From: Thiotrichaceae bacterium
GTDB lineage: Bacteria; Pseudomonadota; Gammaproteobacteria; Thiotrichales; Thiotrichaceae
NCBI GenBank assembly: GCA_026989145.1
Contig: JALSJU010000009.1
Coordinates: 40,154-104,153 of the forward strand
DNA: 64,000 nt
Direction: 5' to 3'
Shown: positions 1 to 64,000 of the stretch, one piece after another
Layout: each line of letters begins with the position of its first letter
Position numbering within the stretch: position 1 is the first letter of the stretch
Made by a program: the position numbers and the translations under genes
The notes under the pieces: model-generated
What the model was told of the DNA's origin: nothing
Databases searched by the model: none
The model's input: only the letters and a program-made list of their open reading frames with translations

Positions 1-584
1 TCACAGTTCGACACCTTAACAGTAGTAATAATAAAGAAGTTGAAACAAGCTTTTGTGAGCCCATCGGGCATCTACAAGTCAATGGGGACTATAGGCAATC
101 ATGGCAACCACAAAATATGTCTAGTAGCGCTTTACAAAAATCACGTGATATTGCGACAATGGTTACTAAAGCCTTAGGTGGACGTGGGATTTTTGGCGTA
201 GAACTTTTTATAAAAGGGGATGATGTTATCTTTAGTGAAGTCTCCCCTCGTCCGCATGACACTGGAATGGTTACGATGATTTCACAAGACCTTTCTCAAT
301 TCGCGCTTCATGCACGAGCTATATTAGGACTACCTATCCCAAACATTTATTTTCACGGGCCATCAGCCAGTAGTGTTCTTTTGGTAAAAGGAAAATCCAC
401 GCAGCTTAGCTTTCAAAATATTGATAAAGCCCTCCAACAAGAAAACACCCAAGTACGCTTATTTGGAAAACCAGAAGTTGCTGGTGAGCGCCGTATGGGT
501 GTTGTTCTTGCTCGTGGCGAGACAACCAAAATAGCTATTAATAAAGCTATTCAGAGTTCAAAATCTGTAACAGCGGTATTATAA
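1..584 (+). CDS. purT: Formate-dependent phosphoribosylglycinamide formyltransferase PurT, 3' part
   Basis: This is the C-terminal half of PurT, the ATP-grasp enzyme that makes formyl-GAR from GAR, formate and ATP in purine synthesis. The ORF track starts at the ATG at 117, but the same frame is open to the window edge (codons from base 3) and reads [19 protein letters not shown] before that ATG, which matches PurT. The true start therefore lies upstream, and about 193 of roughly 390 residues are visible. Family motifs include [20 protein letters not shown] and [15 protein letters not shown] (metal/ATP site), then [15 protein letters not shown] near the C terminus. A family A repeat begins two bases after the stop codon. 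No terminator other than structures inside that repeat is seen. Confidence 0.96.
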
Positions 585-585
585 A

Positions 586-846
586 GGAGTCTCTGAATAA
601 CCTAGCTGAGTTCTGGCAACGCCAAGTTTTCAAGTTCGAGGCATTGATTTTAAGCATAGTTATTCTATGGTTTAAATCAATAACGAAGAAGTTGGAAACT
701 TGGCTAAGCCCTGTAGGGCGAGCTTACAAGGCATCAATTCCGTTGTTGTTATTTTTTGCGAAGGGAGCGACCATTCTCAAAAAATACGCCTAGGACTTGA
801 TACCTTGTAAACTAGCAGAACCCAACTAGGTTATTCAGAGCTTCCT
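586..846 (+). repeat. Family A palindromic repeat, copy 1
   Basis: About 260 bp bounded by inverted ends: the left end reads ctctgaataacctagctgag and the right end is its near reverse complement (ctaggttattcagagcttcc). Nested inverted repeats lie inside, including gccaagttttcaagtt against aagttggaaacttggc. Nearly identical to the copy at 31729-31987. No coding capacity is evident. MITE-like, but no transposase is seen in the window. Confidence 0.85.
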
Positions 847-895
847 AAAGAAAAGCCTTTGTCAATAAAAAAGCGCAGAGTAAATATTGTCATTA

Positions 896-983
896 TGAGA
901 CCTTTTCATTTGTCAGTGGTGTAAGAAAAGTTGAGTGAAAGTTAAATCATTTTGCTTATCATTCGACTCGTTCGAAGGTCTCA
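896..983. repeat. Short inverted repeat flanking the ppsA 3' region
   Basis: The perfect 9-bp arms TGAGACCTT and AAGGTCTCA are separated by about 70 bp in the gap between the family A repeat and the end of ppsA. No T-tract follows, so this is not a convincing terminator. It may be the remnant of another palindromic element. I see no gene in 585-1035. Confidence 0.35.
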
Positions 984-1035
984 CTATTATTTATTTTTCA
1001 GCGTCCTTCCTCATCGTTAAGACCTGAAATCTGAA

Positions 1036-3402
1036 TTAATCGTTATTAGCCAAACGGTTCCATGTATCTATCACTGTATCAGGGTTTAATGAGACACTAT
1101 CAATACCCTCTTCCATAAGCCATTTTGCTAAATCGTGATGATCTGATGGCCCTTGTCCGCAGATACCGACATATTTGCCCTGCTCTTTACAGGCTATTAT
1201 TGCCATTTTAATCATCGCTTTTACGGCGGGGTTACGTTCATCAAAACCTTCTGCCACTAGGCCAGAATCGCGGTCTAAGCCTAAGGTTAATTGAGTCATA
1301 TCATTAGAGCCGATTGAAAACCCATCAAAGTATTCTAAAAACTCAGTGGCGAGTACTGCATTGGATGGCAGCTCACACATCATGATATGGCGGAGGCCTT
1401 GTTCAGCACGTGCTAGCCCATTTTGTGCCAATAAATCAGTGACAGCTTTGGCTTCCTCAAGGGTTCTTACAAATGGAATCATCACCTCAATATTATCAAA
1501 GCCCATTTCTTCACGAACAAACTTGATCGCTTCACACTCCATTTCAAAACAAGAACGGAAGCTTTCATCAATATAACGCGCTGCACCTCGAAAACCGATC
1601 ATGGGGTTTTCTTCATGCGGTTCATAGTTTGGCCCTGCAATTAAATTAGCGTATTCATTGGATTTAAAGTCAGACATGCGCAAGATGACGGGCTTAGGGT
1701 AAAATGCGGCTGCTAGAGTTGAAACACCTTCGGAAATCTTTTTAATGAAAAAATCTCTTGGACTATCATAAGCTTGAGTGCGTTCTTTAATAATATCTTG
1801 GAGTTCTTCAGATTGCTCCTCCAGCGCTAACAACGCTCGTGGATGAATTGCTATCATATTGTTAATGATAAATTCCATACGCGCTAAACCGACGCCTTTA
1901 TTGGGTAATTGGCAAAAATCAAAAGCACGGTCTGGGCTACCGACATTCATCATGACTTTCAAATCAAGTTTTGGCATTGTGTCGATTTGTGTTTTGTTAA
2001 CGTTAAAATCTAAAATTCCTTTATAGGCGTAACCCGTGTCACCTTCGGCGCAAGATACGGTAATAGGTGTGTTATCTGTAATAGTCTCGGTAGCATCACC
2101 ACAGCCGACAACGGCAGGCACGCCTAACTCACGGGCAATAATGGCTGCATGACAGGTTCGTCCTCCTCGGTTAGTAACGATGGCAGAAGCACGTTTCATA
2201 ATTGGCTCCCAATCGGGGTCAGTCATATCGGTTACTAACACATCACCCGGTAGGATCTTATCCATGTCATCTAGGCTTAGAATGATTTTTGCGGTACCAG
2301 CTCCGATACGTGAGCCAATAGAGCGCCCTTCAGCTATGACCTTGCCTTTCTGTTTCATCTCAAAGCGCTCAATCACGTTTCCAGATTGACTTTGTACCGT
2401 TTCGGGCCGGGCTTGTACAATGTATAAACCGCCATCGTTACCATCTAATGCCCACTCAATATCCATTGGGCGTTGGTAATGTTTTTCAATAATAAGCGCT
2501 TGTCGCCCCAGTTCCTCTACTTGTGCATCGTTGATACAATATTTAAGTTGTTGGTCTTTTTCCACATCTACGATGGTGACAGGCTCATCACCAGCATTAT
2601 CGTAAATCATTTTAATTAATTTACTGCCACGAGTACGGCTTAAAACAGCGGGTTTACCATCTGCCAAATTGCCTTTATGGGCATAAAACTCATCAGGATT
2701 TACAGCACCCTGTACTACCATTTCCCCCAAGCCGTAACTACCGGTAATAAATACGACTTTATCAAAGCCTGATTCGGTATCTAGGGTAAACATCACACCA
2801 CTGGCGGCAATATCAGAGCGCACCATTTTTTGTATGCCAGCTGACAATGCCACACCTTCATGGGCAAAGTTTTGGTGTACACGGTATGAAATGGCACGGT
2901 CGGTAAACAGTGAGGCAAAAACCTTGCGAATCGCCATTTTAATATCATCAATGCCTGCTACATTTAAAAAAGTTTCTTGCTGACCTGCGAATGAGGCATC
3001 CGGCAAATCTTCTGCAGTGGCGGAGGAGCGTACTGCCCAGGTAACATCAGTTCCGTAATTTTTTTCGAGTTCGATATAGGCTAAATTAATATCCGTTTCG
3101 AGTTGCTCTTGAAGCGGTACTTGCATAATCCATTCACGGATTTTCTTGCCTGTTTTAGCTAATGCATCTAAATCATCCGCATCAAGTTCATCGAGTAAGC
3201 TATTAATCCTTTTACCCAAGTCTTCATGTTCAAGAAAACCTCGGTAAGCATCTGCTGTGGTTGCAAAACCACCTGGAACATTAACACCTAAATTAGTTAG
3301 ATTTTGTATCATCTCACCTAGAGAGGCATTTTTACCCCCTACTTTGTCGATATCATTAATGCCTAACTCATTGAGCCAGATAATATTGCGGGTACTTTTC
3401 AT
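1036..3402 (-). CDS. ppsA: Phosphoenolpyruvate synthase
   Basis: PEP synthase converts pyruvate, ATP and water to PEP, AMP and phosphate, the gluconeogenic bypass of pyruvate kinase. At 788 aa it has normal family length. The order is an N-terminal ATP-grasp nucleotide-binding region (about 1-340, with GGKNASLGEM and WAVRSSATAEDLPDASFAGQ), a swivelling phosphohistidine domain with GGRTCHAAIIARELGVPAVVG (catalytic His418), and a C-terminal PEP-binding TIM barrel (about 480-780, with FSIGSNDMTQLTLGLDRDS and GICGQGPSDH). ppsR lies 106 bp upstream on the same strand, so the target and its regulator probably share transcription. In E. coli, from general knowledge, the two genes are divergent. Confidence 0.98.
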   Translation of the reverse strand: MKSTRNIIWLNELGINDIDKVGGKNASLGEMIQNLTNLGVNVPGGFATTADAYRGFLEHEDLGKRINSLLDELDADDLDALAKTGKKIREWIMQVPLQEQLETDINLAYIELEKNYGTDVTWAVRSSATAEDLPDASFAGQQETFLNVAGIDDIKMAIRKVFASLFTDRAISYRVHQNFAHEGVALSAGIQKMVRSDIAASGVMFTLDTESGFDKVVFITGSYGLGEMVVQGAVNPDEFYAHKGNLADGKPAVLSRTRGSKLIKMIYDNAGDEPVTIVDVEKDQQLKYCINDAQVEELGRQALIIEKHYQRPMDIEWALDGNDGGLYIVQARPETVQSQSGNVIERFEMKQKGKVIAEGRSIGSRIGAGTAKIILSLDDMDKILPGDVLVTDMTDPDWEPIMKRASAIVTNRGGRTCHAAIIARELGVPAVVGCGDATETITDNTPITVSCAEGDTGYAYKGILDFNVNKTQIDTMPKLDLKVMMNVGSPDRAFDFCQLPNKGVGLARMEFIINNMIAIHPRALLALEEQSEELQDIIKERTQAYDSPRDFFIKKISEGVSTLAAAFYPKPVILRMSDFKSNEYANLIAGPNYEPHEENPMIGFRGAARYIDESFRSCFEMECEAIKFVREEMGFDNIEVMIPFVRTLEEAKAVTDLLAQNGLARAEQGLRHIMMCELPSNAVLATEFLEYFDGFSIGSNDMTQLTLGLDRDSGLVAEGFDERNPAVKAMIKMAIIACKEQGKYVGICGQGPSDHHDLAKWLMEEGIDSVSLNPDTVIDTWNRLANND

Positions 3403-3508
3403 TCGCAGTTTTTCCTTATTTAATTTACTTTATGTAACTAGGATAGAATCCTAGGATTAAGATGACTAAGAATTAAATTAAAAAATTTGAAAAGGATTAT
3501 CTTTACGA

Positions 3509-4378
3509 TCATTTTTTACGTTCCCAGCTGTGCAAGGTTTTTTTTAGGTTTCCGGTTTTGTGCAATTTGCGCACAATCTGTGCAGCAAGTTCTTCTATAG
3601 ACTGGCTAGTTACATCCATAGGGTTTAAGTGATATTTAGTATATAAATCTTGCACTTTCTTGATCTCATCTTTACACGTTTCTAAAGCAGCGTATTGACT
3701 ATTTGGCATGCGTTTTTCACGAATTTGGTGAAGTCGCTTTGCTTTAATCTTAGTTGCAAAAATTTTGTCTCGACTCTCAAGTAAAACAGCAGGTAATTCG
3801 TTACGCTCAAAATCATCTTCTGTAATCGGGTAATTAGCCGCTCTGATACCGAACTTAAGCGCTAAGTACAGCGAGGTTGGTGTTTTCCCCGAGCGTGAAA
3901 GGCCGACAATAATGACATCAGCCTCACCTATTGTTTTTAGCACCATCGCATCATCGTGTTTTAACGTAAAATTTAAAGCATCAATACGTGAATCATAGAC
4001 TTTTTCATTGACTAAACCATGACTTAAACCTGATTCAAAAACAGGAGTGGCTTTTAAATCATTACCAATTTTATCTAAAAAACTATCAAAGACTTCGTAA
4101 TAGTGACAGTTTGCAAGCTGTAACAAGTGGTTTACTTTTTCCTCAGGCATAGTTGCAAATACTAGTGGACGAAAGTTTTCTGATTGAGCTATTTGATTAA
4201 TTTCACCCACCAGTTTATTTACCTTTTCTACACTGTCTACAAAAGGTCTTTGAATATAGGTAAAGTCGATTTGTGGGAATTGCGATAATAAGCTCATACC
4301 TAATGTTTCAGCTGTTATGCCGGTACTTTCCGAAATAAAAAATACGGTACGCTTTGGGGTATTTTTAACCTCTGTCAT
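3509..4378 (-). CDS. ppsR: PEP synthase regulatory protein (bifunctional kinase/phosphorylase)
   Basis: DUF299-family protein that inactivates PEP synthase by ADP-dependent phosphorylation of an active-site threonine and reactivates it by phosphate-dependent dephosphorylation. At 289 aa it has normal length. The start motif VFFISESTGITAETLG and the P-loop GLSRSGKT at about residues 159-166, followed by PTSLYLA, are diagnostic. Its target ppsA is the next gene downstream on the same strand. The upstream gap (4379-4738) is shared with the divergent ppnN and must hold both promoters. I cannot pick out confident -35/-10 pairs there. Confidence 0.96.
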   Translation of the reverse strand: MTEVKNTPKRTVFFISESTGITAETLGMSLLSQFPQIDFTYIQRPFVDSVEKVNKLVGEINQIAQSENFRPLVFATMPEEKVNHLLQLANCHYYEVFDSFLDKIGNDLKATPVFESGLSHGLVNEKVYDSRIDALNFTLKHDDAMVLKTIGEADVIIVGLSRSGKTPTSLYLALKFGIRAANYPITEDDFERNELPAVLLESRDKIFATKIKAKRLHQIREKRMPNSQYAALETCKDEIKKVQDLYTKYHLNPMDVTSQSIEELAAQIVRKLHKTGNLKKTLHSWERKK

Positions 4379-4565
4379 AACGTTTGCTTTATAAAGTTGT
4401 TAGTTAATTTGACTATAGTTGCTATTTTTAACTTTGCTGGTTTTTTCCACAAAAATACTCATTTTAATTGATAGACGGCATTTTTCTTGGAAAATGTAAG
4501 GGTTTTTGTTACTCAAATTTATGCTTTAATAAGGTCTTATAAATTACAATTAATCTAAGAGGCCT

Positions 4566-4624
4566 TTAAGGAAAACCTGATTAAGTCCCATTAATTTTAT
4601 GGGACTTAATCAGGGTTTCCTTAA
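4566..4624. repeat. Family B hairpin repeat, copy 1
   Basis: A 59-bp near-perfect palindrome. The left arm ttaaggaaaacctgattaag continues to tccca, and the right arm is its complement with a single mismatch; the loop is about nine bases. It lies about 115 bp upstream of ppnN. No T-run follows, so it is read as a dispersed repeat rather than a terminator. A related, longer-looped copy is at 15632-15715. Apart from this hairpin I see only presumed promoters in 4379-4738. Confidence 0.8.
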
Positions 4625-4738
4625 CGACACAGATGACGAGTAAATATGTCTGAAATTCCACTGCTTTTGTTGGAGTTTCACCCAATATATCTTTCGCAAC
4701 TGACCCGTTCAAAGAACCTCCTATAGGGTATAAAAACA

Positions 4739-6112
4739 ATGACTAAGGCTTTAATAGACGCACGTATCACTCCTACCGTACATCTTAATGTATTGTCACA
4801 GCAGGAGGTGAGCAAACTACTTGATACCAGTAGTAGGGGGCTCTATAGATTATTTCGTCAGTGTGCGTTGGCAGTATTAAGTCACGGTGATTACACCGAT
4901 GATGCTAAAGAGTTACTAGCACGCCATGCCGCTTTTGATATTAAAATTATTCAACAAGATCGTGGCATTAAGCTGGAAGTGACTGGCGCGCCCGCTGATG
5001 CTTTTGTTGATGGAGAAATGATTCGTGGTATTAACGAGCACTTATACTCGGTGCTACGTGATATTATCTACTCAAACGATGCCATTATTGAAAACCCTGC
5101 CTTTGATTTAAATAATAGCGAAGGTGTGACCAATGCAGTGTTTCATATTATGCGCAACTCAGGCACCTTACATTATGGGAAAAAACCCCGTTTGGTGGTT
5201 TGCTGGGGTGGTCATTCAATCTCACGTGTCGAATACGATTACACCAAAGAAGTCGGTTATCAGCTTGGGCTTCGTAAACAAAATATTTGTACTGGTTGTG
5301 GACCCGGCGCTATGAAAGGCCCCATGAAAGGCGCAACCTTTGGTCATGCTAAACAACGGATTAAAGATGGTCAATACTTGGGAATGACAGAACCAGGAAT
5401 TATTGCTGCAGAATCACCCAACCCCATTGTTAATGATTTGGTCATCATGCCCGATATTGAAAAACGCCTTGAGGCTTTTGTGCGTATTGGTCACGGTATT
5501 ATTGTTTTCCCTGGTGGTGCTGGAACGACGGAGGAAATTCTGTATATTCTCGGTATTTTGCTGCATCCTAAAAATGCGTATGTACCCTTCCCGCTTATTT
5601 TTACAGCCCCTGAAAGTTCACGTGAATACTTTGAACAAATAGATGATTTTATTGGTGCAACGCTTGGCAAAGATGCGCAAAAGCGGTATGAAATTATTAT
5701 TGATGACCCTGAAAAGGTTGCTATCAAAATGAAACAAGGGATTAAGAAAGTACGTGATTTCAGACGTGAACATAGTGATGCCTATTACTTTAACTGGTTG
5801 CTCAAGATAGATGAAGAGTTCCAACAGCCGTTTGAGCCTAGTCATCAAAATATGTCAAATTTAGAGCTTCATAAAGACTTACCCAAGCACATTCTTGCCG
5901 CAAATTTACGCCGTGCATTCTCAGGAATCGTATCGGGCAACGTAAAGGATGATGGTATTCGCGCGATTGAAAAACACGGGCTTTTTGAAATTACAGGCGA
6001 TCCCGATATTATGGCGCGTATGGATACATTGTTAAAATCATTTGTAGAACAAAGCCGCATGAAATTGCCTAGCGATATTGCTTATAAGCCTTGTTATAAG
6101 ATAGTGACTTAA
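4739..6112 (+). CDS. ppnN: Nucleotide 5'-monophosphate nucleosidase PpnN (LOG family)
   Basis: PpnN (formerly YgdH) hydrolyses purine and pyrimidine nucleoside monophosphates to free base and ribose 5-phosphate for nucleotide recycling; in E. coli it responds to (p)ppGpp. The 457-aa length is normal. The central LOG domain carries the signature FPGGAGTTEEILYILGILL at about residue 257, preceded by CTGCGPGAMKGPMKGA. Flanking N- and C-terminal domains match the long PpnN form rather than short cytokinin-type LOG proteins. It is transcribed alone. The UDG-family gene converges on it, with 26 bp between the stop codons and no clear terminator. Confidence 0.95.
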   Translation: MTKALIDARITPTVHLNVLSQQEVSKLLDTSSRGLYRLFRQCALAVLSHGDYTDDAKELLARHAAFDIKIIQQDRGIKLEVTGAPADAFVDGEMIRGINEHLYSVLRDIIYSNDAIIENPAFDLNNSEGVTNAVFHIMRNSGTLHYGKKPRLVVCWGGHSISRVEYDYTKEVGYQLGLRKQNICTGCGPGAMKGPMKGATFGHAKQRIKDGQYLGMTEPGIIAAESPNPIVNDLVIMPDIEKRLEAFVRIGHGIIVFPGGAGTTEEILYILGILLHPKNAYVPFPLIFTAPESSREYFEQIDDFIGATLGKDAQKRYEIIIDDPEKVAIKMKQGIKKVRDFRREHSDAYYFNWLLKIDEEFQQPFEPSHQNMSNLELHKDLPKHILAANLRRAFSGIVSGNVKDDGIRAIEKHGLFEITGDPDIMARMDTLLKSFVEQSRMKLPSDIAYKPCYKIVT

Positions 6113-6138
6113 ATTACGTTCACCAAAGCTTACTTTTT

Positions 6139-6741
6139 TTATAAGTTCTGCCAAGATTTGTGTTTCTTAATTAAGCCTAAAGCATCTGTTAATAAAGTTT
6201 TCCCCGGTTCGGTATGAAACCAGGTTGATAGACCAGAGGGATGTGGTAACGGTATGCAATCTACCTGTAGGTGTGGTGTATCAATCACAAATTGTTTACC
6301 TACGACTTCATCGAGTTTTTTTGCTTGTAAGTATTGCGAAATAGCTAGCTTGCCAATAGGAATAATTAGCTTAGGTTGAAGTAGCTGGTACTCCTTTTCT
6401 AACCACTCTTTACAATTAGCTATTTCAATTTTATTAGGGATACGATCACCACTGCTTTTTTTATTTTTACCTGGGAAACAACGACATACAGCAGACATGT
6501 AAACTTGACTTCGAACGCCCTCCTCATCAACGCCAATCGATTCAAACCATTTGAATAAGGTTTTACCCGCTGTCCAACCAAAAGGCTTTTTGATTTTACC
6601 CTCATGAATTCCTGGTGCTTGACCAATCAGCATAATGGATGCATTAACGGCTGTGCCAGTAATGACAGGTTGAATCATCTGAGAACATTTAGTACAGGCT
6701 TGTAATTGAGTTTGGTGCTTAATAATTTTATCGAGTATCAT
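6139..6741 (-). CDS. Uracil-DNA glycosylase family protein (Fe-S type)
   Basis: Member of the uracil-DNA glycosylase superfamily, probably an iron-sulfur family 4/5-type enzyme that removes uracil from DNA. The active-site loop IGQAPGIHEGKIKKPFGW and the C-terminal LPHPSGLSTW are typical. Cysteines in CTKCSQM, in CRCFPGKNKK and in IANCKEW are placed to bind a 4Fe-4S cluster. The ORF track starts at a TTG at 6777. I prefer the ATG at 6741, which gives MILDKIIKHQ, but neither start has a strong ribosome site, so 6777 remains possible. The upstream region runs into a ~165-bp palindromic element. Confidence 0.85.
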   Translation of the reverse strand: MILDKIIKHQTQLQACTKCSQMIQPVITGTAVNASIMLIGQAPGIHEGKIKKPFGWTAGKTLFKWFESIGVDEEGVRSQVYMSAVCRCFPGKNKKSSGDRIPNKIEIANCKEWLEKEYQLLQPKLIIPIGKLAISQYLQAKKLDEVVGKQFVIDTPHLQVDCIPLPHPSGLSTWFHTEPGKTLLTDALGLIKKHKSWQNL

Positions 6742-6786
6742 AATTATAAATGTAATATTCCCACTTACTAAAAGCAAGCAAGCTAT

Positions 6787-6952
6787 TACCCAATCCCAAG
6801 ATAGAAACGCGAATGAGAGAGCAAAACTTTGTTTTCATAGGATATTATCGAAAAATAATCATTTCATCCGTAGATTAATCGAGTATTTTTGGGATGTTCT
6901 ATGGAATCAAAGGCTTGTGCTATCATCGTGTTTTCTATCTGGGGATTAAGGT
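6787..6952. repeat. Degenerate ~165-bp palindrome (family D)
   Basis: The left end reads cccaatcccaagatagaaac. The reverse complement of the right end reads ccttaatccccagatagaaa. The similarity continues inward (ctttg-tt-cata on both arms) to the centre, so almost the whole gap between the UDG-family gene and the MBL gene is one imperfect palindrome. It must also contain the MBL gene promoter. It looks like an old MITE-like insertion. Only one copy is in the window. Confidence 0.6.
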
Positions 6953-6955
6953 ATT

Positions 6956-7921
6956 ATGAAAAATACACAGAAACATTCGCAATACTTAGATCATGGTATC
7001 TTTCTTATTGATGCAGAATATGGCGACTCAGGAGTGGCCGCTATTTATCTACTTGAGCAAGATGGTGAGATAGCGATAATCGAAACTGGAACTAACCTTA
7101 GTATCCCCTATGTTGAGCAAGCACTTTTAGAAACGGGCTTATCGTTTAATCAAGTACGCTATATTATTCCAACCCATGTTCACCTTGATCATGCTGGGGG
7201 AGCAGGTGAATTAATGCAGCTTTGCAATAATGCTAAACTCATTTGTCATCCCTTTGGAGCGCGCCATTTAATTGACCCAAGCAAGCTAGAAGCAGGCACT
7301 ATAGCCGTTTATGGTGAGGATAAGTTCCGCCAACTGTATGGTACTATTCGTCCCATTGATGCAGATCGAGTGATCGAAGCACCGGATAATTTTTCAATTG
7401 ATTTAAACGGTAGAAACCTGAGGTTTATAGATACACCAGGGCATGCACGTCATCATTTTTGTGTTTATGATGAACTGAGCCAAGGTATTTTTGCAGGAGA
7501 CACATTTGGGGTTTCATACCCGCAAATTACAACCAAACAAGGTCGCTTTATATTCGCAACTACAACACCGGTACAATTTGATCCCAATGCGTTGTTAAAC
7601 AGTATTAGTAAGTTGATGTCTTTATCGCCACAACAGATGTACCTTACACATTATGGTACGATTACACCTAGCCCTGAAATTGTTGAGCAACTTAAACAGA
7701 GTATTATTGTCTTTAAAAGGATAGCGCTAGAGGCTGAACACACAAACAACAACCGCACCGAAGCAATCCAAAATAATATTCAACAATTTTTACTTAAAAA
7801 GTTATTTGAAATGGGGTGCGAACAATCAGCCAAATTTTGTTCTGAACAAATAAAAATGGATACGCTACTGAATGCACAGGGTTTAGATGTTTGGTTAAAG
7901 CGAAATAAAATAAATAGATAA
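6956..7921 (+). CDS. MBL-fold metallohydrolase
   Basis: Metallo-beta-lactamase-fold hydrolase, 321 aa, probably cytoplasmic because no signal peptide is seen. The zinc motif THVHLDHAGG (residues 73-82) and DTPGHARHHFCVY, FAGDTFG and LTHYGT supply the usual metal ligands. The first ~230 residues are the catalytic fold. The C-terminal ~90 residues are helical and fit the substrate-lid segment seen in some family members. The substrate cannot be told from sequence; thioester or glyoxalase II-like hydrolysis is possible. A small lipoprotein gene starts 12 bp downstream and is likely co-transcribed. Confidence 0.85.
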   Translation: MKNTQKHSQYLDHGIFLIDAEYGDSGVAAIYLLEQDGEIAIIETGTNLSIPYVEQALLETGLSFNQVRYIIPTHVHLDHAGGAGELMQLCNNAKLICHPFGARHLIDPSKLEAGTIAVYGEDKFRQLYGTIRPIDADRVIEAPDNFSIDLNGRNLRFIDTPGHARHHFCVYDELSQGIFAGDTFGVSYPQITTKQGRFIFATTTPVQFDPNALLNSISKLMSLSPQQMYLTHYGTITPSPEIVEQLKQSIIVFKRIALEAEHTNNNRTEAIQNNIQQFLLKKLFEMGCEQSAKFCSEQIKMDTLLNAQGLDVWLKRNKINR

Positions 7922-7933
7922 TAGGGGAAATAA

Positions 7934-8140
7934 ATGATCAAACATTTGATACTAGTTACGGTATTAGCGATAACACTTTCTGGCTGCTCAAGTCTAAAAC
8001 AAGTTTTAGCTACAGCGGGCAGCTTCGCAGGGGCTGCCTACGCAAGAGATAAAGGCGAAAATGTTTACTTAGGCTCAATAGCCGGTGGATTAATCGGTAA
8101 TTTGGCAGGTCAAATGATTTCTCAATCTCGACCCTATTAG
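7934..8140 (+). CDS. Small glycine-zipper lipoprotein 1
   Basis: 68-aa predicted lipoprotein. A hydrophobic signal ends in the lipobox LSGC (Cys at residue 18), followed by a short glycine-zipper region, GSFAGAAYARDKG and LGSIAGGLIGNLAGQMI. Glycine-zipper segments of this kind occur in small envelope lipoproteins. The start ATG has an upstream taggggaaa ribosome site. It is paralogous to the next lipoprotein gene: both have the form signal - lipobox - G-x-L/F-x-G - GNxxG-Q. The two are separated by a family C repeat. Function unknown. Confidence 0.75.
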   Translation: MIKHLILVTVLAITLSGCSSLKQVLATAGSFAGAAYARDKGENVYLGSIAGGLIGNLAGQMISQSRPY

Positions 8141-8151
8141 GGAAAGACTGG

Positions 8152-8278
8152 TAACTGAATCAGTGACTTCACTACGGCACAGTACGCAAGCTATTGATTC
8201 ATCACGGGTTTAAAAAACCCCATGCTAAACCAATAACTTACACCCTATTATCCCCACTGAAGTCACGGATTCAGGTTA
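8152..8278. repeat. Family C palindromic repeat, copy 1
   Basis: Inverted ends: taactgaatcagtgacttca on the left and the complement of taacctgaatccgtgacttc on the right. The interior cactacggcacagtacgcaa is shared, in the opposite orientation, with the copy at 49822-49987. This copy is shorter and sits between two paralogous lipoprotein genes. Confidence 0.8.
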
Positions 8279-8294
8279 ATTTTAGGGAATAAAA

Positions 8295-8525
8295 ATGAAA
8301 CTCTTTCAAATAAGAAAATTAATTTCATTCACAATAATTGCTCTCGCATTGACAGGGTGTTCAAATAGAAAAGAAGGGATGACAACTTTAGGCTCTTTGA
8401 GCGGGGTGATTATTGCTGCTTCTACAGGGAAAAATATATTGGTTGGTTCGGTAACTGGAGGGCTTGTTGGCAATATAGCTGGGCAAGTAACAACGCAGGC
8501 CATGGTTTCAAAGAGGAAGTTATAA
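8295..8525 (+). CDS. Small glycine-zipper lipoprotein 2
   Basis: 76-aa predicted lipoprotein with signal, lipobox LTGC and a glycine-zipper segment (LGSLSGVIIAAS, VGSVTGGLVGNIAGQ). It is a diverged tandem paralog of the gene at 7934-8140, with similar length and the same order of elements. A ttagggaata ribosome site precedes the ATG. Its 3' end overlaps the convergent M17 aminopeptidase gene by 6 bp. Function unknown. Confidence 0.72.
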   Translation: MKLFQIRKLISFTIIALALTGCSNRKEGMTTLGSLSGVIIAASTGKNILVGSVTGGLVGNIAGQVTTQAMVSKRKL

Positions 8526-9926
8526 AAAGCGCTGTTGCAAATAATTAAATACACTTAATAAACCCATTGCTTCCCCACCTTTTGGTCGCCCTGCTCTAGC
8601 ACGATTATTCCAAGCCATAACATCTATATGCGCCCACTCAATGTCTTGATCGACAAATTCATTTAAGTATAAGGCGGCTGTAATTGCACCGCCGTAACCT
8701 TCTGCTGAACAGTTGGTAATATCCGCAACCGGGCTATCGAGCTGGTAGCGATAAGAATGGTGTAGAGGCAGTGGCCAGAGTGTTTCACCGGTATTATCTG
8801 AGGCTTGCTGAATATCTCTTGCGAGTGTCCTTGAGTTGCTAAAGAGTGCTGGTATCTCAGTGCCTACTGCAACGCGGGCTGCTCCTGTTAAGGTTGCAAA
8901 ATCAATAATTAATGATGATGATGTTTCACACGCTAAGCTTAAAGCATCACATAACACTAAACGCCCTTCTGCATCGGTATTATCAATTTCTACCGTTTTA
9001 TGTGCGCGTGTATCAATAATATCCCCAGGTCTAAAAGCATCACCTGAAATGGCATTGTCGGCAGCAGCTATCAATACTTGTAGACGTAGGGGTAAGTCAA
9101 AGCACATAATAAGGTGTGCAAGGCCTAAAACATGTGCTGCCCCACCCATGTCTTTTTTCATATTACGCATGAACTTGGATGGCTTTAAGTCAAGCCCACC
9201 GGTGTCAAAGCATACGCCTTTACCAACTAGAGTAAGTAAAGGTAGTTCTTCATTCTGTTCTTTTGATGTCCATTCTAATTTGATTAGTCTTGGTGGATGC
9301 TCACTGGCGCGACCAACAGCATGTATGGCAGGAAAATTCTCAGTTAGTAGTTCATCACCGACAAATTCACTAAACTGTGCTTGATGTTGCTGCGCTAATT
9401 CTTTAACGACCTCTGAAAGTTCCTCCGGCATCATGTGATTGGCGGGCGTATTGACCATATCACGTACGAGAGTAAAGGCATCTACAAAGGCTTGAACTTG
9501 TGCTAACTGATCACTAGCTAGTTTTAATAAAGGTGTGTTTTTCGGCTCTAAAAAATCTTTCTTAAAGAAATCAAAACGATAGGCGCCTAAGCCCCAGCCA
9601 ATGGCTGCTTGAATTTGTTCGTTTTCTGACCAGTTCGATTCAATATGATACTCACCCTCAGGTAATGAGGTTGCTAAGGATGACATTGACCAGATTCTGG
9701 CACTATCTGGATTATCTGGTGATGCATGCTCAATACCACAAAGAATTCGATCAATCTTCCCGTCCTGATTGGGTATTATACAAAACGATGAAGGCTTGGC
9801 TTCAAAAGAAGACTGAGCGACCCAGTTTCTTAAGAAGTCTGATTGTTCGTTTAAGTAAATTTCCAGTTCATTTTTTACCACAGGAACGAGTGGAATGCTG
9901 TTACTACATTCTGTAATAAAACTCAT
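8520..9926 (-). CDS. Leucyl aminopeptidase family (M17) peptidase
   Basis: Cytosolic M17 metallo-aminopeptidase, 468 aa, which would release N-terminal residues from peptides with two metal ions. The metal/catalytic motifs are GKGVCFDTGGLDLKP (Lys and Asp ligands), KKDMGGAAHVLG and the signature NTDAEGRLVLCDAL. The N-terminal ~150 residues are the variable domain. The length and sequence are closer to the PepB-like/short M17 group than to E. coli PepA (503 aa), so no symbol is assigned. Its ATG overlaps the phosphatase stop codon by one base (taATG), which indicates translational coupling. Confidence 0.92.
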   Translation of the reverse strand: MSFITECSNSIPLVPVVKNELEIYLNEQSDFLRNWVAQSSFEAKPSSFCIIPNQDGKIDRILCGIEHASPDNPDSARIWSMSSLATSLPEGEYHIESNWSENEQIQAAIGWGLGAYRFDFFKKDFLEPKNTPLLKLASDQLAQVQAFVDAFTLVRDMVNTPANHMMPEELSEVVKELAQQHQAQFSEFVGDELLTENFPAIHAVGRASEHPPRLIKLEWTSKEQNEELPLLTLVGKGVCFDTGGLDLKPSKFMRNMKKDMGGAAHVLGLAHLIMCFDLPLRLQVLIAAADNAISGDAFRPGDIIDTRAHKTVEIDNTDAEGRLVLCDALSLACETSSSLIIDFATLTGAARVAVGTEIPALFSNSRTLARDIQQASDNTGETLWPLPLHHSYRYQLDSPVADITNCSAEGYGGAITAALYLNEFVDQDIEWAHIDVMAWNNRARAGRPKGGEAMGLLSVFNYLQQRFL

Positions 9927-10525
9927 TATTTATACTCAACTAAACAGGCCCACTGGCCTGTTTCATCATGGTGAATTTGTAGTTTTGAAAGACTGCCGTA
10001 TGCAACTGGAAGGCTAAATAACTTTTCATTTGGCATGCCAAGAATATGCATAAGGATGATTCGAATGACCCCTGCATGTGAAATTAGCAAAATACGTTGC
10101 CCCTGATTCTCTTCAATAAGGTTTTTAAATGCCGCTAAAATACGCCCTTGAAATAAATGATAATCTTCACCATCTGGAGGAGTAATAGTCGTTGGTGAAA
10201 GGCTCCATTGATGCAAAAGTTCTGCATCGCTCTTTAAAATTTCATTCGGTGGAAGTCCATCCCAAAGACCATAATCTATCTCTTTTAATTGGTCATTGAT
10301 ATCTAACTCAATGTCATCTTCTGATGCAATTAACTCCGCAAACTCACTGCAACATTGTAACGGCGATGAAATAACAATATCCCAATCACTTTTACCGTCT
10401 AAGGTACTAACCATTTGTTGCCAGCCAGCATCAGTTAACGGGTCATCTGTTACACCACGATAAACTTCTCGACCTTCTACCTCGCCATGGCGAAGTAAAT
10501 CGATCGTCGTTATTGACGTTTTCAT
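9926..10525 (-). CDS. Histidine phosphatase family protein
   Basis: 199-aa phosphoglycerate-mutase-like phosphatase. The catalytic motif LLRHGEVEGREVYRG holds the phospho-accepting His, and a second-half ISHAGVIR supplies the other His. LKEIDYGLWDG is typical of the CobC/alpha-ribazole phosphatase branch. No cobalamin genes are nearby, so the substrate is unknown. It sits between greA (40 bp upstream) and the M17 peptidase (1-bp overlap) in a minus-strand run that starts at carA. Confidence 0.88.
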   Translation of the reverse strand: MKTSITTIDLLRHGEVEGREVYRGVTDDPLTDAGWQQMVSTLDGKSDWDIVISSPLQCCSEFAELIASEDDIELDINDQLKEIDYGLWDGLPPNEILKSDAELLHQWSLSPTTITPPDGEDYHLFQGRILAAFKNLIEENQGQRILLISHAGVIRIILMHILGMPNEKLFSLPVAYGSLSKLQIHHDETGQWACLVEYK

Positions 10526-10565
10526 TTATTATTTATGTCCTTTTGAAGCCAATTAACTGAATACT

Positions 10566-11042
10566 TCAAATATATTTAACGTCAATGATTTCATATTCAC
10601 GAATACCCGCAGGAGCGTTAACGGTGGCAACATCGCCCTCTTCTTTACCTATCATTGCACGTGCTATAGGAGACGATACTGCAATTTTGTTAAGCTTAAT
10701 ATCCGCTTCAATATCACCGACAATTTGGTAAGTGACTGTTTCTTCCGTATCTAAATCTTCTAGTTCAACAGTGGCACCGAAAACCACACGGCCTTCAACA
10801 TTTAATGAGCTCACATCAATTAGCTGTGCGGTGGAAAGTACAGACTCTAGTTCTTGAATCCGACCTTCGCAAAAACTCTGTTGCTCTCGAGCAGCGTGGT
10901 ATTCAGCATTTTCTTTTAGGTCACCGTGTTCTCTTGCGGTAGCAATAGCCTGAACAATTTCAGGACGAGTGACCGTTTTTAACTCATTTAACTCTGCTTT
11001 TAAGATTTCAGCGCCTTTTTGTGTGACGGGTGCTCGATCCAT
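10566..11042 (-). CDS. greA: Transcription elongation factor GreA
   Basis: GreA enters the RNA polymerase secondary channel and stimulates cleavage of backtracked transcripts. At 158 aa it has normal length. The N-terminal coiled coil ([31 protein letters not shown], with the acidic tip) and the C-terminal FKBP-like domain ([25 protein letters not shown]) are both present. It lies 34 bp downstream of carB on the same strand, a common gammaproteobacterial linkage. Confidence 0.98.
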
Positions 11043-11076
11043 AATATTTTTCCTTTTTTTAATCTGTTTTTTTTAT

Positions 11077-14000
11077 TTAGCCAATATCTTGTAATTTATA
11101 GACAACTTCATCTTCATTATGCATTAAAGCCTGACATAATGCCCAAGCTCCAGTAATTGTCGTCGTGTAAGCGACTTTACCGCGTAACGCGACCCGACGA
11201 ATTTCCGATGAATCTTCAATTGCGCTTTTACCTTCGGTGGTATTGACAATAAAATCAACTTGGCTATTTTTAAGTAAATCAACAATATGTGGCCGGCCTT
11301 CACGGACTTTATTAACTACCTCACAATTAAAACCAGCTGACTCTAATGTGCGTGCAGTACCACGTGTTGCTATCAAGGTGAATTTTAGGTTTGTTAGTAG
11401 TTTAGCTACATCGATTACCGCTTTTCTATCGGCCTCTCGTACGCTGATAAACGCGGTACCACCAATTTTAGGAAAATCAACACTCGCACCTTGTTGTGAT
11501 TTTCCATATGCCTCGGCAAAGGTTTTGCCAACACCCATAACTTCACCCGTCGATTTCATCTCGGGGCCTAAAATTGGATCAACTGCAGGAAATTTAATAA
11601 ACGGGAATACCGCTTCTTTGACAAAGAACAGCTCGGGAATTATTTCTTTTGTCATCCCCTGCTCTTTTAATGACTGTCCCGCCATACATCTAGCAGCAAC
11701 CTTTGCTAATTGTCGACCTGTGGCTTTTGATACATAGGGTACAGTTCGTGATGCTCGTGGATTAACTTCTAGTACATAGATAGTTTGCTTACCCGCATCA
11801 TCCGTTTGAATTGCAAATTGCACATTCATCAAGCCAATCACATTTAACGCTAATGCCATCGCTCGTGTTTGCTCACGCATATCATCTTGGATTTCGGTAC
11901 TTAAAGAGTATGGTGGTAATGAACAGGCTGAATCACCAGAATGTACACCGGCCTGTTCGATATGCTGCATAATACCGCCAATTAAAACATCAGTACCATC
12001 ACAAATTGCATCCACGTCAACTTCTATCGCATCATCTAAAAAACGATCAAGTAAAACAGGGGAATCATTAGATACTTTAACGGCATCACGCATATAGACA
12101 CGCAAGTCTTCTTCGCTATGAACGATTTCCATTGCTCGCCCACCAAGAACATAAGAGGGACGTACAACTAAGGGGTAACCAACTTCTTCGGCTAAACGAA
12201 CACCTTCTTCAATATTTCTCGCGGTACGGTTTGGCGGTTGTTTTAAACCCAGTTTTTCTATAAGTTGCTGGAAACGTTCACGATCTTCAGCTAAGTCAAT
12301 CGCATCAGGGCTAGTACCGATAATCGGCGCACCTGCAGCTTCCAGTTCATCGGCGAGTTTAAGCGGTGTTTGTCCGCCATATTGAACTATAAGCCCTTTG
12401 GGTTTTTCTATATCGACAATATCTAACACATTTTCTAAAGTCAGTGGTTCAAAATATAATCTATCAGAGGTGTCGTAATCAGTAGATACCGTTTCAGGGT
12501 TGCAGTTAACCATGATGGTTTCATAACCATCATCACGTAACGAAAGCGCAGCATGAACACAGCAGTAGTCAAACTCAATCCCTTGCCCGACTCGGTTTGG
12601 ACCTCCACCGAGAATAATTATTTTATCTTTATCACTAGGATTTGATTCGCATTCTTCATCGTAGCTGGAATACATGTAGGCAGTATCTGTTGAAAACTCT
12701 GCTGCACAGGTATCAACACGTTTATAGACTGGTGTTACACCTAAATCATGACGATGTTTACGAATGACCTTTTCTTTTGTGTCTAACAATCTTGCTAAAC
12801 GTCGATCAGAAAAGCCTTTGCGTTTCAAATCAAACATTTCATCTTTTGATAAGCTGTTAGGTAAGCTACCCTTAAGCTTATTTTCCATGAGAATTAATTC
12901 TTCAATTTGGCTAAGGAACCAGGGGTCAATTGCGGTTAAATCGAATAAGTCTTGTTGCGACATACCAAAGCGGAAACCATCTGCTACATATAAGATACGC
13001 TCTGGTCCGACTTCGGTTAGCTCTTGACGTAGAATATCTTTGGCATTATCGGTGTTTAAATCAACCCGTTCATCCAAACCATCAATATCAATCTCTAGCC
13101 CGCGTAACGCCTTTTGGAAAGACTCTTGAAAGGTGCGACCCATTGCCATGACTTCACCAACAGATTTCATCTGCGTAGTTAGACGAGCGTCTGCTTGAGG
13201 GAATTTTTCAAAGGTGAAGCGTGGAATTTTAGTAACCACGTAGTCTATTGATGGCTCAAAAGATGCAGGTGTTGCACCACCTGTTATGTCGTTTTGTAGT
13301 TCATCTAACGTATATCCTATTGCCAATTTTGCTGCAATTTTTGCAATCGGAAAACCAGTGGCTTTTGATGCTAAAGCTGATGAGCGAGATACACGCGGAT
13401 TCATTTCAATAATGACCATGCGCCCATCTTTCGGATTTATTGAGAACTGGACATTGGAGCCTCCCGTTTCGACGCCAATTTTTCTCAATACTGCTAAGGA
13501 GGCATTACGAAGAATTTGATATTCTTTATCGGTGAGTGTCTGCGCGGGAGCAACAGTAATTGAGTCTCCAGTATGAATCCCCATTGGGTCAAGGTTTTCA
13601 ATCGCACAGATGATGATACAGTTATCAGCTTGATCACGTACCACTTCCATCTCATACTCTTTCCAGCCTAATAGAGATTCTTCAAGGAGTACTTCGGTAG
13701 TTGGTGAGAAATCTAAGCCTCGTGCAACGATTTCCTCAAACTCATCCATATTGTAAGCAATACCGCCACCAGAGCCCCCCATCGTGAACGATGGACGACA
13801 AATAGTAGGAAAGCCTAAACCTTTTTGTACTTGGCGTGCTTCTTCCATACTGTGAGCAACGCCTGAACGTGCTGAACTTAGGCCGATTTCTTCCATAGCC
13901 ACGCGAAACTTTTCACGGTCTTCGGCCATGTCAATAGCTTCTTTTTTAGCACCTATCATTTCGATGCCATATTTTTCTAAAACACCTTCACGATCAAGGT

Positions 14001-14301
14001 CAAGCGCACAATTGAGCGCTGTTTGCCCACCCATTGTAGGAAGTAAAACATCAGGACGTTCTTTTTCAATAATAGTTGCAACAGTCTGCCAACGTATTGG
14101 CTCAATATAGGTTGCATCTGCCATTTCTGGGTCTGTCATGATGGTGGCAGGATTGGAGTTAACAAGAATTACTCGATAACCTTCCTCACGCAATGCTTTA
14201 CAAGCTTGCGCCCCCGAATAATCAAACTCACAGGCTTGACCAATCACAATCGGTCCAGCGCCAATTATCAAAATACTTTTTATATCGGTACGTTTAGGCA
14301 T
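11077..14301 (-). CDS. carB: Carbamoyl-phosphate synthase large subunit
   Basis: CarB uses ammonia delivered by CarA, bicarbonate and two ATP to make carbamoyl phosphate for arginine and pyrimidines. The 1074-aa length is normal. Two homologous ATP-grasp halves are seen (starts [18 protein letters not shown] and [20 protein letters not shown] sites [16 protein letters not shown] and [14 protein letters not shown]), separated by the oligomerisation region and followed by a C-terminal MGS-like allosteric domain (about 940-1070, [13 protein letters not shown]). The ATG overlaps the carA stop by one base. Confidence 0.99.
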
Positions 14302-15473
14302 TATTTTGTCTCCAGACTAGTAGACTTCACGGGCGAGTATAAAGACATGAGCTCAATAAAATCATCAAATATAGGAGCAATATCATGTGGGCCGGGACTA
14401 GCTTCAGGATGACCTTGAAAGCCATAGGCAGGTACATCAGTGCGCTTAATGCCTTGTAAACTATTATCAAATAGAGACTTATGAGTTAATATTAAATTAT
14501 CAGGCAAAGTGTTTTCATCAACAGAAAAGCCATGGTTTTGGCTGGTAATCATGACGCGCTTTGTATTTAAATCTTGTACAGGGTGGTTTGCCCCGTGATG
14601 GCCAAATTTCATTTTTAAGGTTGATGCACCACTGGCTAAGGCTAATAATTGATGTCCAAGACATATACCAAAAATAGGTACTTTTTTATCCAAGACCTCT
14701 TGTATTGCTTGAATCGCATAATCACAAGGCTCTGGGTCACCCGGACCGTTGGATAAAAAGACCCCATCAGGGTTCATTTTTAATACATCGGATGCCGGCG
14801 TTTGCGCAGGCACAACCGTAACGCGACAGCCGCGGTCTACCATCATTCGTAGGATATTTTTCTTTATTCCAAAATCATAGGCAACGACATGAAACTTTGT
14901 GTCTTCGGGGGTTAAACTCGCATGCTCGTCGGTAATTAAATCCCAAGTATGTTCCTTCCATGTATATGCTTTTTTTGTGCTTACTACTTTGGCTAAATCC
15001 ATGCCTTTTAAACCAGGAAATCTCATCAAATCGTTTTTAGCCAATTCTATGGTTGAGTTTTCAACTATGCCTGCAAAGATACAACCACGTTGAGCCCCTT
15101 TTTCACGTAAAATTCTTGTTAATCGGCGGGTATCAATATCGGAAATGGCTACCACTTTCTTCCTATTTAAATAGTCCGATAAAGATTCTTCTGAACGCCA
15201 GTTACTTAATAAACTAGGAACATCTTTAACGACAAGGCCTGCGGCAAAAATAGAATCTGATTCTTCATCATTTTGATTTATTCCAGTACTACCAATATGG
15301 GGGTATGTTAAAGTGATAATTTGTTGGGCGTAAGAAGGGTCAGTGAGAATTTCTTGATAACCCGTCAGTGATGTATTAAAAACAACTTCGCCAACACTGA
15401 TGCCTTTATATCCAATAGATTGGCCATAGAAGATGCTGCCATCTTCAAGAACTAAGATTGCGCTGTTTTTCAA
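14301..15473 (-). CDS. carA: Carbamoyl-phosphate synthase small (glutamine amidotransferase) subunit
   Basis: CarA hydrolyses glutamine and channels ammonia to CarB. At 390 aa it has normal length. The N-terminal CPSase domain ([32 protein letters not shown]) is followed by a class I glutamine amidotransferase domain with nucleophile [12 protein letters not shown] and catalytic His/Glu in [11 protein letters not shown]. It is the first gene of the carA-carB-greA-phosphatase-peptidase run. No dapB or dnaJ precedes it; the upstream 624 bp hold only repeats and a presumed promoter. I could not confirm an ArgR box there. Confidence 0.99.
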
Positions 15474-15631
15474 GCTAAAACTCCCTTATAACTTTGAAAA
15501 CCATTATGGTAATGGCTGGGGGGTCAAAAGTATTCTTACACACACAAACAATGATCTAAACTATTTTCTAGTTAACAATCATTTATGAATACTAATCACT
15601 GGTAATTCCGAAATGGTTTAATGTTAAGTGT

Positions 15632-15715
15632 TTAAGGAAACCCTAATAAGATCCATTATTTTAGCGTGCCATATCTGCCGCTATCTTTTAATCGACTTAA
15701 TCAGGGTTTCCTTGA
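15632..15715. repeat. Family B hairpin repeat, copy 2
   Basis: The ends are ttaaggaaaccctaataaga and the complement of tcaaggaaaccctgattaag, an imperfect 84-bp palindrome with a long loop. It matches the ends of the 4566-4624 hairpin and directly abuts family A copy 3. Confidence 0.7.
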
Positions 15716-16004
15716 AAGAAGCTCTGAACAACCTAGTTGGATTCTGCGAATTTACAAGGCATCAAGCCCTAGGCGCATTTTTTGAAATCGATACGCCAGT
15801 GACATGCTGCAACAACCTCCGCAAAAAATTACAATTACGGAATAGATGTCTTTAAGCTCGCTACCTATTATCTTGCACGGCTTAGTCAGGTTTCAAACGT
15901 CTTCGTTATTGATTTTAACCATAGATAATGACTATGCTTAAAAACAATGCCTTGAACTTGAAAACTTGGCGTTGCCAGAATCAGCTAGGTTATTCAGAGG
16001 TTCC
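15716..16004 (-). repeat. Family A palindromic repeat, copy 3 (reverse orientation)
   Basis: Read on the minus strand it follows the copies at 586 and 31729 end to end (cctctgaataacctagctga ... caactaggttgttcagagct), but it is more diverged and about 30 bp longer in the middle. With the family B hairpin it fills most of the gap 15474-16097 between carA and the next gene. No gene is seen there; the ORF 15628-15855 is repeat sequence. Confidence 0.75.
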
Positions 16005-16097
16005 CAAAGCTAGATTAAAAACCATTTTTACTGAACGAGTGTATTCTACTCGAAAAAAGAAGCGAGTGTCTATCAAGGAAACAGGGATTATTAACTT

Positions 16098-16691
16098 TTA
16101 ATGATTTAAATTTTGTATTTGCTTTTCAAGTTCCTTTAAAAGCTTGTCTCTCTTTTTTGGAAGTACTTTATTTGCCCTGAGTGTATCTTTTAATTTATTG
16201 TCTAACTTCTCTAAAACAACGTCTAAAGCTTGTGATTCTTCTTTTAAAGTGATTAGTTTTGTATTTAAGGCTTGGTTTGCAGAATCAACTTGAGTAACTT
16301 TATGTTTAAAACTTGCTAAATTTGCTTGGCTAGTTCTTAGAAAAAGGTCTTTTTCAATTTCTGCCATTAAGTTATCTGAAATTTCAAACAAAGTATTTTC
16401 TGAAGTTTTTTTGGCGTCTAACGTAATTGCTAAATTCTTTGCTAAAACAGTTTGTTGAAGATTATTACTGCTAACAGTATCTGGCATAGTTAAGGTTTTT
16501 ATTACTGTTTTATCTTTTTGTTGAGTGTTTAGACGAGTGGATTGCTTGTTTTTAGTTTTAGAAAACATCTCACCCACAGAATTAGGTACGTATTGTGATA
16601 ATTCTGTCGAAGAATCTTTTGAAAAAAGACCTAATGCAAAAGCAAGCACACCTAATAAAACCATCAGAGAAATTAGTAAAATTTTATTCAT
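16098..16691 (-). CDS. Membrane-anchored coiled-coil protein of unknown function
   Basis: I do not recognise this family. From the ATG at 16691 (MNKILLISLMVLLGVLAFAL, with a tggaataaac ribosome site) the protein has one N-terminal membrane segment or uncleaved signal. A polar, low-complexity Ser/Thr/Lys region follows (about 20-95), then a long Lys/Glu/Leu-rich, coiled-coil-like C terminus (about 95-197: DLFLRTSQANLASFKHKV, LEKLDNKLKDTLRANKVLPK). The track's TTG start at 16712 is less likely. It is the last gene of a four-gene minus-strand run. It may be periplasmic with a structural role, but this is only inference. Confidence 0.6.
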   Translation of the reverse strand: MNKILLISLMVLLGVLAFALGLFSKDSSTELSQYVPNSVGEMFSKTKNKQSTRLNTQQKDKTVIKTLTMPDTVSSNNLQQTVLAKNLAITLDAKKTSENTLFEISDNLMAEIEKDLFLRTSQANLASFKHKVTQVDSANQALNTKLITLKEESQALDVVLEKLDNKLKDTLRANKVLPKKRDKLLKELEKQIQNLNH

Positions 16692-16724
16692 GTTTATTCC
16701 ATTTATCAACAAGCGTTAAATTGC

Positions 16725-17180
16725 TTATTTCCTAAAAACAGCTTCCCACCAACGACGCCTATTCTTTGTTTGTTTTGCTTGATTTGATAATTCTTCTGGC
16801 ATCATCTTGGTAAATATCCAAGAAGGAAGTGGCCCTTGAGTTGCAATACTGCAAGATGTGCCTAAATTATTAGGATCAAATACTTTAATTAATCGTGGTT
16901 CTTTGAAGCTATCAGTGTAAACAACACCACAGTATTCTTCGTCATGCTCCCGACGAAGTAGCTTATTTAACTCATCAACGTAGGTATTTACACTTCCCCC
17001 AATTGTTTTGTGAGTTGGTAATGCCTCGCCTACCGCATAAATATACCAGCCCTGATTACTGTCACTTTTTACGACTTGCCATAATTCTTCTAATTGGCTC
17101 CATCGAAGAACACCATAGAACTTTCCATTAAAAGCGGTCAAAAAATCACTATTTTGGTAATTAAGGCTGTTATTTATCAT
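16725..17180 (-). CDS. Conserved-looking protein of unknown function
   Basis: 151-aa soluble protein with no signal peptide or membrane segment. Tryptophan- and tyrosine-rich motifs stand out (GVLRWSQLEELWQVV, NQGWYIYAVGEALP, GPLPSWIFTKMMPEEL), and it ends in a basic tail, KNRRRWWEAVFRK. I cannot name a domain. The start overlaps the end of the VOC gene by 11 bp, and 33 bp separate it from the coiled-coil gene. The tight packing argues that it is real and part of one operon. Confidence 0.65.
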   Translation of the reverse strand: MINNSLNYQNSDFLTAFNGKFYGVLRWSQLEELWQVVKSDSNQGWYIYAVGEALPTHKTIGGSVNTYVDELNKLLRREHDEEYCGVVYTDSFKEPRLIKVFDPNNLGTSCSIATQGPLPSWIFTKMMPEELSNQAKQTKNRRRWWEAVFRK

Positions 17181-17559
17181 ATTCTATTATTTCCAATGTA
17201 TTACCATCTGGATCTCGACAAAACAACGCAGTACGACCCGATTGGCTTTTTGTGTAGATGGTTTCTGATTTTTTTAACTTATCTTCTATACGAGCTAAGT
17301 CTTCCGTGATAAAAGCCGTATGTCTATCGCGCCCACCATGAATAGGGCGATGAATAGAGTCAGGGTTATCTATTTGTAATAAATGAATTTGCTGTTGGTC
17401 ATTAATATCCAACCAAGCTCCATTAAATTTCATATCTGGTCGGGCTAAGTTAACTTTCAAGCCTAACACCTTACAATAAAAAACCAACGACTTGTCTAGG
17501 TCAGAGACAATCATACTAACGTGATGGATTGCTTTAAAAGTAGCCATGGCTTTACTCAA
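17170..17559 (-). CDS. VOC family (glyoxalase/dioxygenase-fold) protein
   Basis: 129-aa single-module vicinal oxygen chelate protein. The beta-alpha-beta-beta-beta repeats are visible in AIHHVSMIVSDLDKSLVFYC (N-terminal metal His) and in the C-terminal FCRDPDGNTLEIIEY (metal Glu). HLLQIDNPD and HTAFITEDLARIEDKL fit the second half. Its substrate is not predictable; a glyoxalase I-like, fosfomycin-resistance-like or dioxygenase-like role is possible. It overlaps the upstream TauE gene by 8 bp and the downstream gene by 11 bp. Confidence 0.85.
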   Translation of the reverse strand: MSKAMATFKAIHHVSMIVSDLDKSLVFYCKVLGLKVNLARPDMKFNGAWLDINDQQQIHLLQIDNPDSIHRPIHGGRDRHTAFITEDLARIEDKLKKSETIYTKSQSGRTALFCRDPDGNTLEIIEYDK

Positions 17560-18304
17560 ATAAGTATTTAATTAGTCCAGCAGATGATACAACAATGAGT
17601 GAGACACCTAAATAGCGGTGAAACGTTGTACTCTCTGTTTGCAAGAGGTAATCGTGTGCCTTCAAACCAATAAAATGGCCAATCGCTACAAAAGGCAATA
17701 ATGCCAAGCTAAATTGCCATTGAAGCTCAACATCGTAAACAACAAAGGCTGCCATCTTAAACGTAACAAGAATAATCCATAATACAAAAAGTGTTTCACG
17801 TAATTGAATTCGGCTAACTTTTTTAGCGACCACTGCGGCAATAAGTGGTGCCCCAATTAATGAGGTGCCGCTCACATACCCTCCTAAAATCAATAAAAGC
17901 GTATCAACCCGTTTTGAATTACTGTTAATTTTATAATCTAAAACCCAAGTAACCCCATAAAATAGAGTAATGAAAAATACAGCTATCACGACCCACATAC
18001 TAGGAAAACTAAATAAACCGATGAGTCCCGCTATTTTAGGGATGATAATAACGGCCATAACACTAGAAACAACTGACCAGTTAATATTTTTTATGCGGCT
18101 TGCTAGTGTTATTGAAGTGAAGAATAACAAGTGAGTACCAATAATTGGCAAGAAAATTAGCGGCTTATCATCAACCAATAATAACAATGGCAAGCCAAGA
18201 GCAGCGCCGCCAAAACCAATGCCGGAGCGTACAAAACCAGTCCAAATAAAAATCAACGTGATAGCAATGAGTTGACCAGTTGAGAAAGGGTTTAAAAAAT
18301 TCAT
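17552..18304 (-). CDS. TauE/SafE family sulfite/anion exporter-like permease
   Basis: 250-aa inner-membrane protein with about seven or eight hydrophobic helices. GIGFGGAALGLPLLLLVDDK near the N terminus and GGYVSGTSLIGAPLIAAVVA in the second half are the two inverted family repeats. TauE/SafE proteins move sulfite, sulfoacetate or other small anions. The substrate here is unknown. It is the first gene of a tight four-gene run (VOC, unknown, coiled-coil). Confidence 0.85.
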   Translation of the reverse strand: MNFLNPFSTGQLIAITLIFIWTGFVRSGIGFGGAALGLPLLLLVDDKPLIFLPIIGTHLLFFTSITLASRIKNINWSVVSSVMAVIIIPKIAGLIGLFSFPSMWVVIAVFFITLFYGVTWVLDYKINSNSKRVDTLLLILGGYVSGTSLIGAPLIAAVVAKKVSRIQLRETLFVLWIILVTFKMAAFVVYDVELQWQFSLALLPFVAIGHFIGLKAHDYLLQTESTTFHRYLGVSLIVVSSAGLIKYLFE

Positions 18305-18422
18305 TGAGTTATAACTTCTTAAATCTAAAGGTTAACTTGATCTCTGTTGATTTGCTACCATTATAGGTAAAAATGAGGCTTTGCCTGATCCTTGGGGTGA
18401 GTAATAAATCTAAAATTATTTA

Positions 18423-18971
18423 TTGTCGAGTCGTGCAAAATTTCAAGATAATGTTCAAACACAGAATATGAAATCTATAATTCAAACTTATACAAAACAA
18501 GCCATTGCAATAAATATTTTGTTATTAGTAGCGCTAGCAAGTCTTATTATTGGTCTTACTGCGCCTTTATTAACACTAGAAAAAATGTATTTTTTTGAAA
18601 ATACCGTTTCTTTACTTTCTACTATTAGACAGCTATTTGCAGAGGGAGAGTGGTTCCTTTTTATTATCGTTGGTCTTTTTAGTCTCTGCGTACCGCTTCT
18701 AAAAATCACCAGTTTATTACTTATTCTAAATGTAAATTACGTTAAAGGATCCTTCCTCGATAGAGCCTTATATATCATAGAAATAATTGGAAAATGGTCC
18801 ATGTTAGATGTTTTTGTAGTTGCGTTATTGCTCGTCTCAGTAAAGCTTGGTGCTTTAGCAAAGGTTGAAGTTCACTACGGTCTTTATGCTTTTGCTTTGT
18901 CTGTTCTACTCACTATTGGACTCAGCTATTGGATTAATCATCTTTCAAAAGTTCGTCATCGAGTGATTTAA
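18423..18971 (+). CDS. PqiA-like (paraquat-inducible protein A family) membrane protein
   Basis: Small single-module member of the PqiA family, about 167-182 aa with four membrane helices. Motifs such as GLTAPLLTLEKMYFFENTVSLL, FSLCVPLLKI and IIEIIGKWSMLDVFVVALLL match the PqiA repeat. PqiA proteins partner with MCE proteins in lipid transport or stress, but no pqiB is adjacent. The track start at 18423 is TTG; the ATG at 18468 (MKSIIQTYTKQ) is an alternative. Neither has a clear ribosome site. A truncated family A repeat abuts the stop codon. Confidence 0.8.
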   Translation: MSSRAKFQDNVQTQNMKSIIQTYTKQAIAINILLLVALASLIIGLTAPLLTLEKMYFFENTVSLLSTIRQLFAEGEWFLFIIVGLFSLCVPLLKITSLLLILNVNYVKGSFLDRALYIIEIIGKWSMLDVFVVALLLVSVKLGALAKVEVHYGLYAFALSVLLTIGLSYWINHLSKVRHRVI

Positions 18972-19099
18972 GGAACATCTGAACTCTGGCAACGCCAAGT
19001 TTCAAGTTTGAGGCATTGATTTTAAGCATAGTCATTCTGTATTCGCTTTTAAGTCATTTGCAAGCAAAGCACTAAATATGGTTATTCAGTGATTACTTA
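18971..19099 (+). repeat. Family A repeat, internally deleted copy
   Basis: The left part (ggcaacgccaagtttcaagt, then attgattttaagcatagtca) and the right terminal remnant (ggttattcagtgattactta) of family A remain; the middle is lost. It begins on the last base of the PqiA-like stop codon. The rest of the gap 19100-19394 holds no gene I can support, only AT-rich presumed promoter sequence. Confidence 0.6.
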
Positions 19100-19394
19100 A
19101 AGAAAACACTGATTGACTCTCGTAACATTCTGTAAGTCTCAAGAGTAGTATTGTCTAGCTAGTCATTAAAAGCTCACATGCTTTGATACTGGATATACCT
19201 TTTGTCGTATTAGTTATTTTACTGTGGTTTTCTCGTTTTCTGCTAATTTTTTAATCATTAGGCTGTCAAAATTGCTTAAATTTACACCAATTGAAGTGGC
19301 TCTCTAGGTGTTAAATAGGATTATGATATACACTCAGATTTTTTAAATTGAAAGTATAAAGCTACTTTAAAATGAACAGGATCATTTTATTTTC

Positions 19395-21017
19395 ATGAAT
19401 AAAAGCTCTCAAATCTTATCTATTCTATTTGTTCTAGTGGCTACTACCCTGTGGTTTGTTGGTAGTTGGTGGTATTATACCTGTCGCATTAAAAACACCT
19501 GCGAGACAAAGCTTACCATTGCAACTCAAGCTAAAAAAAATAAAGAAACGATTATTTCTCCCTTAAAGCTTCCCGCTTCAATAGCACTTGATAATGGTGT
19601 GTCCTCCTTAAATGTCATCACTGCTAATAATAGTGATACCGATGGCGATGGTATTAGTGATAGTAATGAATTAAGACTAAAAACTGACCTTAATAAAAAG
19701 GATAGTGACAACGACGGTATCTCTGACGATATAGAAATCGGTCTAAATATAAAACAGCCCTTAGATACCGATAACGACGGTATCATTGATGCACTTGATG
19801 ATGACGATGACAATGATGGTCTTACTACTCAAATTGAGGTTAAAGTCGGAACAAGCCCACTCCATGAGGATACAGATAATGACGGTATTGATGACCTAAA
19901 AGAAATAGGTAGTAATGCCCTTAAACCGCTGGACACGGATAACGATGGGATAATTAATGCTTTAGACAGTGACGACGATGCAGATGGGATAAAAACTGAG
20001 ACTGAACTATTACTAGGAATCAACCCGCTACTAGCTGATAGTGATAGTGATGGAATAAGTGACCTGGACGAAATTGGAAAGCTTATCGAAAAACCACTTG
20101 ATACAGATAAGGATGGCATAATCGATGCGCTGGACACAGAAGAGAACTTAGATAAAGATGGAGATGGCTTAACTGACTTACTTGAGAAAAAACTTAATAG
20201 CGACCCAAATAATGTTGATTCAGATGATGATGGTATCAATGACAATGAGGAATTGGGTGATAATGAGAGCAAGCCTCTTGATACGGATAATGATGGCATC
20301 ATCAATATTCTTGACCCAGATGACGATAATGATAAATTAGATACCCGATTTGAATCAGAAATCGGCACCAACCCTCTTTCACCTGATACAGATGGGGATA
20401 GCTTAGATGATGCTAAAGAAGTGGCCGGTGGCACTGTTGGTCATCTACCGGATACTGATAAAGATGGAAAAATAGACCCCGTAGATTCTGATGATGATAA
20501 TGATGGTTTTTCCACTTTAGACGAAATAAGAAATGGTAGTAACCCCTTTGTAAATGAAAAAGATGCAATAAAGAAAACACCAATTACAGCAACGAAAAAA
20601 GCGCCAAATAAGAGTGATTTAAATCAGCTCACGTTGAAGCTAATTGGAGATAACTCAAGTAAACGCTTTAAAAATGCACGTCTAGCAGTATCGAAGAAAA
20701 CCACATCAATTACGATAGATCTTCTTACACCTGAAACGAATGATTACTTAACTCAGATTATAAAATGGTTACAAGAAAATAAACAAAACACGATTAGTCT
20801 TATTGGTCACAGCGATAGTTTTAATTCTGCTCAAGAAAACCTTGCTGACGGTATTAACCTTGTCATGTCATTACGTGAAATACTCATTCAACAAGGTGCA
20901 CCATATCAGCAAATAGATGTCGCCTCTCGAGGCTCTGCTGAGCCTTTAACCGAAAAAAATAGACAAAATGAAAAATCTAGTAATCGTCGTATTGAAATTA
21001 GCCCTATAAATTTATAA
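19395..21017 (+). CDS. Thrombospondin type 3 repeat / OmpA-like outer envelope protein
   Basis: 540-aa exported or membrane-anchored protein. An N-terminal hydrophobic segment (ILFVLVATTLWFVGSWWYY) is followed at about 73-390 by around a dozen calcium-binding thrombospondin type 3 units (DTDGDGISD, DTDNDGIIDALDDDDDNDG). The C-terminal ~125 residues form an OmpA-like peptidoglycan-binding domain (IKWLQENKQNTISLIGHSD ... GSAEPLTEKNRQNEKSSNRR). It probably links calcium-stiffened repeats to peptidoglycan. The very acidic repeats make a long antisense ORF, which is a shadow. The helix-hairpin-helix gene starts 33 bp downstream, so the two are likely an operon. Confidence 0.88.
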   Translation: MNKSSQILSILFVLVATTLWFVGSWWYYTCRIKNTCETKLTIATQAKKNKETIISPLKLPASIALDNGVSSLNVITANNSDTDGDGISDSNELRLKTDLNKKDSDNDGISDDIEIGLNIKQPLDTDNDGIIDALDDDDDNDGLTTQIEVKVGTSPLHEDTDNDGIDDLKEIGSNALKPLDTDNDGIINALDSDDDADGIKTETELLLGINPLLADSDSDGISDLDEIGKLIEKPLDTDKDGIIDALDTEENLDKDGDGLTDLLEKKLNSDPNNVDSDDDGINDNEELGDNESKPLDTDNDGIINILDPDDDNDKLDTRFESEIGTNPLSPDTDGDSLDDAKEVAGGTVGHLPDTDKDGKIDPVDSDDDNDGFSTLDEIRNGSNPFVNEKDAIKKTPITATKKAPNKSDLNQLTLKLIGDNSSKRFKNARLAVSKKTTSITIDLLTPETNDYLTQIIKWLQENKQNTISLIGHSDSFNSAQENLADGINLVMSLREILIQQGAPYQQIDVASRGSAEPLTEKNRQNEKSSNRRIEISPINL

Positions 21018-21050
21018 TTCAAAACGATATGAAACACCAAGGAAAACAAC

Positions 21051-22235
21051 ATGTTTGAAAATGCTGTCACACAAACTTATAACCAACAAGATGCAAGCAT
21101 GGAAATACTTGTCATGCTTGCAGGGAGTTTTTTATTAGGTTCCTTATTAGGCTGGCTCATAAATAGCTTTAAGGCTAGAAGTAGCGATATGGGCACTTCT
21201 AAGAAGAGTAATGATGGTTTGATTACGACGACAGATGCAGGAACACTTTCCAATATTACCGAAAAAACTGAATTATCAGAACCTCTAATTGGAAATACGG
21301 CAAGCAAACCCCGTGCAGTGATACCCGCCTCACCTGTACATTCAAATTTTTCAACACCGCGTATTGATGATTTAACTAAAATTGATGGCATTACATCTAA
21401 GATACAAGAGCAGTTAAAGAAAAATGGTATATGTTCCTTTACCGACTTGCGAGATGCAAACAATGAAAGTCTAAATCTTTCCTCACTGCTGAATATTGAC
21501 TCTAAGATTGTTGATACTTGGCCTCATCAAGCAAGTCTTGCAGCAAAAGGTGATTGGAAAAAATTAACAGAGTATCAAGACTTTACACGTAGAAATAGAA
21601 AGGCACACAATTCAGCTACCTTAAAAGAAAATACACTGAACGCCAATAAAGATGATTTAAAAAAAATTGATGGTATTGGTCCAATAATAGAAGAAATACT
21701 TAATAAGCAAGGAATTTATACCTTTAAGGCATTACGAGAAACTGATCGAGATACTCTCAAAAGTTACTTAAGCAATGCTGATAAACGATTTGCAGCACAT
21801 GAAACAGAATCATGGCCGCATCAAGCAGGAATGGCAGAAAAAGGTCAATGGGAGGAATTAAAAATATACCAAGAATTTATTGATGAAGAAGATAAACTGG
21901 AGGAAGAATCATCAATAGTTTCTTTAACCACTAAACGTGCTTCAGTTAACTCACCATTTGGCAATGTAACGAATATCACGAAAGGTGATGATCTAAAAAA
22001 GATTGAAGGTATTGGCCCTAGCATTGAGGCATTACTACAACAGAACGGGTTAACAAGTTATCAATTGCTTAAGGATGCCAAAATTGAAATGTTAGTTAAT
22101 ATTCTACAAAATGCAGGCCCTCAATTTCGGATGCATGATCCTAAAAGTTGGCCTAAACAGGCCCAGTTAGCATTTAATGGAGAATGGAGTAAACTGACTG
22201 ATTTTCAAGACTCACTCTTAAAAACGAATAAATAG
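21051..22235 (+). CDS. Membrane-anchored protein with three helix-hairpin-helix repeats
   Basis: 394 aa. One membrane segment near the N terminus (ILVMLAGSFLLGSLLGWLI, about 19-37) precedes a polar linker and three ~75-residue repeats at about 105-180, 203-285 and 318-392. Each has D-DL-KI-GI, with the second and third reading KKIDGIGPIIEEIL and KKIEGIGPSIEALL; each ends in SWPxQAxxAxxGxW-like sequence. This is the DUF4332-like/HHH module found in envelope proteins and some ribosomal-protein fusions. The first repeat is the most diverged. HHH folds often bind DNA, but a membrane-bound role is unknown. Likely co-transcribed with the thrombospondin-repeat gene. Confidence 0.8.
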   Translation: MFENAVTQTYNQQDASMEILVMLAGSFLLGSLLGWLINSFKARSSDMGTSKKSNDGLITTTDAGTLSNITEKTELSEPLIGNTASKPRAVIPASPVHSNFSTPRIDDLTKIDGITSKIQEQLKKNGICSFTDLRDANNESLNLSSLLNIDSKIVDTWPHQASLAAKGDWKKLTEYQDFTRRNRKAHNSATLKENTLNANKDDLKKIDGIGPIIEEILNKQGIYTFKALRETDRDTLKSYLSNADKRFAAHETESWPHQAGMAEKGQWEELKIYQEFIDEEDKLEEESSIVSLTTKRASVNSPFGNVTNITKGDDLKKIEGIGPSIEALLQQNGLTSYQLLKDAKIEMLVNILQNAGPQFRMHDPKSWPKQAQLAFNGEWSKLTDFQDSLLKTNK

Positions 22236-22281
22236 TTACTTTTGCAATTTGAGGATCTGGGCTTTTGAAACTAAAATTGCT

Positions 22282-22310
22282 TTGACGCATTTCTACTAAG
22301 GTCATTTTAA
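22282..22310 (+). promoter_or_regulatory. Possible trp promoter
   Basis: TTGACG (22282) and TTTTAA (22305) are 17 bp apart, about 110 bp upstream of the candidate leader peptide. The -35 is good and the -10 is poor. TTGCCG/TTATCA at 22387/22410 is a rival, but it would leave almost no 5' leader before the peptide. Confidence 0.3.
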
Positions 22311-22422
22311 ATATGTCTGTAACTTCACAGAAGTACTTTCAAAAAATCTCACAAATACCGTGATACAGAGCTTTATCGTTTAGTTCTTGCCGAAAAACAA
22401 CAAAATACGTTATCATCAAGCT

Positions 22423-22473
22423 ATGAATATTCTGTTTAAAAACATCGTTTGGCTTTGGTTGCTCTGGATATAG
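22423..22473 (+). CDS. trpL: Candidate trp operon leader peptide (MNILFKNIVWLWLLWI)
   Basis: A 16-codon ORF, too short for the track, lies 69 bp before trpE and contains three Trp codons among its last seven (W10, W12, W15). This is the hallmark of ribosome-mediated attenuation. Immediately after the stop, gccttttgaaaaaaaggc can form a small hairpin, and ctttgg in the leader can pair with caaag downstream. No strong ribosome site precedes the ATG, and I do not see a classic stem plus U-run terminator, so the mechanism is unproven. The rest of the gap 22236-22542 holds only presumed promoter sequence. Confidence 0.55.
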   Translation: MNILFKNIVWLWLLWI

Positions 22474-22542
22474 CGCCTTTTGAAAAAAAGGCAGTAATTC
22501 GTTGTACTTCAAAGACCATTCGTTTTAAACAGGTTATAAATC

Positions 22543-24054
22543 ATGAATAACACCGTTTCAGCTTCACCTAACAAACAACAATTTGAAGAATACCTTGCTC
22601 AAGGTTACCAACGCATCCCTTTAGTTCGCGAAGTTCTTGCTGACTTAGATACTCCACTTAGCACTTACTTGAAACTTGCCAATGGCCCTTACTCTTATCT
22701 GTTTGAGTCAATCCAAGGAGGCGAAAAATGGGGTCGCTACTCAATCATTGGTTTACCAGCTCGAACTATTATTAAGGTTAATGGTAATGATATTGAGATT
22801 TCCACTGACTATAAAGTGGTTTCTACTGAAACAGTAGATAACCCTCTTGAGTGGATAGAAAACTATAAATCGGCAATAAAAGTACCTGAAATTGAAGGCA
22901 TGCCACGTTTCAATGGTGGACTAGTCGGTTATTTTGGTTATGAGACTATTCGCTACATTGAGCCAAAGCTAGCAGGAGGTAGCGCAGAAGATAAGAGCGA
23001 CCCTTTACAAACGCCTGATATTTTATTGATGCTTTCAGAAGAAGTTATCGTTTTTGACACCCTTAACGGCATTCTTTCTATTATTGTTCACGCGGGCGAA
23101 GGCGAATTCGAACATGCACAGGAAAGATTGGATTACCTCACTAAGCGGCTACGCGAACCCTTGACATTATACCAACCTGCTAAGACCTCAAAGTTAATTA
23201 ATGAGGCTGACTTTGTTTCAGGCTTCACTGAAATTGGTTTTAAAGCAGCCGTTGAAAAAGCACGTGACTACATCAAAGCAGGCGACATCATGCAGGTGGT
23301 GTTATCGCAACGTTTAAGCGTCCCCTTTAAAGCACCGCCGTTAGATTTATATCGTGCGTTACGCTCACTTAATCCTTCGCCTTATATGCATTTTATGAAT
23401 TTAGATAATTTTCATATTGTCGGCTCATCCCCTGAGATTTTAGTGCGATTAGAAGAAGGTGAAATCACCGTTCGCCCGATTGCAGGCACACGTAAACGCG
23501 GTCACGATAATGCTAAAGATTTAGCGATGGAAAAAGAGCTGTTAAATGACCCTAAAGAGCTTGCCGAACATCTAATGCTGATTGATCTCGGGCGCAATGA
23601 TGCAGGACGAGTCAGTCAAATTGGCACGGTAAAACTTACCGATAAGATGACGATTGAGCGTTATTCTCATGTGATGCACATTGTGTCTAATGTTATTGGT
23701 AAACTGCTTCCTGATTTGAGCGCTATTGATGTGTTACGAGCAACCTTCCCCGCTGGTACAGTAAGTGGAGCGCCTAAGATTCGTGCAATGGAAATTATTG
23801 ATGAATTAGAGCCTGTCAAACGAGGTGTTTATTCTGGTGCCATCGGCTACTTAGCGTGGAATGGTAATATGGATACAGCCATAGCTATTCGTACAGCCGT
23901 AATCAAGGATGAAACCTTACATATTCAAGCGGGTGCTGGTATCGTTTATGACTCACAAGCCGAGTTAGAATGGAAAGAAACCATGAACAAAGCCCGCGCC
24001 ATTTTTAAAGCCGTTAGCCAAGCTGCTGCTGGTCTTGATGGCTCACACAGATAA
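22543..24054 (+). CDS. trpE: Anthranilate synthase component I
   Basis: TrpE converts chorismate and ammonia to anthranilate, the first step of tryptophan synthesis. The 503-aa length is normal. The N-terminal domain holds the tryptophan feedback site region ([17 protein letters not shown]). The chorismate-binding C-terminal half holds [39 protein letters not shown] and [20 protein letters not shown]. trpG follows 17 bp later. trpD and trpC are not adjacent, because downstream genes belong to other processes. A Trp-rich leader ORF lies upstream. Confidence 0.98.
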
Positions 24055-24071
24055 GGTAAGGAGAACATGAA

Positions 24072-24659
24072 ATGATTTTAATGATCGACAATTATGATTC
24101 GTTCACCTTTAACTTGGTGCAATATTTAGGCGAACTGGGTGCTGACGTTGTCGTAGAACGCAACGATCAAATTAGCATAAAGGAGATTGAAGCGCTCGCG
24201 CCTAATCGCATAATGCTATCACCTGGGCCTTGTACACCGACTGAGGCGGGTATTTCACTCGACGTGATTAATCACTTTAAAGGCAGACTACCCATTTTTG
24301 GTGTTTGCCTTGGGCATCAAGCAATAGGCCAAGCGTTTGGCGCTGATATCATTCGTGCAAAAGAAATCATGCATGGCAAAACATCGCCTATTTTTCATCA
24401 CAACACTGGAGTTTTCAAAGAACTGAATAATCCTTTTGTTGCAACACGTTATCACTCACTGGTGATAGACCAAAAAACTTTACCAGACTGCTTGAAAATA
24501 ACCGCATGGACAGAAACTGAAGATGGCAATGTGGATGAAATTATGGGGGTAAGTCATAAAGAATTTGCACTCGAAGGGGTGCAATTTCACCCCGAATCTA
24601 TCTTAAGCGAATTTGGTCATGAAATGCTGACTAACTTTCTTAAAATGGAACAAAACTAA
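24072..24659 (+). CDS. trpG: Anthranilate synthase component II (glutamine amidotransferase)
   Basis: 195-aa class I glutamine amidotransferase that supplies ammonia to TrpE, and possibly to PabB if it doubles as PabA. The nucleophile motif is [14 protein letters not shown]; the His/Glu pair is in [13 protein letters not shown]; the oxyanion loop is LSPGPCTP. A good ribosome site (aaggagaacatgaaATG) precedes the start. The stop is two bases before the next ATG (the RDD gene), so read-through transcription into it is likely. Confidence 0.97.
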
Positions 24660-24661
24660 CG

Positions 24662-25123
24662 ATGAGCCAGCTGATTAACGCCAGTTTAGGAAAAAGACTA
24701 TTAGCCATTATTTATGACTTATTAATCGTCTTTTTCCTCTCTTTTATTATTACATTAATAATTCAAACATTGATTATTCAAATGAATCTTGTTGATCTTG
24801 AAAGCGTGCAAATTAGTAAAACAGAAAGTGTTTTAGCCATTCCAATTACTAGTCCTATCAATACTTTTCTACGTAGTTTATGGTTATTCATTCCATTTCT
24901 TTACTTTGTTTATTATTGGACAAAGCACAGTAGAACTCTAGGCATGAAAGTGTGGAAGATAAAGGGAATCTCAACCAACCAAGTCGCAATCACTGGGTTA
25001 CAGTCCGCTATACGTTGGGTTAGTGCACTTTTTGGTCTTGGCTACTTATGGATGACCGTTGATAAAGACCATCTACCCTTGCAAGATCGCCTTAGCAAGA
25101 CCCGATTAATCAAAGTAGAATAA
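24662..25123 (+). CDS. RDD family membrane protein
   Basis: 153-aa inner-membrane protein with three predicted helices. LGKRLLAIIYDLLIVFFLSF at the N terminus carries the Arg and Asp pattern that names the RDD family, and HSRTLGMKVWKIKGIS and DRLSKTRLIKVE close the domain. Function is unknown; some RDD proteins act as Na+/H+ antiporters. It starts two bases after trpG and ends eight bases before the CPBP gene. Confidence 0.88.
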   Translation: MSQLINASLGKRLLAIIYDLLIVFFLSFIITLIIQTLIIQMNLVDLESVQISKTESVLAIPITSPINTFLRSLWLFIPFLYFVYYWTKHSRTLGMKVWKIKGISTNQVAITGLQSAIRWVSALFGLGYLWMTVDKDHLPLQDRLSKTRLIKVE

Positions 25124-25131
25124 AAAAACGT

Positions 25132-25959
25132 ATGACAAAACTATTAAAAGAACCGGAAAATATCTCTACCCCTTGGGGATTTTGGGCAACCATTGCCTTC
25201 AGCCTAATCGCCTTTATAGTGATGTCAATAATCCAAGGCCTTGTTTTAGTCGTTTATGCAATTCAACAAGGCGCTAATTTTGATGTTAACGATAAAGACT
25301 TTACTCAATCAATTAATCGATATGCACTTGATGGCGATTTACTTGGGCTAGCAGAGATTCCTTCAGCAACCATAGGCGTTTTACTCATACTTTGGTTTGC
25401 CTCAATGAGAAAATCAATCAGTGTAAGGCAATATCTTCACCTCTATTGGCCACGAATTGGAAGCATTTTAAAGTGGCTCGGCATTATGTTTTTAGTCATG
25501 ATTGGTATGCAAGTCGTCATGACATCATTGGGTGTCGAAACACCCAGCTTTATGACAGATGTCTATGGAAGCACCGAGAATAAATGGCTGTTATGGGTTG
25601 CGGTTGTTATCGGCGCACCCTTTTTTGAAGAGTTTTTATTTCGAGGCTTTTTATTTGAGGGCTTACGTCATTCTTTTTCTAAACTTACCAGTAGCGCAGT
25701 TGGTACAACACTCGCTGTATTAATTACCTCAGGTATCTGGGCTGTAATTCATATGCAATATGGCTGGATAGAAATAATCAGTATTTTTGCCATCGGCATT
25801 GCCCTAGCACTTGCACGTTTAAAAACAGGCTCGCTATTTGTTCCTATTGCAATGCATATGATGATGAATCTTTTAGCCAGCCTAGCAATGGAGTTTCAAC
25901 CTGAGCTAGAGCAATTAGAAAAGTCAGCCGTTGGGTTTATTCGTGTACTTCCACATTAA
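25132..25959 (+). CDS. CPBP family intramembrane glutamic endopeptidase
   Basis: 275-aa multi-pass protein of the CPBP/Abi (Rce1-like) family. The catalytic first motif is EEFLFRGFLFEGL (EExxxR), followed by ICAVIHMQYG-type sequence (here WAVIHMQYGW) and a third conserved block, PIAMHMMMNLLAS. About seven hydrophobic helices are seen. CPBP proteases process prenylated proteins in eukaryotes; in bacteria their substrates are mostly unknown. It sits in the trpE-to-sulfatase transcription unit. Confidence 0.88.
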   Translation: MTKLLKEPENISTPWGFWATIAFSLIAFIVMSIIQGLVLVVYAIQQGANFDVNDKDFTQSINRYALDGDLLGLAEIPSATIGVLLILWFASMRKSISVRQYLHLYWPRIGSILKWLGIMFLVMIGMQVVMTSLGVETPSFMTDVYGSTENKWLLWVAVVIGAPFFEEFLFRGFLFEGLRHSFSKLTSSAVGTTLAVLITSGIWAVIHMQYGWIEIISIFAIGIALALARLKTGSLFVPIAMHMMMNLLASLAMEFQPELEQLEKSAVGFIRVLPH

Positions 25960-25968
25960 AACCACCGT

Positions 25969-27225
25969 ATGAGCCATCAATCCTTTCTATTTTTACAAGG
26001 TGTTGCAACACCTTTTTTTGCCAAGCTTGAAGAGGCTTTAGCTAATACGGTTCATTCGGTACTGCGTATTAATTTTTGTGGTGGTGACTGGTTATTTAGA
26101 AATCATTTTAGTGACTTGCATCGACATATTGATTACCAAGGGAAGCCTGAAGGTTTAGCTGATTTTTATCTTAAAATATTCGATGATTATTTAATTACCG
26201 ACATCATACTTTTTGGCGACACTCGACCGTTGCATCAAAGCGCTATTGAGCTGGCAAGAAAACGAAATATAACAATTCATGTATTTGAAGAAGGTTATTT
26301 TAGACCAAATTGGGTGACTTTAGATAAGGATGGCGTTAATGCTAACTCAACCCTTTCAAAAGACCCTGAATGGTTTTTAAATTATGTAAAAGATCATCCG
26401 CAGGTTCTTAGCGCACCAAAAAATAATCTAACATCTCCAGTTAGCTTAAGTATACGTGCATGGCATGACATCCGTTATCATTTAGCTAATTTATTTCTTA
26501 AGCCAAAGTATCCACACTATGTAACGCACCGCCCTGAAAAGGCCTCAAAAGAATATTGGGGCTGGATTCAGCGCATGCCTTCTTTGAAGTTTTATTTTAA
26601 TAAAAAATCAGAGCAACTCATAAACAATTTACTTAATAGTCAAAAGCCATTTTATGTTTTACCGTTACAGCTGGATGCAGACTCTCAAATCAGGGTTCAT
26701 TCTCCTATAAAAAGCATTACCGATGTGATTTTAACGACCCTTAAGTCATTTGCAGAACATGCTAAAACTAATTCAGTAATCGTTATAAAATTACATCCAT
26801 TTGATCCTTGGTTTATTGACTACCCTGCTGTAATAAGGGAAACCGCTAAAGCCTATAATATTGATGAAAACCGCATTCTTTATTTAGAAGCGGGTAACCT
26901 CGTACCTTTACTCGATAAAGCCGAAGGTGCGATTGTGGTAAACAGTACGGTTGGTACCTTAGCATTGACGCATAACTGCCCCGTAATTGCTTTAGGCTCT
27001 GCCATTTATGACATGCAAGGACTTACCTTTCAAGGGAAGTTAGATGACTTCTGGCATTCTGCTGCCGCCCCTGATAAAACTTTATTTAATGCATTTCGAG
27101 CAACCGTTATTGAGTTGACTCAAATTAACGGCAACTTTTACAATGAGAAAGGCATGAATTTAGCGGTCGAAAATACTTTAAAGCATTGGTTTGGAAAAGA
27201 ACTACAACAGGAGATGGGAGACTGA
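25969..27225 (+). CDS. Capsule polysaccharide biosynthesis (KpsS/KpsC-type) glycosyltransferase
   Basis: 418-aa protein of the Capsule_synth family, which in characterised systems contains beta-Kdo transferases that build the lipid linker of group 2 capsules. Recognisable blocks are FLQGVATPFFAKLEEAL, FGDTRPLHQSAIELARKRN, VFEEGYFRPNWVTLDKDGVN, IVIKLHPFDP and NSTVGTLALTHNCPVIALG. No kpsC, kpsM or kpsT is nearby. The adjacent SDR and MdoB-like genes suggest a surface-polymer modification cluster. The stop codon sits in the candidate start of the SDR gene. Confidence 0.88.
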   Translation: MSHQSFLFLQGVATPFFAKLEEALANTVHSVLRINFCGGDWLFRNHFSDLHRHIDYQGKPEGLADFYLKIFDDYLITDIILFGDTRPLHQSAIELARKRNITIHVFEEGYFRPNWVTLDKDGVNANSTLSKDPEWFLNYVKDHPQVLSAPKNNLTSPVSLSIRAWHDIRYHLANLFLKPKYPHYVTHRPEKASKEYWGWIQRMPSLKFYFNKKSEQLINNLLNSQKPFYVLPLQLDADSQIRVHSPIKSITDVILTTLKSFAEHAKTNSVIVIKLHPFDPWFIDYPAVIRETAKAYNIDENRILYLEAGNLVPLLDKAEGAIVVNSTVGTLALTHNCPVIALGSAIYDMQGLTFQGKLDDFWHSAAAPDKTLFNAFRATVIELTQINGNFYNEKGMNLAVENTLKHWFGKELQQEMGD

Positions 27226-27998
27226 ATACTCGCAAAAATATTCTCATCACAGGTGCCAGTGCTGGCATCGGTGCTGCACTGGCACAACAGTATGCGAATG
27301 CATCTACACGGCTTATTTTAGTCGCTCGCAACCAACAACGCCTAGAAAATATAGCTAAGAGTTGTGAAAAATCAGGCAGCGATGTGATTTGTATAAGCCT
27401 TGATATAACCGATACAAACGTGGTTCAAAGTACGATCAGCCAGATTGATGATAATTACCCCATCGACCTCATTATTTGCAATGCGGGCACCACCAACAGC
27501 ATTGGTAAAAATGGCGAGGCAGAAACATGGGATGATATTTGCCGGATTATTGATACTAATCTTTACGGCGTACTCGCCAGTTTAAACCCCTTAATTAGCC
27601 GCATGCAACAACGCCAGCAAGGTCAAATCGGCATTGTAAGTTCATTAGGCGCTTACCGTGGCATGCCGATTACACCCTCCTATTGTGCCAGTAAAGCCGC
27701 CATTAAATCATACGGTGAAGCTTTGCGAGGCTGGCTGGCTGAAGATAATATTGACGTCAGTGTGATCTGCCCAGGCTTTGTCGAATCGAATCTAAGCGCA
27801 CAATTTCATGGTGATAAACCGATGATGATCAGCACCGATAAAGCAGCCAGCTTGATTATTAAAGGCTTAAATAAAAATACTGCTAATATATCATTTCCTT
27901 TTCCACTTAACTTAGGTATGTGGTTTTTAGCCGTATTGCCCGCAGGCATTGCAAACTGGCTGATGAAACAATTTTCATACGGCGCTACACGCAAATGA
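27222..27998 (+). CDS. Short-chain dehydrogenase/reductase
   Basis: Classical SDR: the Rossmann motif ITGASAGIGAALAQQ lies near the N terminus, NAG is in ICNAGTTNS, and catalytic Ser and Tyr-x3-Lys are in IVSSLGAYRG and SYCASKAAIKSYGEAL. A C-terminal hydrophobic stretch (WFLAVLPAGIANWLM) may anchor it. The track starts at TTG 27186, deep inside the previous gene. A good Shine-Dalgarno (aggagatgggaga) instead points to a CTG at 27222 overlapping the previous stop as CTGA. No ATG or GTG is available, so the start is uncertain. Substrate unknown. Confidence 0.85.
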   Translation: MNTRKNILITGASAGIGAALAQQYANASTRLILVARNQQRLENIAKSCEKSGSDVICISLDITDTNVVQSTISQIDDNYPIDLIICNAGTTNSIGKNGEAETWDDICRIIDTNLYGVLASLNPLISRMQQRQQGQIGIVSSLGAYRGMPITPSYCASKAAIKSYGEALRGWLAEDNIDVSVICPGFVESNLSAQFHGDKPMMISTDKAASLIIKGLNKNTANISFPFPLNLGMWFLAVLPAGIANWLMKQFSYGATRK

Positions 27999-29527
27999 TT
28001 AATTTTATGTTGGTTTTATTAAGTACAGTGGCACTTTCGTTTTTACCTGAGCGCCTACTGAAACCACACGCACCCAAAATCCGCTTTAAAAATAGTCTTC
28101 AACAAGCATTAATCATTTCATTGATTTTTTTTAGTCTAACTTTAATTGTGCAACGACCTATTTTTTCAGGTATCGCCATTATAGTCTTTCTGGTGATTAT
28201 GCTCGGTGTGAGTAACACTAAATTCCATACACTGCGAGAACCTATGGTCTTCTCCGACTTTATGATGTTCTCCCAAGCTTTTAAACATCCGCGTCTTTAT
28301 TTTCCTTTTTTAGGCTTGGCACCCATTATCATTATGCCTCTATTAATCATTGGCTTAATCATCCTCGTACTTACACTAGAACCCGCAATGACTTTAACGT
28401 GGCAACGCTTTTTAATTACCGCTGTTGCAATTGCTGCTTTGTATTTTGCCATCAAAAGCAATGCGTTAGCATCATCGCTCAGTTTAGACCCGGCGAAAGA
28501 CAATAAGGAGTTCGGTTTAATCAATTCGGTAGCTGCTTATCTATTTCAATCACGTAGCTTTTCTCACCAAGAAAAAATTAAGCAAACGCTCAGAAGCGCA
28601 CCCTTTTATAGCGCATCAGCTTATAAAAAATCAACAACAAAACAGCAACCCAATATCACCGTAATACAGAGTGAATCTTTTTTTGATGCACGCCGTTTAA
28701 ACCCTTCTATCAAAACCGATTTATTAAAAAGCTTTGACCTGTGTAATCAAGAATCCTTACAATTTGGAGAGTTAAAAGTACCCGCTTGGGGTGCAAATAC
28801 CATGCGCACCGAATTCTCTTTTTTAACCGGTCTGGCGTATGAAGATTTAGGTTTTTATCGCTATTACCCATACGAATACCTAGCTGATATGCCTATCACC
28901 TCGGTTGCTTCAGCGCTAAAAAAATGCGGTTATTATTGTGTATGCATCCACCCTCACCCTGCCTCCTTTTTTGGACGCGACAAAATATTCCCTCAAATGG
29001 GTTTTGATGAATTTATTGATGATACTGCTTTTGATAAGGCTAAGGATAAATTTGGTCCATATATTTCAGATCAAGCAGTCACTCAGAAAATTTTGGAAGT
29101 TACCCAGCAAAAAACGAATAAGCCTTTGTTTATATTTGTAATTACGATGGAAAATCATGGTCCCCTTCATTTAGAAAGTATCTCTCGTGAAGAGCAAGCA
29201 GAGTATTTTAATCAGCAACCAAACTCCTCTCAACACGATGAAGAGCTAGGTATTTATTTACGACATTTAAGGCATGCTGACGAGATGATACAAACCTTAA
29301 AAAAGTCGTATGCAAAAGCCCAACAAGATACCCTACTTTGCTTTTATGGTGACCATGTACCGAGCTTACCAAAAATCTATAAAACCAATCATTACGATAA
29401 TCCAAATTCAGATTATTTTATCTGGCGTTCTTGCAATCAAGCAGAAACATTACATCGGGACAAAGAAATTTCAATCCAATCTTTAGCGCATTTATTGATA
29501 ACAGAATCAAAAAACCCAACTAAATAG
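27995..29527 (+). CDS. LtaS/MdoB-like membrane sulfatase-fold phosphotransferase
   Basis: Predicted phosphoglycerol or phosphoethanolamine transferase-like protein of the alkaline phosphatase superfamily. I start it at the ATG at 27995, which overlaps the SDR stop as ATGA (510 aa) and opens with a membrane helix; the track's 27920 start adds 25 residues of out-of-place sequence. Four or five N-terminal helices (to about 170) are followed by a periplasmic catalytic domain with QSESFFDARRL, the likely catalytic Thr in GANTMRTEFSFLTGL, TMENHGPLHLES and FYGDHVPSLPK. It probably decorates glycans or lipids outside the membrane. A terminator overlaps its stop codon. Confidence 0.88.
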   Translation: MINFMLVLLSTVALSFLPERLLKPHAPKIRFKNSLQQALIISLIFFSLTLIVQRPIFSGIAIIVFLVIMLGVSNTKFHTLREPMVFSDFMMFSQAFKHPRLYFPFLGLAPIIIMPLLIIGLIILVLTLEPAMTLTWQRFLITAVAIAALYFAIKSNALASSLSLDPAKDNKEFGLINSVAAYLFQSRSFSHQEKIKQTLRSAPFYSASAYKKSTTKQQPNITVIQSESFFDARRLNPSIKTDLLKSFDLCNQESLQFGELKVPAWGANTMRTEFSFLTGLAYEDLGFYRYYPYEYLADMPITSVASALKKCGYYCVCIHPHPASFFGRDKIFPQMGFDEFIDDTAFDKAKDKFGPYISDQAVTQKILEVTQQKTNKPLFIFVITMENHGPLHLESISREEQAEYFNQQPNSSQHDEELGIYLRHLRHADEMIQTLKKSYAKAQQDTLLCFYGDHVPSLPKIYKTNHYDNPNSDYFIWRSCNQAETLHRDKEISIQSLAHLLITESKNPTK

Positions 29528-29538
29528 TTGGGTTTTTT
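29511..29538 (+). terminator. Rho-independent terminator after the sulfatase-fold gene
   Basis: AAAAACCCAACTA and TAGTTGGGTTTTTT form a strong stem with a T-run. The stem begins inside the last codons and includes the TAA stop. It closes the trpE-to-sulfatase run. Confidence 0.88.
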
Positions 29539-29621
29539 GAAAGACTAAGTGAGCTATTACACGAAAGAAAAACTTGCGTACCTTCAGCTGTTTTATTCGT
29601 CATACCTCTTGTACAAGGTCT

Positions 29622-30026
29622 CTAAGTATAGGGGTTATCAATCGGCGCAACTGTCGGCTTACCGGCATCAACCCACGCTGTCATTCCACCACTGATATTA
29701 ACCACATTATTAAAACCCATTTTCTGTAAGGTATCTGTCGCTAAGGCCGCACGACCGCCAGTAGCGCATAACACTAACCATTTGTCGTCGCGATGATCAC
29801 GTAGTTCAGGGTTCGCCTTTGGGTAATTTAAATCAGCTGCTGGTTCTAACACACCACGCGGAACATTAATTGAGTTATCAATAGCCAATTGGTTATGCTC
29901 AGCTGGTTCGCGCACATCTAATACTTTGTAGCCGTCTTTTATTAATGTCTCAGCTTCCATTACATCCACTTCTTTAATCCGTGACTTAGCATCCATAACA
30001 AAGTCCATCAATCCCATTTGCGACAT
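29622..30026 (-). CDS. Rhodanese-like domain protein
   Basis: 134-aa single-domain rhodanese. The active-site loop is VLCATGGRAALATDTL with the persulfide-forming Cys, and CH2A-like VLDVREPAEH lies in the first half. No signal peptide is seen. A likely cytoplasmic sulfurtransferase or thiosulfate-handling protein, substrate unknown. It is transcribed from its own promoter between convergent and same-strand neighbours; truA lies 109 bp upstream on the same strand. Confidence 0.92.
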   Translation of the reverse strand: MSQMGLMDFVMDAKSRIKEVDVMEAETLIKDGYKVLDVREPAEHNQLAIDNSINVPRGVLEPAADLNYPKANPELRDHRDDKWLVLCATGGRAALATDTLQKMGFNNVVNISGGMTAWVDAGKPTVAPIDNPYT

Positions 30027-30135
30027 ACTATATAATCCTGTTAATTTAAAAGAAGCTGAATTTTAAATAGTATTAGCAAAGATTAATATAGATTTATTGA
30101 AATTAATTAGCGTATAACTATTCATGAACAAGGAA

Positions 30136-30918
30136 TTAAATACCAAAGCTTGGTGGACTAGCTTTTAGCGGTAGTTCAAACTTAGCGGGGTAATCCACAC
30201 TAACAAAATATAAACCACATGCTGGTGCGGTTATTCCGGCCTGCGTTCTATCTTTTAACGCTAATAATGCACTAAACCACTCTGGATTTTTTCTTCTTGT
30301 ACCTACATCAAATAAACTACCAACAATGTTTCTGACCATGTGATGTAAAAAGGCATTAGCGACAATATCCACATAAATATATTTACCTTCTCGGCTAATG
30401 GTTATTGCTTGCAACTCACGCATCGCATGTTTTGCCTGACACCCCGCAGCACGAAAACTTGAAAAATCATGCTCACCCAATAATCGACTCGCTGCATTTT
30501 GCATAAGATGCTCATCCAACTTATCACGATACCAACAAACTTTATCATTTAATAAAGCAGGTCTGATTTTATGGTTTAGAATTATATAACGATAACGTCG
30601 TGATGTTGCCGAAAAGCGGGCATGAAAATCATCAAGGGTTGGCTGTATCCAACGCAACACAATATCATCAGGCAGATTTGTATTACAGCCCATTCGCCAT
30701 GCCTTTTCATCTCGTACAGCCCCGGATTCAAAATGGATTACTTGACCAATGCCATGTACCCCACTATCAGTACGCCCTGCGCAAGTCACATCAACTACAT
30801 GATTTGCCACTTGTGATAGCGCCTTCTCAACCTCTTCTTGTACTGAAGGCATTTCTTGCAGACGTTGCCACCCATGATATTGGGTACCATCATATTCTAT
30901 ACAGGCTACATATTTCAT
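30136..30918 (-). CDS. truA: tRNA pseudouridine(38-40) synthase
   Basis: TruA isomerises uridines 38-40 in the anticodon stem of many tRNAs. At 260 aa it has normal length. The N-terminal YDGTQYHGWQRL, catalytic Asp in CAGRTDSGVHGIGQV, SSFRAAGCQA and NAFLHHMVRNIVGSL are all canonical. In many gammaproteobacteria truA is near asd/fimV or trpF; neither is present here. Confidence 0.98.
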   Translation of the reverse strand: MKYVACIEYDGTQYHGWQRLQEMPSVQEEVEKALSQVANHVVDVTCAGRTDSGVHGIGQVIHFESGAVRDEKAWRMGCNTNLPDDIVLRWIQPTLDDFHARFSATSRRYRYIILNHKIRPALLNDKVCWYRDKLDEHLMQNAASRLLGEHDFSSFRAAGCQAKHAMRELQAITISREGKYIYVDIVANAFLHHMVRNIVGSLFDVGTRRKNPEWFSALLALKDRTQAGITAPACGLYFVSVDYPAKFELPLKASPPSFGI

Positions 30919-31085
30919 AATATTAATTATAATGCGCCATTTGAGTTTTTGATAGATTAATAATCGCCATCCCCTTGATTACTTTAATAATAACCTTATG
31001 ATAGTTGTATGACCGCCATTTGACGGCATAAGTTTGATAATCTTATCAATCAAGCAAAAATTTACCAACACAAAGGAATTGTACT

Positions 31086-31532
31086 ATGGATATGGGTGAC
31101 TTAATTAAAATGGGCGCATCAGCATTTATGAAAAGTAAAATGAGCGGTGATGCAGGCAGTGGTTTAGACCTAGGCTCATTGACCTCGGCGCTTTCTGGCT
31201 TAACCGGTGGCAACAGTGAAAATGGCGGCTTCGACATCGGCAGCTTATTAGGAAAAATGCAAGAAGGTGGCATGGCAGATGTGGCGCAATCTTGGCTCGG
31301 CGATGGCGACAATGCTGAAATTTCAGATGATCATGTAACCAGCATGTTCGGTGCAGACAAAATTTCTGAATTTGCCTCTCAATTAGGTGTTAGCCAAGAA
31401 GAAGCTGTAGGAGGTCTACGTGATGCATTGCCACAGATGGTTGATAATGCAAGTAGTGGCGGCTCATTACTCGACTCTATCGGTGGAATTGGCGGTGCTT
31501 TAAATATCGCTAAGGGGTTATTTGGCCGATAA
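31086..31532 (+). CDS. YidB-like DUF937 family protein
   Basis: 148-aa soluble, glycine- and serine-rich protein of the DUF937/YidB type. The N-terminal part is low in complexity (GSGLDLGSLTSALSGLTGG, GGFDIGSLLGKM). The C-terminal ~80 residues carry the typical ADVAQSWLGDGDNAEISDDHV and LGVSQEEAVGGLRDALPQMVD blocks. Function unknown. It has a clear ribosome site (aaaggaattgtactATG) and its own terminator, so it is monocistronic. Confidence 0.85.
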   Translation: MDMGDLIKMGASAFMKSKMSGDAGSGLDLGSLTSALSGLTGGNSENGGFDIGSLLGKMQEGGMADVAQSWLGDGDNAEISDDHVTSMFGADKISEFASQLGVSQEEAVGGLRDALPQMVDNASSGGSLLDSIGGIGGALNIAKGLFGR

Positions 31533-31552
31533 GTACACGCCTATTTAGTTTT

Positions 31553-31578
31553 AAAGCCACCATCTAGGTGGCTTTTTT
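31553..31578 (+). terminator. Terminator after the YidB-like gene
   Basis: AAGCCACC and GGTGGCTT form a stem with a short loop followed by TTTTAT, 20 bp past the stop codon. Confidence 0.88.
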
Positions 31579-31607
31579 ATCTCCTGAAGAAAGTAGTGCC
31601 TTAAGGA

Positions 31608-31712
31608 GTTCCTGAATAAGTCCTAGAATCATAAGAAAATAAAATAATCCAAGAAAGGGATTATTTAATGAAATAACAAAGTCATGATTACTAAGCATCA
31701 TTAGTAATCATG
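31608..31712. repeat. Compound hairpin region next to family A copy 2
   Basis: The region opens with a family B-like end (ttaaggagttcctgaataag). Two hairpins follow: aaataatcc/ggattattt at 31642-31666, and the perfect 12-bp arms CATGATTACTAA/TTAGTAATCATG at 31683-31712. No gene is seen in 31533-32093; it holds two terminators and these repeats. Confidence 0.6.
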
Positions 31713-31728
31713 CAAGCCCTTTTCATAA

Positions 31729-31987
31729 GGAAGCTCTGAATAACCTAGCTGAGTTCTGGCAACGCCAAGTTTTCAAGTTGAGGCATTGATTTTAAGCATA
31801 GTCATTCTATAGTTAAAATCAATAACGAAGAAGTTGAAAACTTAGCCAAGCCCCGTAGGGCGAGCTTACAAGGCATCAATTCCGTTGTTGTTATTTTTTG
31901 CGAAGGGAACGACCATTCTCAAAAAATACGCCTAGGACTTGATGCCTTGTAAACTCGCAGAACCCAACTAGGTTATTCAGAGCTTCC
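31729..31987 (+). repeat. Family A palindromic repeat, copy 2 (most complete)
   Basis: 259 bp with near-perfect ~30-bp terminal inverted repeats: ggaagctctgaataacctag at the left, and the right end complements the same 20 bases exactly. Internal stems are attgattttaa/ttaaaatcaat, caaggcatcaa/ttgatgccttg and attttttg/caaaaaat. Same orientation as copy 1 and very similar throughout. Confidence 0.87.
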
Positions 31988-32034
31988 ATAATGAAATAGT
32001 ATCATGATGACTTAATTCGGACGAGACAAATAAA

Positions 32035-32077
32035 AACCAAAAAAAAGCCTGCTTCAAGCAGGCTTTTTTTTGGTTTT
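32035..32077. terminator. Strong bidirectional terminator
   Basis: AAAAAAGCCTGC-TTCAA-GCAGGCTTTTTT with A-rich and T-rich flanks on either side, so it can act on both strands. It serves the peptidoglycan-binding lipoprotein gene on the minus strand. Confidence 0.93.
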
Positions 32078-32093
32078 TAATCAGCACGTATAA

Positions 32094-33662
32094 CTAGCGA
32101 ATTAATCCCAGTGCTCTAAAGGTATCTTTAGTCAATACACCTACAGGTAAACCACGTGAGCTTTGGAAAGCCTTAAGAGCTGCTGCAGTACCAGCACCCA
32201 TCTTGCCATCGGTTGATCCAGGATCAAAACCTTTCGCTTTAAGAGCTTTTTGAATACCTAAAACAATACTTGTTTTATTGGTTGCAGAATCCGTGCCTGT
32301 CATAGTTTTTGGTGTTGGAGCTGCTGTCGCTTTAGTATCATCTTTAACTGTCTTTGTCTTTTTTTCAGTCTTCAACACGGCACGCTTTTCTACTTTCTTA
32401 GCACTTGATGCTTTTGCTTTAGTGTTACCGGCATTCATCACACGGAGATAGTCAGCTTTACTAATAAGAGCTGATGTCTTTTTAGCTTTAACGGTTGTTT
32501 TCTTACCGGCACTCATAACACGTTGATATTCACTTTGACTAATAACACTCGACTTTGCCTTTACACGCGATAATGGCTTTTGAGCCTTACCCGCATTCAT
32601 CACACGTAAGTAGTCTTGTCGACTAACACCGTTATTACGATACTGCTTTTTATAAGTAGTGCGTGTTACCGGTCTTTTCTTAACAGAAGCTTTGTAATGT
32701 TTAGGGGCATTTGTTTGACAAACAATTGGCTTCCAAACATAACGTGCTCCACCCACTTTTACGCGGTAACTTTGTGTTGAGTAACGCGCAGGACGCTTGA
32801 CCGTCTTATACAAAGCAGGCGCAGTTGCTTTCATTGAACGAACATTTTTATAAACTGCAGGTACCAGTGTTCTTACCGTTTTTGCAGGACGAACTAAAAC
32901 ACGTTGTGTAACTGTTTTATAAACCGCAGGCACTTTCACAAGACACATTATTTGACCAGTAGCATTATCAATACGCGTAATCGCTCCCTGACCTTTTTTC
33001 CATGTATTGTAAGCAGGCTTTACCATTACACGCTTCGTAACAGTACGGTATTGTGCAGCTTGAGTACGAGTACGGTAACTTGCTTTACGTACAAGAACTT
33101 TTTTATTTACCCAAGTGTATTGGGGTGCACGAACTAAAACACGTTTAGTCGAAGCTTTTTGGATTAATACACGTTTTGTTTTAGTAAGGTACTTTGCAGG
33201 TGTTTTAACCTTAGCAAAACATTGACCTGGCTTAGCAGCCGGTAAACCTGAACTACGCTTAACGACAGTGCGGGTAACACGAGGTACAGGACCACGTGTA
33301 TAAACACGTTGCTGCATTTTACGTGGCTTATAGACACGAGGCTGAGCAACAACAATTGGCTCAGCAACAACAGGAACAGCTTGTTCAACTTGTTGCTGCG
33401 ATGTCATTTGTTGTGATGAGCCACCGGTTACATTGCTAATTTGTGATTCATTAGCAGCTTGTTGTGAACCACCTGCAACTTGAGATCCACCAACCACCTG
33501 TTGTGAACCACCACCAGTTACATTGCTAACTTGCGCACTATCTGTTTGTTGTTGAGAACCACCTGAAACTTGTGAACCGCCAACAACTTGTTGTTGACTA
33601 CAGCCAGATAATACAGAGGCAAGTATCACACTTGAGACTGAGAGTGTTGTTGTTATTTTCAT
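32094..33662 (-). CDS. Repeat-rich lipoprotein with C-terminal peptidoglycan-binding domain
   Basis: 522-aa predicted lipoprotein (lipobox LSGC, Cys21). After the signal comes a Gln/Gly/Ser-rich region (about 22-95) with repeated VVGGSQV and NVTGGGSQQ. A long, very basic middle follows (about 110-330) with repeated YKTVTKRVLVRPA-like units rich in Tyr, Lys and Arg. Three units, DYLRVMNAGK, EYQRVMSAGK and DYLRVMNAGN, come next. The last ~65 residues are a PG_binding_1 domain (IQKALKAKGFDPGSTDGKMG, LKAFQSSRG). Probably attaches to both the outer membrane and the cell wall. I know no named homolog. It is monocistronic, with a strong terminator. Confidence 0.8.
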   Translation of the reverse strand: MKITTTLSVSSVILASVLSGCSQQQVVGGSQVSGGSQQQTDSAQVSNVTGGGSQQVVGGSQVAGGSQQAANESQISNVTGGSSQQMTSQQQVEQAVPVVAEPIVVAQPRVYKPRKMQQRVYTRGPVPRVTRTVVKRSSGLPAAKPGQCFAKVKTPAKYLTKTKRVLIQKASTKRVLVRAPQYTWVNKKVLVRKASYRTRTQAAQYRTVTKRVMVKPAYNTWKKGQGAITRIDNATGQIMCLVKVPAVYKTVTQRVLVRPAKTVRTLVPAVYKNVRSMKATAPALYKTVKRPARYSTQSYRVKVGGARYVWKPIVCQTNAPKHYKASVKKRPVTRTTYKKQYRNNGVSRQDYLRVMNAGKAQKPLSRVKAKSSVISQSEYQRVMSAGKKTTVKAKKTSALISKADYLRVMNAGNTKAKASSAKKVEKRAVLKTEKKTKTVKDDTKATAAPTPKTMTGTDSATNKTSIVLGIQKALKAKGFDPGSTDGKMGAGTAAALKAFQSSRGLPVGVLTKDTFRALGLIR

Positions 33663-33907
33663 GAATGAAATCCTATTGAAAGTTATCTAAAGTTAAATTG
33701 TTCTAAGCAACAGAAATAATAATACATTAATGTTGTAATAGTTGGACAAAGTATGACTAATTTATAAGCATTTCAAATAGCATAACCTGAACGAACGGTA
33801 GTCTTTTCCTGTTTATCTTACTCATAAAAGAGTCAAAAGTGACTTATTTTACGAATTACAGCCTTTTCATCTATGCACTATTTATCCCCTAAGGTTATTA
33901 TAGGCCT

Positions 33908-34984
33908 ATGAAAATCAACCCTGACCAAGTCACACAGTTTTTACAAAGACAGCAACAAGCTCCATCGGTGCTACTACTTTCTGGCGATGAACCCTTACAA
34001 ATTTTAGAAGCTGCTGACACAATAAGGAGCTACGCAAAAAAGCAAGGCTTCGCTGAACGTGATGTATTACATGTAGATAGTGGCTCATTTGACTGGAGTC
34101 TCCTAGAAGGATCATCCAGTGCACTTTCTTTATTTAGCGATAAAAAACTAATAGACCTACGCTTAGAGATAAAGTCACCTGGTAAAAAAGGCAGTGAAGC
34201 AATTCGCAACTATATGAAGAATCCCCCTGAGGATAAAATTCTGTTAATGCAAATGGGCAAGCTTGATCGAGGGATGCGCAATAGCGCATGGGTTAAAGCT
34301 ATTGAAAAAGATGGCGTACTGATCCAAGTGTGGGATTTATCAACACCACAAACCATGGCATGGATTGCCAAACGGTTGCGCGAAAGTGGGTTGCATGCTT
34401 CATCTGATGCAGTTCGCGTTTTAACTGAACGTATAGAAGGTAACTTGCTCGCGGCCACACAAGAAATTGCCAAGCTTAAACTACTTTATCAATCAAACAC
34501 CTATAAAGAAGGCTCAGCAACCACTGAACTTAGCGAAGAACAAGTTTTATCCGCTGTAAGTGATTCATCACGGTACTCAATTTTTGATTTAGCCAATGCA
34601 GTGATGCTGGGCGATGCACACCGCGTACAACATATTCATCATAACTTGCAGCAAGAGGGGCTACCCGTAACCTTAATGTTATGGACATTGGGGGATTTAA
34701 GCCGACAACTTTATCAAGCCAGCTTTAGCTTGCGCAACGGTTTACCCATGCCTCAAATCTTATCTAAAATGCCTCGACCACGACAGAAGCCATTTCAAAT
34801 AGCGTTACAACGGATGCAACACGCCGACTGGACAAGCATTTTACCACTCAACAACCGGATTGATCGTTTGTCCAAAGGGCAAGGTGAAACCAGTATTAAA
34901 GGTACGGATAGAATTTGGGCTGAATTATTAGAATTAGCCTTAGTATTATCAGGTTCGACTGTACTTCAAGCCAAAGCAAGTTAA
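33908..34984 (+). CDS. holA: DNA polymerase III delta subunit
   Basis: HolA opens the beta sliding clamp within the clamp loader. At 358 aa it has normal length. The start (FLQRQQQAPSVLLLSGDEPLQILEAADTIR) and LFSDKKLIDLRL are typical, with AAA+-like N-terminal domains followed by the helical collar domain (SRYSIFDLANAVMLGD, LDSLSRQLY-like LGDLSRQLYQAS). lptE and leuS, the common upstream partners, are absent. proA follows 56 bp downstream. Confidence 0.95.
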   Translation: MKINPDQVTQFLQRQQQAPSVLLLSGDEPLQILEAADTIRSYAKKQGFAERDVLHVDSGSFDWSLLEGSSSALSLFSDKKLIDLRLEIKSPGKKGSEAIRNYMKNPPEDKILLMQMGKLDRGMRNSAWVKAIEKDGVLIQVWDLSTPQTMAWIAKRLRESGLHASSDAVRVLTERIEGNLLAATQEIAKLKLLYQSNTYKEGSATTELSEEQVLSAVSDSSRYSIFDLANAVMLGDAHRVQHIHHNLQQEGLPVTLMLWTLGDLSRQLYQASFSLRNGLPMPQILSKMPRPRQKPFQIALQRMQHADWTSILPLNNRIDRLSKGQGETSIKGTDRIWAELLELALVLSGSTVLQAKAS

Positions 34985-35040
34985 AATACGTACAACATAA
35001 ACAGCGTAGTAATAATCAGTGCGGCTAATAAGGTAACAAC

Positions 35041-36303
35041 ATGCAAGACCAAAACATCAAACAGTATATGCAAACACTCGGTAAAACAGCGCGTGAAGCA
35101 TCCATTGTGCTCGCTGCGACCGAAGCTCAGCAAAAAAATGATGCACTACATGCAATAGCTGATCAACTAATTGAACAAGCTAGTGTATTAAAAGTAGAAA
35201 ACGCCAAAGACCTACAAGCTGGTAAAGATAAAGGTTTAGAAGCTGCCATGCTAGACCGTTTAGCTCTAACCGATGAAGGTATCGCTAAAATGGCCGAAGG
35301 CTTACGCCAAATCGCAGCCTTAGCCGACCCCGTTGGTGAGATTAACGACTTAAAATACATGCCCTCTGGTATTCAAGTGGGCAATATGCGTGTCCCGCTG
35401 GGTGTTATTGGGATTATTTATGAATCACGCCCCAATGTCACTGCCGATGCAGCTGCACTTTGTTTAAAGTCTGGCAATGCGACAATTCTACGCGGCGGCT
35501 CTGAGGCAATTCATTCTAATAAAGCCGTCGCCGCGTGTATTCAATTCGGCTTGAAAAAAGTAGGCTTACCTTCAAGCTGTGTTCAAGTGGTTGAAACAAC
35601 TGATAGAGAAGCTGTCGGTGAATTACTACGGTTAAAAGATCATGTTGATGTGATTATTCCTCGTGGCGGAAAAGGTTTAATTGAACGCGTTAGCAATGAC
35701 TCTTTAATTCCTGTAATCAAACACTTGGACGGTATTTGTCATGTCTATATTGATGATGATGCCGATACAGGTAAAGCCATTAAAATTACCTTTAATTCAA
35801 AAAGCCAACGCTACGGCACCTGCAATACGCTTGAAACATTATTAATCGCTGAATCACGGGGCAAAGAAATTCTACCTTTATTAAAAACAATTTTTGATAA
35901 AGAAGGTGTAGAACTGCGTGGTTGCGAAAAAACCCAAAACTTTATCGAATGCAACACCGCAACCGAAAATGATTGGAACACCGAATACTTGGCACCCATT
36001 TTAGCCATAAAGATGGTTGAAGATATAGATGAAGCAATTACTCACATCAACACCTACAGCTCGCAGCATACCGATACCATTATCACACAAGATATTTCGA
36101 AAACGCGTCGCTTCATGCGCGAAGTTGACTCTGCTTCAGTGATGGTGAATGCCTCAACCCGATTTGCAGATGGATTTGAATATGGGCTTGGTGCTGAAAT
36201 AGGTATTAGCACCGATAAACTTCATGCACGTGGCCCTGTTGGATTGCATGGTTTAACCTCGGTTAAATATGTGGTGTTTGGTGATGGGCATATCCGCAAG
36301 TGA
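35041..36303 (+). CDS. proA: Gamma-glutamyl phosphate reductase
   Basis: ProA reduces gamma-glutamyl phosphate to glutamate semialdehyde with NADPH, the second step of proline synthesis. The 420-aa length is normal. [45 protein letters not shown] and the catalytic-Cys segment [11 protein letters not shown] are present, ending in [16 protein letters not shown]. proB is not in the window. The stop overlaps the GTG start of nadD by four bases. Confidence 0.98.
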
Positions 36304-36935
36304 TTGGTATTCTTGGTGGCACATTTGACCCCATTCACTTTGGACACTTGCGCCCTGCCTTAGAAATTGTAGAAATTTTAACCTTAGATGAACTACGCTT
36401 TATTCCCAGCGCAACCCCCCCGCATCGCTGGCAACCGGAAGCTTCTGCACAGCAGCGCCTTGAGATGGTAGAACTTGCCATAAAAGATGTTCCGCAATTT
36501 TCACTGGATAATCGCGAATACCAACGAGAAGGCGCATCCTACACAGTTGATACCCTACAATCGATTCGGGATGAAATCGGCAAAAACACACCACTGTGTA
36601 TGATTTTAGGCATGGATGCATTTTCATCGTTTACTCAATGGCATCAATGGCAGAAAATATTAACACTCTGCCATATTGTTATTTCATCAAGACCCAATTA
36701 TGATAACCGCTTGATTGATAATAAAATGGGTAACTGGATACAACAACATCTTTGTGAAGACCCTGCTTTATTATCACAAAGCTCAGCCGGAAAACTCTAT
36801 TTTTGTGACGTCACTCAACTGGATATTTCTGCCACAGAAATTCGACAGACCATAAAAAGAACCAAAAGCCCACGTTACCTAACCAGTAAAAACGTTGTAA
36901 ATTATATTCAAAGCAACGATTTATACAAAGACTGA
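36300..36935 (+). CDS. nadD: Nicotinate-mononucleotide adenylyltransferase
   Basis: NadD joins NaMN and ATP to give deamido-NAD. At 211 aa it has normal length. The nucleotidyltransferase motif [17 protein letters not shown] and the C-terminal [11 protein letters not shown] (the ISxTxxR motif) are present, with the substrate motif IPSATPPHR. It starts with GTG at 36300, which overlaps the proA stop as GTGA, so translation is probably coupled. Confidence 0.97.
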
Positions 36936-36983
36936 CTAACAACCCTAACTGCAAGTAACTGCACCAAACACGTAAATAAACTT

Positions 36984-37352
36984 ATGAATTTAGATGAAAT
37001 TAGAGACTTAGTTCAAAACAGCCTCGAAGACATGAAAGCCGTAGATATTGTATCCATTGATGTACGCGGAAAGTCATCCATGACGGATTTTTTATTTATT
37101 GCCTCGGGTAACTCAACCCGACATGTAAAATCAATAGCTGATGCTATTGTCATTAAATCTAAAGAAGAAAAGGTTGATGTCATCGGTAGTGAAGGTCGTG
37201 CCTCTGCCGAATGGGTTTTGGTTGACTTAAATGATATTATTGTGCATGTGATGCTAGCTGAAACACGTGAGTTTTATCAGTTAGAAAAGCTTTGGGAACC
37301 TGAAGATGCCACCGATAAAACGGTTGAAGATGCACTGTCTGACAAAGCTTAA
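36984..37352 (+). CDS. rsfS: Ribosomal silencing factor RsfS
   Basis: RsfS binds ribosomal protein uL14 and blocks subunit joining in starvation. 122 aa, including a short acidic tail. DIVSIDVRGKSSMTDFLFIASGNSTRHVKSIAD and GRASAEWVLVDLNDIIVHVM are canonical. It lies between nadD (48 bp) and rlmH (28 bp) in the usual nadD-rsfS-rlmH order. Confidence 0.98.
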   Translation: MNLDEIRDLVQNSLEDMKAVDIVSIDVRGKSSMTDFLFIASGNSTRHVKSIADAIVIKSKEEKVDVIGSEGRASAEWVLVDLNDIIVHVMLAETREFYQLEKLWEPEDATDKTVEDALSDKA

Positions 37353-37380
37353 CGAACCTTCATGTTAAAAAAGCACTAAC

Positions 37381-37854
37381 ATGAAAATACACCTACTCGC
37401 CATAGGGACTAAAATGCCCTCATGGGTCACCCAAGGCTATAATGAGTATGCGACGCGTTTACCTGCTAAATGTAGTTTGCAACTTAAAGAAATCCCCGCA
37501 GAAAAACGCACCAAAAACAGTAATATCCCAGCGATTAAAATCAAAGAATCAGCAAAGCTACAATCAGCCATTCCCAATAATTGTCGCGTAGTCGCACTCG
37601 ATGTTAAAGGCGCTCAATGGAGTACCGAAAAACTCGCAACACGTTTACAAGACTGGATGATGTCTGGGCAAGATGTCGCCTTATTAATCGGCGGACCAGA
37701 GGGCTTAACCCCCGATATTTTAGCTCTTGCCAATGAAAAATGGTCACTGTCTAGTTTAACCTTCCCCCACCCCTTAGTGCGCGTAATATTAGCCGAACAA
37801 CTTTATCGCGCTTTTACCATTACTGAGAACCATCCCTATCATCGGGCAGGTTAA
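37381..37854 (+). CDS. rlmH: 23S rRNA (pseudouridine1915-N3)-methyltransferase
   Basis: SPOUT-family methyltransferase that modifies pseudouridine 1915 in helix 69 of 23S rRNA. At 157 aa it has normal length. The trefoil-knot SAM site is LLIGGPEGLTPDIL, and the C-terminal LVRVILAEQLYRAFTITENHPYHR is diagnostic. mrdA/rodA, which often follow, are absent; rng follows after 148 bp. Confidence 0.98.
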   Translation: MKIHLLAIGTKMPSWVTQGYNEYATRLPAKCSLQLKEIPAEKRTKNSNIPAIKIKESAKLQSAIPNNCRVVALDVKGAQWSTEKLATRLQDWMMSGQDVALLIGGPEGLTPDILALANEKWSLSSLTFPHPLVRVILAEQLYRAFTITENHPYHRAG

Positions 37855-38002
37855 AAGAGTATTTACCATGATGATGGTTATCTCCTTCTCTGGAATTTTT
37901 TCTCACCTGTCCTTCTTTTGTATTTCACCACCTTATTACATTATTTTTTCACCTGACTTTAACAAATAAAGTACAATCTACTCTGTCCAAGGAAGCAATA
38001 AT

Positions 38003-39508
38003 ATGAGTGTAGAAATACTAATCAATGTTACCCCACAAGAATCGCGTGTTGCGGTACTTGAGAATGGTATTCTTCAAGAGATCATGATTGAGCGTAGCTC
38101 TAACCAAGGTATTGTGGGTAATATTTACAAAGGCAAGGTATTACGTGTATTACCCGGCATGGAAGCTGCCTTTATTGATATAGGGCTTGAAAAAGCAGCT
38201 TTTTTACATGCTTCAGATTTGCGCTTTCCGACCGAAATTATCTTTAACCCCGGCACACCTAGCGAAACACGAGAGAAACCCACCATTGGTAAACTTTTGC
38301 ATGTTGGCAAACAAGTACTGGTGCAAGTTATTAAAGATCCTCTCGGTACCAAGGGCGCACGGCTCACCATGCATGTCACCATTCCCTCTCGTTACGTGGT
38401 ACTTATGGCAGATACTGGAACAGTCGGGATTTCCAGTAAAATTGAAGACGAAAATGAACGAGACCGCCTAAAAACAATTGTTGAATCCTCCTTAGTATCC
38501 AGCTTTTCTGAGGGAACTGATGCCGAAAAAAAATTAGGCTTTATTGTCAGAACCGCCGCAGAAGGCATTGATGAAGAAGCCATAGCTACGGATATTAATT
38601 TTTTAGCCTTACTCTGGAAAACAGTGAATGAAAATGCCGGTAAAGCTGATACAAATCAATCACTCTATTCTGACCTACCACTAGTACACCGCGTGCTACG
38701 CGATATGGTTTCTGAGCGCATTGAAGTTATTAGCGTAGATTCACGAGAAAGTCACCTAGATTTACTCACCTTTGCAAATAAGTTTATTCCTGAACTAACG
38801 GATAAAGTAGAGCTTTACACAGGCGATCGCCCTATTTTTGATTTACATGGCGTTGAAGAGGAAATCCAAAAATCTTTAAAACGAAATGTGCAATTAAAAT
38901 CTGGTGGTTATTTGATTATTGACCAAACCGAAGCAATGACAACGATAGATGTTAACACCGGCGGATTTGTTGGGCACAGAAACTTAGAAGAAACCATCTT
39001 TAAAACTAATCTTGAAGCAGCACAAGCTTTAGCTCGTCAGTTAAGGCTAAGAAACCTAGGCGGTATTATTATTCTAGATTTCATTGATATGCATGATGAG
39101 GTCCATAAAGAACAAGTAGTATTAGCCTTAGAAAAAGCACTTAAAAACGACCCCGCTAAAACCTCCGTCACGAGTTTATCCAGTTTAGGATTAATCGAAA
39201 TGACCCGCAAGCGCACCCGCGAATCACTCGAACATGTACTGTGTGAATCATGCTCAACCTGTGAAGGCCGTGGTTATATCAAAACAGCGAGTACCGTTTG
39301 TTATGAAATATTTCGTGAAATTTTACGTGAGTTTCGCCAATTCGATGCGCGTGAGTTATTGGTACTGGCATCCCAAGATGTGACTGACTTACTGCTGGAT
39401 GAAGAATCAGACAGCTTGGCAGAACTGCAAGAATTTATTGGCGTACCGATTCGTTTTCAAGCAGAAAATTTGTACACGCAAGAACAGTTTGATGTTGTAC
39501 TTTTATAA
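38003..39508 (+). CDS. rng: Ribonuclease G
   Basis: RNase G is an endoribonuclease that matures the 5' end of 16S rRNA and helps mRNA decay. At 501 aa it matches RNase G, lacking the long RNase E tail. An S1 domain with the 5'-sensor (GNIYKGKVLRVLPGMEAAFIDI) occupies about 35-125. The catalytic DNase I-like region has TTIDVNTGGFVG and LDFIDMHDE (metal Asp residues). The zinc link is CESCSTCEGRG. A good ribosome site (ccaaggaagcaataatATG) precedes the start. yhdP/tldD, the usual E. coli neighbours, are not here. Confidence 0.97.
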   Translation: MSVEILINVTPQESRVAVLENGILQEIMIERSSNQGIVGNIYKGKVLRVLPGMEAAFIDIGLEKAAFLHASDLRFPTEIIFNPGTPSETREKPTIGKLLHVGKQVLVQVIKDPLGTKGARLTMHVTIPSRYVVLMADTGTVGISSKIEDENERDRLKTIVESSLVSSFSEGTDAEKKLGFIVRTAAEGIDEEAIATDINFLALLWKTVNENAGKADTNQSLYSDLPLVHRVLRDMVSERIEVISVDSRESHLDLLTFANKFIPELTDKVELYTGDRPIFDLHGVEEEIQKSLKRNVQLKSGGYLIIDQTEAMTTIDVNTGGFVGHRNLEETIFKTNLEAAQALARQLRLRNLGGIIILDFIDMHDEVHKEQVVLALEKALKNDPAKTSVTSLSSLGLIEMTRKRTRESLEHVLCESCSTCEGRGYIKTASTVCYEIFREILREFRQFDARELLVLASQDVTDLLLDEESDSLAELQEFIGVPIRFQAENLYTQEQFDVVLL

Positions 39509-39531
39509 CGCTGACAACAGTTAATCGCCTC

Positions 39532-40146
39532 ATGAAACCTTATTTATTCCCTTATTTAAAACCTAGCTCTGTTATTGATTGGCAAAACCCAGCAATCCAG
39601 AAATTATCTGAAAGATTAGCCTCTCAATCGACAACAGAAACTGCCAAAAACTGTTTTGAATGGGTGCGCGACAATATCAAGCACAGCGGTGAATTTAAAT
39701 TAAATCCTGTAACCGTTAAAGCCACAGATGTTCTCACACACAAAACGGGCTTCTGTTTCGCTAAAAGCCATTTATTAGCGGCTTTATTGCGTGCTAATAA
39801 AATCCCCACAGGCTTTTGTTATCAATGTTTAAGCATGGATGGCAACACCTCACCTTTCTGTTTACATGGCTTAAACGCAGTTTATCTCGATGAGTTTAGT
39901 TCGTGGTATCGGGTTGATCCTCGTGGAAACAATACAAATATAAATGCCCAGTTTCTCCCACCTAGAGAACAATTAGCATTTCCAATTACACTTCCACAGG
40001 AAGTGGATTATCTTGAAATATGTGCTGAGCCACTGCCTGAAATTATTAACCTGCTTACGAGTAGCAACAGCTATCAAGATGTATTCAAACACCTGCCCAA
40101 CACTGCTATGATTAAGCCCGTTTCATCAATAAAAGTGACGGAGTAA
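39532..40146 (+). CDS. Transglutaminase-like cysteine protease-fold protein
   Basis: 204-aa protein with a transglutaminase-like core. The catalytic Cys is in [20 protein letters not shown], the His in [14 protein letters not shown] and the Asp in [21 protein letters not shown] fits the family N-terminal block. No signal peptide is seen, so it is likely cytoplasmic; peptidase or amidase activity is plausible and the substrate is unknown. It ends four bases before the tsaD GTG, so the two are probably co-translated. Confidence 0.88.
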
Positions 40147-40150
40147 TATA

Positions 40151-41191
40151 GTGAAAGTTCTAGGCATCGAAACCTCTTGTGATGAAACCGGTATCGCTAT
40201 TTATGATACTGCTACTCAACAACTACTGGCCGATAAACTCTATTCACAAGTAGCACTTCATGCAGAATACGGTGGGGTCGTCCCTGAGTTAGCCTCGCGT
40301 GATCATATTCGTAAAATCACACCACTTATTAAAGAAGCACTACAACAGGCCGAACTCGCATTAACTGATCTTGATGGAATTGCCTACACCAGCGGTCCAG
40401 GGTTAATTGGTGCGCTCATGGTAGGTGCATCGGTAGGTCGATCTTTGGCTTGGGGCTTAAAAATTCCTGCGGTTGCGGTACATCATATGGAAGGCCATTT
40501 ACTCGCACCGATGTTAGAAAGCAACCCGCCAGTATTTCCGTTTGTGGCACTATTAGTCTCTGGTGGACATACCATGTTGGTAGACGTTAAAGCCATCGGT
40601 GATTATCGAATCATGGGCGAGTCACTGGATGATGCGGTAGGAGAAGCTTTTGATAAGACCGCGAAAATGCTCGGCTTAGGTTACCCCGGCGGTCCAATTT
40701 TGGCAGAGTTAGCAACACAAGGTAAAGCCGATGTTTATAAATTTCCTCGTCCGATGATTCGTCAAGGTGGGCTGGATTTTAGTTACAGTGGTTTAAAAAC
40801 CTTCGCACTCACCACATGGAACAAATCAGATAAAACACAGCAAGATAAAGCCAATATCGCGCATGCATTTCAAGAAGCTGTCGTCGATACGCTATTTATA
40901 AAATGCCGCCGTGCGCTTGATAGCCTTTCCGATGAAGGTCCTGATCATCAAAATGGCGAAAAACAACGCTTAGTAATTGCCGGTGGCGTAGGCGCAAACA
41001 CCCGTTTACGTGAAAAGCTGGCTGAACTTGATGCCGATATTTTCTTCCCAAGAATGCAGTTTTGTACTGATAATGGCGCGATGATTGCGTATGCCGGTGC
41101 GATTCGCTTGCAAGCCGGTCAAACTGAAGAAGCCGTTATTCAACCACAGCCACGTTGGTCATTAGAAGACTTAGAAAGGCCTTCTCTATAA
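40151..41191 (+). CDS. tsaD: tRNA threonylcarbamoyladenosine transferase TsaD
   Basis: TsaD transfers the threonylcarbamoyl group to A37 of ANN-reading tRNAs. At 346 aa it has normal length. It begins [16 protein letters not shown], carries the metal-binding [11 protein letters not shown], the ATP loop [11 protein letters not shown] and [11 protein letters not shown], and [13 protein letters not shown] near the end. It starts with GTG, preceded by acggag four to nine bases upstream. rpsU, a frequent divergent partner, is not present. Confidence 0.98.
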
Positions 41192-41220
41192 AATAAAGTT
41201 AAAAACAAGATATAGCAAGG

Positions 41221-41469
41221 CTACAACTCCAACATCGCTTCCTTTTCGGCTTTAGCTAATTTTTTAATTTGTGCTTCTCGCTGACAAGCATGTGAGCGGG
41301 AGTCAGCACTTTCTTGGTAGACTAACGCTACAGGTTGGCGTACACGGGTATAGCGCGTCACCGATTTTTCACCATTATGTTCATTGACTCGTCGTGCTAA
41401 ATCAGTTGTAACCCCCGTATACAAACTATTGTCTGCACAGCGCAACATATAAACAAACCAATTACTCAT
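41221..41469 (-). CDS. GIY-YIG domain protein (YhbQ-like)
   Basis: 82-aa single-domain GIY-YIG nuclease-like protein. WFVYMLRCADNSLYTGVTTDLARRVNEHN contains the Y-x9-Y-x-G core and the catalytic Arg; AQIKKLAKAEKEAML closes the domain. Small stand-alone members such as YhbQ occur in many proteobacteria and their role is unsettled. It is converging with tsaD (29 bp between stops). Confidence 0.93.
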   Translation of the reverse strand: MSNWFVYMLRCADNSLYTGVTTDLARRVNEHNGEKSVTRYTRVRQPVALVYQESADSRSHACQREAQIKKLAKAEKEAMLEL

Positions 41470-41522
41470 TTTTCAACCTTTTTACTATTGTTTTTAGCCC
41501 TAACATGCCACATCATAAACCA

Positions 41523-42461
41523 ATGACCTATGCACTTAAAATAACAAATCTTAAAAAAACTTACGATAATGATTTTCAAGCACTTAAAGGAATTAACCTT
41601 GAAGTCGAACAGGGTGATTTTTTTGCTCTGCTAGGCGCAAACGGTGCGGGTAAGTCAACCGCCATTGGCATCATTTGTTCTTTAGTGAATAAAAGCGCAG
41701 GTGATGTGGAGGTATTTGGCAACAATATTGATACCCAGCGCGAGCAAGTCAAAGAATATATCGGCTTAGTCCCACAAGAATTTAATTTCAATATTTGGGA
41801 ACCCATACAAGAAATTATTATTAATCAGGCGGGTTATTACGGTATTGATCGTGCTACGGCAAAAGTACGCACTAAGGAACTCCTCACTCAACTTGATTTA
41901 TGGGATAAGCGTAATGATCAGGCGCAAAATTTATCAGGCGGTATGAAACGTCGATTGATGATTGCCCGTGCCTTAGTCCATCAACCGAAATTATTAATAT
42001 TAGATGAGCCAACAGCGGGCGTTGACATCGAAATACGCCGATCCATGTGGGAGTTCTTAACCAAGCTCAATCAATCCGGCACCACCATCATCCTCACCAC
42101 ACATTATTTAGAAGAAGCCGAAAGCATGTGTAAAAACATTGCGATCATCAATAAAGGCGAGGTGGTTGAAAGCACCAGCATGAAAGAATTACTCTCACGT
42201 TTACAGGTAGAAACCTTTGTACTTGACTTGAAAGAGCCTCTAAATAGTTTACCGAATGACTGCGAACTTACCTTAAACCAGCGGGATGCTTCCACACTTG
42301 AAGTTGAGCTGGATAAATCACGCTCCTTAAATTATTTGTTTGAACAATTAAGTAAACATAATATTCGTGTAACCAGTATGCGCAATAAAACCAACCGCTT
42401 AGAAGAGTTATTTGTAAAGCTTGTTAATAGTGACAATAATAAAAATGAGGTAAGCCCATGA
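41523..42461 (+). CDS. yadG: ABC transporter ATP-binding protein, YadG-like
   Basis: ATPase of an ABC-2 exporter. Walker A GANGAGKST, Q-loop VPQEFNFN, signature LSGGMKRR, Walker B LLILDEPTAGVD and the H-loop TTHYLEEAE are present, followed by a ~90-residue C-terminal extension. YadG homologs begin where this protein's Met7 lies (MTYALKITNLKKTY), so I place the start at 41523 rather than at 41505; neither ATG has a clear ribosome site. It overlaps the permease gene by four bases (ATGA). The exported substrate of YadGH is not known. Confidence 0.93.
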   Translation: MTYALKITNLKKTYDNDFQALKGINLEVEQGDFFALLGANGAGKSTAIGIICSLVNKSAGDVEVFGNNIDTQREQVKEYIGLVPQEFNFNIWEPIQEIIINQAGYYGIDRATAKVRTKELLTQLDLWDKRNDQAQNLSGGMKRRLMIARALVHQPKLLILDEPTAGVDIEIRRSMWEFLTKLNQSGTTIILTTHYLEEAESMCKNIAIINKGEVVESTSMKELLSRLQVETFVLDLKEPLNSLPNDCELTLNQRDASTLEVELDKSRSLNYLFEQLSKHNIRVTSMRNKTNRLEELFVKLVNSDNNKNEVSP

Positions 42462-43231
42462 CAAGCACACAAAAAATCATAGCCTTTAAAACTATTTTCT
42501 TAAAAGAAGTAATGCGTTTTTTACGCATTTGGTTACAAACCTTAGTCCCACCTGCCATCACCATGACGCTATATTTTGTTATTTTTGGCAACCTTATCGG
42601 TAGCCAAATTGGCGATATGGATGGTTTTAAATATATAGAATATATTATTCCTGGCTTAATTATGATGTCGGTGATTACCAACTCCTACTCAAACGTCGTC
42701 TCAACATTTTTCACCGCTAAAATGTTTGGTCACATCCAAGAAATGTTGATTTCTCCCGTACCCAATCATGTGATTTTAATGGGATACATTGGCGGTGGAA
42801 TGGCGCGGGGCTTGATCGTTGGCTTAATTGTTACCATCGTATCCTTATTCTTCTCATCGTTAACCATCGCGCACCCATTCATCACCATCGCCATTGTTAT
42901 TTTAACCTCAATGTTATTCTCTATCGCAGGGCTAGTGAATGCGGTTTACGCCAAAAGCTTTGATGATATAACGATTATTCCTACCTTTGTGCTGACGCCT
43001 CTTACCTATTTAGGCGGCGTATTTTACTCAATCAATATGTTGTCTGATTTTTGGCAAACCATATCCTTAGCGAACCCAGTACTGTACATGGTAAACGGGT
43101 TTCGCTACGGCATTTTGGGCGTGTCAGATATTAGCCCTTGGGCAAGTTTTTCTTTGCTAATTGTCTTTATCGTAGTGTTTTACGCATTTGCATACACCCT
43201 ACTTAAAAAAGGCGTTGGCATACGCTCATAA
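42458..43231 (+). CDS. yadH: ABC-2 type permease, YadH-like
   Basis: 257-aa inner-membrane permease with six predicted helices. FLRIWLQTLVPPAITMTLYFVIFGNLIGSQIG matches the YadH N terminus closely, and FVLTPLTYLGGVFYSINMLSDFW is the conserved ABC-2 block. It works with the overlapping upstream ATPase. The mnmC-like gene begins 20 bp later. Confidence 0.93.
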   Translation: MTSTQKIIAFKTIFLKEVMRFLRIWLQTLVPPAITMTLYFVIFGNLIGSQIGDMDGFKYIEYIIPGLIMMSVITNSYSNVVSTFFTAKMFGHIQEMLISPVPNHVILMGYIGGGMARGLIVGLIVTIVSLFFSSLTIAHPFITIAIVILTSMLFSIAGLVNAVYAKSFDDITIIPTFVLTPLTYLGGVFYSINMLSDFWQTISLANPVLYMVNGFRYGILGVSDISPWASFSLLIVFIVVFYAFAYTLLKKGVGIRS

Positions 43232-43251
43232 GTTTATATTAATACAAAAAT

Positions 43252-44547
43252 ATGCCCAAAAAAAACCAACCTTGGTTTAAATACCCAAGCTATCGCTGGC
43301 AAAAACAACAGGCTATCGTGATTGGTGGTGGTATAGCCGGCTGTCAAATCGCCTGGCACCTTTGCGAGCAAGGCTGGAAAGTAACCTTATTAGAACGACA
43401 TAAGGCACTAGCAACAGAAGCATCTGGTAATGCAGCGGGGGTAATCTCACCCAAAATGACGGCGTTACCCAGTATAGGTGAAGACTTTTATCGCCATGCC
43501 TTCGAATATACGCTTGACCTCATTAACACACTTGAAAAACGCGGAGAAATCATCGAATGGGACTCTTCAGGTGTGTTACAAATAACTCATAACAAACGTG
43601 AAGAAAAACGCTGGTATGCCTTACAAAATCGTAGTTTAGCATCTAACTTTATTCAACTACTTGATGAACAACAAACCACTAAAACCGCAGGTATTTCTCT
43701 ACCGTACAAATCCTCTTACTTCCCCAAAGGCGCTTGGGTTAACCCCCGCAGCCTCACTAAGGCTTTGGCAAATCACCAAAACTGTACGGTGAAATATCAA
43801 ACGCAAGCACTTGAGTTAGTTAATAAAGATAATATGTGGCAAGTGCTTAATCATAAACAACAAGCAATCGCCCAAAGTGAGGTGGTTATTATTGCCAATG
43901 GCAAAGACTTGATGGGCTTTCAACAAACCAATTTTCTTGCAGGCATGGCTGTAGCGGGTCAAACAACACTGGCAGAAGCATCGATAAGCACTAAAAATCT
44001 CAAGACAATTATAGGTCATGAAGGTTATTTAACGCCAGCGGTTGATAGAAAAGTAAATAGTCAGGTAAATACACAGCATGTTTTTGGTGCCACTTTCGAG
44101 CGTGAGGTTAGTAGCCCGAAATTAAACAACAAATCTGATGAGCTAAACCTTACTAACTTACAACGCTATTTACCCAATATTGCCAAAACTTTTGTAGCCT
44201 GTGAAAGCGGACATACTGCGGTACGCATGACAACACCAGATCGCTTCCCTTATGTCGGCGCATTGCCTGATCAAGCCTTTTACCATAAAACTTATCACGA
44301 CTTACACCAAGGCAAACAATATAAAGAGTACGCAGAAGCAGAATATCAAACAGGTTTATTTGTTTTAGGCGGTTTCGGCTCACGTGGTTTAACCACCAGT
44401 GCTTACTGTGCAAACCTTTTGAGTAACTTATTGAATAATAAGCTACAACAAAGCCAACATAGTGAACAAAGCCACATAAAATACTGTCACCCTGCCCGCT
44501 TTATTATCAAACACCTAAAGCGAAAACAAGCTCACAACAAGCCATAA
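43252..44547 (+). CDS. FAD-dependent oxidoreductase, MnmC C-terminal (DAO) domain only
   Basis: 431-aa D-amino-acid-oxidase-fold protein. The dinucleotide motif VIGGGIAGCQIAWHLCEQGW is followed by EASGNAAGVISPKMTA. TTPDRFPYVGALPD and GLFVLGGFGSRGLTTSAYCANLL match the oxidoreductase half of MnmC, which removes the carboxymethyl group from cmnm5s2U34 in tRNA. The N-terminal methyltransferase half of bifunctional MnmC is missing here and is not next door. Either the two activities are split or this enzyme has another substrate, so I give no symbol. Confidence 0.82.
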   Translation: MPKKNQPWFKYPSYRWQKQQAIVIGGGIAGCQIAWHLCEQGWKVTLLERHKALATEASGNAAGVISPKMTALPSIGEDFYRHAFEYTLDLINTLEKRGEIIEWDSSGVLQITHNKREEKRWYALQNRSLASNFIQLLDEQQTTKTAGISLPYKSSYFPKGAWVNPRSLTKALANHQNCTVKYQTQALELVNKDNMWQVLNHKQQAIAQSEVVIIANGKDLMGFQQTNFLAGMAVAGQTTLAEASISTKNLKTIIGHEGYLTPAVDRKVNSQVNTQHVFGATFEREVSSPKLNNKSDELNLTNLQRYLPNIAKTFVACESGHTAVRMTTPDRFPYVGALPDQAFYHKTYHDLHQGKQYKEYAEAEYQTGLFVLGGFGSRGLTTSAYCANLLSNLLNNKLQQSQHSEQSHIKYCHPARFIIKHLKRKQAHNKP

Positions 44548-44578
44548 TAAAACCACAATCATCTGCTACAATTCTCCT

Positions 44579-45394
44579 ATGTCACTCTCATTAAAACATT
44601 TATACCTGATCATTCAGTTTGAATTAAAGCGGTTATTTGCAAGCCGTAAAGGGCTATTATCATTAGTCACTTTATTGGCAGTTTGGGGCTTAATCTTATT
44701 ATACCCAATTCGTTTAGCGGCTAAATTTGTATTGCAAACAGGGCAAGATCAAAGTAATGCATTTACTAACTTTCTCGGCCTTGGCTCATTAATAAAGTGG
44801 CCAATCATCGAGTTTCAAGTTTATTGGCAAATTGCCATTATATTGTTACCACTATTAAGCATCGCCATTGCTGCGGATCAAACAAGCTCAGATAGAAAAC
44901 GTGGCACCTTGCGCTTTCTCACCTTGCGCACCACACGCGATAATATCTTTTTTGGTCGTTTCTTATCGGTTAGCTTCATTCAACTATTAATTATTCTATT
45001 TACATTAATTACAACACTAGGCTTAACACTCTATCGTGATGCATCTTTAATAACGCTGGCTTTTACCACTGCTACCACGATATTGCTTAACTTAGTCATT
45101 ATCTTACTACCTTACAATGCCTTAATGGCGCTGCTTTCGGCCAAACTAAACTCGGCTCGCCAAGCCATTATGTGGGCGATACTCATTATGATTGTCTTGT
45201 CAGCTATTATCAGTAAGCTCAGTACCTATGCCCCTATTCTCGAGTTATTGCAACTTTTCATTCTCGGCTTTTATAACGCTGATATTGCCAAGGTATCTGG
45301 CTTAATCCCTTTAGAATTAGCAGCCCTGCCTCTCATACAAACGGTCGTTTTCTTAGCCATTGGACGTTGGATTATGGTGAGTAAAAGTCTATGA
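44579..45394 (+). CDS. ABC-2 type permease (NosY-like)
   Basis: 271-aa membrane protein with six predicted helices, starting at ATG 44579. The block ADQTSSDRKRGTLRFLTLRTTRDNIFFGRF, an amphipathic segment after the second helix, is typical of NosY/ABC-2 permeases. It overlaps the following ATPase gene by four bases. It lies beside, but convergent to, the copper ATPase gene. NosFY-type transporters handle sulfur/copper-site assembly in some bacteria, but no nosZ or nosD is present, so that link is unproven. Confidence 0.85.
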   Translation: MSLSLKHLYLIIQFELKRLFASRKGLLSLVTLLAVWGLILLYPIRLAAKFVLQTGQDQSNAFTNFLGLGSLIKWPIIEFQVYWQIAIILLPLLSIAIAADQTSSDRKRGTLRFLTLRTTRDNIFFGRFLSVSFIQLLIILFTLITTLGLTLYRDASLITLAFTTATTILLNLVIILLPYNALMALLSAKLNSARQAIMWAILIMIVLSAIISKLSTYAPILELLQLFILGFYNADIAKVSGLIPLELAALPLIQTVVFLAIGRWIMVSKSL

Positions 45395-46302
45395 ATGAGC
45401 CAATCATTACTTGTCAGAATCTTAACCACAACTTTGGGAAAAAGCAGGTACTCGATAACATCAACTTTAGCATTGATGCCGGCGAACCTATTGGACTAGT
45501 TGGCCCAAATGGTGCGGGGAAAACAACACTTTTCAATATATTATGTGGCTATCTTCATCCCAGCTCTGGAAATATAAGTCTTTTTGGGCACAAACCTGGC
45601 GCTACTAAACTCATCGGTAAAGTCTCTGCGCTACCGCAAGATGCGCAACTCGACCCAAGCTTCAGCATTGGTGCACAACTAAGTTTTTACGCAAAACTAC
45701 AAGGATTTAGTAGCAAGGATGCGAACAGTGAAGCGCTCAGAGTACTAGAAGCCGTTGATTTAAAAACCGAGTTTAATCACAAGCCTACAACCTTGAGTCA
45801 TGGCATGGGAAAACGCGTCGCAATCGCTCAATCCTTTATTGGTAAACCTTCACTCGTTTTTTTAGACGAACCCACAGCAGGGCTAGACCCCGTAAACACA
45901 CGAACCATACGCAGTATCATAGCCGAGCAAACCACTGATACAACCTTTATCATCAGCTCACATGACCTGAATGAACTCGGTCGTCTATGTCAACAAGTGT
46001 TAATGCTAGAGAAAGGCACGATACAAAGTACGCTGTTAGATGCTTCACATTCAACAAATAAGAGCCAATTCATAACCTTACAACTAGAAAGCTACCCTGC
46101 TACCGAAGTCATCAACACACTCCAGCAACTGAGCGGAGTAATCGTAATTCATAACCCACAAAAAAATGAATACATTATCGAATACAGTGAATTAAAAGAA
46201 CCCAACTTAGATGCAAACATATTGATGCGTTTATCAGAAAAGAACTGGTCTTACCGCCAGCTTAGTCGCGGTAAGACCTTGGAAGAGCAATTATTCTTTT
46301 AG
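45391..46302 (+). CDS. ABC transporter ATP-binding protein (NosF-like)
   Basis: 303-aa ATPase partner of the permease just upstream. Walker A GPNGAGKTT, Q-loop LPQDAQLD, a variant signature LSHGMGKRV (H replaces the second G of LSGG), Walker B LVFLDEPTAGLD and the H-loop SSHDLNE are visible. A C-terminal regulatory extension of ~90 residues follows. The modified signature also occurs in NosF-type ATPases (LSKGMRQ style). Its gene ends 19 bp from the convergent copper ATPase gene, with no clear terminator. Confidence 0.88.
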   Translation: MNEPIITCQNLNHNFGKKQVLDNINFSIDAGEPIGLVGPNGAGKTTLFNILCGYLHPSSGNISLFGHKPGATKLIGKVSALPQDAQLDPSFSIGAQLSFYAKLQGFSSKDANSEALRVLEAVDLKTEFNHKPTTLSHGMGKRVAIAQSFIGKPSLVFLDEPTAGLDPVNTRTIRSIIAEQTTDTTFIISSHDLNELGRLCQQVLMLEKGTIQSTLLDASHSTNKSQFITLQLESYPATEVINTLQQLSGVIVIHNPQKNEYIIEYSELKEPNLDANILMRLSEKNWSYRQLSRGKTLEEQLFF

Positions 46303-46321
46303 ACTAACTTGCTGATTCAAC

Positions 46322-48799
46322 TTATAGTTTAATACTGCGCAATCGTAGTGAGTTCACAATGACTGATACAGAACTAAAGCTCATCGCTGTAGCCGCTATC
46401 ATTGGTGACAGTAGTAACCCAAACACTGGATATAAAGCACCCGCCGCAACAGGCACGCCTAAGATATTGTAAATAAAGGCAAAGAATAAGTTTTGCTTAA
46501 TATTTTTCATCACCCCATGACTGAGTTTTTTGGCCTTTACTATGCCTTGCAGATCCCCTTTCACCAAAGTGATTTCAGCGCTTTCAATAGCCACATCGGT
46601 GCCTGTACCCATAGCAATGCCGACATTCGACTGAGCAAGTGCAGGTGAATCATTAATCCCATCTCCGGCCATTGCGACTAATAAACCTTGTGACTGTAAA
46701 TCTTTAATTTTATTAAGTTTATCTTCGGGTAAACAGTCAGCTACGTATTCTGTTAATTTTAGCTCATCTGCTACGGCTTTGGCCGTATTGCCATTATCCC
46801 CCGTCATCATGATAACTTTTACACCACTATCAATAAGTTGCGTTATTGCCTCTTTACTGCTTTTCTTAATCGCATCATAAATCGACACATAACCCACTGC
46901 CTTTTTATCAATAGCGATATAAGACACTGTTTTACCAAGTTTTTGTTCAGCTAAAATTTCACTGTCTAACTCAGCTGAGATACTCACATCCATTTGGGTC
47001 ATGAGTTTTTTATTACCTAAAGATATTTGTTTTTTATCAAGTATTCCTATCACACCTTTACCGGCAACTGCTTCAAAGTCATCAACCTCATTAAGACTAA
47101 GCGATTGTAATTTAGCGTATTTAACAATGGCTTCTGCCAAAGGGTGTTCACTATACTGATTAAGTGAGGCAATTTGCTGCAATAGCGTGTCGCTTTCCTC
47201 ACCTTGGAGTGCGAAGACTTTTTCTACTGAAGGCTTACCTTCCGTAATGGTTCCGGTCTTATCTGTGATTAATACATCAACCTTATCCATTGTCTCTAGG
47301 GCTTCTGCATTTTTAATGAGAATCCCTGATTGAGCGCCTTTACCAACGCCAACCATAACCGACATGGGTGTGGCTAAACCCAATGCACAAGGACACGCAA
47401 TAATTAATACTGCAATAGCATTCACAAAGCCAAAGACATAAGCAGGTTCTGGACCAAATTGAACCCACACAAAAAAGGTGATTAGCGCTACGCCAATAAC
47501 GATTGGAACAAAGTATTTTGAAATCGTATCAGCTAGCTTTTGAATAGGCGCTCGTGAGCGGCTAGCATCATTAACCATTTGAATAATTTGTGATAACAAC
47601 GTATCTGCACCAACTCTTTGTGCCACCATGACGAATGATTTGTTGCCATTGATTGTACCTGAGCTTACTTTGTCACCTTCTGATTTATCGACTGGAATTG
47701 GCTCACCTGAAATCATCGACTCATCAACATTACTTTTTCCCTCTGTGATTTTTCCATCAACGGGAATCTTATCACCTGGCTTTACTCTTAAAAAATCACC
47801 TTCTTTAATTTCATGAATTGAGATAACACGTTCTTCACCATTTTCAACGATTACTGCCTCTGAGGGAGCTAATTTCAATAACTCTTTAAGTGCGCCACTC
47901 GTTTGGCTATGCGCCCTAGCCTCTAACAATTGACCAAGTAAAACCAAGGTCAAGATAACCGCAGTTGCTTCAAAATAAAGAAAAACTGTACCCTCCTCTG
48001 TTTTAAATTGATCAGGGAAAACATCAGGAAATAACATCGCAATAATACTAAACACAAAAGCCACACCTGTGCCGATACCTACAAGCGTAAACATATTAAG
48101 GTTCATAGTTACGATTGACTTATAGGCACGTTCAAAAAACATCCAGCAAGCATAAAAGACCACCGGTAAGGTGAGAAAAAACATCAACCAATTCCACGCT
48201 TGTTGACTCATTAGATTTAATAAAGGTTTGCCGGGGATTAAATCAGCCATCGCAATTAAGAACACCGGCACCGTAAATAGGGTGGCTACCTTCATCTTAT
48301 GCACAAGCTCTTGATACGCCTTTTGCTCATTTGATTCGGTTGGAGCCATCGGCACTAAATCCATTCCACAAATTGGGCAATCGCCAGCCTCATCTTTAAT
48401 GATTTCTGGATGCATCGGGCAGGTGTATTGCGAATCACTAACGCTCAAGCTGGGTTGTTCCAATAAGTCCATGCCGCAGACAGGACAATCACCCGGTTTT
48501 GGATAAGTCTTTTCATCTTCACAGTGCATAGGACAATAGTAAACGCCATTGCCCTTTTCCTCGCTTGCAATCATTTGGCTACCGCAACAATCTGCTTTTT
48601 CTTTTACGGCATGCTTATGTGACTGCTGTTGAAAATTATCTTTCTTATCGGCTCCCTTTAAAAAAATTTTAGGCTTATCCTTAAAAGTATTGAGGCAGTG
48701 TTTACTACAAAAGTAATAATTCTTGTTAGCTATATCCATAGTAAATTGACTATCGCTTTGAACCTCCATCCCACAAACTGGATCTTTAAGCTGTTTCAT
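46322..48799 (-). CDS. Copper-translocating P1B-type ATPase with YHS and two heavy-metal-binding modules
   Basis: 825-aa inner-membrane pump, probably exporting Cu(I). The N terminus is unusual: a YHS domain (DPVCGMEVQ ... YYFCSKHCLNTFKDKP, 6-43), then two Cys-rich heavy-metal-binding modules (YYCPMH ... CPVCGMDL, about 87-112, and YTCPMHPE ... CPICGMDL, about 125-148) in place of classical MXCXXC HMA domains. Eight helices, the metal site CPCALGLATP (about 467), phosphorylation site DKTGTITEG (about 512), SEHPLAEAI and GDGINDSPALA (about 712) follow. It is preceded by the DUF302 gene 42 bp upstream. It is the distal end of the copper island. No operator of the shared type is seen before this pair. 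Confidence 0.94.
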   Translation of the reverse strand: MKQLKDPVCGMEVQSDSQFTMDIANKNYYFCSKHCLNTFKDKPKIFLKGADKKDNFQQQSHKHAVKEKADCCGSQMIASEEKGNGVYYCPMHCEDEKTYPKPGDCPVCGMDLLEQPSLSVSDSQYTCPMHPEIIKDEAGDCPICGMDLVPMAPTESNEQKAYQELVHKMKVATLFTVPVFLIAMADLIPGKPLLNLMSQQAWNWLMFFLTLPVVFYACWMFFERAYKSIVTMNLNMFTLVGIGTGVAFVFSIIAMLFPDVFPDQFKTEEGTVFLYFEATAVILTLVLLGQLLEARAHSQTSGALKELLKLAPSEAVIVENGEERVISIHEIKEGDFLRVKPGDKIPVDGKITEGKSNVDESMISGEPIPVDKSEGDKVSSGTINGNKSFVMVAQRVGADTLLSQIIQMVNDASRSRAPIQKLADTISKYFVPIVIGVALITFFVWVQFGPEPAYVFGFVNAIAVLIIACPCALGLATPMSVMVGVGKGAQSGILIKNAEALETMDKVDVLITDKTGTITEGKPSVEKVFALQGEESDTLLQQIASLNQYSEHPLAEAIVKYAKLQSLSLNEVDDFEAVAGKGVIGILDKKQISLGNKKLMTQMDVSISAELDSEILAEQKLGKTVSYIAIDKKAVGYVSIYDAIKKSSKEAITQLIDSGVKVIMMTGDNGNTAKAVADELKLTEYVADCLPEDKLNKIKDLQSQGLLVAMAGDGINDSPALAQSNVGIAMGTGTDVAIESAEITLVKGDLQGIVKAKKLSHGVMKNIKQNLFFAFIYNILGVPVAAGALYPVFGLLLSPMIAATAMSFSSVSVIVNSLRLRSIKL

Positions 48800-48841
48800 A
48801 ACATGTCCTCCCTTACCTTATTTTGTTTATAGATTTAGTGA

Positions 48842-49240
48842 TTAGTGAGTGAAGTCACCACCTAAAGCTGATCTAACCCTAAGCAACCGTTGGCGAACTT
48901 CTTGCGCGAGTGTTTCTACATCGGGTCTATCAACTAATGTAAATACCGCTGCTGGGTCCATAAACGAAACTACTACTCCTGTTGCTACCGTGCGTAACAC
49001 AATATTACAGGGTAATAACAAGCCGATATCAGGCTCTGCCATCAATGCTTGATGCGCTAAAGGTGGGTTACAAGCGCCTAATATTTTATAAGGCTCCATA
49101 TCCTCACCCAGCTTATTTTTTAACGTTGGTTGAATATCAATCTCGGTCAACACACCAAAACCTTCATCTTTTAATGCGTTAATAACATTTGGCTCAATAG
49201 ATTCTAAATCACCTGCCAATAATGTAGAAAAGTTATACAT
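48842..49240 (-). CDS. DUF302 domain protein
   Basis: 132 aa from the ATG at 49240, which has a perfect ribosome site (aggagggaattATG); the track's start at 49312 adds 24 unlikely residues. The domain fits DUF302: LKDEGFGVLTEIDIQPTLKNKLG, YKILGACNPPLAHQAL, LLPCNIVLR and VVSFMDPAAVF. DUF302 proteins are common beside copper and sulfur-oxidation genes, but the biochemical role is unknown. Most likely co-transcribed with the downstream copper ATPase. Confidence 0.92.
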   Translation of the reverse strand: MYNFSTLLAGDLESIEPNVINALKDEGFGVLTEIDIQPTLKNKLGEDMEPYKILGACNPPLAHQALMAEPDIGLLLPCNIVLRTVATGVVVSFMDPAAVFTLVDRPDVETLAQEVRQRLLRVRSALGGDFTH

Positions 49241-49327
49241 AATTCCCTCCTGGAAATCAGTGCAAGAAGATATGTGAAGAGAATTGATTTCTTGCCACTT
49301 CTTTTTATACAAAAATTTTCTTCTAAA

Positions 49328-49362
49328 TAAAAAAGCCAGAAGGTATTAATCCTTCCAGCTTT
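49328..49362 (-). terminator. Terminator after small secreted protein 1
   Basis: On the minus strand AGCTGGAAGG-loop-CCTTCTGGCT is followed by TTTTTAT. It lies 20 bp beyond the stop of the 49382-49687 gene and separates it from the DUF302-ATPase pair. Confidence 0.8.
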
Positions 49363-49381
49363 TAGTTTACTGTGCCAATGA

Positions 49382-49687
49382 CTAGTTTTTACTCATGTAG
49401 TCAATTGAAAATAGATCACTGGTATTGCTTGTTGCATGATGATCTGTATCTAAAGCTGTTGATGTGATCACTCCACCATCATTCTCATTCCCACCACTGA
49501 ACTTTAGCTCATGTCCAACGTGACTACGAAATGATGCAACCGGTAATGCCTGTGATTGCTCCACCCAACCATTTCTGAATGCAGAATCATAACCATTTTC
49601 GTTATTGATCTGCTCGAATGCCATTGCAGGATTTGCTGTTAATACGATAAGTGCTGCAAGTCCACTTTTGATAATTAGATTTTTCAT
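49382..49687 (-). CDS. Small secreted protein 1 of the copper island
   Basis: 101-aa protein with a signal peptide (SGLAALIVLTANPAMAFEQ, cleavage likely after AMA). The mature part is polar, with no Cys, a few His (SHVGHELKF, TDHHATS) and no domain I recognise. The ribosome site caggagaatta is good. It is monocistronic, with its own terminator and a copy of the shared operator at 49774-49790. Its upstream region is a diverged duplicate of that of the other small secreted protein. A role in periplasmic metal handling is inferred from context only. Confidence 0.72.
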   Translation of the reverse strand: MKNLIIKSGLAALIVLTANPAMAFEQINNENGYDSAFRNGWVEQSQALPVASFRSHVGHELKFSGGNENDGGVITSTALDTDHHATSNTSDLFSIDYMSKN

Positions 49688-49729
49688 GTTAATTCTCCTG
49701 AATTATTTTTAAATTAAAGTTGTTTTAAA

Positions 49730-49752
49730 AACGCTCTTGTTTGTTTAGCGTT
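49730..49752 (-). promoter_or_regulatory. 5'-terminal mRNA stem-loop of small secreted protein 1
   Basis: AACGCT and AGCGTT pair around an 11-base loop. With the -10 box at 49759-49764, transcription should start at about 49752, so the hairpin would sit at the very 5' end of the message. Confidence 0.55.
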
Positions 49753-49758
49753 GAGGTA

Positions 49759-49790
49759 ATAATAAGGGAAGATACTTAGCTGATAATTAG
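49759..49790 (-). promoter_or_regulatory. Shared operator and -10 box upstream of small secreted protein 1
   Basis: Plus-strand ACTTAG-CTGAT-AATTAG (49774-49790). On the minus strand CTAAGT is followed after nine bases by TATTAT (49764-49759), a good -10. The spacing equals that at three other promoters in the island. Confidence 0.72.
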
Positions 49791-49821
49791 ATGCGTCAAT
49801 AAAAAGCTTATTTTTAAATTA

Positions 49822-49987
49822 AACCTGAATCCATGAATTCAATACGGGTAACAGGTGCGTAAGATATTAGTTTAGCACGAGATTTTAAAAAATCTTAGCT
49901 TCACCCATGGTTAAGCGGGTCTTTTTTAAAATCGTGATGAATCAATATCTTGCGTACTGTGCCGTAGTGAAGTCACGGATTCAGGTT
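49822..49987. repeat. Family C palindromic repeat, copy 2 (longest)
   Basis: 166 bp. The left end is aacctgaatccatgaattca; the right end is the complement of aacctgaatccgtgacttca. The interior holds cgatttt/aaaatcgt-like and gattttttaaaatc arms. Read in reverse it matches the copy at 8152 (actacggcacagtacgcaag, attgattcatcacg). The gap 49688-50203 holds this repeat, the operator, and the porin terminator, and no gene. Confidence 0.8.
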
Positions 49988-50022
49988 AAAGGCATTACAC
50001 CATTTGTGTATAGAACGGACAT

Positions 50023-50047
50023 AAAAAAACCAGCTTAAAAGCTGGTT
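50023..50047 (-). terminator. Terminator downstream of the porin gene
   Basis: On the minus strand AACCAGCTT/AAGCTGGTT is followed by TTTTTAT. It lies about 160 bp past the porin stop codon. Confidence 0.85.
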
Positions 50048-50203
50048 AAGTTTAAAATGAAGTACTTGCCTCTTCGACTTAGGTATTTAAATATATTACT
50101 AAGGAGAGTCAAAACCTCGTCAACAAATTTAAACTATAAGACCTAATAAGTGTTGTCAAAGAGTCAAATACTTCAATCTTGAAGATAACATCAAATGCTA
50201 TTC

Positions 50204-51295
50204 TTAAAATTTGATCCGTGAACCTAGAGAGACCGTATTCAATGCTTCTAAATCACCCGCAGATCTTTCTAACTTTGCTTGTTGGATGTCGCCAAAAATC
50301 TCAATGCGTCTTTTTGGCATTAAATACACATAAGATGCATTAACTCGTTTCGCTTTATCACCAAGTTTTGCTAGGTCATTTACCACATGGCATCCCAATG
50401 AGACCATATGGTTTTTTGCGCCGCCCATTTTTTTACCCACCTTAAGATAAGCACCTTTTGGGTCAACAGATGTGTTATCAGGGTCACGTTTACCATAGTG
50501 ACCTGTTATATTAAATCCATTAGCCATAAGGTATGAAACAGATAAACCTAATTGTTTAAAGTCTGATTTACTTTCTTTCACATACCCAAGCCGGCTGGTT
50601 AACTTTGCACCAGCCCCTAGTGGTTGATTATAACTAAGACCAATTTCAGAACCACGCCCAGTTTTACTTACAGCCACACCAATTGGGCCATACGTTGGTA
50701 AATCATATCGAATACGATTATTACGACTAAAACCATCAAAATCGCTAAAGACTTTTCCCATTTTTATGACTTTAGCGCCTGTTTTATCAGCAAAACTTAA
50801 GCCACCATGTAAAAAATCACCGGCATTATTTGCAACCCATGTTCCCGAGTTGTCGGCCTCAGAAGTGTTATTGGCAGCACCATCACCTTTGCCTAAAGAG
50901 AGCTTACCCCAGCCTCCTTTGAGCCATAAGTCTCTTTTGCGGGAGGTAAAAACGTTGTTATTATTAGCACCATCAATATCAAGCGCTGAGCCTTTATTAT
51001 CTTCAAACTGTGTTTCAATATTAATTCCAGCAGATGCGTTTGAACCTAGGCTTGTTTTACCTACGATTCTTACTCGCGAGCCACTATTAGTATTATCCAC
51101 AAATAATGTATCAGAATCTGTACCATTATCAGCAAAAGTCATAGCACGATTGACTTGTCCTGAAACGGTAAAATTCACGTTTGTTGAAGTTAGTGGTGTT
51201 GTTCCTGTAGCAGCTGTGGCAGAAGCACTTAAGATTAAAAAACTTGACCCCAGTAATGCACAACTCAAGCTTTTTGTTGTTAAATTTGTTTTCAT
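50204..51295 (-). CDS. Gram-negative outer-membrane porin
   Basis: 363-aa general-porin-like protein. A signal peptide (LLGSSFLILSASATAATG) precedes a mature beta-barrel (FTVSGQVNRAMTFADNGTD, GKTSLGSNASAGINIETQFED, NNRIRYDLPTYGPIGVAVSK) ending in the assembly signal GSRIKF with terminal Phe. It carries the shared operator 64 bp upstream, so it is likely part of the metal-responsive set. Its own promoter and terminator make it monocistronic. The substrate is unknown, and a role in metal uptake or efflux is inference. Confidence 0.9.
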   Translation of the reverse strand: MKTNLTTKSLSCALLGSSFLILSASATAATGTTPLTSTNVNFTVSGQVNRAMTFADNGTDSDTLFVDNTNSGSRVRIVGKTSLGSNASAGINIETQFEDNKGSALDIDGANNNNVFTSRKRDLWLKGGWGKLSLGKGDGAANNTSEADNSGTWVANNAGDFLHGGLSFADKTGAKVIKMGKVFSDFDGFSRNNRIRYDLPTYGPIGVAVSKTGRGSEIGLSYNQPLGAGAKLTSRLGYVKESKSDFKQLGLSVSYLMANGFNITGHYGKRDPDNTSVDPKGAYLKVGKKMGGAKNHMVSLGCHVVNDLAKLGDKAKRVNASYVYLMPKRRIEIFGDIQQAKLERSAGDLEALNTVSLGSRIKF

Positions 51296-51319
51296 TGTAA
51301 ATCTCCTTTTATTCGTAGT

Positions 51320-51336
51320 AGGTCACAAAACGACCT
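51320..51336 (-). promoter_or_regulatory. 5'-terminal mRNA stem-loop of the porin gene
   Basis: AGGTC and GACCT pair around a seven-base loop. The transcript start predicted from the -10 at 51344-51349 is about 51337, so the hairpin would begin at the 5' end. Confidence 0.5.
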
Positions 51337-51343
51337 ATTGATT

Positions 51344-51375
51344 ACAATACTCCTGAATACTTAGCTGAAACTTAG
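51344..51375 (-). promoter_or_regulatory. Shared operator and -10 box upstream of the porin
   Basis: Plus-strand ACTTAG-CTGAA-ACTTAG (51359-51375), a perfect direct repeat. On the minus strand CTAAGT-N9-TATTGT follows. Same geometry as the other three sites. Confidence 0.75.
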
Positions 51376-51386
51376 TAACAACCCAC

Positions 51387-51413
51387 CAAAAAGCCAGCCC
51401 TAAGGCTGGCTTT
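51387..51413. terminator. Terminator after small secreted protein 2
   Basis: AAAGCCAGCC-CTAA-GGCTGGCTTT, a strong near-symmetric stem with short A/T tracts on both sides. It lies 45 bp past the stop of the 51458-51763 gene and just upstream of the porin operator. Confidence 0.82.
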
Positions 51414-51457
51414 CATAATGCTAAGGAATGAACCTCTTAGCTCATTGATTTTATTGC

Positions 51458-51763
51458 TTATCTTTTATCAATTTCTACATCATGATGCCCATCTTTATTA
51501 TTACCTACAGGTAACTTTTCATTCTGTGGCCCATTCTCAGAATTACCAATTTCATGCTTATCACCCGAGTTTCCTTCAGGTAGCTTTTCGAATAGTGGAT
51601 CATTTTCTGAATTTTGGCTAAGTGTATGTTCATGATCTTTATTCATTTCTTTTTTCACATGCGGTACGTCACTATCAGCTAATGCTAGAGGGGCACTGCC
51701 TAGAAATACAGCTAGGATTGTAGTCGTTAATAAAGTGCTAATTTTAGTATTGCGTGTTTTCAT
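51458..51763 (-). CDS. Small secreted His- and repeat-containing protein 2 of the copper island
   Basis: 101-aa protein with a signal peptide (LLTTTILAVFLGSAPLALAD, cleavage after ALA). The mature part is very polar and has two imperfect repeats, NSENDPLFEKLPEGNSGDKH and NSENGPQNEKLPVGNNKDGH. His residues cluster (DHEHT, DGHHD), with Asp and Glu, which would suit metal binding. No family is recognised. The promoter, operator, 5' hairpin and family C repeat upstream all parallel the other small secreted gene, so the two blocks are probably a duplication, although the proteins no longer look alike. Confidence 0.72.
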   Translation of the reverse strand: MKTRNTKISTLLTTTILAVFLGSAPLALADSDVPHVKKEMNKDHEHTLSQNSENDPLFEKLPEGNSGDKHEIGNSENGPQNEKLPVGNNKDGHHDVEIDKR

Positions 51764-51792
51764 GTTTAATATCCTTAAGTTATGAAGTTTTA

Positions 51793-51810
51793 AACGCTTT
51801 TGTTTGCGTT
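51793..51810 (-). promoter_or_regulatory. 5'-terminal mRNA stem-loop of small secreted protein 2
   Basis: AACGC and GCGTT pair around eight bases. The -10 at 51817-51822 predicts a start at about 51810, the first base of the hairpin. Confidence 0.52.
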
Positions 51811-51816
51811 GAAAGA

Positions 51817-51848
51817 ATATTAAGGGAGAGAACTTAGTTGGGAATTAG
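51817..51848 (-). promoter_or_regulatory. Shared operator and -10 box upstream of small secreted protein 2
   Basis: Plus-strand ACTTAG-TTGGG-AATTAG (51832-51848). On the minus strand CTAAGT-N9-TAATAT follows, again with a nine-base gap. Confidence 0.72.
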
Positions 51849-51863
51849 CTGGACCTTATTTTT

Positions 51864-51927
51864 ACCTGAGTCCGTGATGAATCAATATTTTACGTTCTGT
51901 GCCGAAGTGGAATCACAGATTCAGGTT
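51864..51927. repeat. Family C repeat, short copy overlapping the kinase 3' end
   Basis: acctgagtccgtgatgaatc at the left and the complement of aacctgaatctgtgattcca at the right; it matches the ends of the other family C copies. Positions 51890-51927 are also the last 12 codons and stop of the sensor kinase gene. Confidence 0.75.
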
Positions 51928-53230
51928 TTACTAAAGGCTGACGATAACAAAATTTAAGCCCTCCTTCGGTTCGATTACTTAGCTCAATGCTACCACCGAG
52001 TATTTGGGCAATCTCTTGGCTAATGGCTAACCCTAGACCGTTGCCGGGTTGATGGCTTTCTTGTACACGATAAAATGGCTGCAAAACTCTTTTTAGCTCA
52101 CCTTCGGGTATACCAATACCATTATCATCAATACAAAAAAGTAAACTTTCAGTGCCATTATTGATCTCTTTGACAAGTGTAATGTCTATACGACTTCCTT
52201 GTGGTGAGTAATGAATGGCGTTATTTATAGCATTATACACAAGCTGCCCTAAACGATCTTGCTGGTCATAGACGACAAGATTTTCATCCTGTTTAATAAT
52301 GCCTAAATCAATATTCGCTTGTTCTGCCAATGGAAAAAGATTTTCTATCGCCTGAAACACTAAGGTGTTAAATACCACTTCTGTTTTAGCCGTACTATCT
52401 TCACTTTGTAGACGGGCTAAGTTTAATAATTGATTCACTAAGGTTCTTAAGCGCAGTAAACTTTTTTGTAAATCTTGTTGGCGTGATTCTCTATCAACCT
52501 GATCGAGCGTTTTATCAAGATTATCAACCTGTAACGATAAGGCTGCAATTGGGGTGCGTAACTCATGCGCGGCATCGGCAATAAATCGACGTTGTTTTTG
52601 TACGGTTTTAGAGACACGTAATAATAAACTATTGATTGAGTTCACAAATGGGCTAATTTCTTCTGGTACTTTTTTTGCATCCAATTTGAATAGCTTGATT
52701 GCCTCTTGTTGCTCTAACTCATCCGTTAGCTTTGCAAGTGATCGAAATTGGCGGTTAATGATATAATTAATCATCAAGAGCATTAAGCCAACCAGAATAA
52801 CGATCGGTAAAAACACACTTAAACTACTGCTTAAAGCAATTTCATCACGTTGTTCCGTTTGTTGTGCAATTGAAAAACGCCGTTTAGATTCTGGCTGACT
52901 CGTAATAAATACGCGCCATTGACTGCCATCCAGTTGCATTGTGTGAAAGCCATTGGGTGTTTCCATCGGTACGATAGGTATGTGCTGCTTTTTACCAAGC
53001 TCATTAATAATTACTGTATTCTTTTTAATATCATGGTGTAAATATTTAGACTCTTTAAGCGAATCTGCTTTAATCAATGCAGCAATTTCAAGCAATGTGT
53101 GGTCTTGTTGCTCACGAGCTTGCTTAAAAACAACCCACCCAGAAATTGCGCCAGCCAATAATACAAAGAGTAAGGCTGTAATAATAATCCAACGATTTAA
53201 TTCACGTTTGAGAGAGTACGTTTTAATCAC
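51890..53230 (-). CDS. Sensor histidine kinase (QseC/PmrB type)
   Basis: Inner-membrane kinase, 446 aa from the GTG at 53230, which overlaps the regulator stop as GTGA; the track start at 53245 is less likely. Helix 1 (WIIITALLFVLLAGAISGWVV), a ~100-residue periplasmic sensor region, helix 2 (LPIVILVGLMLLMINYII), and a HAMP-like linker are followed by the H-box DAAHELRTPIAALSLQ, N-box VYNAINNAIHYSPQG, DDNGIGIPEG and GNGLGLAISQEIAQ. The last ~12 residues (KPESVIPLRHRT) are encoded by a dispersed repeat. From its position it probably senses copper or periplasmic metal stress. Confidence 0.93.
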   Translation of the reverse strand: MIKTYSLKRELNRWIIITALLFVLLAGAISGWVVFKQAREQQDHTLLEIAALIKADSLKESKYLHHDIKKNTVIINELGKKQHIPIVPMETPNGFHTMQLDGSQWRVFITSQPESKRRFSIAQQTEQRDEIALSSSLSVFLPIVILVGLMLLMINYIINRQFRSLAKLTDELEQQEAIKLFKLDAKKVPEEISPFVNSINSLLLRVSKTVQKQRRFIADAAHELRTPIAALSLQVDNLDKTLDQVDRESRQQDLQKSLLRLRTLVNQLLNLARLQSEDSTAKTEVVFNTLVFQAIENLFPLAEQANIDLGIIKQDENLVVYDQQDRLGQLVYNAINNAIHYSPQGSRIDITLVKEINNGTESLLFCIDDNGIGIPEGELKRVLQPFYRVQESHQPGNGLGLAISQEIAQILGGSIELSNRTEGGLKFCYRQPLVKPESVIPLRHRT

Positions 53231-53883
53231 TTTGTCACCAACCACCCCATGCCTCTAACATTTTTGATAGCGGCTTTACCGAGCTTTTTGCGTAAGCCGT
53301 GAATAATAAACTCGACTGCATTGCTAGCAACTTCTTCATTCCAACCATACAGCGCATCTTCTAAGCTTTGTTTTGAAAGTATCGCGCCAGGATTTGCCAT
53401 TAAGGCATGCAATAAAGCGTATTCTTTTGCCGAGAGTGAAAAAACTTCGTCAGCCACTTCAACCTCTTTGGTTGTTGTATTAAGTTGCAGCAAAGCGCTT
53501 TTCAGTACGGGGTCTGCTGCGCCCTGATTACGCCTAACGACGGCACGAATTCGTGCATGCAGTTCATCAATTGAAAACGGTTTTACTAGGTAATCATCTG
53601 CGCCTAAGTCAAGACCTTTGATACGGTCTTCAATAGAGTCTCGCGCTGTTAAAATAATAACAGGCATAATTTTCTTGGCTTTTCGCATGGTCTCTAAAAC
53701 TTCTAAACCATCCTTAATGGGAAGCCCTAAATCTAGAAGCACTAATGAATAGGCTTCTAGATAGAGTGATGAAAGCGCTGACTCACCATCACGCACCCAA
53801 TCGACCGCATGACCATCATCTTTTAAAGCGCGCTCTACCGCGTAACCTATCAATTCATCATCTTCTACTAATAAAATACGCAT
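53227..53883 (-). CDS. OmpR-family response regulator (QseB/PmrA subfamily)
   Basis: 218-aa regulator. The receiver has MRILLVEDDELIG, the phospho-acceptor Asp in LVLLDLGLPIKDGLEV, LTARDSIEDRIKGLDLGADDYLVKPF; the winged-helix DNA-binding domain has LSAKEYALLHALMANPGAILS and LYGWNEEVASNAVEFIIHGLRKKLG. The LYGW-EV-SNAVE pattern is that of QseB/PmrA-type regulators, whose known boxes are hexamer direct repeats spaced by five bases. That is the geometry of the shared operator here, so it is the best candidate regulator. It starts one base after the cytochrome gene and overlaps the kinase. Confidence 0.94.
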   Translation of the reverse strand: MRILLVEDDELIGYAVERALKDDGHAVDWVRDGESALSSLYLEAYSLVLLDLGLPIKDGLEVLETMRKAKKIMPVIILTARDSIEDRIKGLDLGADDYLVKPFSIDELHARIRAVVRRNQGAADPVLKSALLQLNTTTKEVEVADEVFSLSAKEYALLHALMANPGAILSKQSLEDALYGWNEEVASNAVEFIIHGLRKKLGKAAIKNVRGMGWLVTK

Positions 53884-53884
53884 A

Positions 53885-54382
53885 TTATTTCAAGTTTCTC
53901 TGCGCCCACATCGCGTAGGTTTTATCAGGCCAAAGGCTAGAAATAAAGGCAATGACGGCTTCTTTCTCTTTATCCGTTAATTTATCTTTAAAGGCTGGCA
54001 TGGTTCCACCTAATGGAATTCCCCCATTATTAACGGTGCGTAATAATAGTTCTTTAGAGTGGTGCCATGCATGCGCCGTACCATTCAGTGGCGGTGCTGG
54101 AAAATTGCCATTTGCATCTGCTTTCTTCCACTCTTTGACTAAACCTTGTCCCTTATCACCATGACAGCTCGCACAGTTGTCTTTAAAAACCTGTTTTCCT
54201 GTTATTTCTTGAGTCGTGGTGTACCAACGCGTTGTCTTAGATTGCGCGCTAGTTTTAACACTTTTTTCTACATGTGAAGCAGTTTCCACGATTTTTACGG
54301 TTTTTCCTTCATCCGAATCTGCACTACCGCAGGCACTTAGAAGCACACTACTAAAACTTAGCATTATTAATTGTTTTACCAT
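53885..54382 (-). CDS. c-type cytochrome lipoprotein
   Basis: 165-aa lipoprotein (lipobox LSAC, Cys18) with one heme-binding motif (CASCH in KDNCASCHGDKGQGL) and a distal Met ligand in GGTMPAFKDKLT. The domain is a cytochrome c class I (CccA-like) fold. It is probably tethered in the periplasm, where it could pass electrons to or from the multicopper oxidases encoded upstream. It lies 47 bp downstream of one oxidase gene and one base before the regulator gene. Confidence 0.9.
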   Translation of the reverse strand: MVKQLIMLSFSSVLLSACGSADSDEGKTVKIVETASHVEKSVKTSAQSKTTRWYTTTQEITGKQVFKDNCASCHGDKGQGLVKEWKKADANGNFPAPPLNGTAHAWHHSKELLLRTVNNGGIPLGGTMPAFKDKLTDKEKEAVIAFISSLWPDKTYAMWAQRNLK

Positions 54383-54429
54383 CTTTATCCTCCTACTATT
54401 TCAATAGTGCAAGCTCGGTACAGTAATGC

Positions 54430-55848
54430 TTACACGACAACAAATTGCCCCATCATGCCTCGATCTTCATGCTCTAAGAAATGACAGTGGTACATATAAG
54501 GAACCGTCGCATTGGTGTAATCAATCATTTTAATCAGAAGTTTGACTGTTCCATTGGCAGGCACAAATACAACATCTTTATAACCTTTTTCATTTTCAGC
54601 TACGTTTGATGTACTTCCATCTCGCTCTATCAACCTAAAATGAGTAGCATGAATGTGAAAATTATGATCCATCCCCATATTATTTTTCACTTCCCATATT
54701 TCTGTTTGACCCAGAGGTACTCGTTCATCGATACGCTTCATATCCATGCTTTTACCATTAATTTGAAAGCTTCCTCTACGCCCAGAAAACACAAAAGAAC
54801 GCGTACGAACGGCTGATGCGACATTTATTGGATCTAACGTGGTAAGTTTATTGGCTAACGTCGTAACTTGGGTAGCTGATTTACTGACATTAATAGTCAT
54901 AAACGTTTTGCTATGCCGATAATCTTTGAATTCAAGTCTTTGGTTTAAATCACCGGAAAGGTCGATGACTATTTCAGCACGTTCAGCGGGCGATAACCTG
55001 AGACGTGAGATTGAAACGGGTGCTTCTAAAAAGCCATTGTCCGTTGCTATTTGTTTGAATTTTCGACCATCAGAAAAACCTAACTCATAAACCGATGAGT
55101 TTGAGCCGTTTAATATACGAAAACGAATTTGCTTAGCTTCAACATCCAAGGTCGGTTCAATAGCACCATTTGCAATAAAGGTATCGCCTGTGTAGCCATG
55201 CATAATTTCACGCATACTTGGACTATAGTCAATTTGTCCATTTGCAAAATATCGATCCTGTAACACTAAAGGAATATCATCAACACCATAGCGTTTTGGT
55301 AAATCTAAAGCCTTGCTCTCATCATCTTCAACAATAATGAGACCGGCTAACCCTTGGTAAACTTGTTCTGCTGTTTTTTCCATCGTGTGAGGGTGATACC
55401 AATTTGTACAGGCTTTTTGATTCACCGTATATTGTGGAGACCAAGCCTGATTAGGTGCAATCGCTTGATGTGCCGTACCATCCATCGTCGGTGGCACATG
55501 CATTCCATGCCCATGCATCGTGATAGTTTCTTTTAAGTTATTTTTATAATTAATTGACACGCGATCACCCTGTTGCAGTAATAATGTAGGGCCTAAATAG
55601 GAGCTATCATTAATTGCAAAGGTATCAGTGAGTTTACCTTCAAAAAAAGTGTGTTTAGCTTCTTTTATGTCAAGGTCGTAATGTTGTATGCCATTTTTCA
55701 TCGTAGGTTTTAAAAGTTTTGGTATCGGTAAGGCCAACGTTTTCACCGCGGGATTTGTTGAGTTCCTTGAGGAACTATTCCCCCCACAACCCGTAACAAA
55801 CAATAACGATGTGACTGAACTAAAAACTAAAAATTCTCTTCTATGCAT
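54430..55848 (-). CDS. Multicopper oxidase 1 (lipoprotein, CueO/SufI-like)
   Basis: 472-aa three-cupredoxin-domain oxidase. The N terminus MHRREFLVFSSVTSLLFVTGC has a twin-Arg and a lipobox (Cys21), so it is probably Tat-exported and lipid-anchored. Copper motifs are HGHGMHVP (a usual HWHG here reads HGHG), WYHPHTMEKT, HNFHIHATHF and the type 1/3 region YHCHFLEHEDRGMMGQF. The C-terminal block matches the adjacent oxidase almost exactly, a sign of tandem duplication. It has no Met-rich insert. It would oxidise Cu(I) or other metals in the periplasm. Confidence 0.92.
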   Translation of the reverse strand: MHRREFLVFSSVTSLLFVTGCGGNSSSRNSTNPAVKTLALPIPKLLKPTMKNGIQHYDLDIKEAKHTFFEGKLTDTFAINDSSYLGPTLLLQQGDRVSINYKNNLKETITMHGHGMHVPPTMDGTAHQAIAPNQAWSPQYTVNQKACTNWYHPHTMEKTAEQVYQGLAGLIIVEDDESKALDLPKRYGVDDIPLVLQDRYFANGQIDYSPSMREIMHGYTGDTFIANGAIEPTLDVEAKQIRFRILNGSNSSVYELGFSDGRKFKQIATDNGFLEAPVSISRLRLSPAERAEIVIDLSGDLNQRLEFKDYRHSKTFMTINVSKSATQVTTLANKLTTLDPINVASAVRTRSFVFSGRRGSFQINGKSMDMKRIDERVPLGQTEIWEVKNNMGMDHNFHIHATHFRLIERDGSTSNVAENEKGYKDVVFVPANGTVKLLIKMIDYTNATVPYMYHCHFLEHEDRGMMGQFVVV

Positions 55849-55901
55849 TCTTTTTTCCTAAATAACATTTAAAATTTGTATTCTTAATTTGCAAGCCTGA
55901 A

Positions 55902-55918
55902 ACCTAGATAATATTTAG
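55902..55918 (-). promoter_or_regulatory. Degenerate copy of the shared operator
   Basis: Plus-strand ACCTAG-ATAAT-ATTTAG between the two oxidase genes has the right spacing, but two mismatches. No -10 lies nine bases on (GCAAAT), so it may be a decayed site. Confidence 0.3.
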
Positions 55919-55927
55919 ACTACAACC

Positions 55928-57421
55928 TTAAACTACGACGAACTGCCCCATCATACCTTGATCTTCATGCTCTAAAATATGGCAGTGATACATGTATGGA
56001 ATTTTAGCGTCTGAGTATTCGGGAAATTTCATAATAATTCGTACCGCTTCACCAGGTGGCACTAATACCACATCTTTAAGGCCAGATTCACTGGGGTGTG
56101 GGCGCTTGCCGTTACGATCTAAAATTCGAAATTGCACATTATGTACATGGAACGGATGCGCCATCATAGAGCTATTGGAGACCTCCCATACCTCAGTGGA
56201 GTTTGCTTTAACTTGAAAATCAATACGCTTGATATCCATGCTTTTACCATTAATGCGGAACATGCCGCCACGATTTCCACCTCCCATGCGATTCATCATT
56301 CCACCCATCATGCCACCCATGCCCATTTCCAAAGAGAAACTGCGCGTTGTGGTCACCACTTTTGGGTTGAGGTCGATCTTACTATTACGCAATACATTCG
56401 GTATTTTACGCGTTGAAGTTTGGGCTTGGCGTGCATCAATCTTCATAATCGTTAATGTTTTGTTATTCATTTGCATCATCGGCATCATGCCGCCATTAGC
56501 ACTCGGTATACTTTGTAGTATTACTTCTTTCTTATCGGATAAATCGATAAGAATCTCCACCCGTTCTGCCGCTGCTAAACGTACTTTATTGGTTTGAAAA
56601 GGCTTATGTAAAAAGCCACAATCACTAGCAATCACGTGAAACGGACGACCATCACTAAAGGCAAAGTTATAGGTACGGGCATTGGAGCCATTGTGTAACC
56701 GCAAACGTATCAAACTTTCCTTTGCAACTAATGTTGGCGTTACAACCCCATTGACTAATACGATAGAACCTTGCATTCCCATCATTCGATCCGGCATAGA
56801 ACTCATATAACTGAGCGTTGCATCTTGATTAAAGCGACGATCTTGAATGATGCAAGGAATATCATCAACTCCGTAATCATTAGGTAAACCGAGCTTATCA
56901 CTGCCTTCATCATCAATAATAAACATGCCTGCTAAACCATGATAAACCTGCGGGCCTGTTTTGTGCATGGCGTGTGAGTGATACCAGAGGGTGGCTGCTT
57001 CTTGACGGATTTTAAATCTTGAAAGCCATGTTTGTTTGGGTTGAATGGTTTGATGCGGGCCACCATCCATATTTGCCGGTAACGTCATACCGTGCCAGTG
57101 CAAAGTAGTGACTTCATTCAAACCATTATTTACCTGAATATTAACCGTATCCCCACGTTTAGCACGTAGCACAGGCCCAAGGTAACTTTGATTGATGCCA
57201 ATGGTTGGTGTATCAAGCCCTTGAAAAAAGGATGTTTTGCCCGCTTGAACAGCCAGCTTAAAAGTTACATTATTACCATTCCTAACCCCTCTATCTAAGG
57301 CAGGGACAACAAACGTGTTGAGGCTAACCGCTGTATTTTTAGCCAATAACGGTGTTGCCAAAGGCGCTAAAAGCCCTGTGACACTTAATGATTTTATAAA
57401 ATTTCTACGTGACTGTTTCAT
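55928..57421 (-). CDS. Multicopper oxidase 2 (Tat-exported, CueO-like)
   Basis: 497-aa oxidase with a Tat signal (SRRNFIK, then LLAPLATPLLA). The three-domain copper motifs are LHWHGMTLP, LWYHSHAMHKTG, HPFHVHNVQF and YHCHILEHEDQGMMGQF. A Met-rich stretch (MGMGGMMGGMMNRMGGGNRG) lies near residue 375 and could bind Cu(I) as in CueO. A strong terminator-like hairpin lies just before its ribosome site. It is paired with multicopper oxidase 1 downstream and probably belongs to the same long operon. Confidence 0.93.
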   Translation of the reverse strand: MKQSRRNFIKSLSVTGLLAPLATPLLAKNTAVSLNTFVVPALDRGVRNGNNVTFKLAVQAGKTSFFQGLDTPTIGINQSYLGPVLRAKRGDTVNIQVNNGLNEVTTLHWHGMTLPANMDGGPHQTIQPKQTWLSRFKIRQEAATLWYHSHAMHKTGPQVYHGLAGMFIIDDEGSDKLGLPNDYGVDDIPCIIQDRRFNQDATLSYMSSMPDRMMGMQGSIVLVNGVVTPTLVAKESLIRLRLHNGSNARTYNFAFSDGRPFHVIASDCGFLHKPFQTNKVRLAAAERVEILIDLSDKKEVILQSIPSANGGMMPMMQMNNKTLTIMKIDARQAQTSTRKIPNVLRNSKIDLNPKVVTTTRSFSLEMGMGGMMGGMMNRMGGGNRGGMFRINGKSMDIKRIDFQVKANSTEVWEVSNSSMMAHPFHVHNVQFRILDRNGKRPHPSESGLKDVVLVPPGEAVRIIMKFPEYSDAKIPYMYHCHILEHEDQGMMGQFVVV

Positions 57422-57431
57422 AATATGATTC

Positions 57432-57469
57432 CAAAAAGGCTGGCTGAAACAATGTAAATTTCAGCCAGC
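57432..57469 (-). terminator. Intra-operon terminator or attenuator between copB and oxidase 2
   Basis: On the minus strand GCTGGCTGAAA/TTTCAGCCAGC is followed by CTTTTTGG. It ends just before the oxidase 2 ribosome site and no room for a promoter remains, so it should attenuate downstream expression rather than end the operon. Confidence 0.75.
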
Positions 57470-57514
57470 AATATAAACGACTCGCAACGTTTATTTATTA
57501 CGCTTAGCGCCTAT

Positions 57515-58249
57515 TTAATACCAAGCACGAATTCCTAATACAACGCTACTCTCACTGGTGTCTTCACCTGCATCTTTAGCAAGATCAGCTGTACTGCCCA
57601 ATTTTTTAGCCCAGTTTACGCCAATGTAGGGCGCAAATTCACGTTTGATTTCATAGCGTAATCTTATCCCAGCTTCTACATCAGCAAGCCCAGAAGCGAC
57701 ACCCATTGGCTTATCATCTTTAGCATAAGCATTAAGCTCAACCTCGGGGGACAGTACTAATTTCTGGGTTAGCATCATTTCGTATTCAAAAGCAGCATTA
57801 AGCTTAACTTGACCCTTTTTACTAAACGACAACGAAGCATCCGTTTCAAAATAATAAGGCGCTAACCCTTGTATGCCCAAAGTCAGGTAGTTTCGTTTTG
57901 CATCTGCGGTTGTATCATGTCGTATTCCTGCCTGTATATCCCAAAAAGGATCTAACGCACGGCTATATAAAAATTGTGTTTCAGTCCCCTCAATCTTACC
58001 TGCAACCTGCTCACCCGATGATTTTAACCAGAATTTATTAAGGTCTTGACCTATCCAAAGCCCGCTCTCCCAGGCCATTGTGGTATCACCATCGACACGC
58101 CCTAATTCAAATTTATCTAGCATTAGTTTTGTTTCAACGGGGTCATCTTCCATTCTTGCGAAAGCCGAGTTACTGAGTAAACTTACGCTGCTAATCAATG
58201 TTACCGATAATATTGCCTTTTTGATTAGCTGTTTTGTTGTTTGTTTCAT
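57515..58249 (-). CDS. copB: Copper resistance protein CopB (outer membrane)
   Basis: 244 aa from the ATG at 58249, which has a ggagaataataATG ribosome site; the track start at 58339 lies inside copA. The signal peptide LISSVSLLSNSAFA is followed by the CopB/PcoB beta-barrel (KFELGRVDGDTTMAWESGLWIGQDLNKFWLKSSGE, LDPFWDIQAGIRHD, YEIKREFAPYIGVNWAKKLG, VVLGIRAWY). Unlike many PcoB proteins it lacks the long His/Met-rich N-terminal region. It starts 10 bp after copA. Confidence 0.94.
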   Translation of the reverse strand: MKQTTKQLIKKAILSVTLISSVSLLSNSAFARMEDDPVETKLMLDKFELGRVDGDTTMAWESGLWIGQDLNKFWLKSSGEQVAGKIEGTETQFLYSRALDPFWDIQAGIRHDTTADAKRNYLTLGIQGLAPYYFETDASLSFSKKGQVKLNAAFEYEMMLTQKLVLSPEVELNAYAKDDKPMGVASGLADVEAGIRLRYEIKREFAPYIGVNWAKKLGSTADLAKDAGEDTSESSVVLGIRAWY

Positions 58250-58259
58250 TATTATTCTC

Positions 58260-60350
58260 CTAAACCACTTTAACTTCACGGAACATGCCGAGCATGTGAT
58301 ACAACAAATGGCAATGGTATGCCCAGCGACCTCGAGCATCTGCTGTTACCAAATACGAAACTTTAGATCCTGGTTGTACAATAACAGTATGCTTTCTAGG
58401 CAAATAATTATCATCGCCTGTTTCAAGTTCACTCCATAGTCCGTGTAAATGCATTGGGTGACTCATCATGGTGTCATTGACCAAAGTAATGCGAACTCGC
58501 TCACCAAATTTAAGTTCAATTGGCTTGGCATCAGCATATTTAACCCCATTAATTGACCACATATAACGTGACATATTACCGGTTAGGTGAAGTTCAATTT
58601 CTCGACTGGGTTTGCGTTTATCTTTCGTTGGGTATAGGTTTTTTATGTCAGCATAGGTAAGTACTTTTCGACTATTTTTACGCAACCCAATACCCGGATC
58701 ACTAATCCCTAAGCGTGGTGCTTCTGCACGCATATCTACATGCGGGCCGTACTCAGTTGCGGCATGTTTGACACGTTTGGCGCTACTCTTATCCATGCCA
58801 TCCATACCGCCCATGTCCATACCAGAATGGTCCATGCCGTTCATTGGGCTAGACATTTTCATTTTAGAATGATCCATGCCTGCCATATTTTTAGATTTAT
58901 CTTTACAAGCTGCCATTGAGGCATGCATAGGATCAGAACAATCCATGCCTCCTGCCATATTTCCCATCTTCATTTTACTATGATCCATCTTTGACATGTC
59001 CCCCATTTTCATTTTGGAGTGATCCATACCTGCCATTTTTGGTTTATCTTTATTTTTACAGGCCGCCATTGAGGCATGCATCGGATCAGAACAATCCATT
59101 CCACCTGCCATATTTCCCATCTGCATTTTGCTATGATCCATCTTTTTACTGCCCCCCCCCATATCCATGCCTGAATGATCCATACCGCTCATATTGCTCA
59201 TATCCATTCCCATATCCATATGTGTTAAATCAGGCACAGGATCAACCTTTGGTACAGCGGCAGTCATCGTTTCATTGGGCGCTAATGTGCCACGCGCATA
59301 ACCAGACCGCCCTAACGATTGAGCAAAAATGGTATAAGCTTGGGACCCATCAGGTTCTACAATTACATCATAGTTTTCTGCTACACCGATGCGAAACTCA
59401 TCCACTGAAACAGGCTGAATATATTGCCCATCACTGGCAACCACGGTCATTTTTAAGCCGGGAATTCGTACATCAAAGAAGCTCATTGCCGAGGTATTAA
59501 CAAAACGTAACAAGACTTTTTCACCTGCTTTAAATACTCCACGCCAGCCTTTTCGAGGTGTACTGTTATTCATTAAGTAGGTATAGGTATAACCTGTCAC
59601 ATCGGATAAATCACGTTGACTCATGCGCATTTCATTCCACATTTTGCGCTTACCGAAAGTCTTACTTAAACCATCTTTCTTTATATCTTTTAGCAGGTCA
59701 CCCACCGTGCGCTCGTTAAAATTATAATAATGGCTCAACTTTTTTAATTTCCCGTAGACTCGCTTTGGATCTTCGTCTGTCCAGTCCGCTAACGATACGA
59801 CATACTCACGGTCAAATTTATAAGGGTAAGCATCTTTCGGTTCAATCACTATTACGCCGTGCATGCCCGTTTGCTCTTGAAAACCCGAATGACTGTGATA
59901 CCAATAAGTACCACTTTGATTCACTTTAAAGCGGTAAGTAAAGGTTTCGCCCGGCTTGATGCCATCAAATGAAAGCCCAGGTACACCATCCATTCGGTAA
60001 TCTAGAATCATTCCATGCCAATGAATAGAGCTTACTTCAGACAAGTTGTTGGTTACGTTTAAAGTAACCGTTTCACCCTCTTTCCAACGTAAGGTTGGCC
60101 CTGGAACCGTGCCATTAATGGCTGTTGCAACACGTGTTTTACCGGTAAAGTTGACCCGTTGCTCATCAATTGTTAGGTTAAAAACCTTACCTGTTAGCTC
60201 GGCTTCATGATTAGCTTTAAGTGCTTTAGTTGATTGAGATGATAGGCTTTGTGTTGTAGAACAACCTGTTAAGCCTAGCCCTGCAACTGCTCCACCGACC
60301 GCAAGCCCTTTAACAAAACGACGGCGTTTATTATCTAAGTTTGTTATCAT
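58260..60350 (-). CDS. copA: Methionine-rich multicopper oxidase CopA
   Basis: 696-aa CopA/PcoA-type periplasmic oxidase. The N terminus has a twin-Arg motif (RRRFVKG, 9-15) and a lipobox (LTGC, Cys30). Copper motifs are IHWHGMILD, YWYHSHSGFQEQTG, HPMHLHGLWSE and WAYHCHLLYHMLGMF. A ~150-residue insert (about 370-530) is rich in MDHSKMKMG and MDHSGMDMGG units and contains MDCSDPMHASMAACK twice, a duplication visible in the DNA. It also contains a run of nine G. It lies 12 bp from the upstream cytochrome gene and 10 bp from copB. Confidence 0.95.
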   Translation of the reverse strand: MITNLDNKRRRFVKGLAVGGAVAGLGLTGCSTTQSLSSQSTKALKANHEAELTGKVFNLTIDEQRVNFTGKTRVATAINGTVPGPTLRWKEGETVTLNVTNNLSEVSSIHWHGMILDYRMDGVPGLSFDGIKPGETFTYRFKVNQSGTYWYHSHSGFQEQTGMHGVIVIEPKDAYPYKFDREYVVSLADWTDEDPKRVYGKLKKLSHYYNFNERTVGDLLKDIKKDGLSKTFGKRKMWNEMRMSQRDLSDVTGYTYTYLMNNSTPRKGWRGVFKAGEKVLLRFVNTSAMSFFDVRIPGLKMTVVASDGQYIQPVSVDEFRIGVAENYDVIVEPDGSQAYTIFAQSLGRSGYARGTLAPNETMTAAVPKVDPVPDLTHMDMGMDMSNMSGMDHSGMDMGGGSKKMDHSKMQMGNMAGGMDCSDPMHASMAACKNKDKPKMAGMDHSKMKMGDMSKMDHSKMKMGNMAGGMDCSDPMHASMAACKDKSKNMAGMDHSKMKMSSPMNGMDHSGMDMGGMDGMDKSSAKRVKHAATEYGPHVDMRAEAPRLGISDPGIGLRKNSRKVLTYADIKNLYPTKDKRKPSREIELHLTGNMSRYMWSINGVKYADAKPIELKFGERVRITLVNDTMMSHPMHLHGLWSELETGDDNYLPRKHTVIVQPGSKVSYLVTADARGRWAYHCHLLYHMLGMFREVKVV
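58871..59142 (-). repeat. Direct repeat inside copA (period 150 bp)
   Basis: Two ~121-bp units (58871-58991 and 59021-59142), each encoding a Met/His-rich stretch with one MDCSDPMHASMAACK. They differ at a few bases only, so the duplication is fairly recent. Confidence 0.8.
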
Positions 60351-60362
60351 TTTTATTTTCTC

Positions 60363-61073
60363 CTAGTGCGCATGCGCTTTATCATGACCGTGCTCTTTAG
60401 GCTCAGCTTTAACAGTAGTTTGTGCTTTTTGTTTATGATGCCCATCAGTATCAGAGTGCCCACCACTTGCTGTTACTTTGCTCTTCATCATCGTCAACAT
60501 CTGTTGCAGCTTTTCTTTAGGCATCGCAGAGTGATCCATATCAGGCATCATCTTTTTCATAAAAGCGAGAATTTCAGGCTTGCTCATTTTACTAATATCC
60601 ATGTCTTTCATCTTGCCTTGCATAGTTTTCATGGTGTCAGACTGCCCCACTGCTTTGAGGCTTTTAATGTAGTTGACCAACTCCCAAATTTGCGCATCCG
60701 ATAATACGGTTTTCCAACCCGGCATGGCGCCACGACCATTTTGTATCTTCCACGCAAAATCACCGTCTGGGTGCATACCTGCCATAACGCTTAAGTTAGC
60801 GGGCTTTGGTTTTAGGTTTGCACCCGCTGAGCCATTACCATCGGCCTTAGCACCATGACATGAAGCACAGTACAAGAAATACGATTTTTTACCCCGATCA
60901 ATGGAAGCTGCATCATACTTAACAGGATTGGGGATTGCTGTAGCCGCTTCTGGCGCCATCCAATGTGCACCTGCATTATCACCTCCCTTTTTATGCCCAC
61001 CACTATGATTTCCTTCGGCGAATAGGCTGCTTGAGGCCATTAGCAATAAACTACTTATGAGTAATTTTGTCAT
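60363..61073 (-). CDS. Periplasmic c-type cytochrome, first gene of the copper operon
   Basis: 236 aa from the ATG at 61073 (MTKLLISSLLLMASSSLFA); the track start at 61091 is less likely. After the signal, a cytochrome c domain has one CASCH in FLYCASCHGAKADGNG and a Met ligand in GRGAMPGWKTV. A Met/Lys-rich helical tail (about 150-200, KMKDMDISKMSKPEIL) and a His-rich end (HGHDKAHAH) would suit metal binding. It heads the run cytochrome-copA-copB-oxidases-cytochrome-regulator-kinase, and the shared operator lies 67 bp upstream of its ATG. Confidence 0.9.
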   Translation of the reverse strand: MTKLLISSLLLMASSSLFAEGNHSGGHKKGGDNAGAHWMAPEAATAIPNPVKYDAASIDRGKKSYFLYCASCHGAKADGNGSAGANLKPKPANLSVMAGMHPDGDFAWKIQNGRGAMPGWKTVLSDAQIWELVNYIKSLKAVGQSDTMKTMQGKMKDMDISKMSKPEILAFMKKMMPDMDHSAMPKEKLQQMLTMMKSKVTASGGHSDTDGHHKQKAQTTVKAEPKEHGHDKAHAH

Positions 61074-61124
61074 ATGTTTCTCTCTTATCATTTGTTTAAC
61101 AAGTGTTTTTAACTATCTGTAACA

Positions 61125-61156
61125 ATAGTATTGGATGAAACTTAGCTAAAACTTAG
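61125..61156 (-). promoter_or_regulatory. Shared operator and -10 box upstream of the copper operon
   Basis: Plus-strand ACTTAG-CTAAA-ACTTAG (61140-61156), a perfect direct repeat. On the minus strand CTAAGT-N9-TACTAT follows, the same nine-base gap as at the other three sites. No clear hairpin is seen at the predicted 5' end here. Confidence 0.72.
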
Positions 61157-61313
61157 GCAAATTATTGCTAAGGGGTTTATCAGTTAAAATTTTATTAATT
61201 AACTATAAACGACTGTTAATCGGTTTTTGCTATGACTCACGCCTCCACTGTTTTAAAATACTTTTCTAATAAAAATAAATACAAGCTCAAGCTTGTGAGA
61301 CAGGGGATTTCAG

Positions 61314-62576
61314 ATGGACTTCAAACAACTTTTACGCACCTTAGTGCAAAATGATGGCTCAGATTTATACTTAACCTTTAATGCACCGCCAGCTGCAAAA
61401 TTTCAGGGCGCCTTGAAAGCACTTAGCCAAGAGAAAATGACTTCCGAGCAACTCAATGAGATTGCGACGTCTTTGATGAGTAAAGACCAGCAGGAACAAT
61501 TTGAACATAAGCCTGAAATGAACCTCGCTTTAGATGAGCCTGATGTCGGTCGTTTTCGAATCAATATTTTTAAACAACGTACCCATATTGCGATGGTGAT
61601 TCGTAATATCAAAGTTGAAGTTCCTGAAGCGGATGATCTTGGGCTTCCTCAGATTCTTAAAGATGTGATCATGAAGAAACGTGGTTTAGTGTTGTTCGTC
61701 GGTGGTACAGGTTCTGGTAAATCAACCTCGCTAGCTGCTTTGATTAATCACCGTAATACAAACTCGACGGGTCATATTATTACCATTGAAGATCCTATCG
61801 AGTATGTACATCCGCATAAAAAATGCTTAGTCAGTCAGCGTGAAGTTGGGGTCGATACTGATAGCTTTGAAGATGCACTTGAGAACACATTGCGTCAAGC
61901 ACCTGATGTTATTCTAATCGGTGAGATCAGAACCGAAGAGACCATGGAACATGCCCTGGCCTTTGCTGAAACAGGCCACCTTTGCTTATCAACACTTCAC
62001 GCCAATAATACCAACCAAGCGCTTGATCGGATTATTAACTTCTTTCCCGAAGAGCGTCATAACCAGTTATTTATGGATATTGCGACCAATATTCAGGCCT
62101 TTATCTCACAGCGCTTAATACCAACGATTGATGGTAAACGTGTTGCTGCGATAGAAATATTAATTGGCACTCCTATCGTTCAAGATATGATTCTTAAAGG
62201 CGATATTATGGGCCTTAAAGAGGTTATGGAAAAGTCAGAAGAACAAGGCATGCAGACCTTTGATAGTCATATTTACCGACTTTACAAAGAAGGGGTTATC
62301 TCATTGGAAGAAGCCCTTAAAAATGCTGACTCACCAAGTAACCTGCAAGTTAAAATGAACCTTGAAGATAATGTTTATGCGAATGCAGTAAGTTCTAATG
62401 ATGACGACGAAGATGGAAACGATGAAAATAACCCTCTAGCGGGCTTATCCCTACAGGATATGGAAAGTGAAGAGGAGGAGAATGAAGCCGGCTCACTTTC
62501 AACAGAAGGCATGACACCACAAGAACTTATGGAAGCTAAAGCCGCTAAAATACAAAGAGAAAAAGCCAACGCTTAA
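61314..62576 (+). CDS. pilU: Type IV pilus retraction-type ATPase PilU
   Basis: 420-aa PilT/PilU-family ATPase that helps retract type IV pili. Walker A is GGTGSGKST, the Asp box IITIEDPIEYVH, Walker B VILIGEIRTEETME and the His box STLHANNTNQALDR. The acidic C-terminal extension (SNDDDEDGNDENN, MESEEEENEAG) points to PilU rather than PilT. No pilT is next to it. Start codon at 61314. Its 3' end overlaps the convergent waaA by four bases. Confidence 0.92.
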   Translation: MDFKQLLRTLVQNDGSDLYLTFNAPPAAKFQGALKALSQEKMTSEQLNEIATSLMSKDQQEQFEHKPEMNLALDEPDVGRFRINIFKQRTHIAMVIRNIKVEVPEADDLGLPQILKDVIMKKRGLVLFVGGTGSGKSTSLAALINHRNTNSTGHIITIEDPIEYVHPHKKCLVSQREVGVDTDSFEDALENTLRQAPDVILIGEIRTEETMEHALAFAETGHLCLSTLHANNTNQALDRIINFFPEERHNQLFMDIATNIQAFISQRLIPTIDGKRVAAIEILIGTPIVQDMILKGDIMGLKEVMEKSEEQGMQTFDSHIYRLYKEGVISLEEALKNADSPSNLQVKMNLEDNVYANAVSSNDDDEDGNDENNPLAGLSLQDMESEEEENEAGSLSTEGMTPQELMEAKAAKIQREKANA

Positions 62577-63853
62577 TTTTTTGCTTTTAAAACTCCTGAA
62601 AATAACGCTAAAAGTTGTGCAGTAACACCTTGGTTTTGCTGCATGATTTTTTGTGTTTTCACTTTAAAAGTTTGATCTGGCTTTTCAAATAACAGAATTA
62701 TTTTTCGAGTTAACGCTTCCGCACTTTCAAAAGAAAATAGTAACCCTCTCTTTTGTAAATCTGGCACTACGTCAGAAAAATTAAACATATGTGAGCCACT
62801 TACTACTGGCTTTCCTTGCGCGATAGCTTCTAAGGGGTTATGGCCACCTGTTTCTACTAAACTTCCGCCAATAAATACCACATCTGCAGCCGCAAACCAG
62901 CTTTGCATTTCGCCCATACTATCACCGAGAATAATACTTCCTTTAAAGTGTTTATAAGCCGATTGGCCAATTTTACTATGCCTTTGCGTGGGGAAATAAG
63001 ACTCACATAACTCAAACACTGAATCAAAACGTTCAGGGTGTCGAGGGATTAATATAAATATTAACTCGGGAAAGTGCTTAACTACAGCCTTATAAATATC
63101 TACCAGTTTTTGATCTTCTCCCTCATGAGTGCTGGCGGCGACCCAAACAGGTCGTTGCTCCCCCCACTGCTTTTTCCACGCCAAACCTTTGTTAACGAGC
63201 TGTTGATCTAAACGAAAATCAAACTTAATATTACCCACCACTTCAAGCTGGTTTTCTATTGCACCTAAGGTTAAAAAATTACTCTTATCCTCTTCAGAGC
63301 GTACTGCGATGATATTGACACAAGATAACGTTTCAGCCATTAAACCTTTTATTTTTTGATACCCCTGTGTTGAGCGTTGTGAAAGTCGCGCATTAATCAT
63401 AAGAATCGGAATAGCTTTTGAATGACACTTAGAAAATAAGTTTGGCCAAATTTCAGTTTCCACAATAATTAAAGCTTGCGGATTTATTCGCTTAATAAAA
63501 CGAGCAATAATATCGGGCAAATCATAGGGGAAATATACATGCGCCACCCTATCCCCAAATAGTGCTTTGACTCTATCTGAACCTGTGGGTGTCGTCGTGG
63601 TAAGCAAAATTCGATGCTCAGGATATTTGCTGATTAAACCTTCTATAAAAGGTTGAGCCGCAATCGTCTCACCTACCGATACCGCATGTACCCACAATAT
63701 TGGTTTAGCAGAGTCGGCTTGTACAAAGCCCAATCGTTCAAAAATTCTTTGTCGATAAGCAGGGTTGGCTCGTCCACGCCAATAAAGCCTAAAGAGTACA
63801 ATAGGAAAAATTAGATACAAGATAAAAGAATATGCTGTACGCTTTATGGACAT
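62573..63853 (-). CDS. waaA: 3-deoxy-D-manno-octulosonic acid (Kdo) transferase
   Basis: WaaA adds Kdo to lipid A precursor IVA at the inner membrane. The 426-aa length is normal. One N-terminal membrane segment (SFILYLIFPIVLFRLYW) is followed by the GT30 core: WVHAVSVGETIAAQPFIEGL (catalytic Glu region), TTTTPTGSDRV, IIVETEIWPNL, ASTHEGEDQ and NPLEAIAQGKPVVSGSHMFNF. It is transcribed alone toward pilU. Confidence 0.97.
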   Translation of the reverse strand: MSIKRTAYSFILYLIFPIVLFRLYWRGRANPAYRQRIFERLGFVQADSAKPILWVHAVSVGETIAAQPFIEGLISKYPEHRILLTTTTPTGSDRVKALFGDRVAHVYFPYDLPDIIARFIKRINPQALIIVETEIWPNLFSKCHSKAIPILMINARLSQRSTQGYQKIKGLMAETLSCVNIIAVRSEEDKSNFLTLGAIENQLEVVGNIKFDFRLDQQLVNKGLAWKKQWGEQRPVWVAASTHEGEDQKLVDIYKAVVKHFPELIFILIPRHPERFDSVFELCESYFPTQRHSKIGQSAYKHFKGSIILGDSMGEMQSWFAAADVVFIGGSLVETGGHNPLEAIAQGKPVVSGSHMFNFSDVVPDLQKRGLLFSFESAEALTRKIILLFEKPDQTFKVKTQKIMQQNQGVTAQLLALFSGVLKAKN

Positions 63854-63905
63854 GCTCTAAATAATGATCATAAAATAAAGAATTAAGAATAACATGCTGT
63901 ACTTT

Positions 63906-63922
63906 TAGTTTTAGTAAAACTA
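63906..63922. promoter_or_regulatory. Small palindrome in the waaA/slyD-like intergenic region
   Basis: TAGTTTTA-G-TAAAACTA has perfect 8-bp arms in a divergent promoter region. It could be an operator, but AT-rich palindromes of this size can arise by chance. Confidence 0.25.
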
Positions 63923-63968
63923 TGGCAAACTTTGTTTATTTACCTCTTTAAAAATAGTCGGAATTCCC

Positions 63969-64000
63969 ATGAAAATAGAAAATAACAAAGTTGCTACGCT
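63969..64000 (+). CDS. FKBP-type peptidyl-prolyl isomerase (SlyD-like), first codons only
   Basis: The ATG at 63969 opens MKIENNKVATL, which closely resembles the start of SlyD-like FKBP isomerases (MKI-NNKVV-L). Only ten full codons are in the window, so this is a tentative call. Confidence 0.5.
   Translation, partial: MKIENNKVAT

Follow-up and report, generated by a model that had tools for sequence, protein, structure and literature searches.

Which regulator acts at the four promoters of a bacterial copper island that carry the same short element, and what signal does it serve? The island lies in the window, the whole 64,000-nucleotide stretch of Thiotrichaceae DNA analysed here. We judge it probable, at roughly 85%, that the response regulator (RR) encoded in the island itself uses the four elements as its operators. 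This RR would be a PmrA-like class II activator from a clade with CTAAG operators to which copper genes were recruited later.

Four promoters with one geometry

The candidate operators, their -10-like hexamers and the predicted hairpins at the mRNA starts are:

61140-61156, minus strand: operator 1, CTAAGTTTTAGCTAAGT, CTAAG half-sites in direct repeat with an 11-bp period, before cytochrome c-copA-copB
61125-61130, minus strand: -10-like TACTAT of operator 1, nine bases away
51832-51848, minus strand: operator 2, CTAATTCCCAACTAAGT, preceding the gene for a small secreted protein
51817-51822, minus strand: -10-like TAATAT of operator 2
51793-51810, minus strand: predicted 5'-terminal mRNA hairpin, AACGC...GCGTT, enriched across the promoter class at this position only
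51359-51375, minus strand: operator 3, CTAAGTTTCAGCTAAGT, before the porin gene
51344-51349, minus strand: -10-like TATTGT of operator 3
51319-51337, minus strand: predicted 5'-terminal hairpin of the porin mRNA, TAGGTCG...TGACCTA
49774-49790, minus strand: operator 4, CTAATTATCAGCTAAGT, preceding the gene for the second small secreted protein
49759-49764, minus strand: -10-like TATTAT of operator 4
49730-49752, minus strand: predicted 5'-terminal mRNA hairpin, AACGCT...AGCGTT type

The genes of the island are:

60363-61091, minus strand: cytochrome c, first gene of the operator 1 transcript
58260-60350, minus strand: multicopper oxidase of the CopA type, containing MDHSKM-type Met/His repeats (868.6 bits against NCBIfam TIGR01480, cut-off 479)
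57515-58339, minus strand: CopB outer-membrane protein (Pfam PF05275)
55928-57421, minus strand: CueO/FtsP-like multicopper oxidase (NCBIfam profile match)
54430-55848, minus strand: second CueO/FtsP-like multicopper oxidase (NCBIfam profile match)
53885-54382, minus strand: cytochrome c, one base upstream of the RR gene
51458-51763, minus strand: small secreted protein with GNSENG and DGHHD motifs (no Pfam match)
50204-51295, minus strand: Gram-negative porin (Pfam Porin_4)
49382-49687, minus strand: second small secreted protein (no Pfam match)
48842-49312, minus strand: DUF302 protein, encoded after operator 4 and beyond a terminator-like hairpin
46322-48799, minus strand: copper-translocating P-type ATPase (TIGR01511, 573 bits, cut-off 397)

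The positions given in the preliminary description (49774, 51359, 51832 and 61140) were confirmed, and they are the sole exact matches in the window. The fixed geometry that it had described is equally exact. Read in gene orientation, all four sites consist of CTAA[GT]T-N5-CTAAGT followed, after exactly nine bases, by TACTAT, TATTGT, TAATAT or TATTAT. Downstream lie the genes it had named, and the distance from operator start to start codon is 65 bp for cytochrome c-copA-copB, 80 bp for the porin, and 85 and 103 bp for the two small secreted-protein genes. No -35 consensus is evident in the four promoters, where the half-sites occupy the -35 position. Two direct half-sites with an 11-bp period, at a fixed distance from the -10, reproduce the architecture of PmrA-type class II promoters.

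The preliminary description had proposed scanning the whole genome for the composite motif. In the 2.63 Mb genome, with the reversed pattern as control, CTAA[GT]T-N5-CTAAGT-N9-TANNNT occurred at four exact sites, all in the copper island and all facing genes, against none for the control and roughly 0.04 expected from base composition. Allowing one mismatch added only two composite sites (likewise two in the control), and with two mismatches the pattern was no commoner genome-wide than its control, which leaves exact and near-exact sites as the informative ones. The 17-mer operator without its -10 has exactly five copies in the genome. The fifth copy belongs to contig C82, where it precedes an acyltransferase gene and has CATTAT at the -10 position; it is kept, with TATACT, before the orthologous acyltransferase gene in the nearest species.

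The RR and its sensor kinase are genetically linked to copper-resistance genes under a common operator, an arrangement that recurs in related species. In one of these (locus L132) the operator stands directly before a gene for a copper-translocating P-type ATPase. Within the window, copB is separated from the oxidase that follows by a terminator-like hairpin (57439-57469), which bears on whether operator 1 drives the RR and kinase genes. Most promoters of the RR clade have a predicted hairpin at the mRNA start; an Rfam search of positions 44000-64000 matched no family. Two of the four promoters have a MITE-like repeat immediately upstream, and some small-protein promoters appear duplicated. 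As a source of the sites this repeat was rejected, since it does not contain them.

The two-component pair and its probable operator in relatives

The regulatory pair comprises:

53227-53883, minus strand: RR, OmpR/PhoB family, PmrA/QseB-like, recognition helix S187 N188 F192 I193 H195 G196
51890-53245, minus strand: sensor histidine kinase, QseC/PmrB-like (Pfam, NCBIfam)
52943-53038, minus strand: periplasmic stretch of the kinase, with H70-H71-D72, Q87-H88 and H101 as candidate metal-binding residues

A receiver domain (PF00072, 97.1 bits) and a winged-helix Trans_reg_C domain (PF00486, 65.1 bits), both above cut-off, place the RR in the OmpR/PhoB family. Its best-scoring NCBIfam model is PmrA (BasR), at 238.8 bits below the cut-off of 330, followed by the QseB equivalog at 204.7 bits, also below its cut-off (345). 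It scored 172.4 bits against the CusR/CopR/SilR model TIGR01387 (cut-off 279.2) and 127 against the CusR model (cut-off 420). The solved structures nearest to it in a PDB comparison are those of PmrA/BasR. The assignment to the PmrA/QseB type in the preliminary description therefore stands, the PmrA and QseB models outscoring the CusR/CopR type. The operator itself is not the PmrA/QseB consensus: C replaces T at the first base of TTAAG, and this difference holds throughout the clade. For the kinase, QseC is the nearest curated model, with a score far below cut-off. A kinase comparison revealed an extra motif, HHD...QH[IV]P, in kinases of the copper-island type that is absent from their PepSY-type relatives. 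Presumably the kinase senses periplasmic copper through these histidines, gained in the window's genus.

Of 57 relatives, 12 encode an RR orthologue with 60% identity or more, and 10 of these carry the exact motif, compared with only 2 of the remaining 45; exact sites numbered 23, while the reversed control gave 2. In the class as a whole, the motif turned up in 8 of 369 genomes. One of the motif-carrying genomes (G282) has no close RR and another (G042) has motif and RR on different contigs; both occurrences may be due to chance. In five families besides the window's genus, the distances from the motif to the RR gene downstream of it are 61, 497, 755, 756 and 2098 bp, and the motif stands before RR, PepSY or DUF347 genes. 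Sites of the autoregulation type, directly before the RR gene, were found in one genome (G014) and in Massilia, and at other loci the operator precedes PepSY or DUF347 genes upstream of the RR and kinase genes. The motif follows the clade of this RR through differing gene neighbourhoods in Gamma-, Beta- and Alphaproteobacteria, and outside the window's genus operator and RR accompany PepSY/DUF347 genes, mostly without copper genes. One species (G007) has two copies, the RR and a PepSY-linked paralogue. Across relatives the operator tracks the RR, not the copper genes. This co-occurrence with orthologues of exactly this RR, also away from copper genes, supports the earlier proposal that one regulon is controlled by the local pair. 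Copper looks like a derived use: PepSY, DUF347 and RR-kinase operons would be the older targets of the clade, and the copper genes later recruits in the window's genus.

Half-site sequence and recognition-helix residue 193

Known PmrA boxes read [CT]TTAA[GT]-N5-[CT]TTAA[GT] (PMC10729948) or TTTAAG-N5-TTTAAG (PMC10927774). We took an unbiased census of all 5-mers at an 11-bp period around 140 RRs, comparing groups of 20 and 104 loci. CTAAG-N6-CTAAG was the top 5-mer near window-type RRs (F192-I/L193), at 13 of 20 loci versus 1 of 104 for other PmrA/QseB-like RRs (Fisher 7e-12). Conversely, TTAAG-N6-TTAAG occurred at 34 of these 104 loci versus 0 of 20 (p 0.0017), and the PmrA box was accordingly not found near window-type RRs in the site test. 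No other spacing in the census gave a CTAAG/TTAAG split. TANNNT stood at offset 10 in 13 of 15 exact CTAAG repeats and, at the same offset, in 19 of 56 of the TTAAG group.

In the RR tree, the CTAAG regulators form one clade of 27 (support 99), and their closest RRs outside it adjoin the TTAAG version. Position 193 of the recognition helix (I/L versus H/Y) is the sole perfect discriminator of the clade among 218 positions. Two RRs outside the clade carry F193, one of which has a TTAAG site, and a CTAAG repeat lies 4.2 kb from one H/Y193 RR (locus L218). Residues 192 and 196 were each dropped as the sole operator determinant, as members with V192 and members varying at 196 also have CTAAG sites. 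In PmrA the base contacts are made by helix alpha8 (PMC4660055). The change from TTAAG to CTAAG probably goes with the replacement of H/Y by I/L at residue 193. Since the CTAAG regulators form a single clade, residue and operator changed only once; the correlation has no independent replicates, and with in effect one transition a phylogenetically independent test of residue 193 has no power. Recognition may also be less than exclusive, because K. pneumoniae PmrA tolerates CCTAAG in one half-site (PMC10927774).

Alternatives, proposed mechanism and known systems

Chance can be practically dismissed. An AT-rich 17-mer noticed because it was sought would be suspect, and its two-mismatch form is no commoner than the control, but exact composite sites outnumber their controls both in the genome (4 to 0) and across relatives (23 to 2), a census that presupposed no motif returned CTAAG at the top, and the co-occurrence of motif and RR already refutes it. 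It is very improbable that one promoter was copied by duplication or a mobile repeat to no regulatory effect. The MITE-like repeat at two of the four promoters and the duplicated look of some small-protein promoters would fit such copying, but the four promoters share little beyond a core of 19-22 bases, and the element is conserved across families with unrelated flanks and in GC-rich genomes.

That a different regulator binds the element, its linkage to this RR being a by-product of island co-inheritance, is improbable. These genomes do encode further PmrA/QseB-like RRs, and related RRs can share operators, as with the common targets of Pseudomonas CopR, CusR and CzcR (PMC11195947). Against this, the motif tracks the RR clade through varied neighbourhoods, including sites directly before the RR gene, and the nearest RRs outside the clade adjoin TTAAG. 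A signal other than copper, with operator and pair correctly matched, is unlikely: the kinase would read a general envelope or metal cue, or the cue that goes with PepSY/DUF347 proteins, and the copper genes would be one output. PmrB senses iron, and outside the window's genus the same operator and RR occur with PepSY and DUF347 genes, mostly without copper genes. It has been suggested that DUF347 transports other metals, for instance lead (PMC4531530). All island operators, however, serve copper-related or co-located genes, and the histidine motifs shared by copper-island kinases are lacking in PepSY-type kinases.

Motif, geometry, co-occurrence, clade and residue correlation, all seen in the sequences, point to class II activation of the PmrA-like kind through an operator that is a one-base variant, in a system which this genus has recruited to copper. 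In such a system, a phosphorylated RR dimer would occupy two CTAAG half-sites, spaced by one helical turn, in head-to-tail arrangement. With these half-sites in the -35 place, nine to ten bases from the -10, the dimer would therefore recruit RNA polymerase to promoters without an evident -35. The kinase, presumably sensing periplasmic copper, would switch on CopA/CopB, the extra oxidases, the cytochromes, the porin and the small secreted proteins; support for a copper response comes from gene content and the sensor histidines. We give about even chances to a fuller history, in which a single-base change in each half-site, made via residue 193, turned the clade's operator from TTAAG into CTAAG while the geometry stayed. 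The clade would travel with PepSY/DUF347 genes across Proteobacteria and would have become a copper sensor by gaining periplasmic histidines, and the mRNAs from its promoters would characteristically begin with a stabilising hairpin.

Searches of open-access literature turned up no description of this operator, of DUF347 together with a two-component system or of a copper regulator of the PmrA/QseB type. The system would represent a natural specificity switch in a very large RR family, and with one base changed, one candidate residue and constant geometry, the DNA code of PmrA/QseB-like regulators becomes directly testable by residue and base swaps. It would also exemplify a copper regulon built on a non-CusR regulator, and naming the regulon (porin, small secreted proteins, cytochromes, acyltransferase) gives unannotated genes a predicted role.

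Like Legionella LciRS, the pair would belong to a local copper-responsive island with its own operator, but the LciRS operator is an inverted repeat, ATTACAA-N2-TTGTAAT (PMC6989116), and the match of the window's kinase to the LciS model is weak (97 bits against 700). With CusRS, CopRS and PcoRS the pair shares its place beside copA/copB-type genes, which it appears to control, but the RR falls outside their subfamily by its TIGR01387 and CusR scores, and the Pseudomonas copper operators, CTGACA-N5-GTAAT or ATTCAT-N2-ATGTAAT (PMC11195947), differ from the present one. QseB/QseC are the second-nearest model for the RR and the nearest for the kinase, and a QseB site reported from Glaesserella, CTTAA-N4-CTTAG (PMC10714720), is a further resemblance, yet both scores are far below cut-off, and operator spacing and targets differ. 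PmrA/BasR shares with the RR the OmpR/PhoB fold, an ungapped alignment, the hexamer direct repeat with N5 spacing and the base-contact residues N188, H195 and R210. In the K. pneumoniae PmrA-DNA complex, half-1 of the box is where the -35 element is located (PMC4660055), and the present geometry implies the same. Unlike PmrA, the RR is associated with CTAAG rather than TTAAG, carries F for V at 192, I for H at 193 and G for N at 196, and appears to serve copper genes instead of lipid A modification.

Operators of the copper island and of the genome

The preliminary description had placed an operator, CTAA[GT]T-N5-CTAAGT in gene orientation, at four promoters of the copper island. All four elements were recovered at exactly these positions, and the window contained no other exact match:

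61140, minus strand: operator before the cytochrome c/copA/copB genes
51832, minus strand: operator before a small secreted protein gene
51359, minus strand: operator before the porin gene
49774, minus strand: operator before a small secreted protein gene

The fixed geometry also held: in all four promoters nine bases separate the operator (CTAAGTTTTAGCTAAGT, CTAATTCCCAACTAAGT, CTAAGTTTCAGCTAAGT and CTAATTATCAGCTAAGT, in gene orientation) from a -10-like TANNNT downstream of it, and these elements lie 65-103 bp upstream of a start codon. The downstream genes are as described, with the cytochrome c gene heading the copA-copB cluster. Two terminator-like hairpins lie in the region:

57439-57469: strong terminator-like hairpin in the gap that separates copB from the next multicopper oxidase gene
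49331-49363: terminator-like hairpin that separates the small gene at 49382 from DUF302/P-ATPase

The region also holds a palindromic, MITE-like repeat of ~165 bp (49820-49990), of which the genome has about a dozen nearly complete copies along with many fragments. A 55-nt MITE-like remnant (51873-51927) overlaps the kinase ORF at its 3' end.

CopA scored well above its curated-model cut-off, CopB is PF05275, and curated models assign the P-type ATPase to the copper type. In related species the operator directly precedes the ATPase, cytochrome c/copA or the porin. The small secreted proteins (window 51458-51763 and 49382-49687; loci L131, L134, L138, L154 and L157) had no Pfam match. One family of them shares HEH, GNSEN and DGHHD motifs and repeatedly has the operator upstream; these proteins are candidate periplasmic metal-binding proteins.

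A scan of the whole genome (2.63 Mb, 133 contigs) with the composite motif, operator-N9-TANNNT, gave four matches, all in the copper island, and none for the reversed control. Allowing one mismatch added two sites, the same number as for the control, and at two mismatches the motif was lost in noise. One of the two added sites, on contig C82 (G000:C82:4024, L174), is an exact operator with CATTAT in the -10 position; it precedes an acyltransferase gene (Acyl_transf_3), whose orthologue in the nearest species (G004:C25:8600, L156) has an exact operator and TATACT. The C82 acyltransferase is very probably a fifth, unlinked regulon member, possibly for envelope modification as in PmrA regulons. 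A near-match operator with TAAAAT precedes a membrane-protein gene (G000:C133:6960, L175); at such a score it is indistinguishable from chance.

The operator and its probable regulator across genomes

Across 57 relatives, exact matches to the composite motif numbered 23 versus two for the control, and were present in 10 of the 12 genomes with a response regulator orthologue of at least 60% identity versus 2 of the 45 others. In a class-wide sample only 8 of 369 genomes had the motif. Five of these, from five different families and none in the window's genus, carry the site upstream of the orthologous regulator gene, at distances of 61, 497, 755, 756 and 2098 bp. The operator directly precedes the regulator gene itself in G014 and, with one mismatch, in Massilia. 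Elsewhere it precedes genes for PepSY-domain proteins and DUF347 membrane proteins, which often share an operon with the regulator and kinase. The operator thus stays with the regulator while the target genes change. This is the strongest evidence that the response regulator is the likely ligand of the operator, and the co-occurrence supports the earlier proposal of one regulon under the local PmrA/QseB-type pair.

At three alpha- and betaproteobacterial loci (L064, L066 and L051), PepSY and DUF347 genes are preceded by the operator, which sits at the 3' end of the kinase gene or upstream of the regulator; DUF347 is a candidate target of the regulators in this clade, or a candidate partner. 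In one relative, at L136 (9040-9067), three tandem CTAAGT half-sites with an 11-bp period precede a PepSY gene, which suggests that more than one dimer is bound.

Two periplasmic motifs, HHD (NHD in one kinase) and QH[IV]P, are common to the kinases of copper-type pairs and are represented in the window's kinase by H70, H71 and H88. They are missing from the clade's PepSY-type kinases, including that of the second pair of G007. The sensor may therefore have adapted to copper after the system was recruited. G007 (L137, L138) is the only species with both kinds of pair, one beside PepSY and the other, with the histidine-bearing kinase, in a copper island. These paralogues make G007 a natural test case for both cross-talk and recruitment.

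Promoter layout and a predicted 5' hairpin

If the -10 occupies its standard position, the half-sites span roughly -38 to -22, the -35 region, and no consensus -35 was evident there. In the class II layout of PmrA the -35 lies at half-1 (PMC4660055), and the present placement matches it. A phosphorylated regulator dimer would be expected to activate transcription from such operators.

Folding was compared with shuffled sequence at 23 non-redundant CTAAG-clade promoters. The 30 nt starting four bases past the -10 folded far more stably (mean z -2.64; 83% below -1). Extra stability was absent from windows lying 10-45 nt downstream of these (0-17% below -1), the effect was weaker at TTAAG promoters (-0.64), and random TANNNT positions showed none. 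A 5'-terminal hairpin protecting the mRNA is the obvious reading; alternatively, the region could be a second DNA-binding site. Hairpin sequences vary among genes and species, and a hairpin is predicted at three of the four window promoters, the copA transcript having none in its first nucleotides.

The regulator clade and PmrA

A domain search assigned the response regulator to the OmpR/PhoB type. Among curated models PmrA scored best (238.8) and QseB second (204.7), followed by several others. The heavy-metal CusR/CopR subfamily ranked lower (172.4), and all of these scores were under their cut-offs. The closest PDB relatives are PmrA/BasR, and the kinase is nearest QseC and PmrB.

We scored every possible 5-mer as a direct repeat with an 11-bp period at each of 140 loci (regulator gene +/- up to 6 kb). 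For regulators with F/Y192 and I/L193, CTAAG was the top 5-mer of all (13 of 20 loci), and TTAAG was repeated in none of the 20. For H/Y193 regulators, the CTAAG repeat was found in 1 of 104 loci, and TTAAG led the non-GC-rich repeats (34 of 104; Fisher p for the group difference 7e-12 for CTAAG, 0.0017 for TTAAG). The signal was restricted to the N6 gap, shuffled sequence gave about 0-1 loci, and the distance to TANNNT was equal in both groups (CTAAG 13 of 15, TTAAG 19 of 56). At VHY-type loci (e.g. L052, L054, L058, L144 and L236), TTAAG-N6-TTAAG sites of sister regulators precede genes for PepSY proteins, response regulators and large periplasmic proteins with DFSxxVxxxGPAVVN N-termini, which by eye resemble DegP/HtrA-type proteases.

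A tree of 92 regulators placed all CTAAG members except L218 in a single clade of 27 (SH-aLRT 99), which extends from the family of the window as far as Massilia, Gallionellaceae, Acidocella and one Hyphomicrobiales genome. Among 218 positions, 193 was the sole perfect separator of this clade from the other 65 (I/L versus H/Y/F/Q), and W214 in the wing was second best. The tree shows in effect a single change, so the link between residue 193 and the operator stays a correlation. These results support a clade of PmrA-like regulators whose operator is a one-base variant and which was recruited to copper in the genus of the window.

The published PmrA box is [CT]TTAA[GT]-N5-[CT]TTAA[GT] (PMC10729948) or TTTAAG-N5-TTTAAG (PMC10927774). 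Aligned in this register, the present operator matches the box except that the first base of TTAAG is C instead of T. In the PmrA-DNA structure, residues 187, 188, 192, 195, 196 and 210 contact bases (PMC4660055), and residue 193 of the response regulator sits among these positions.
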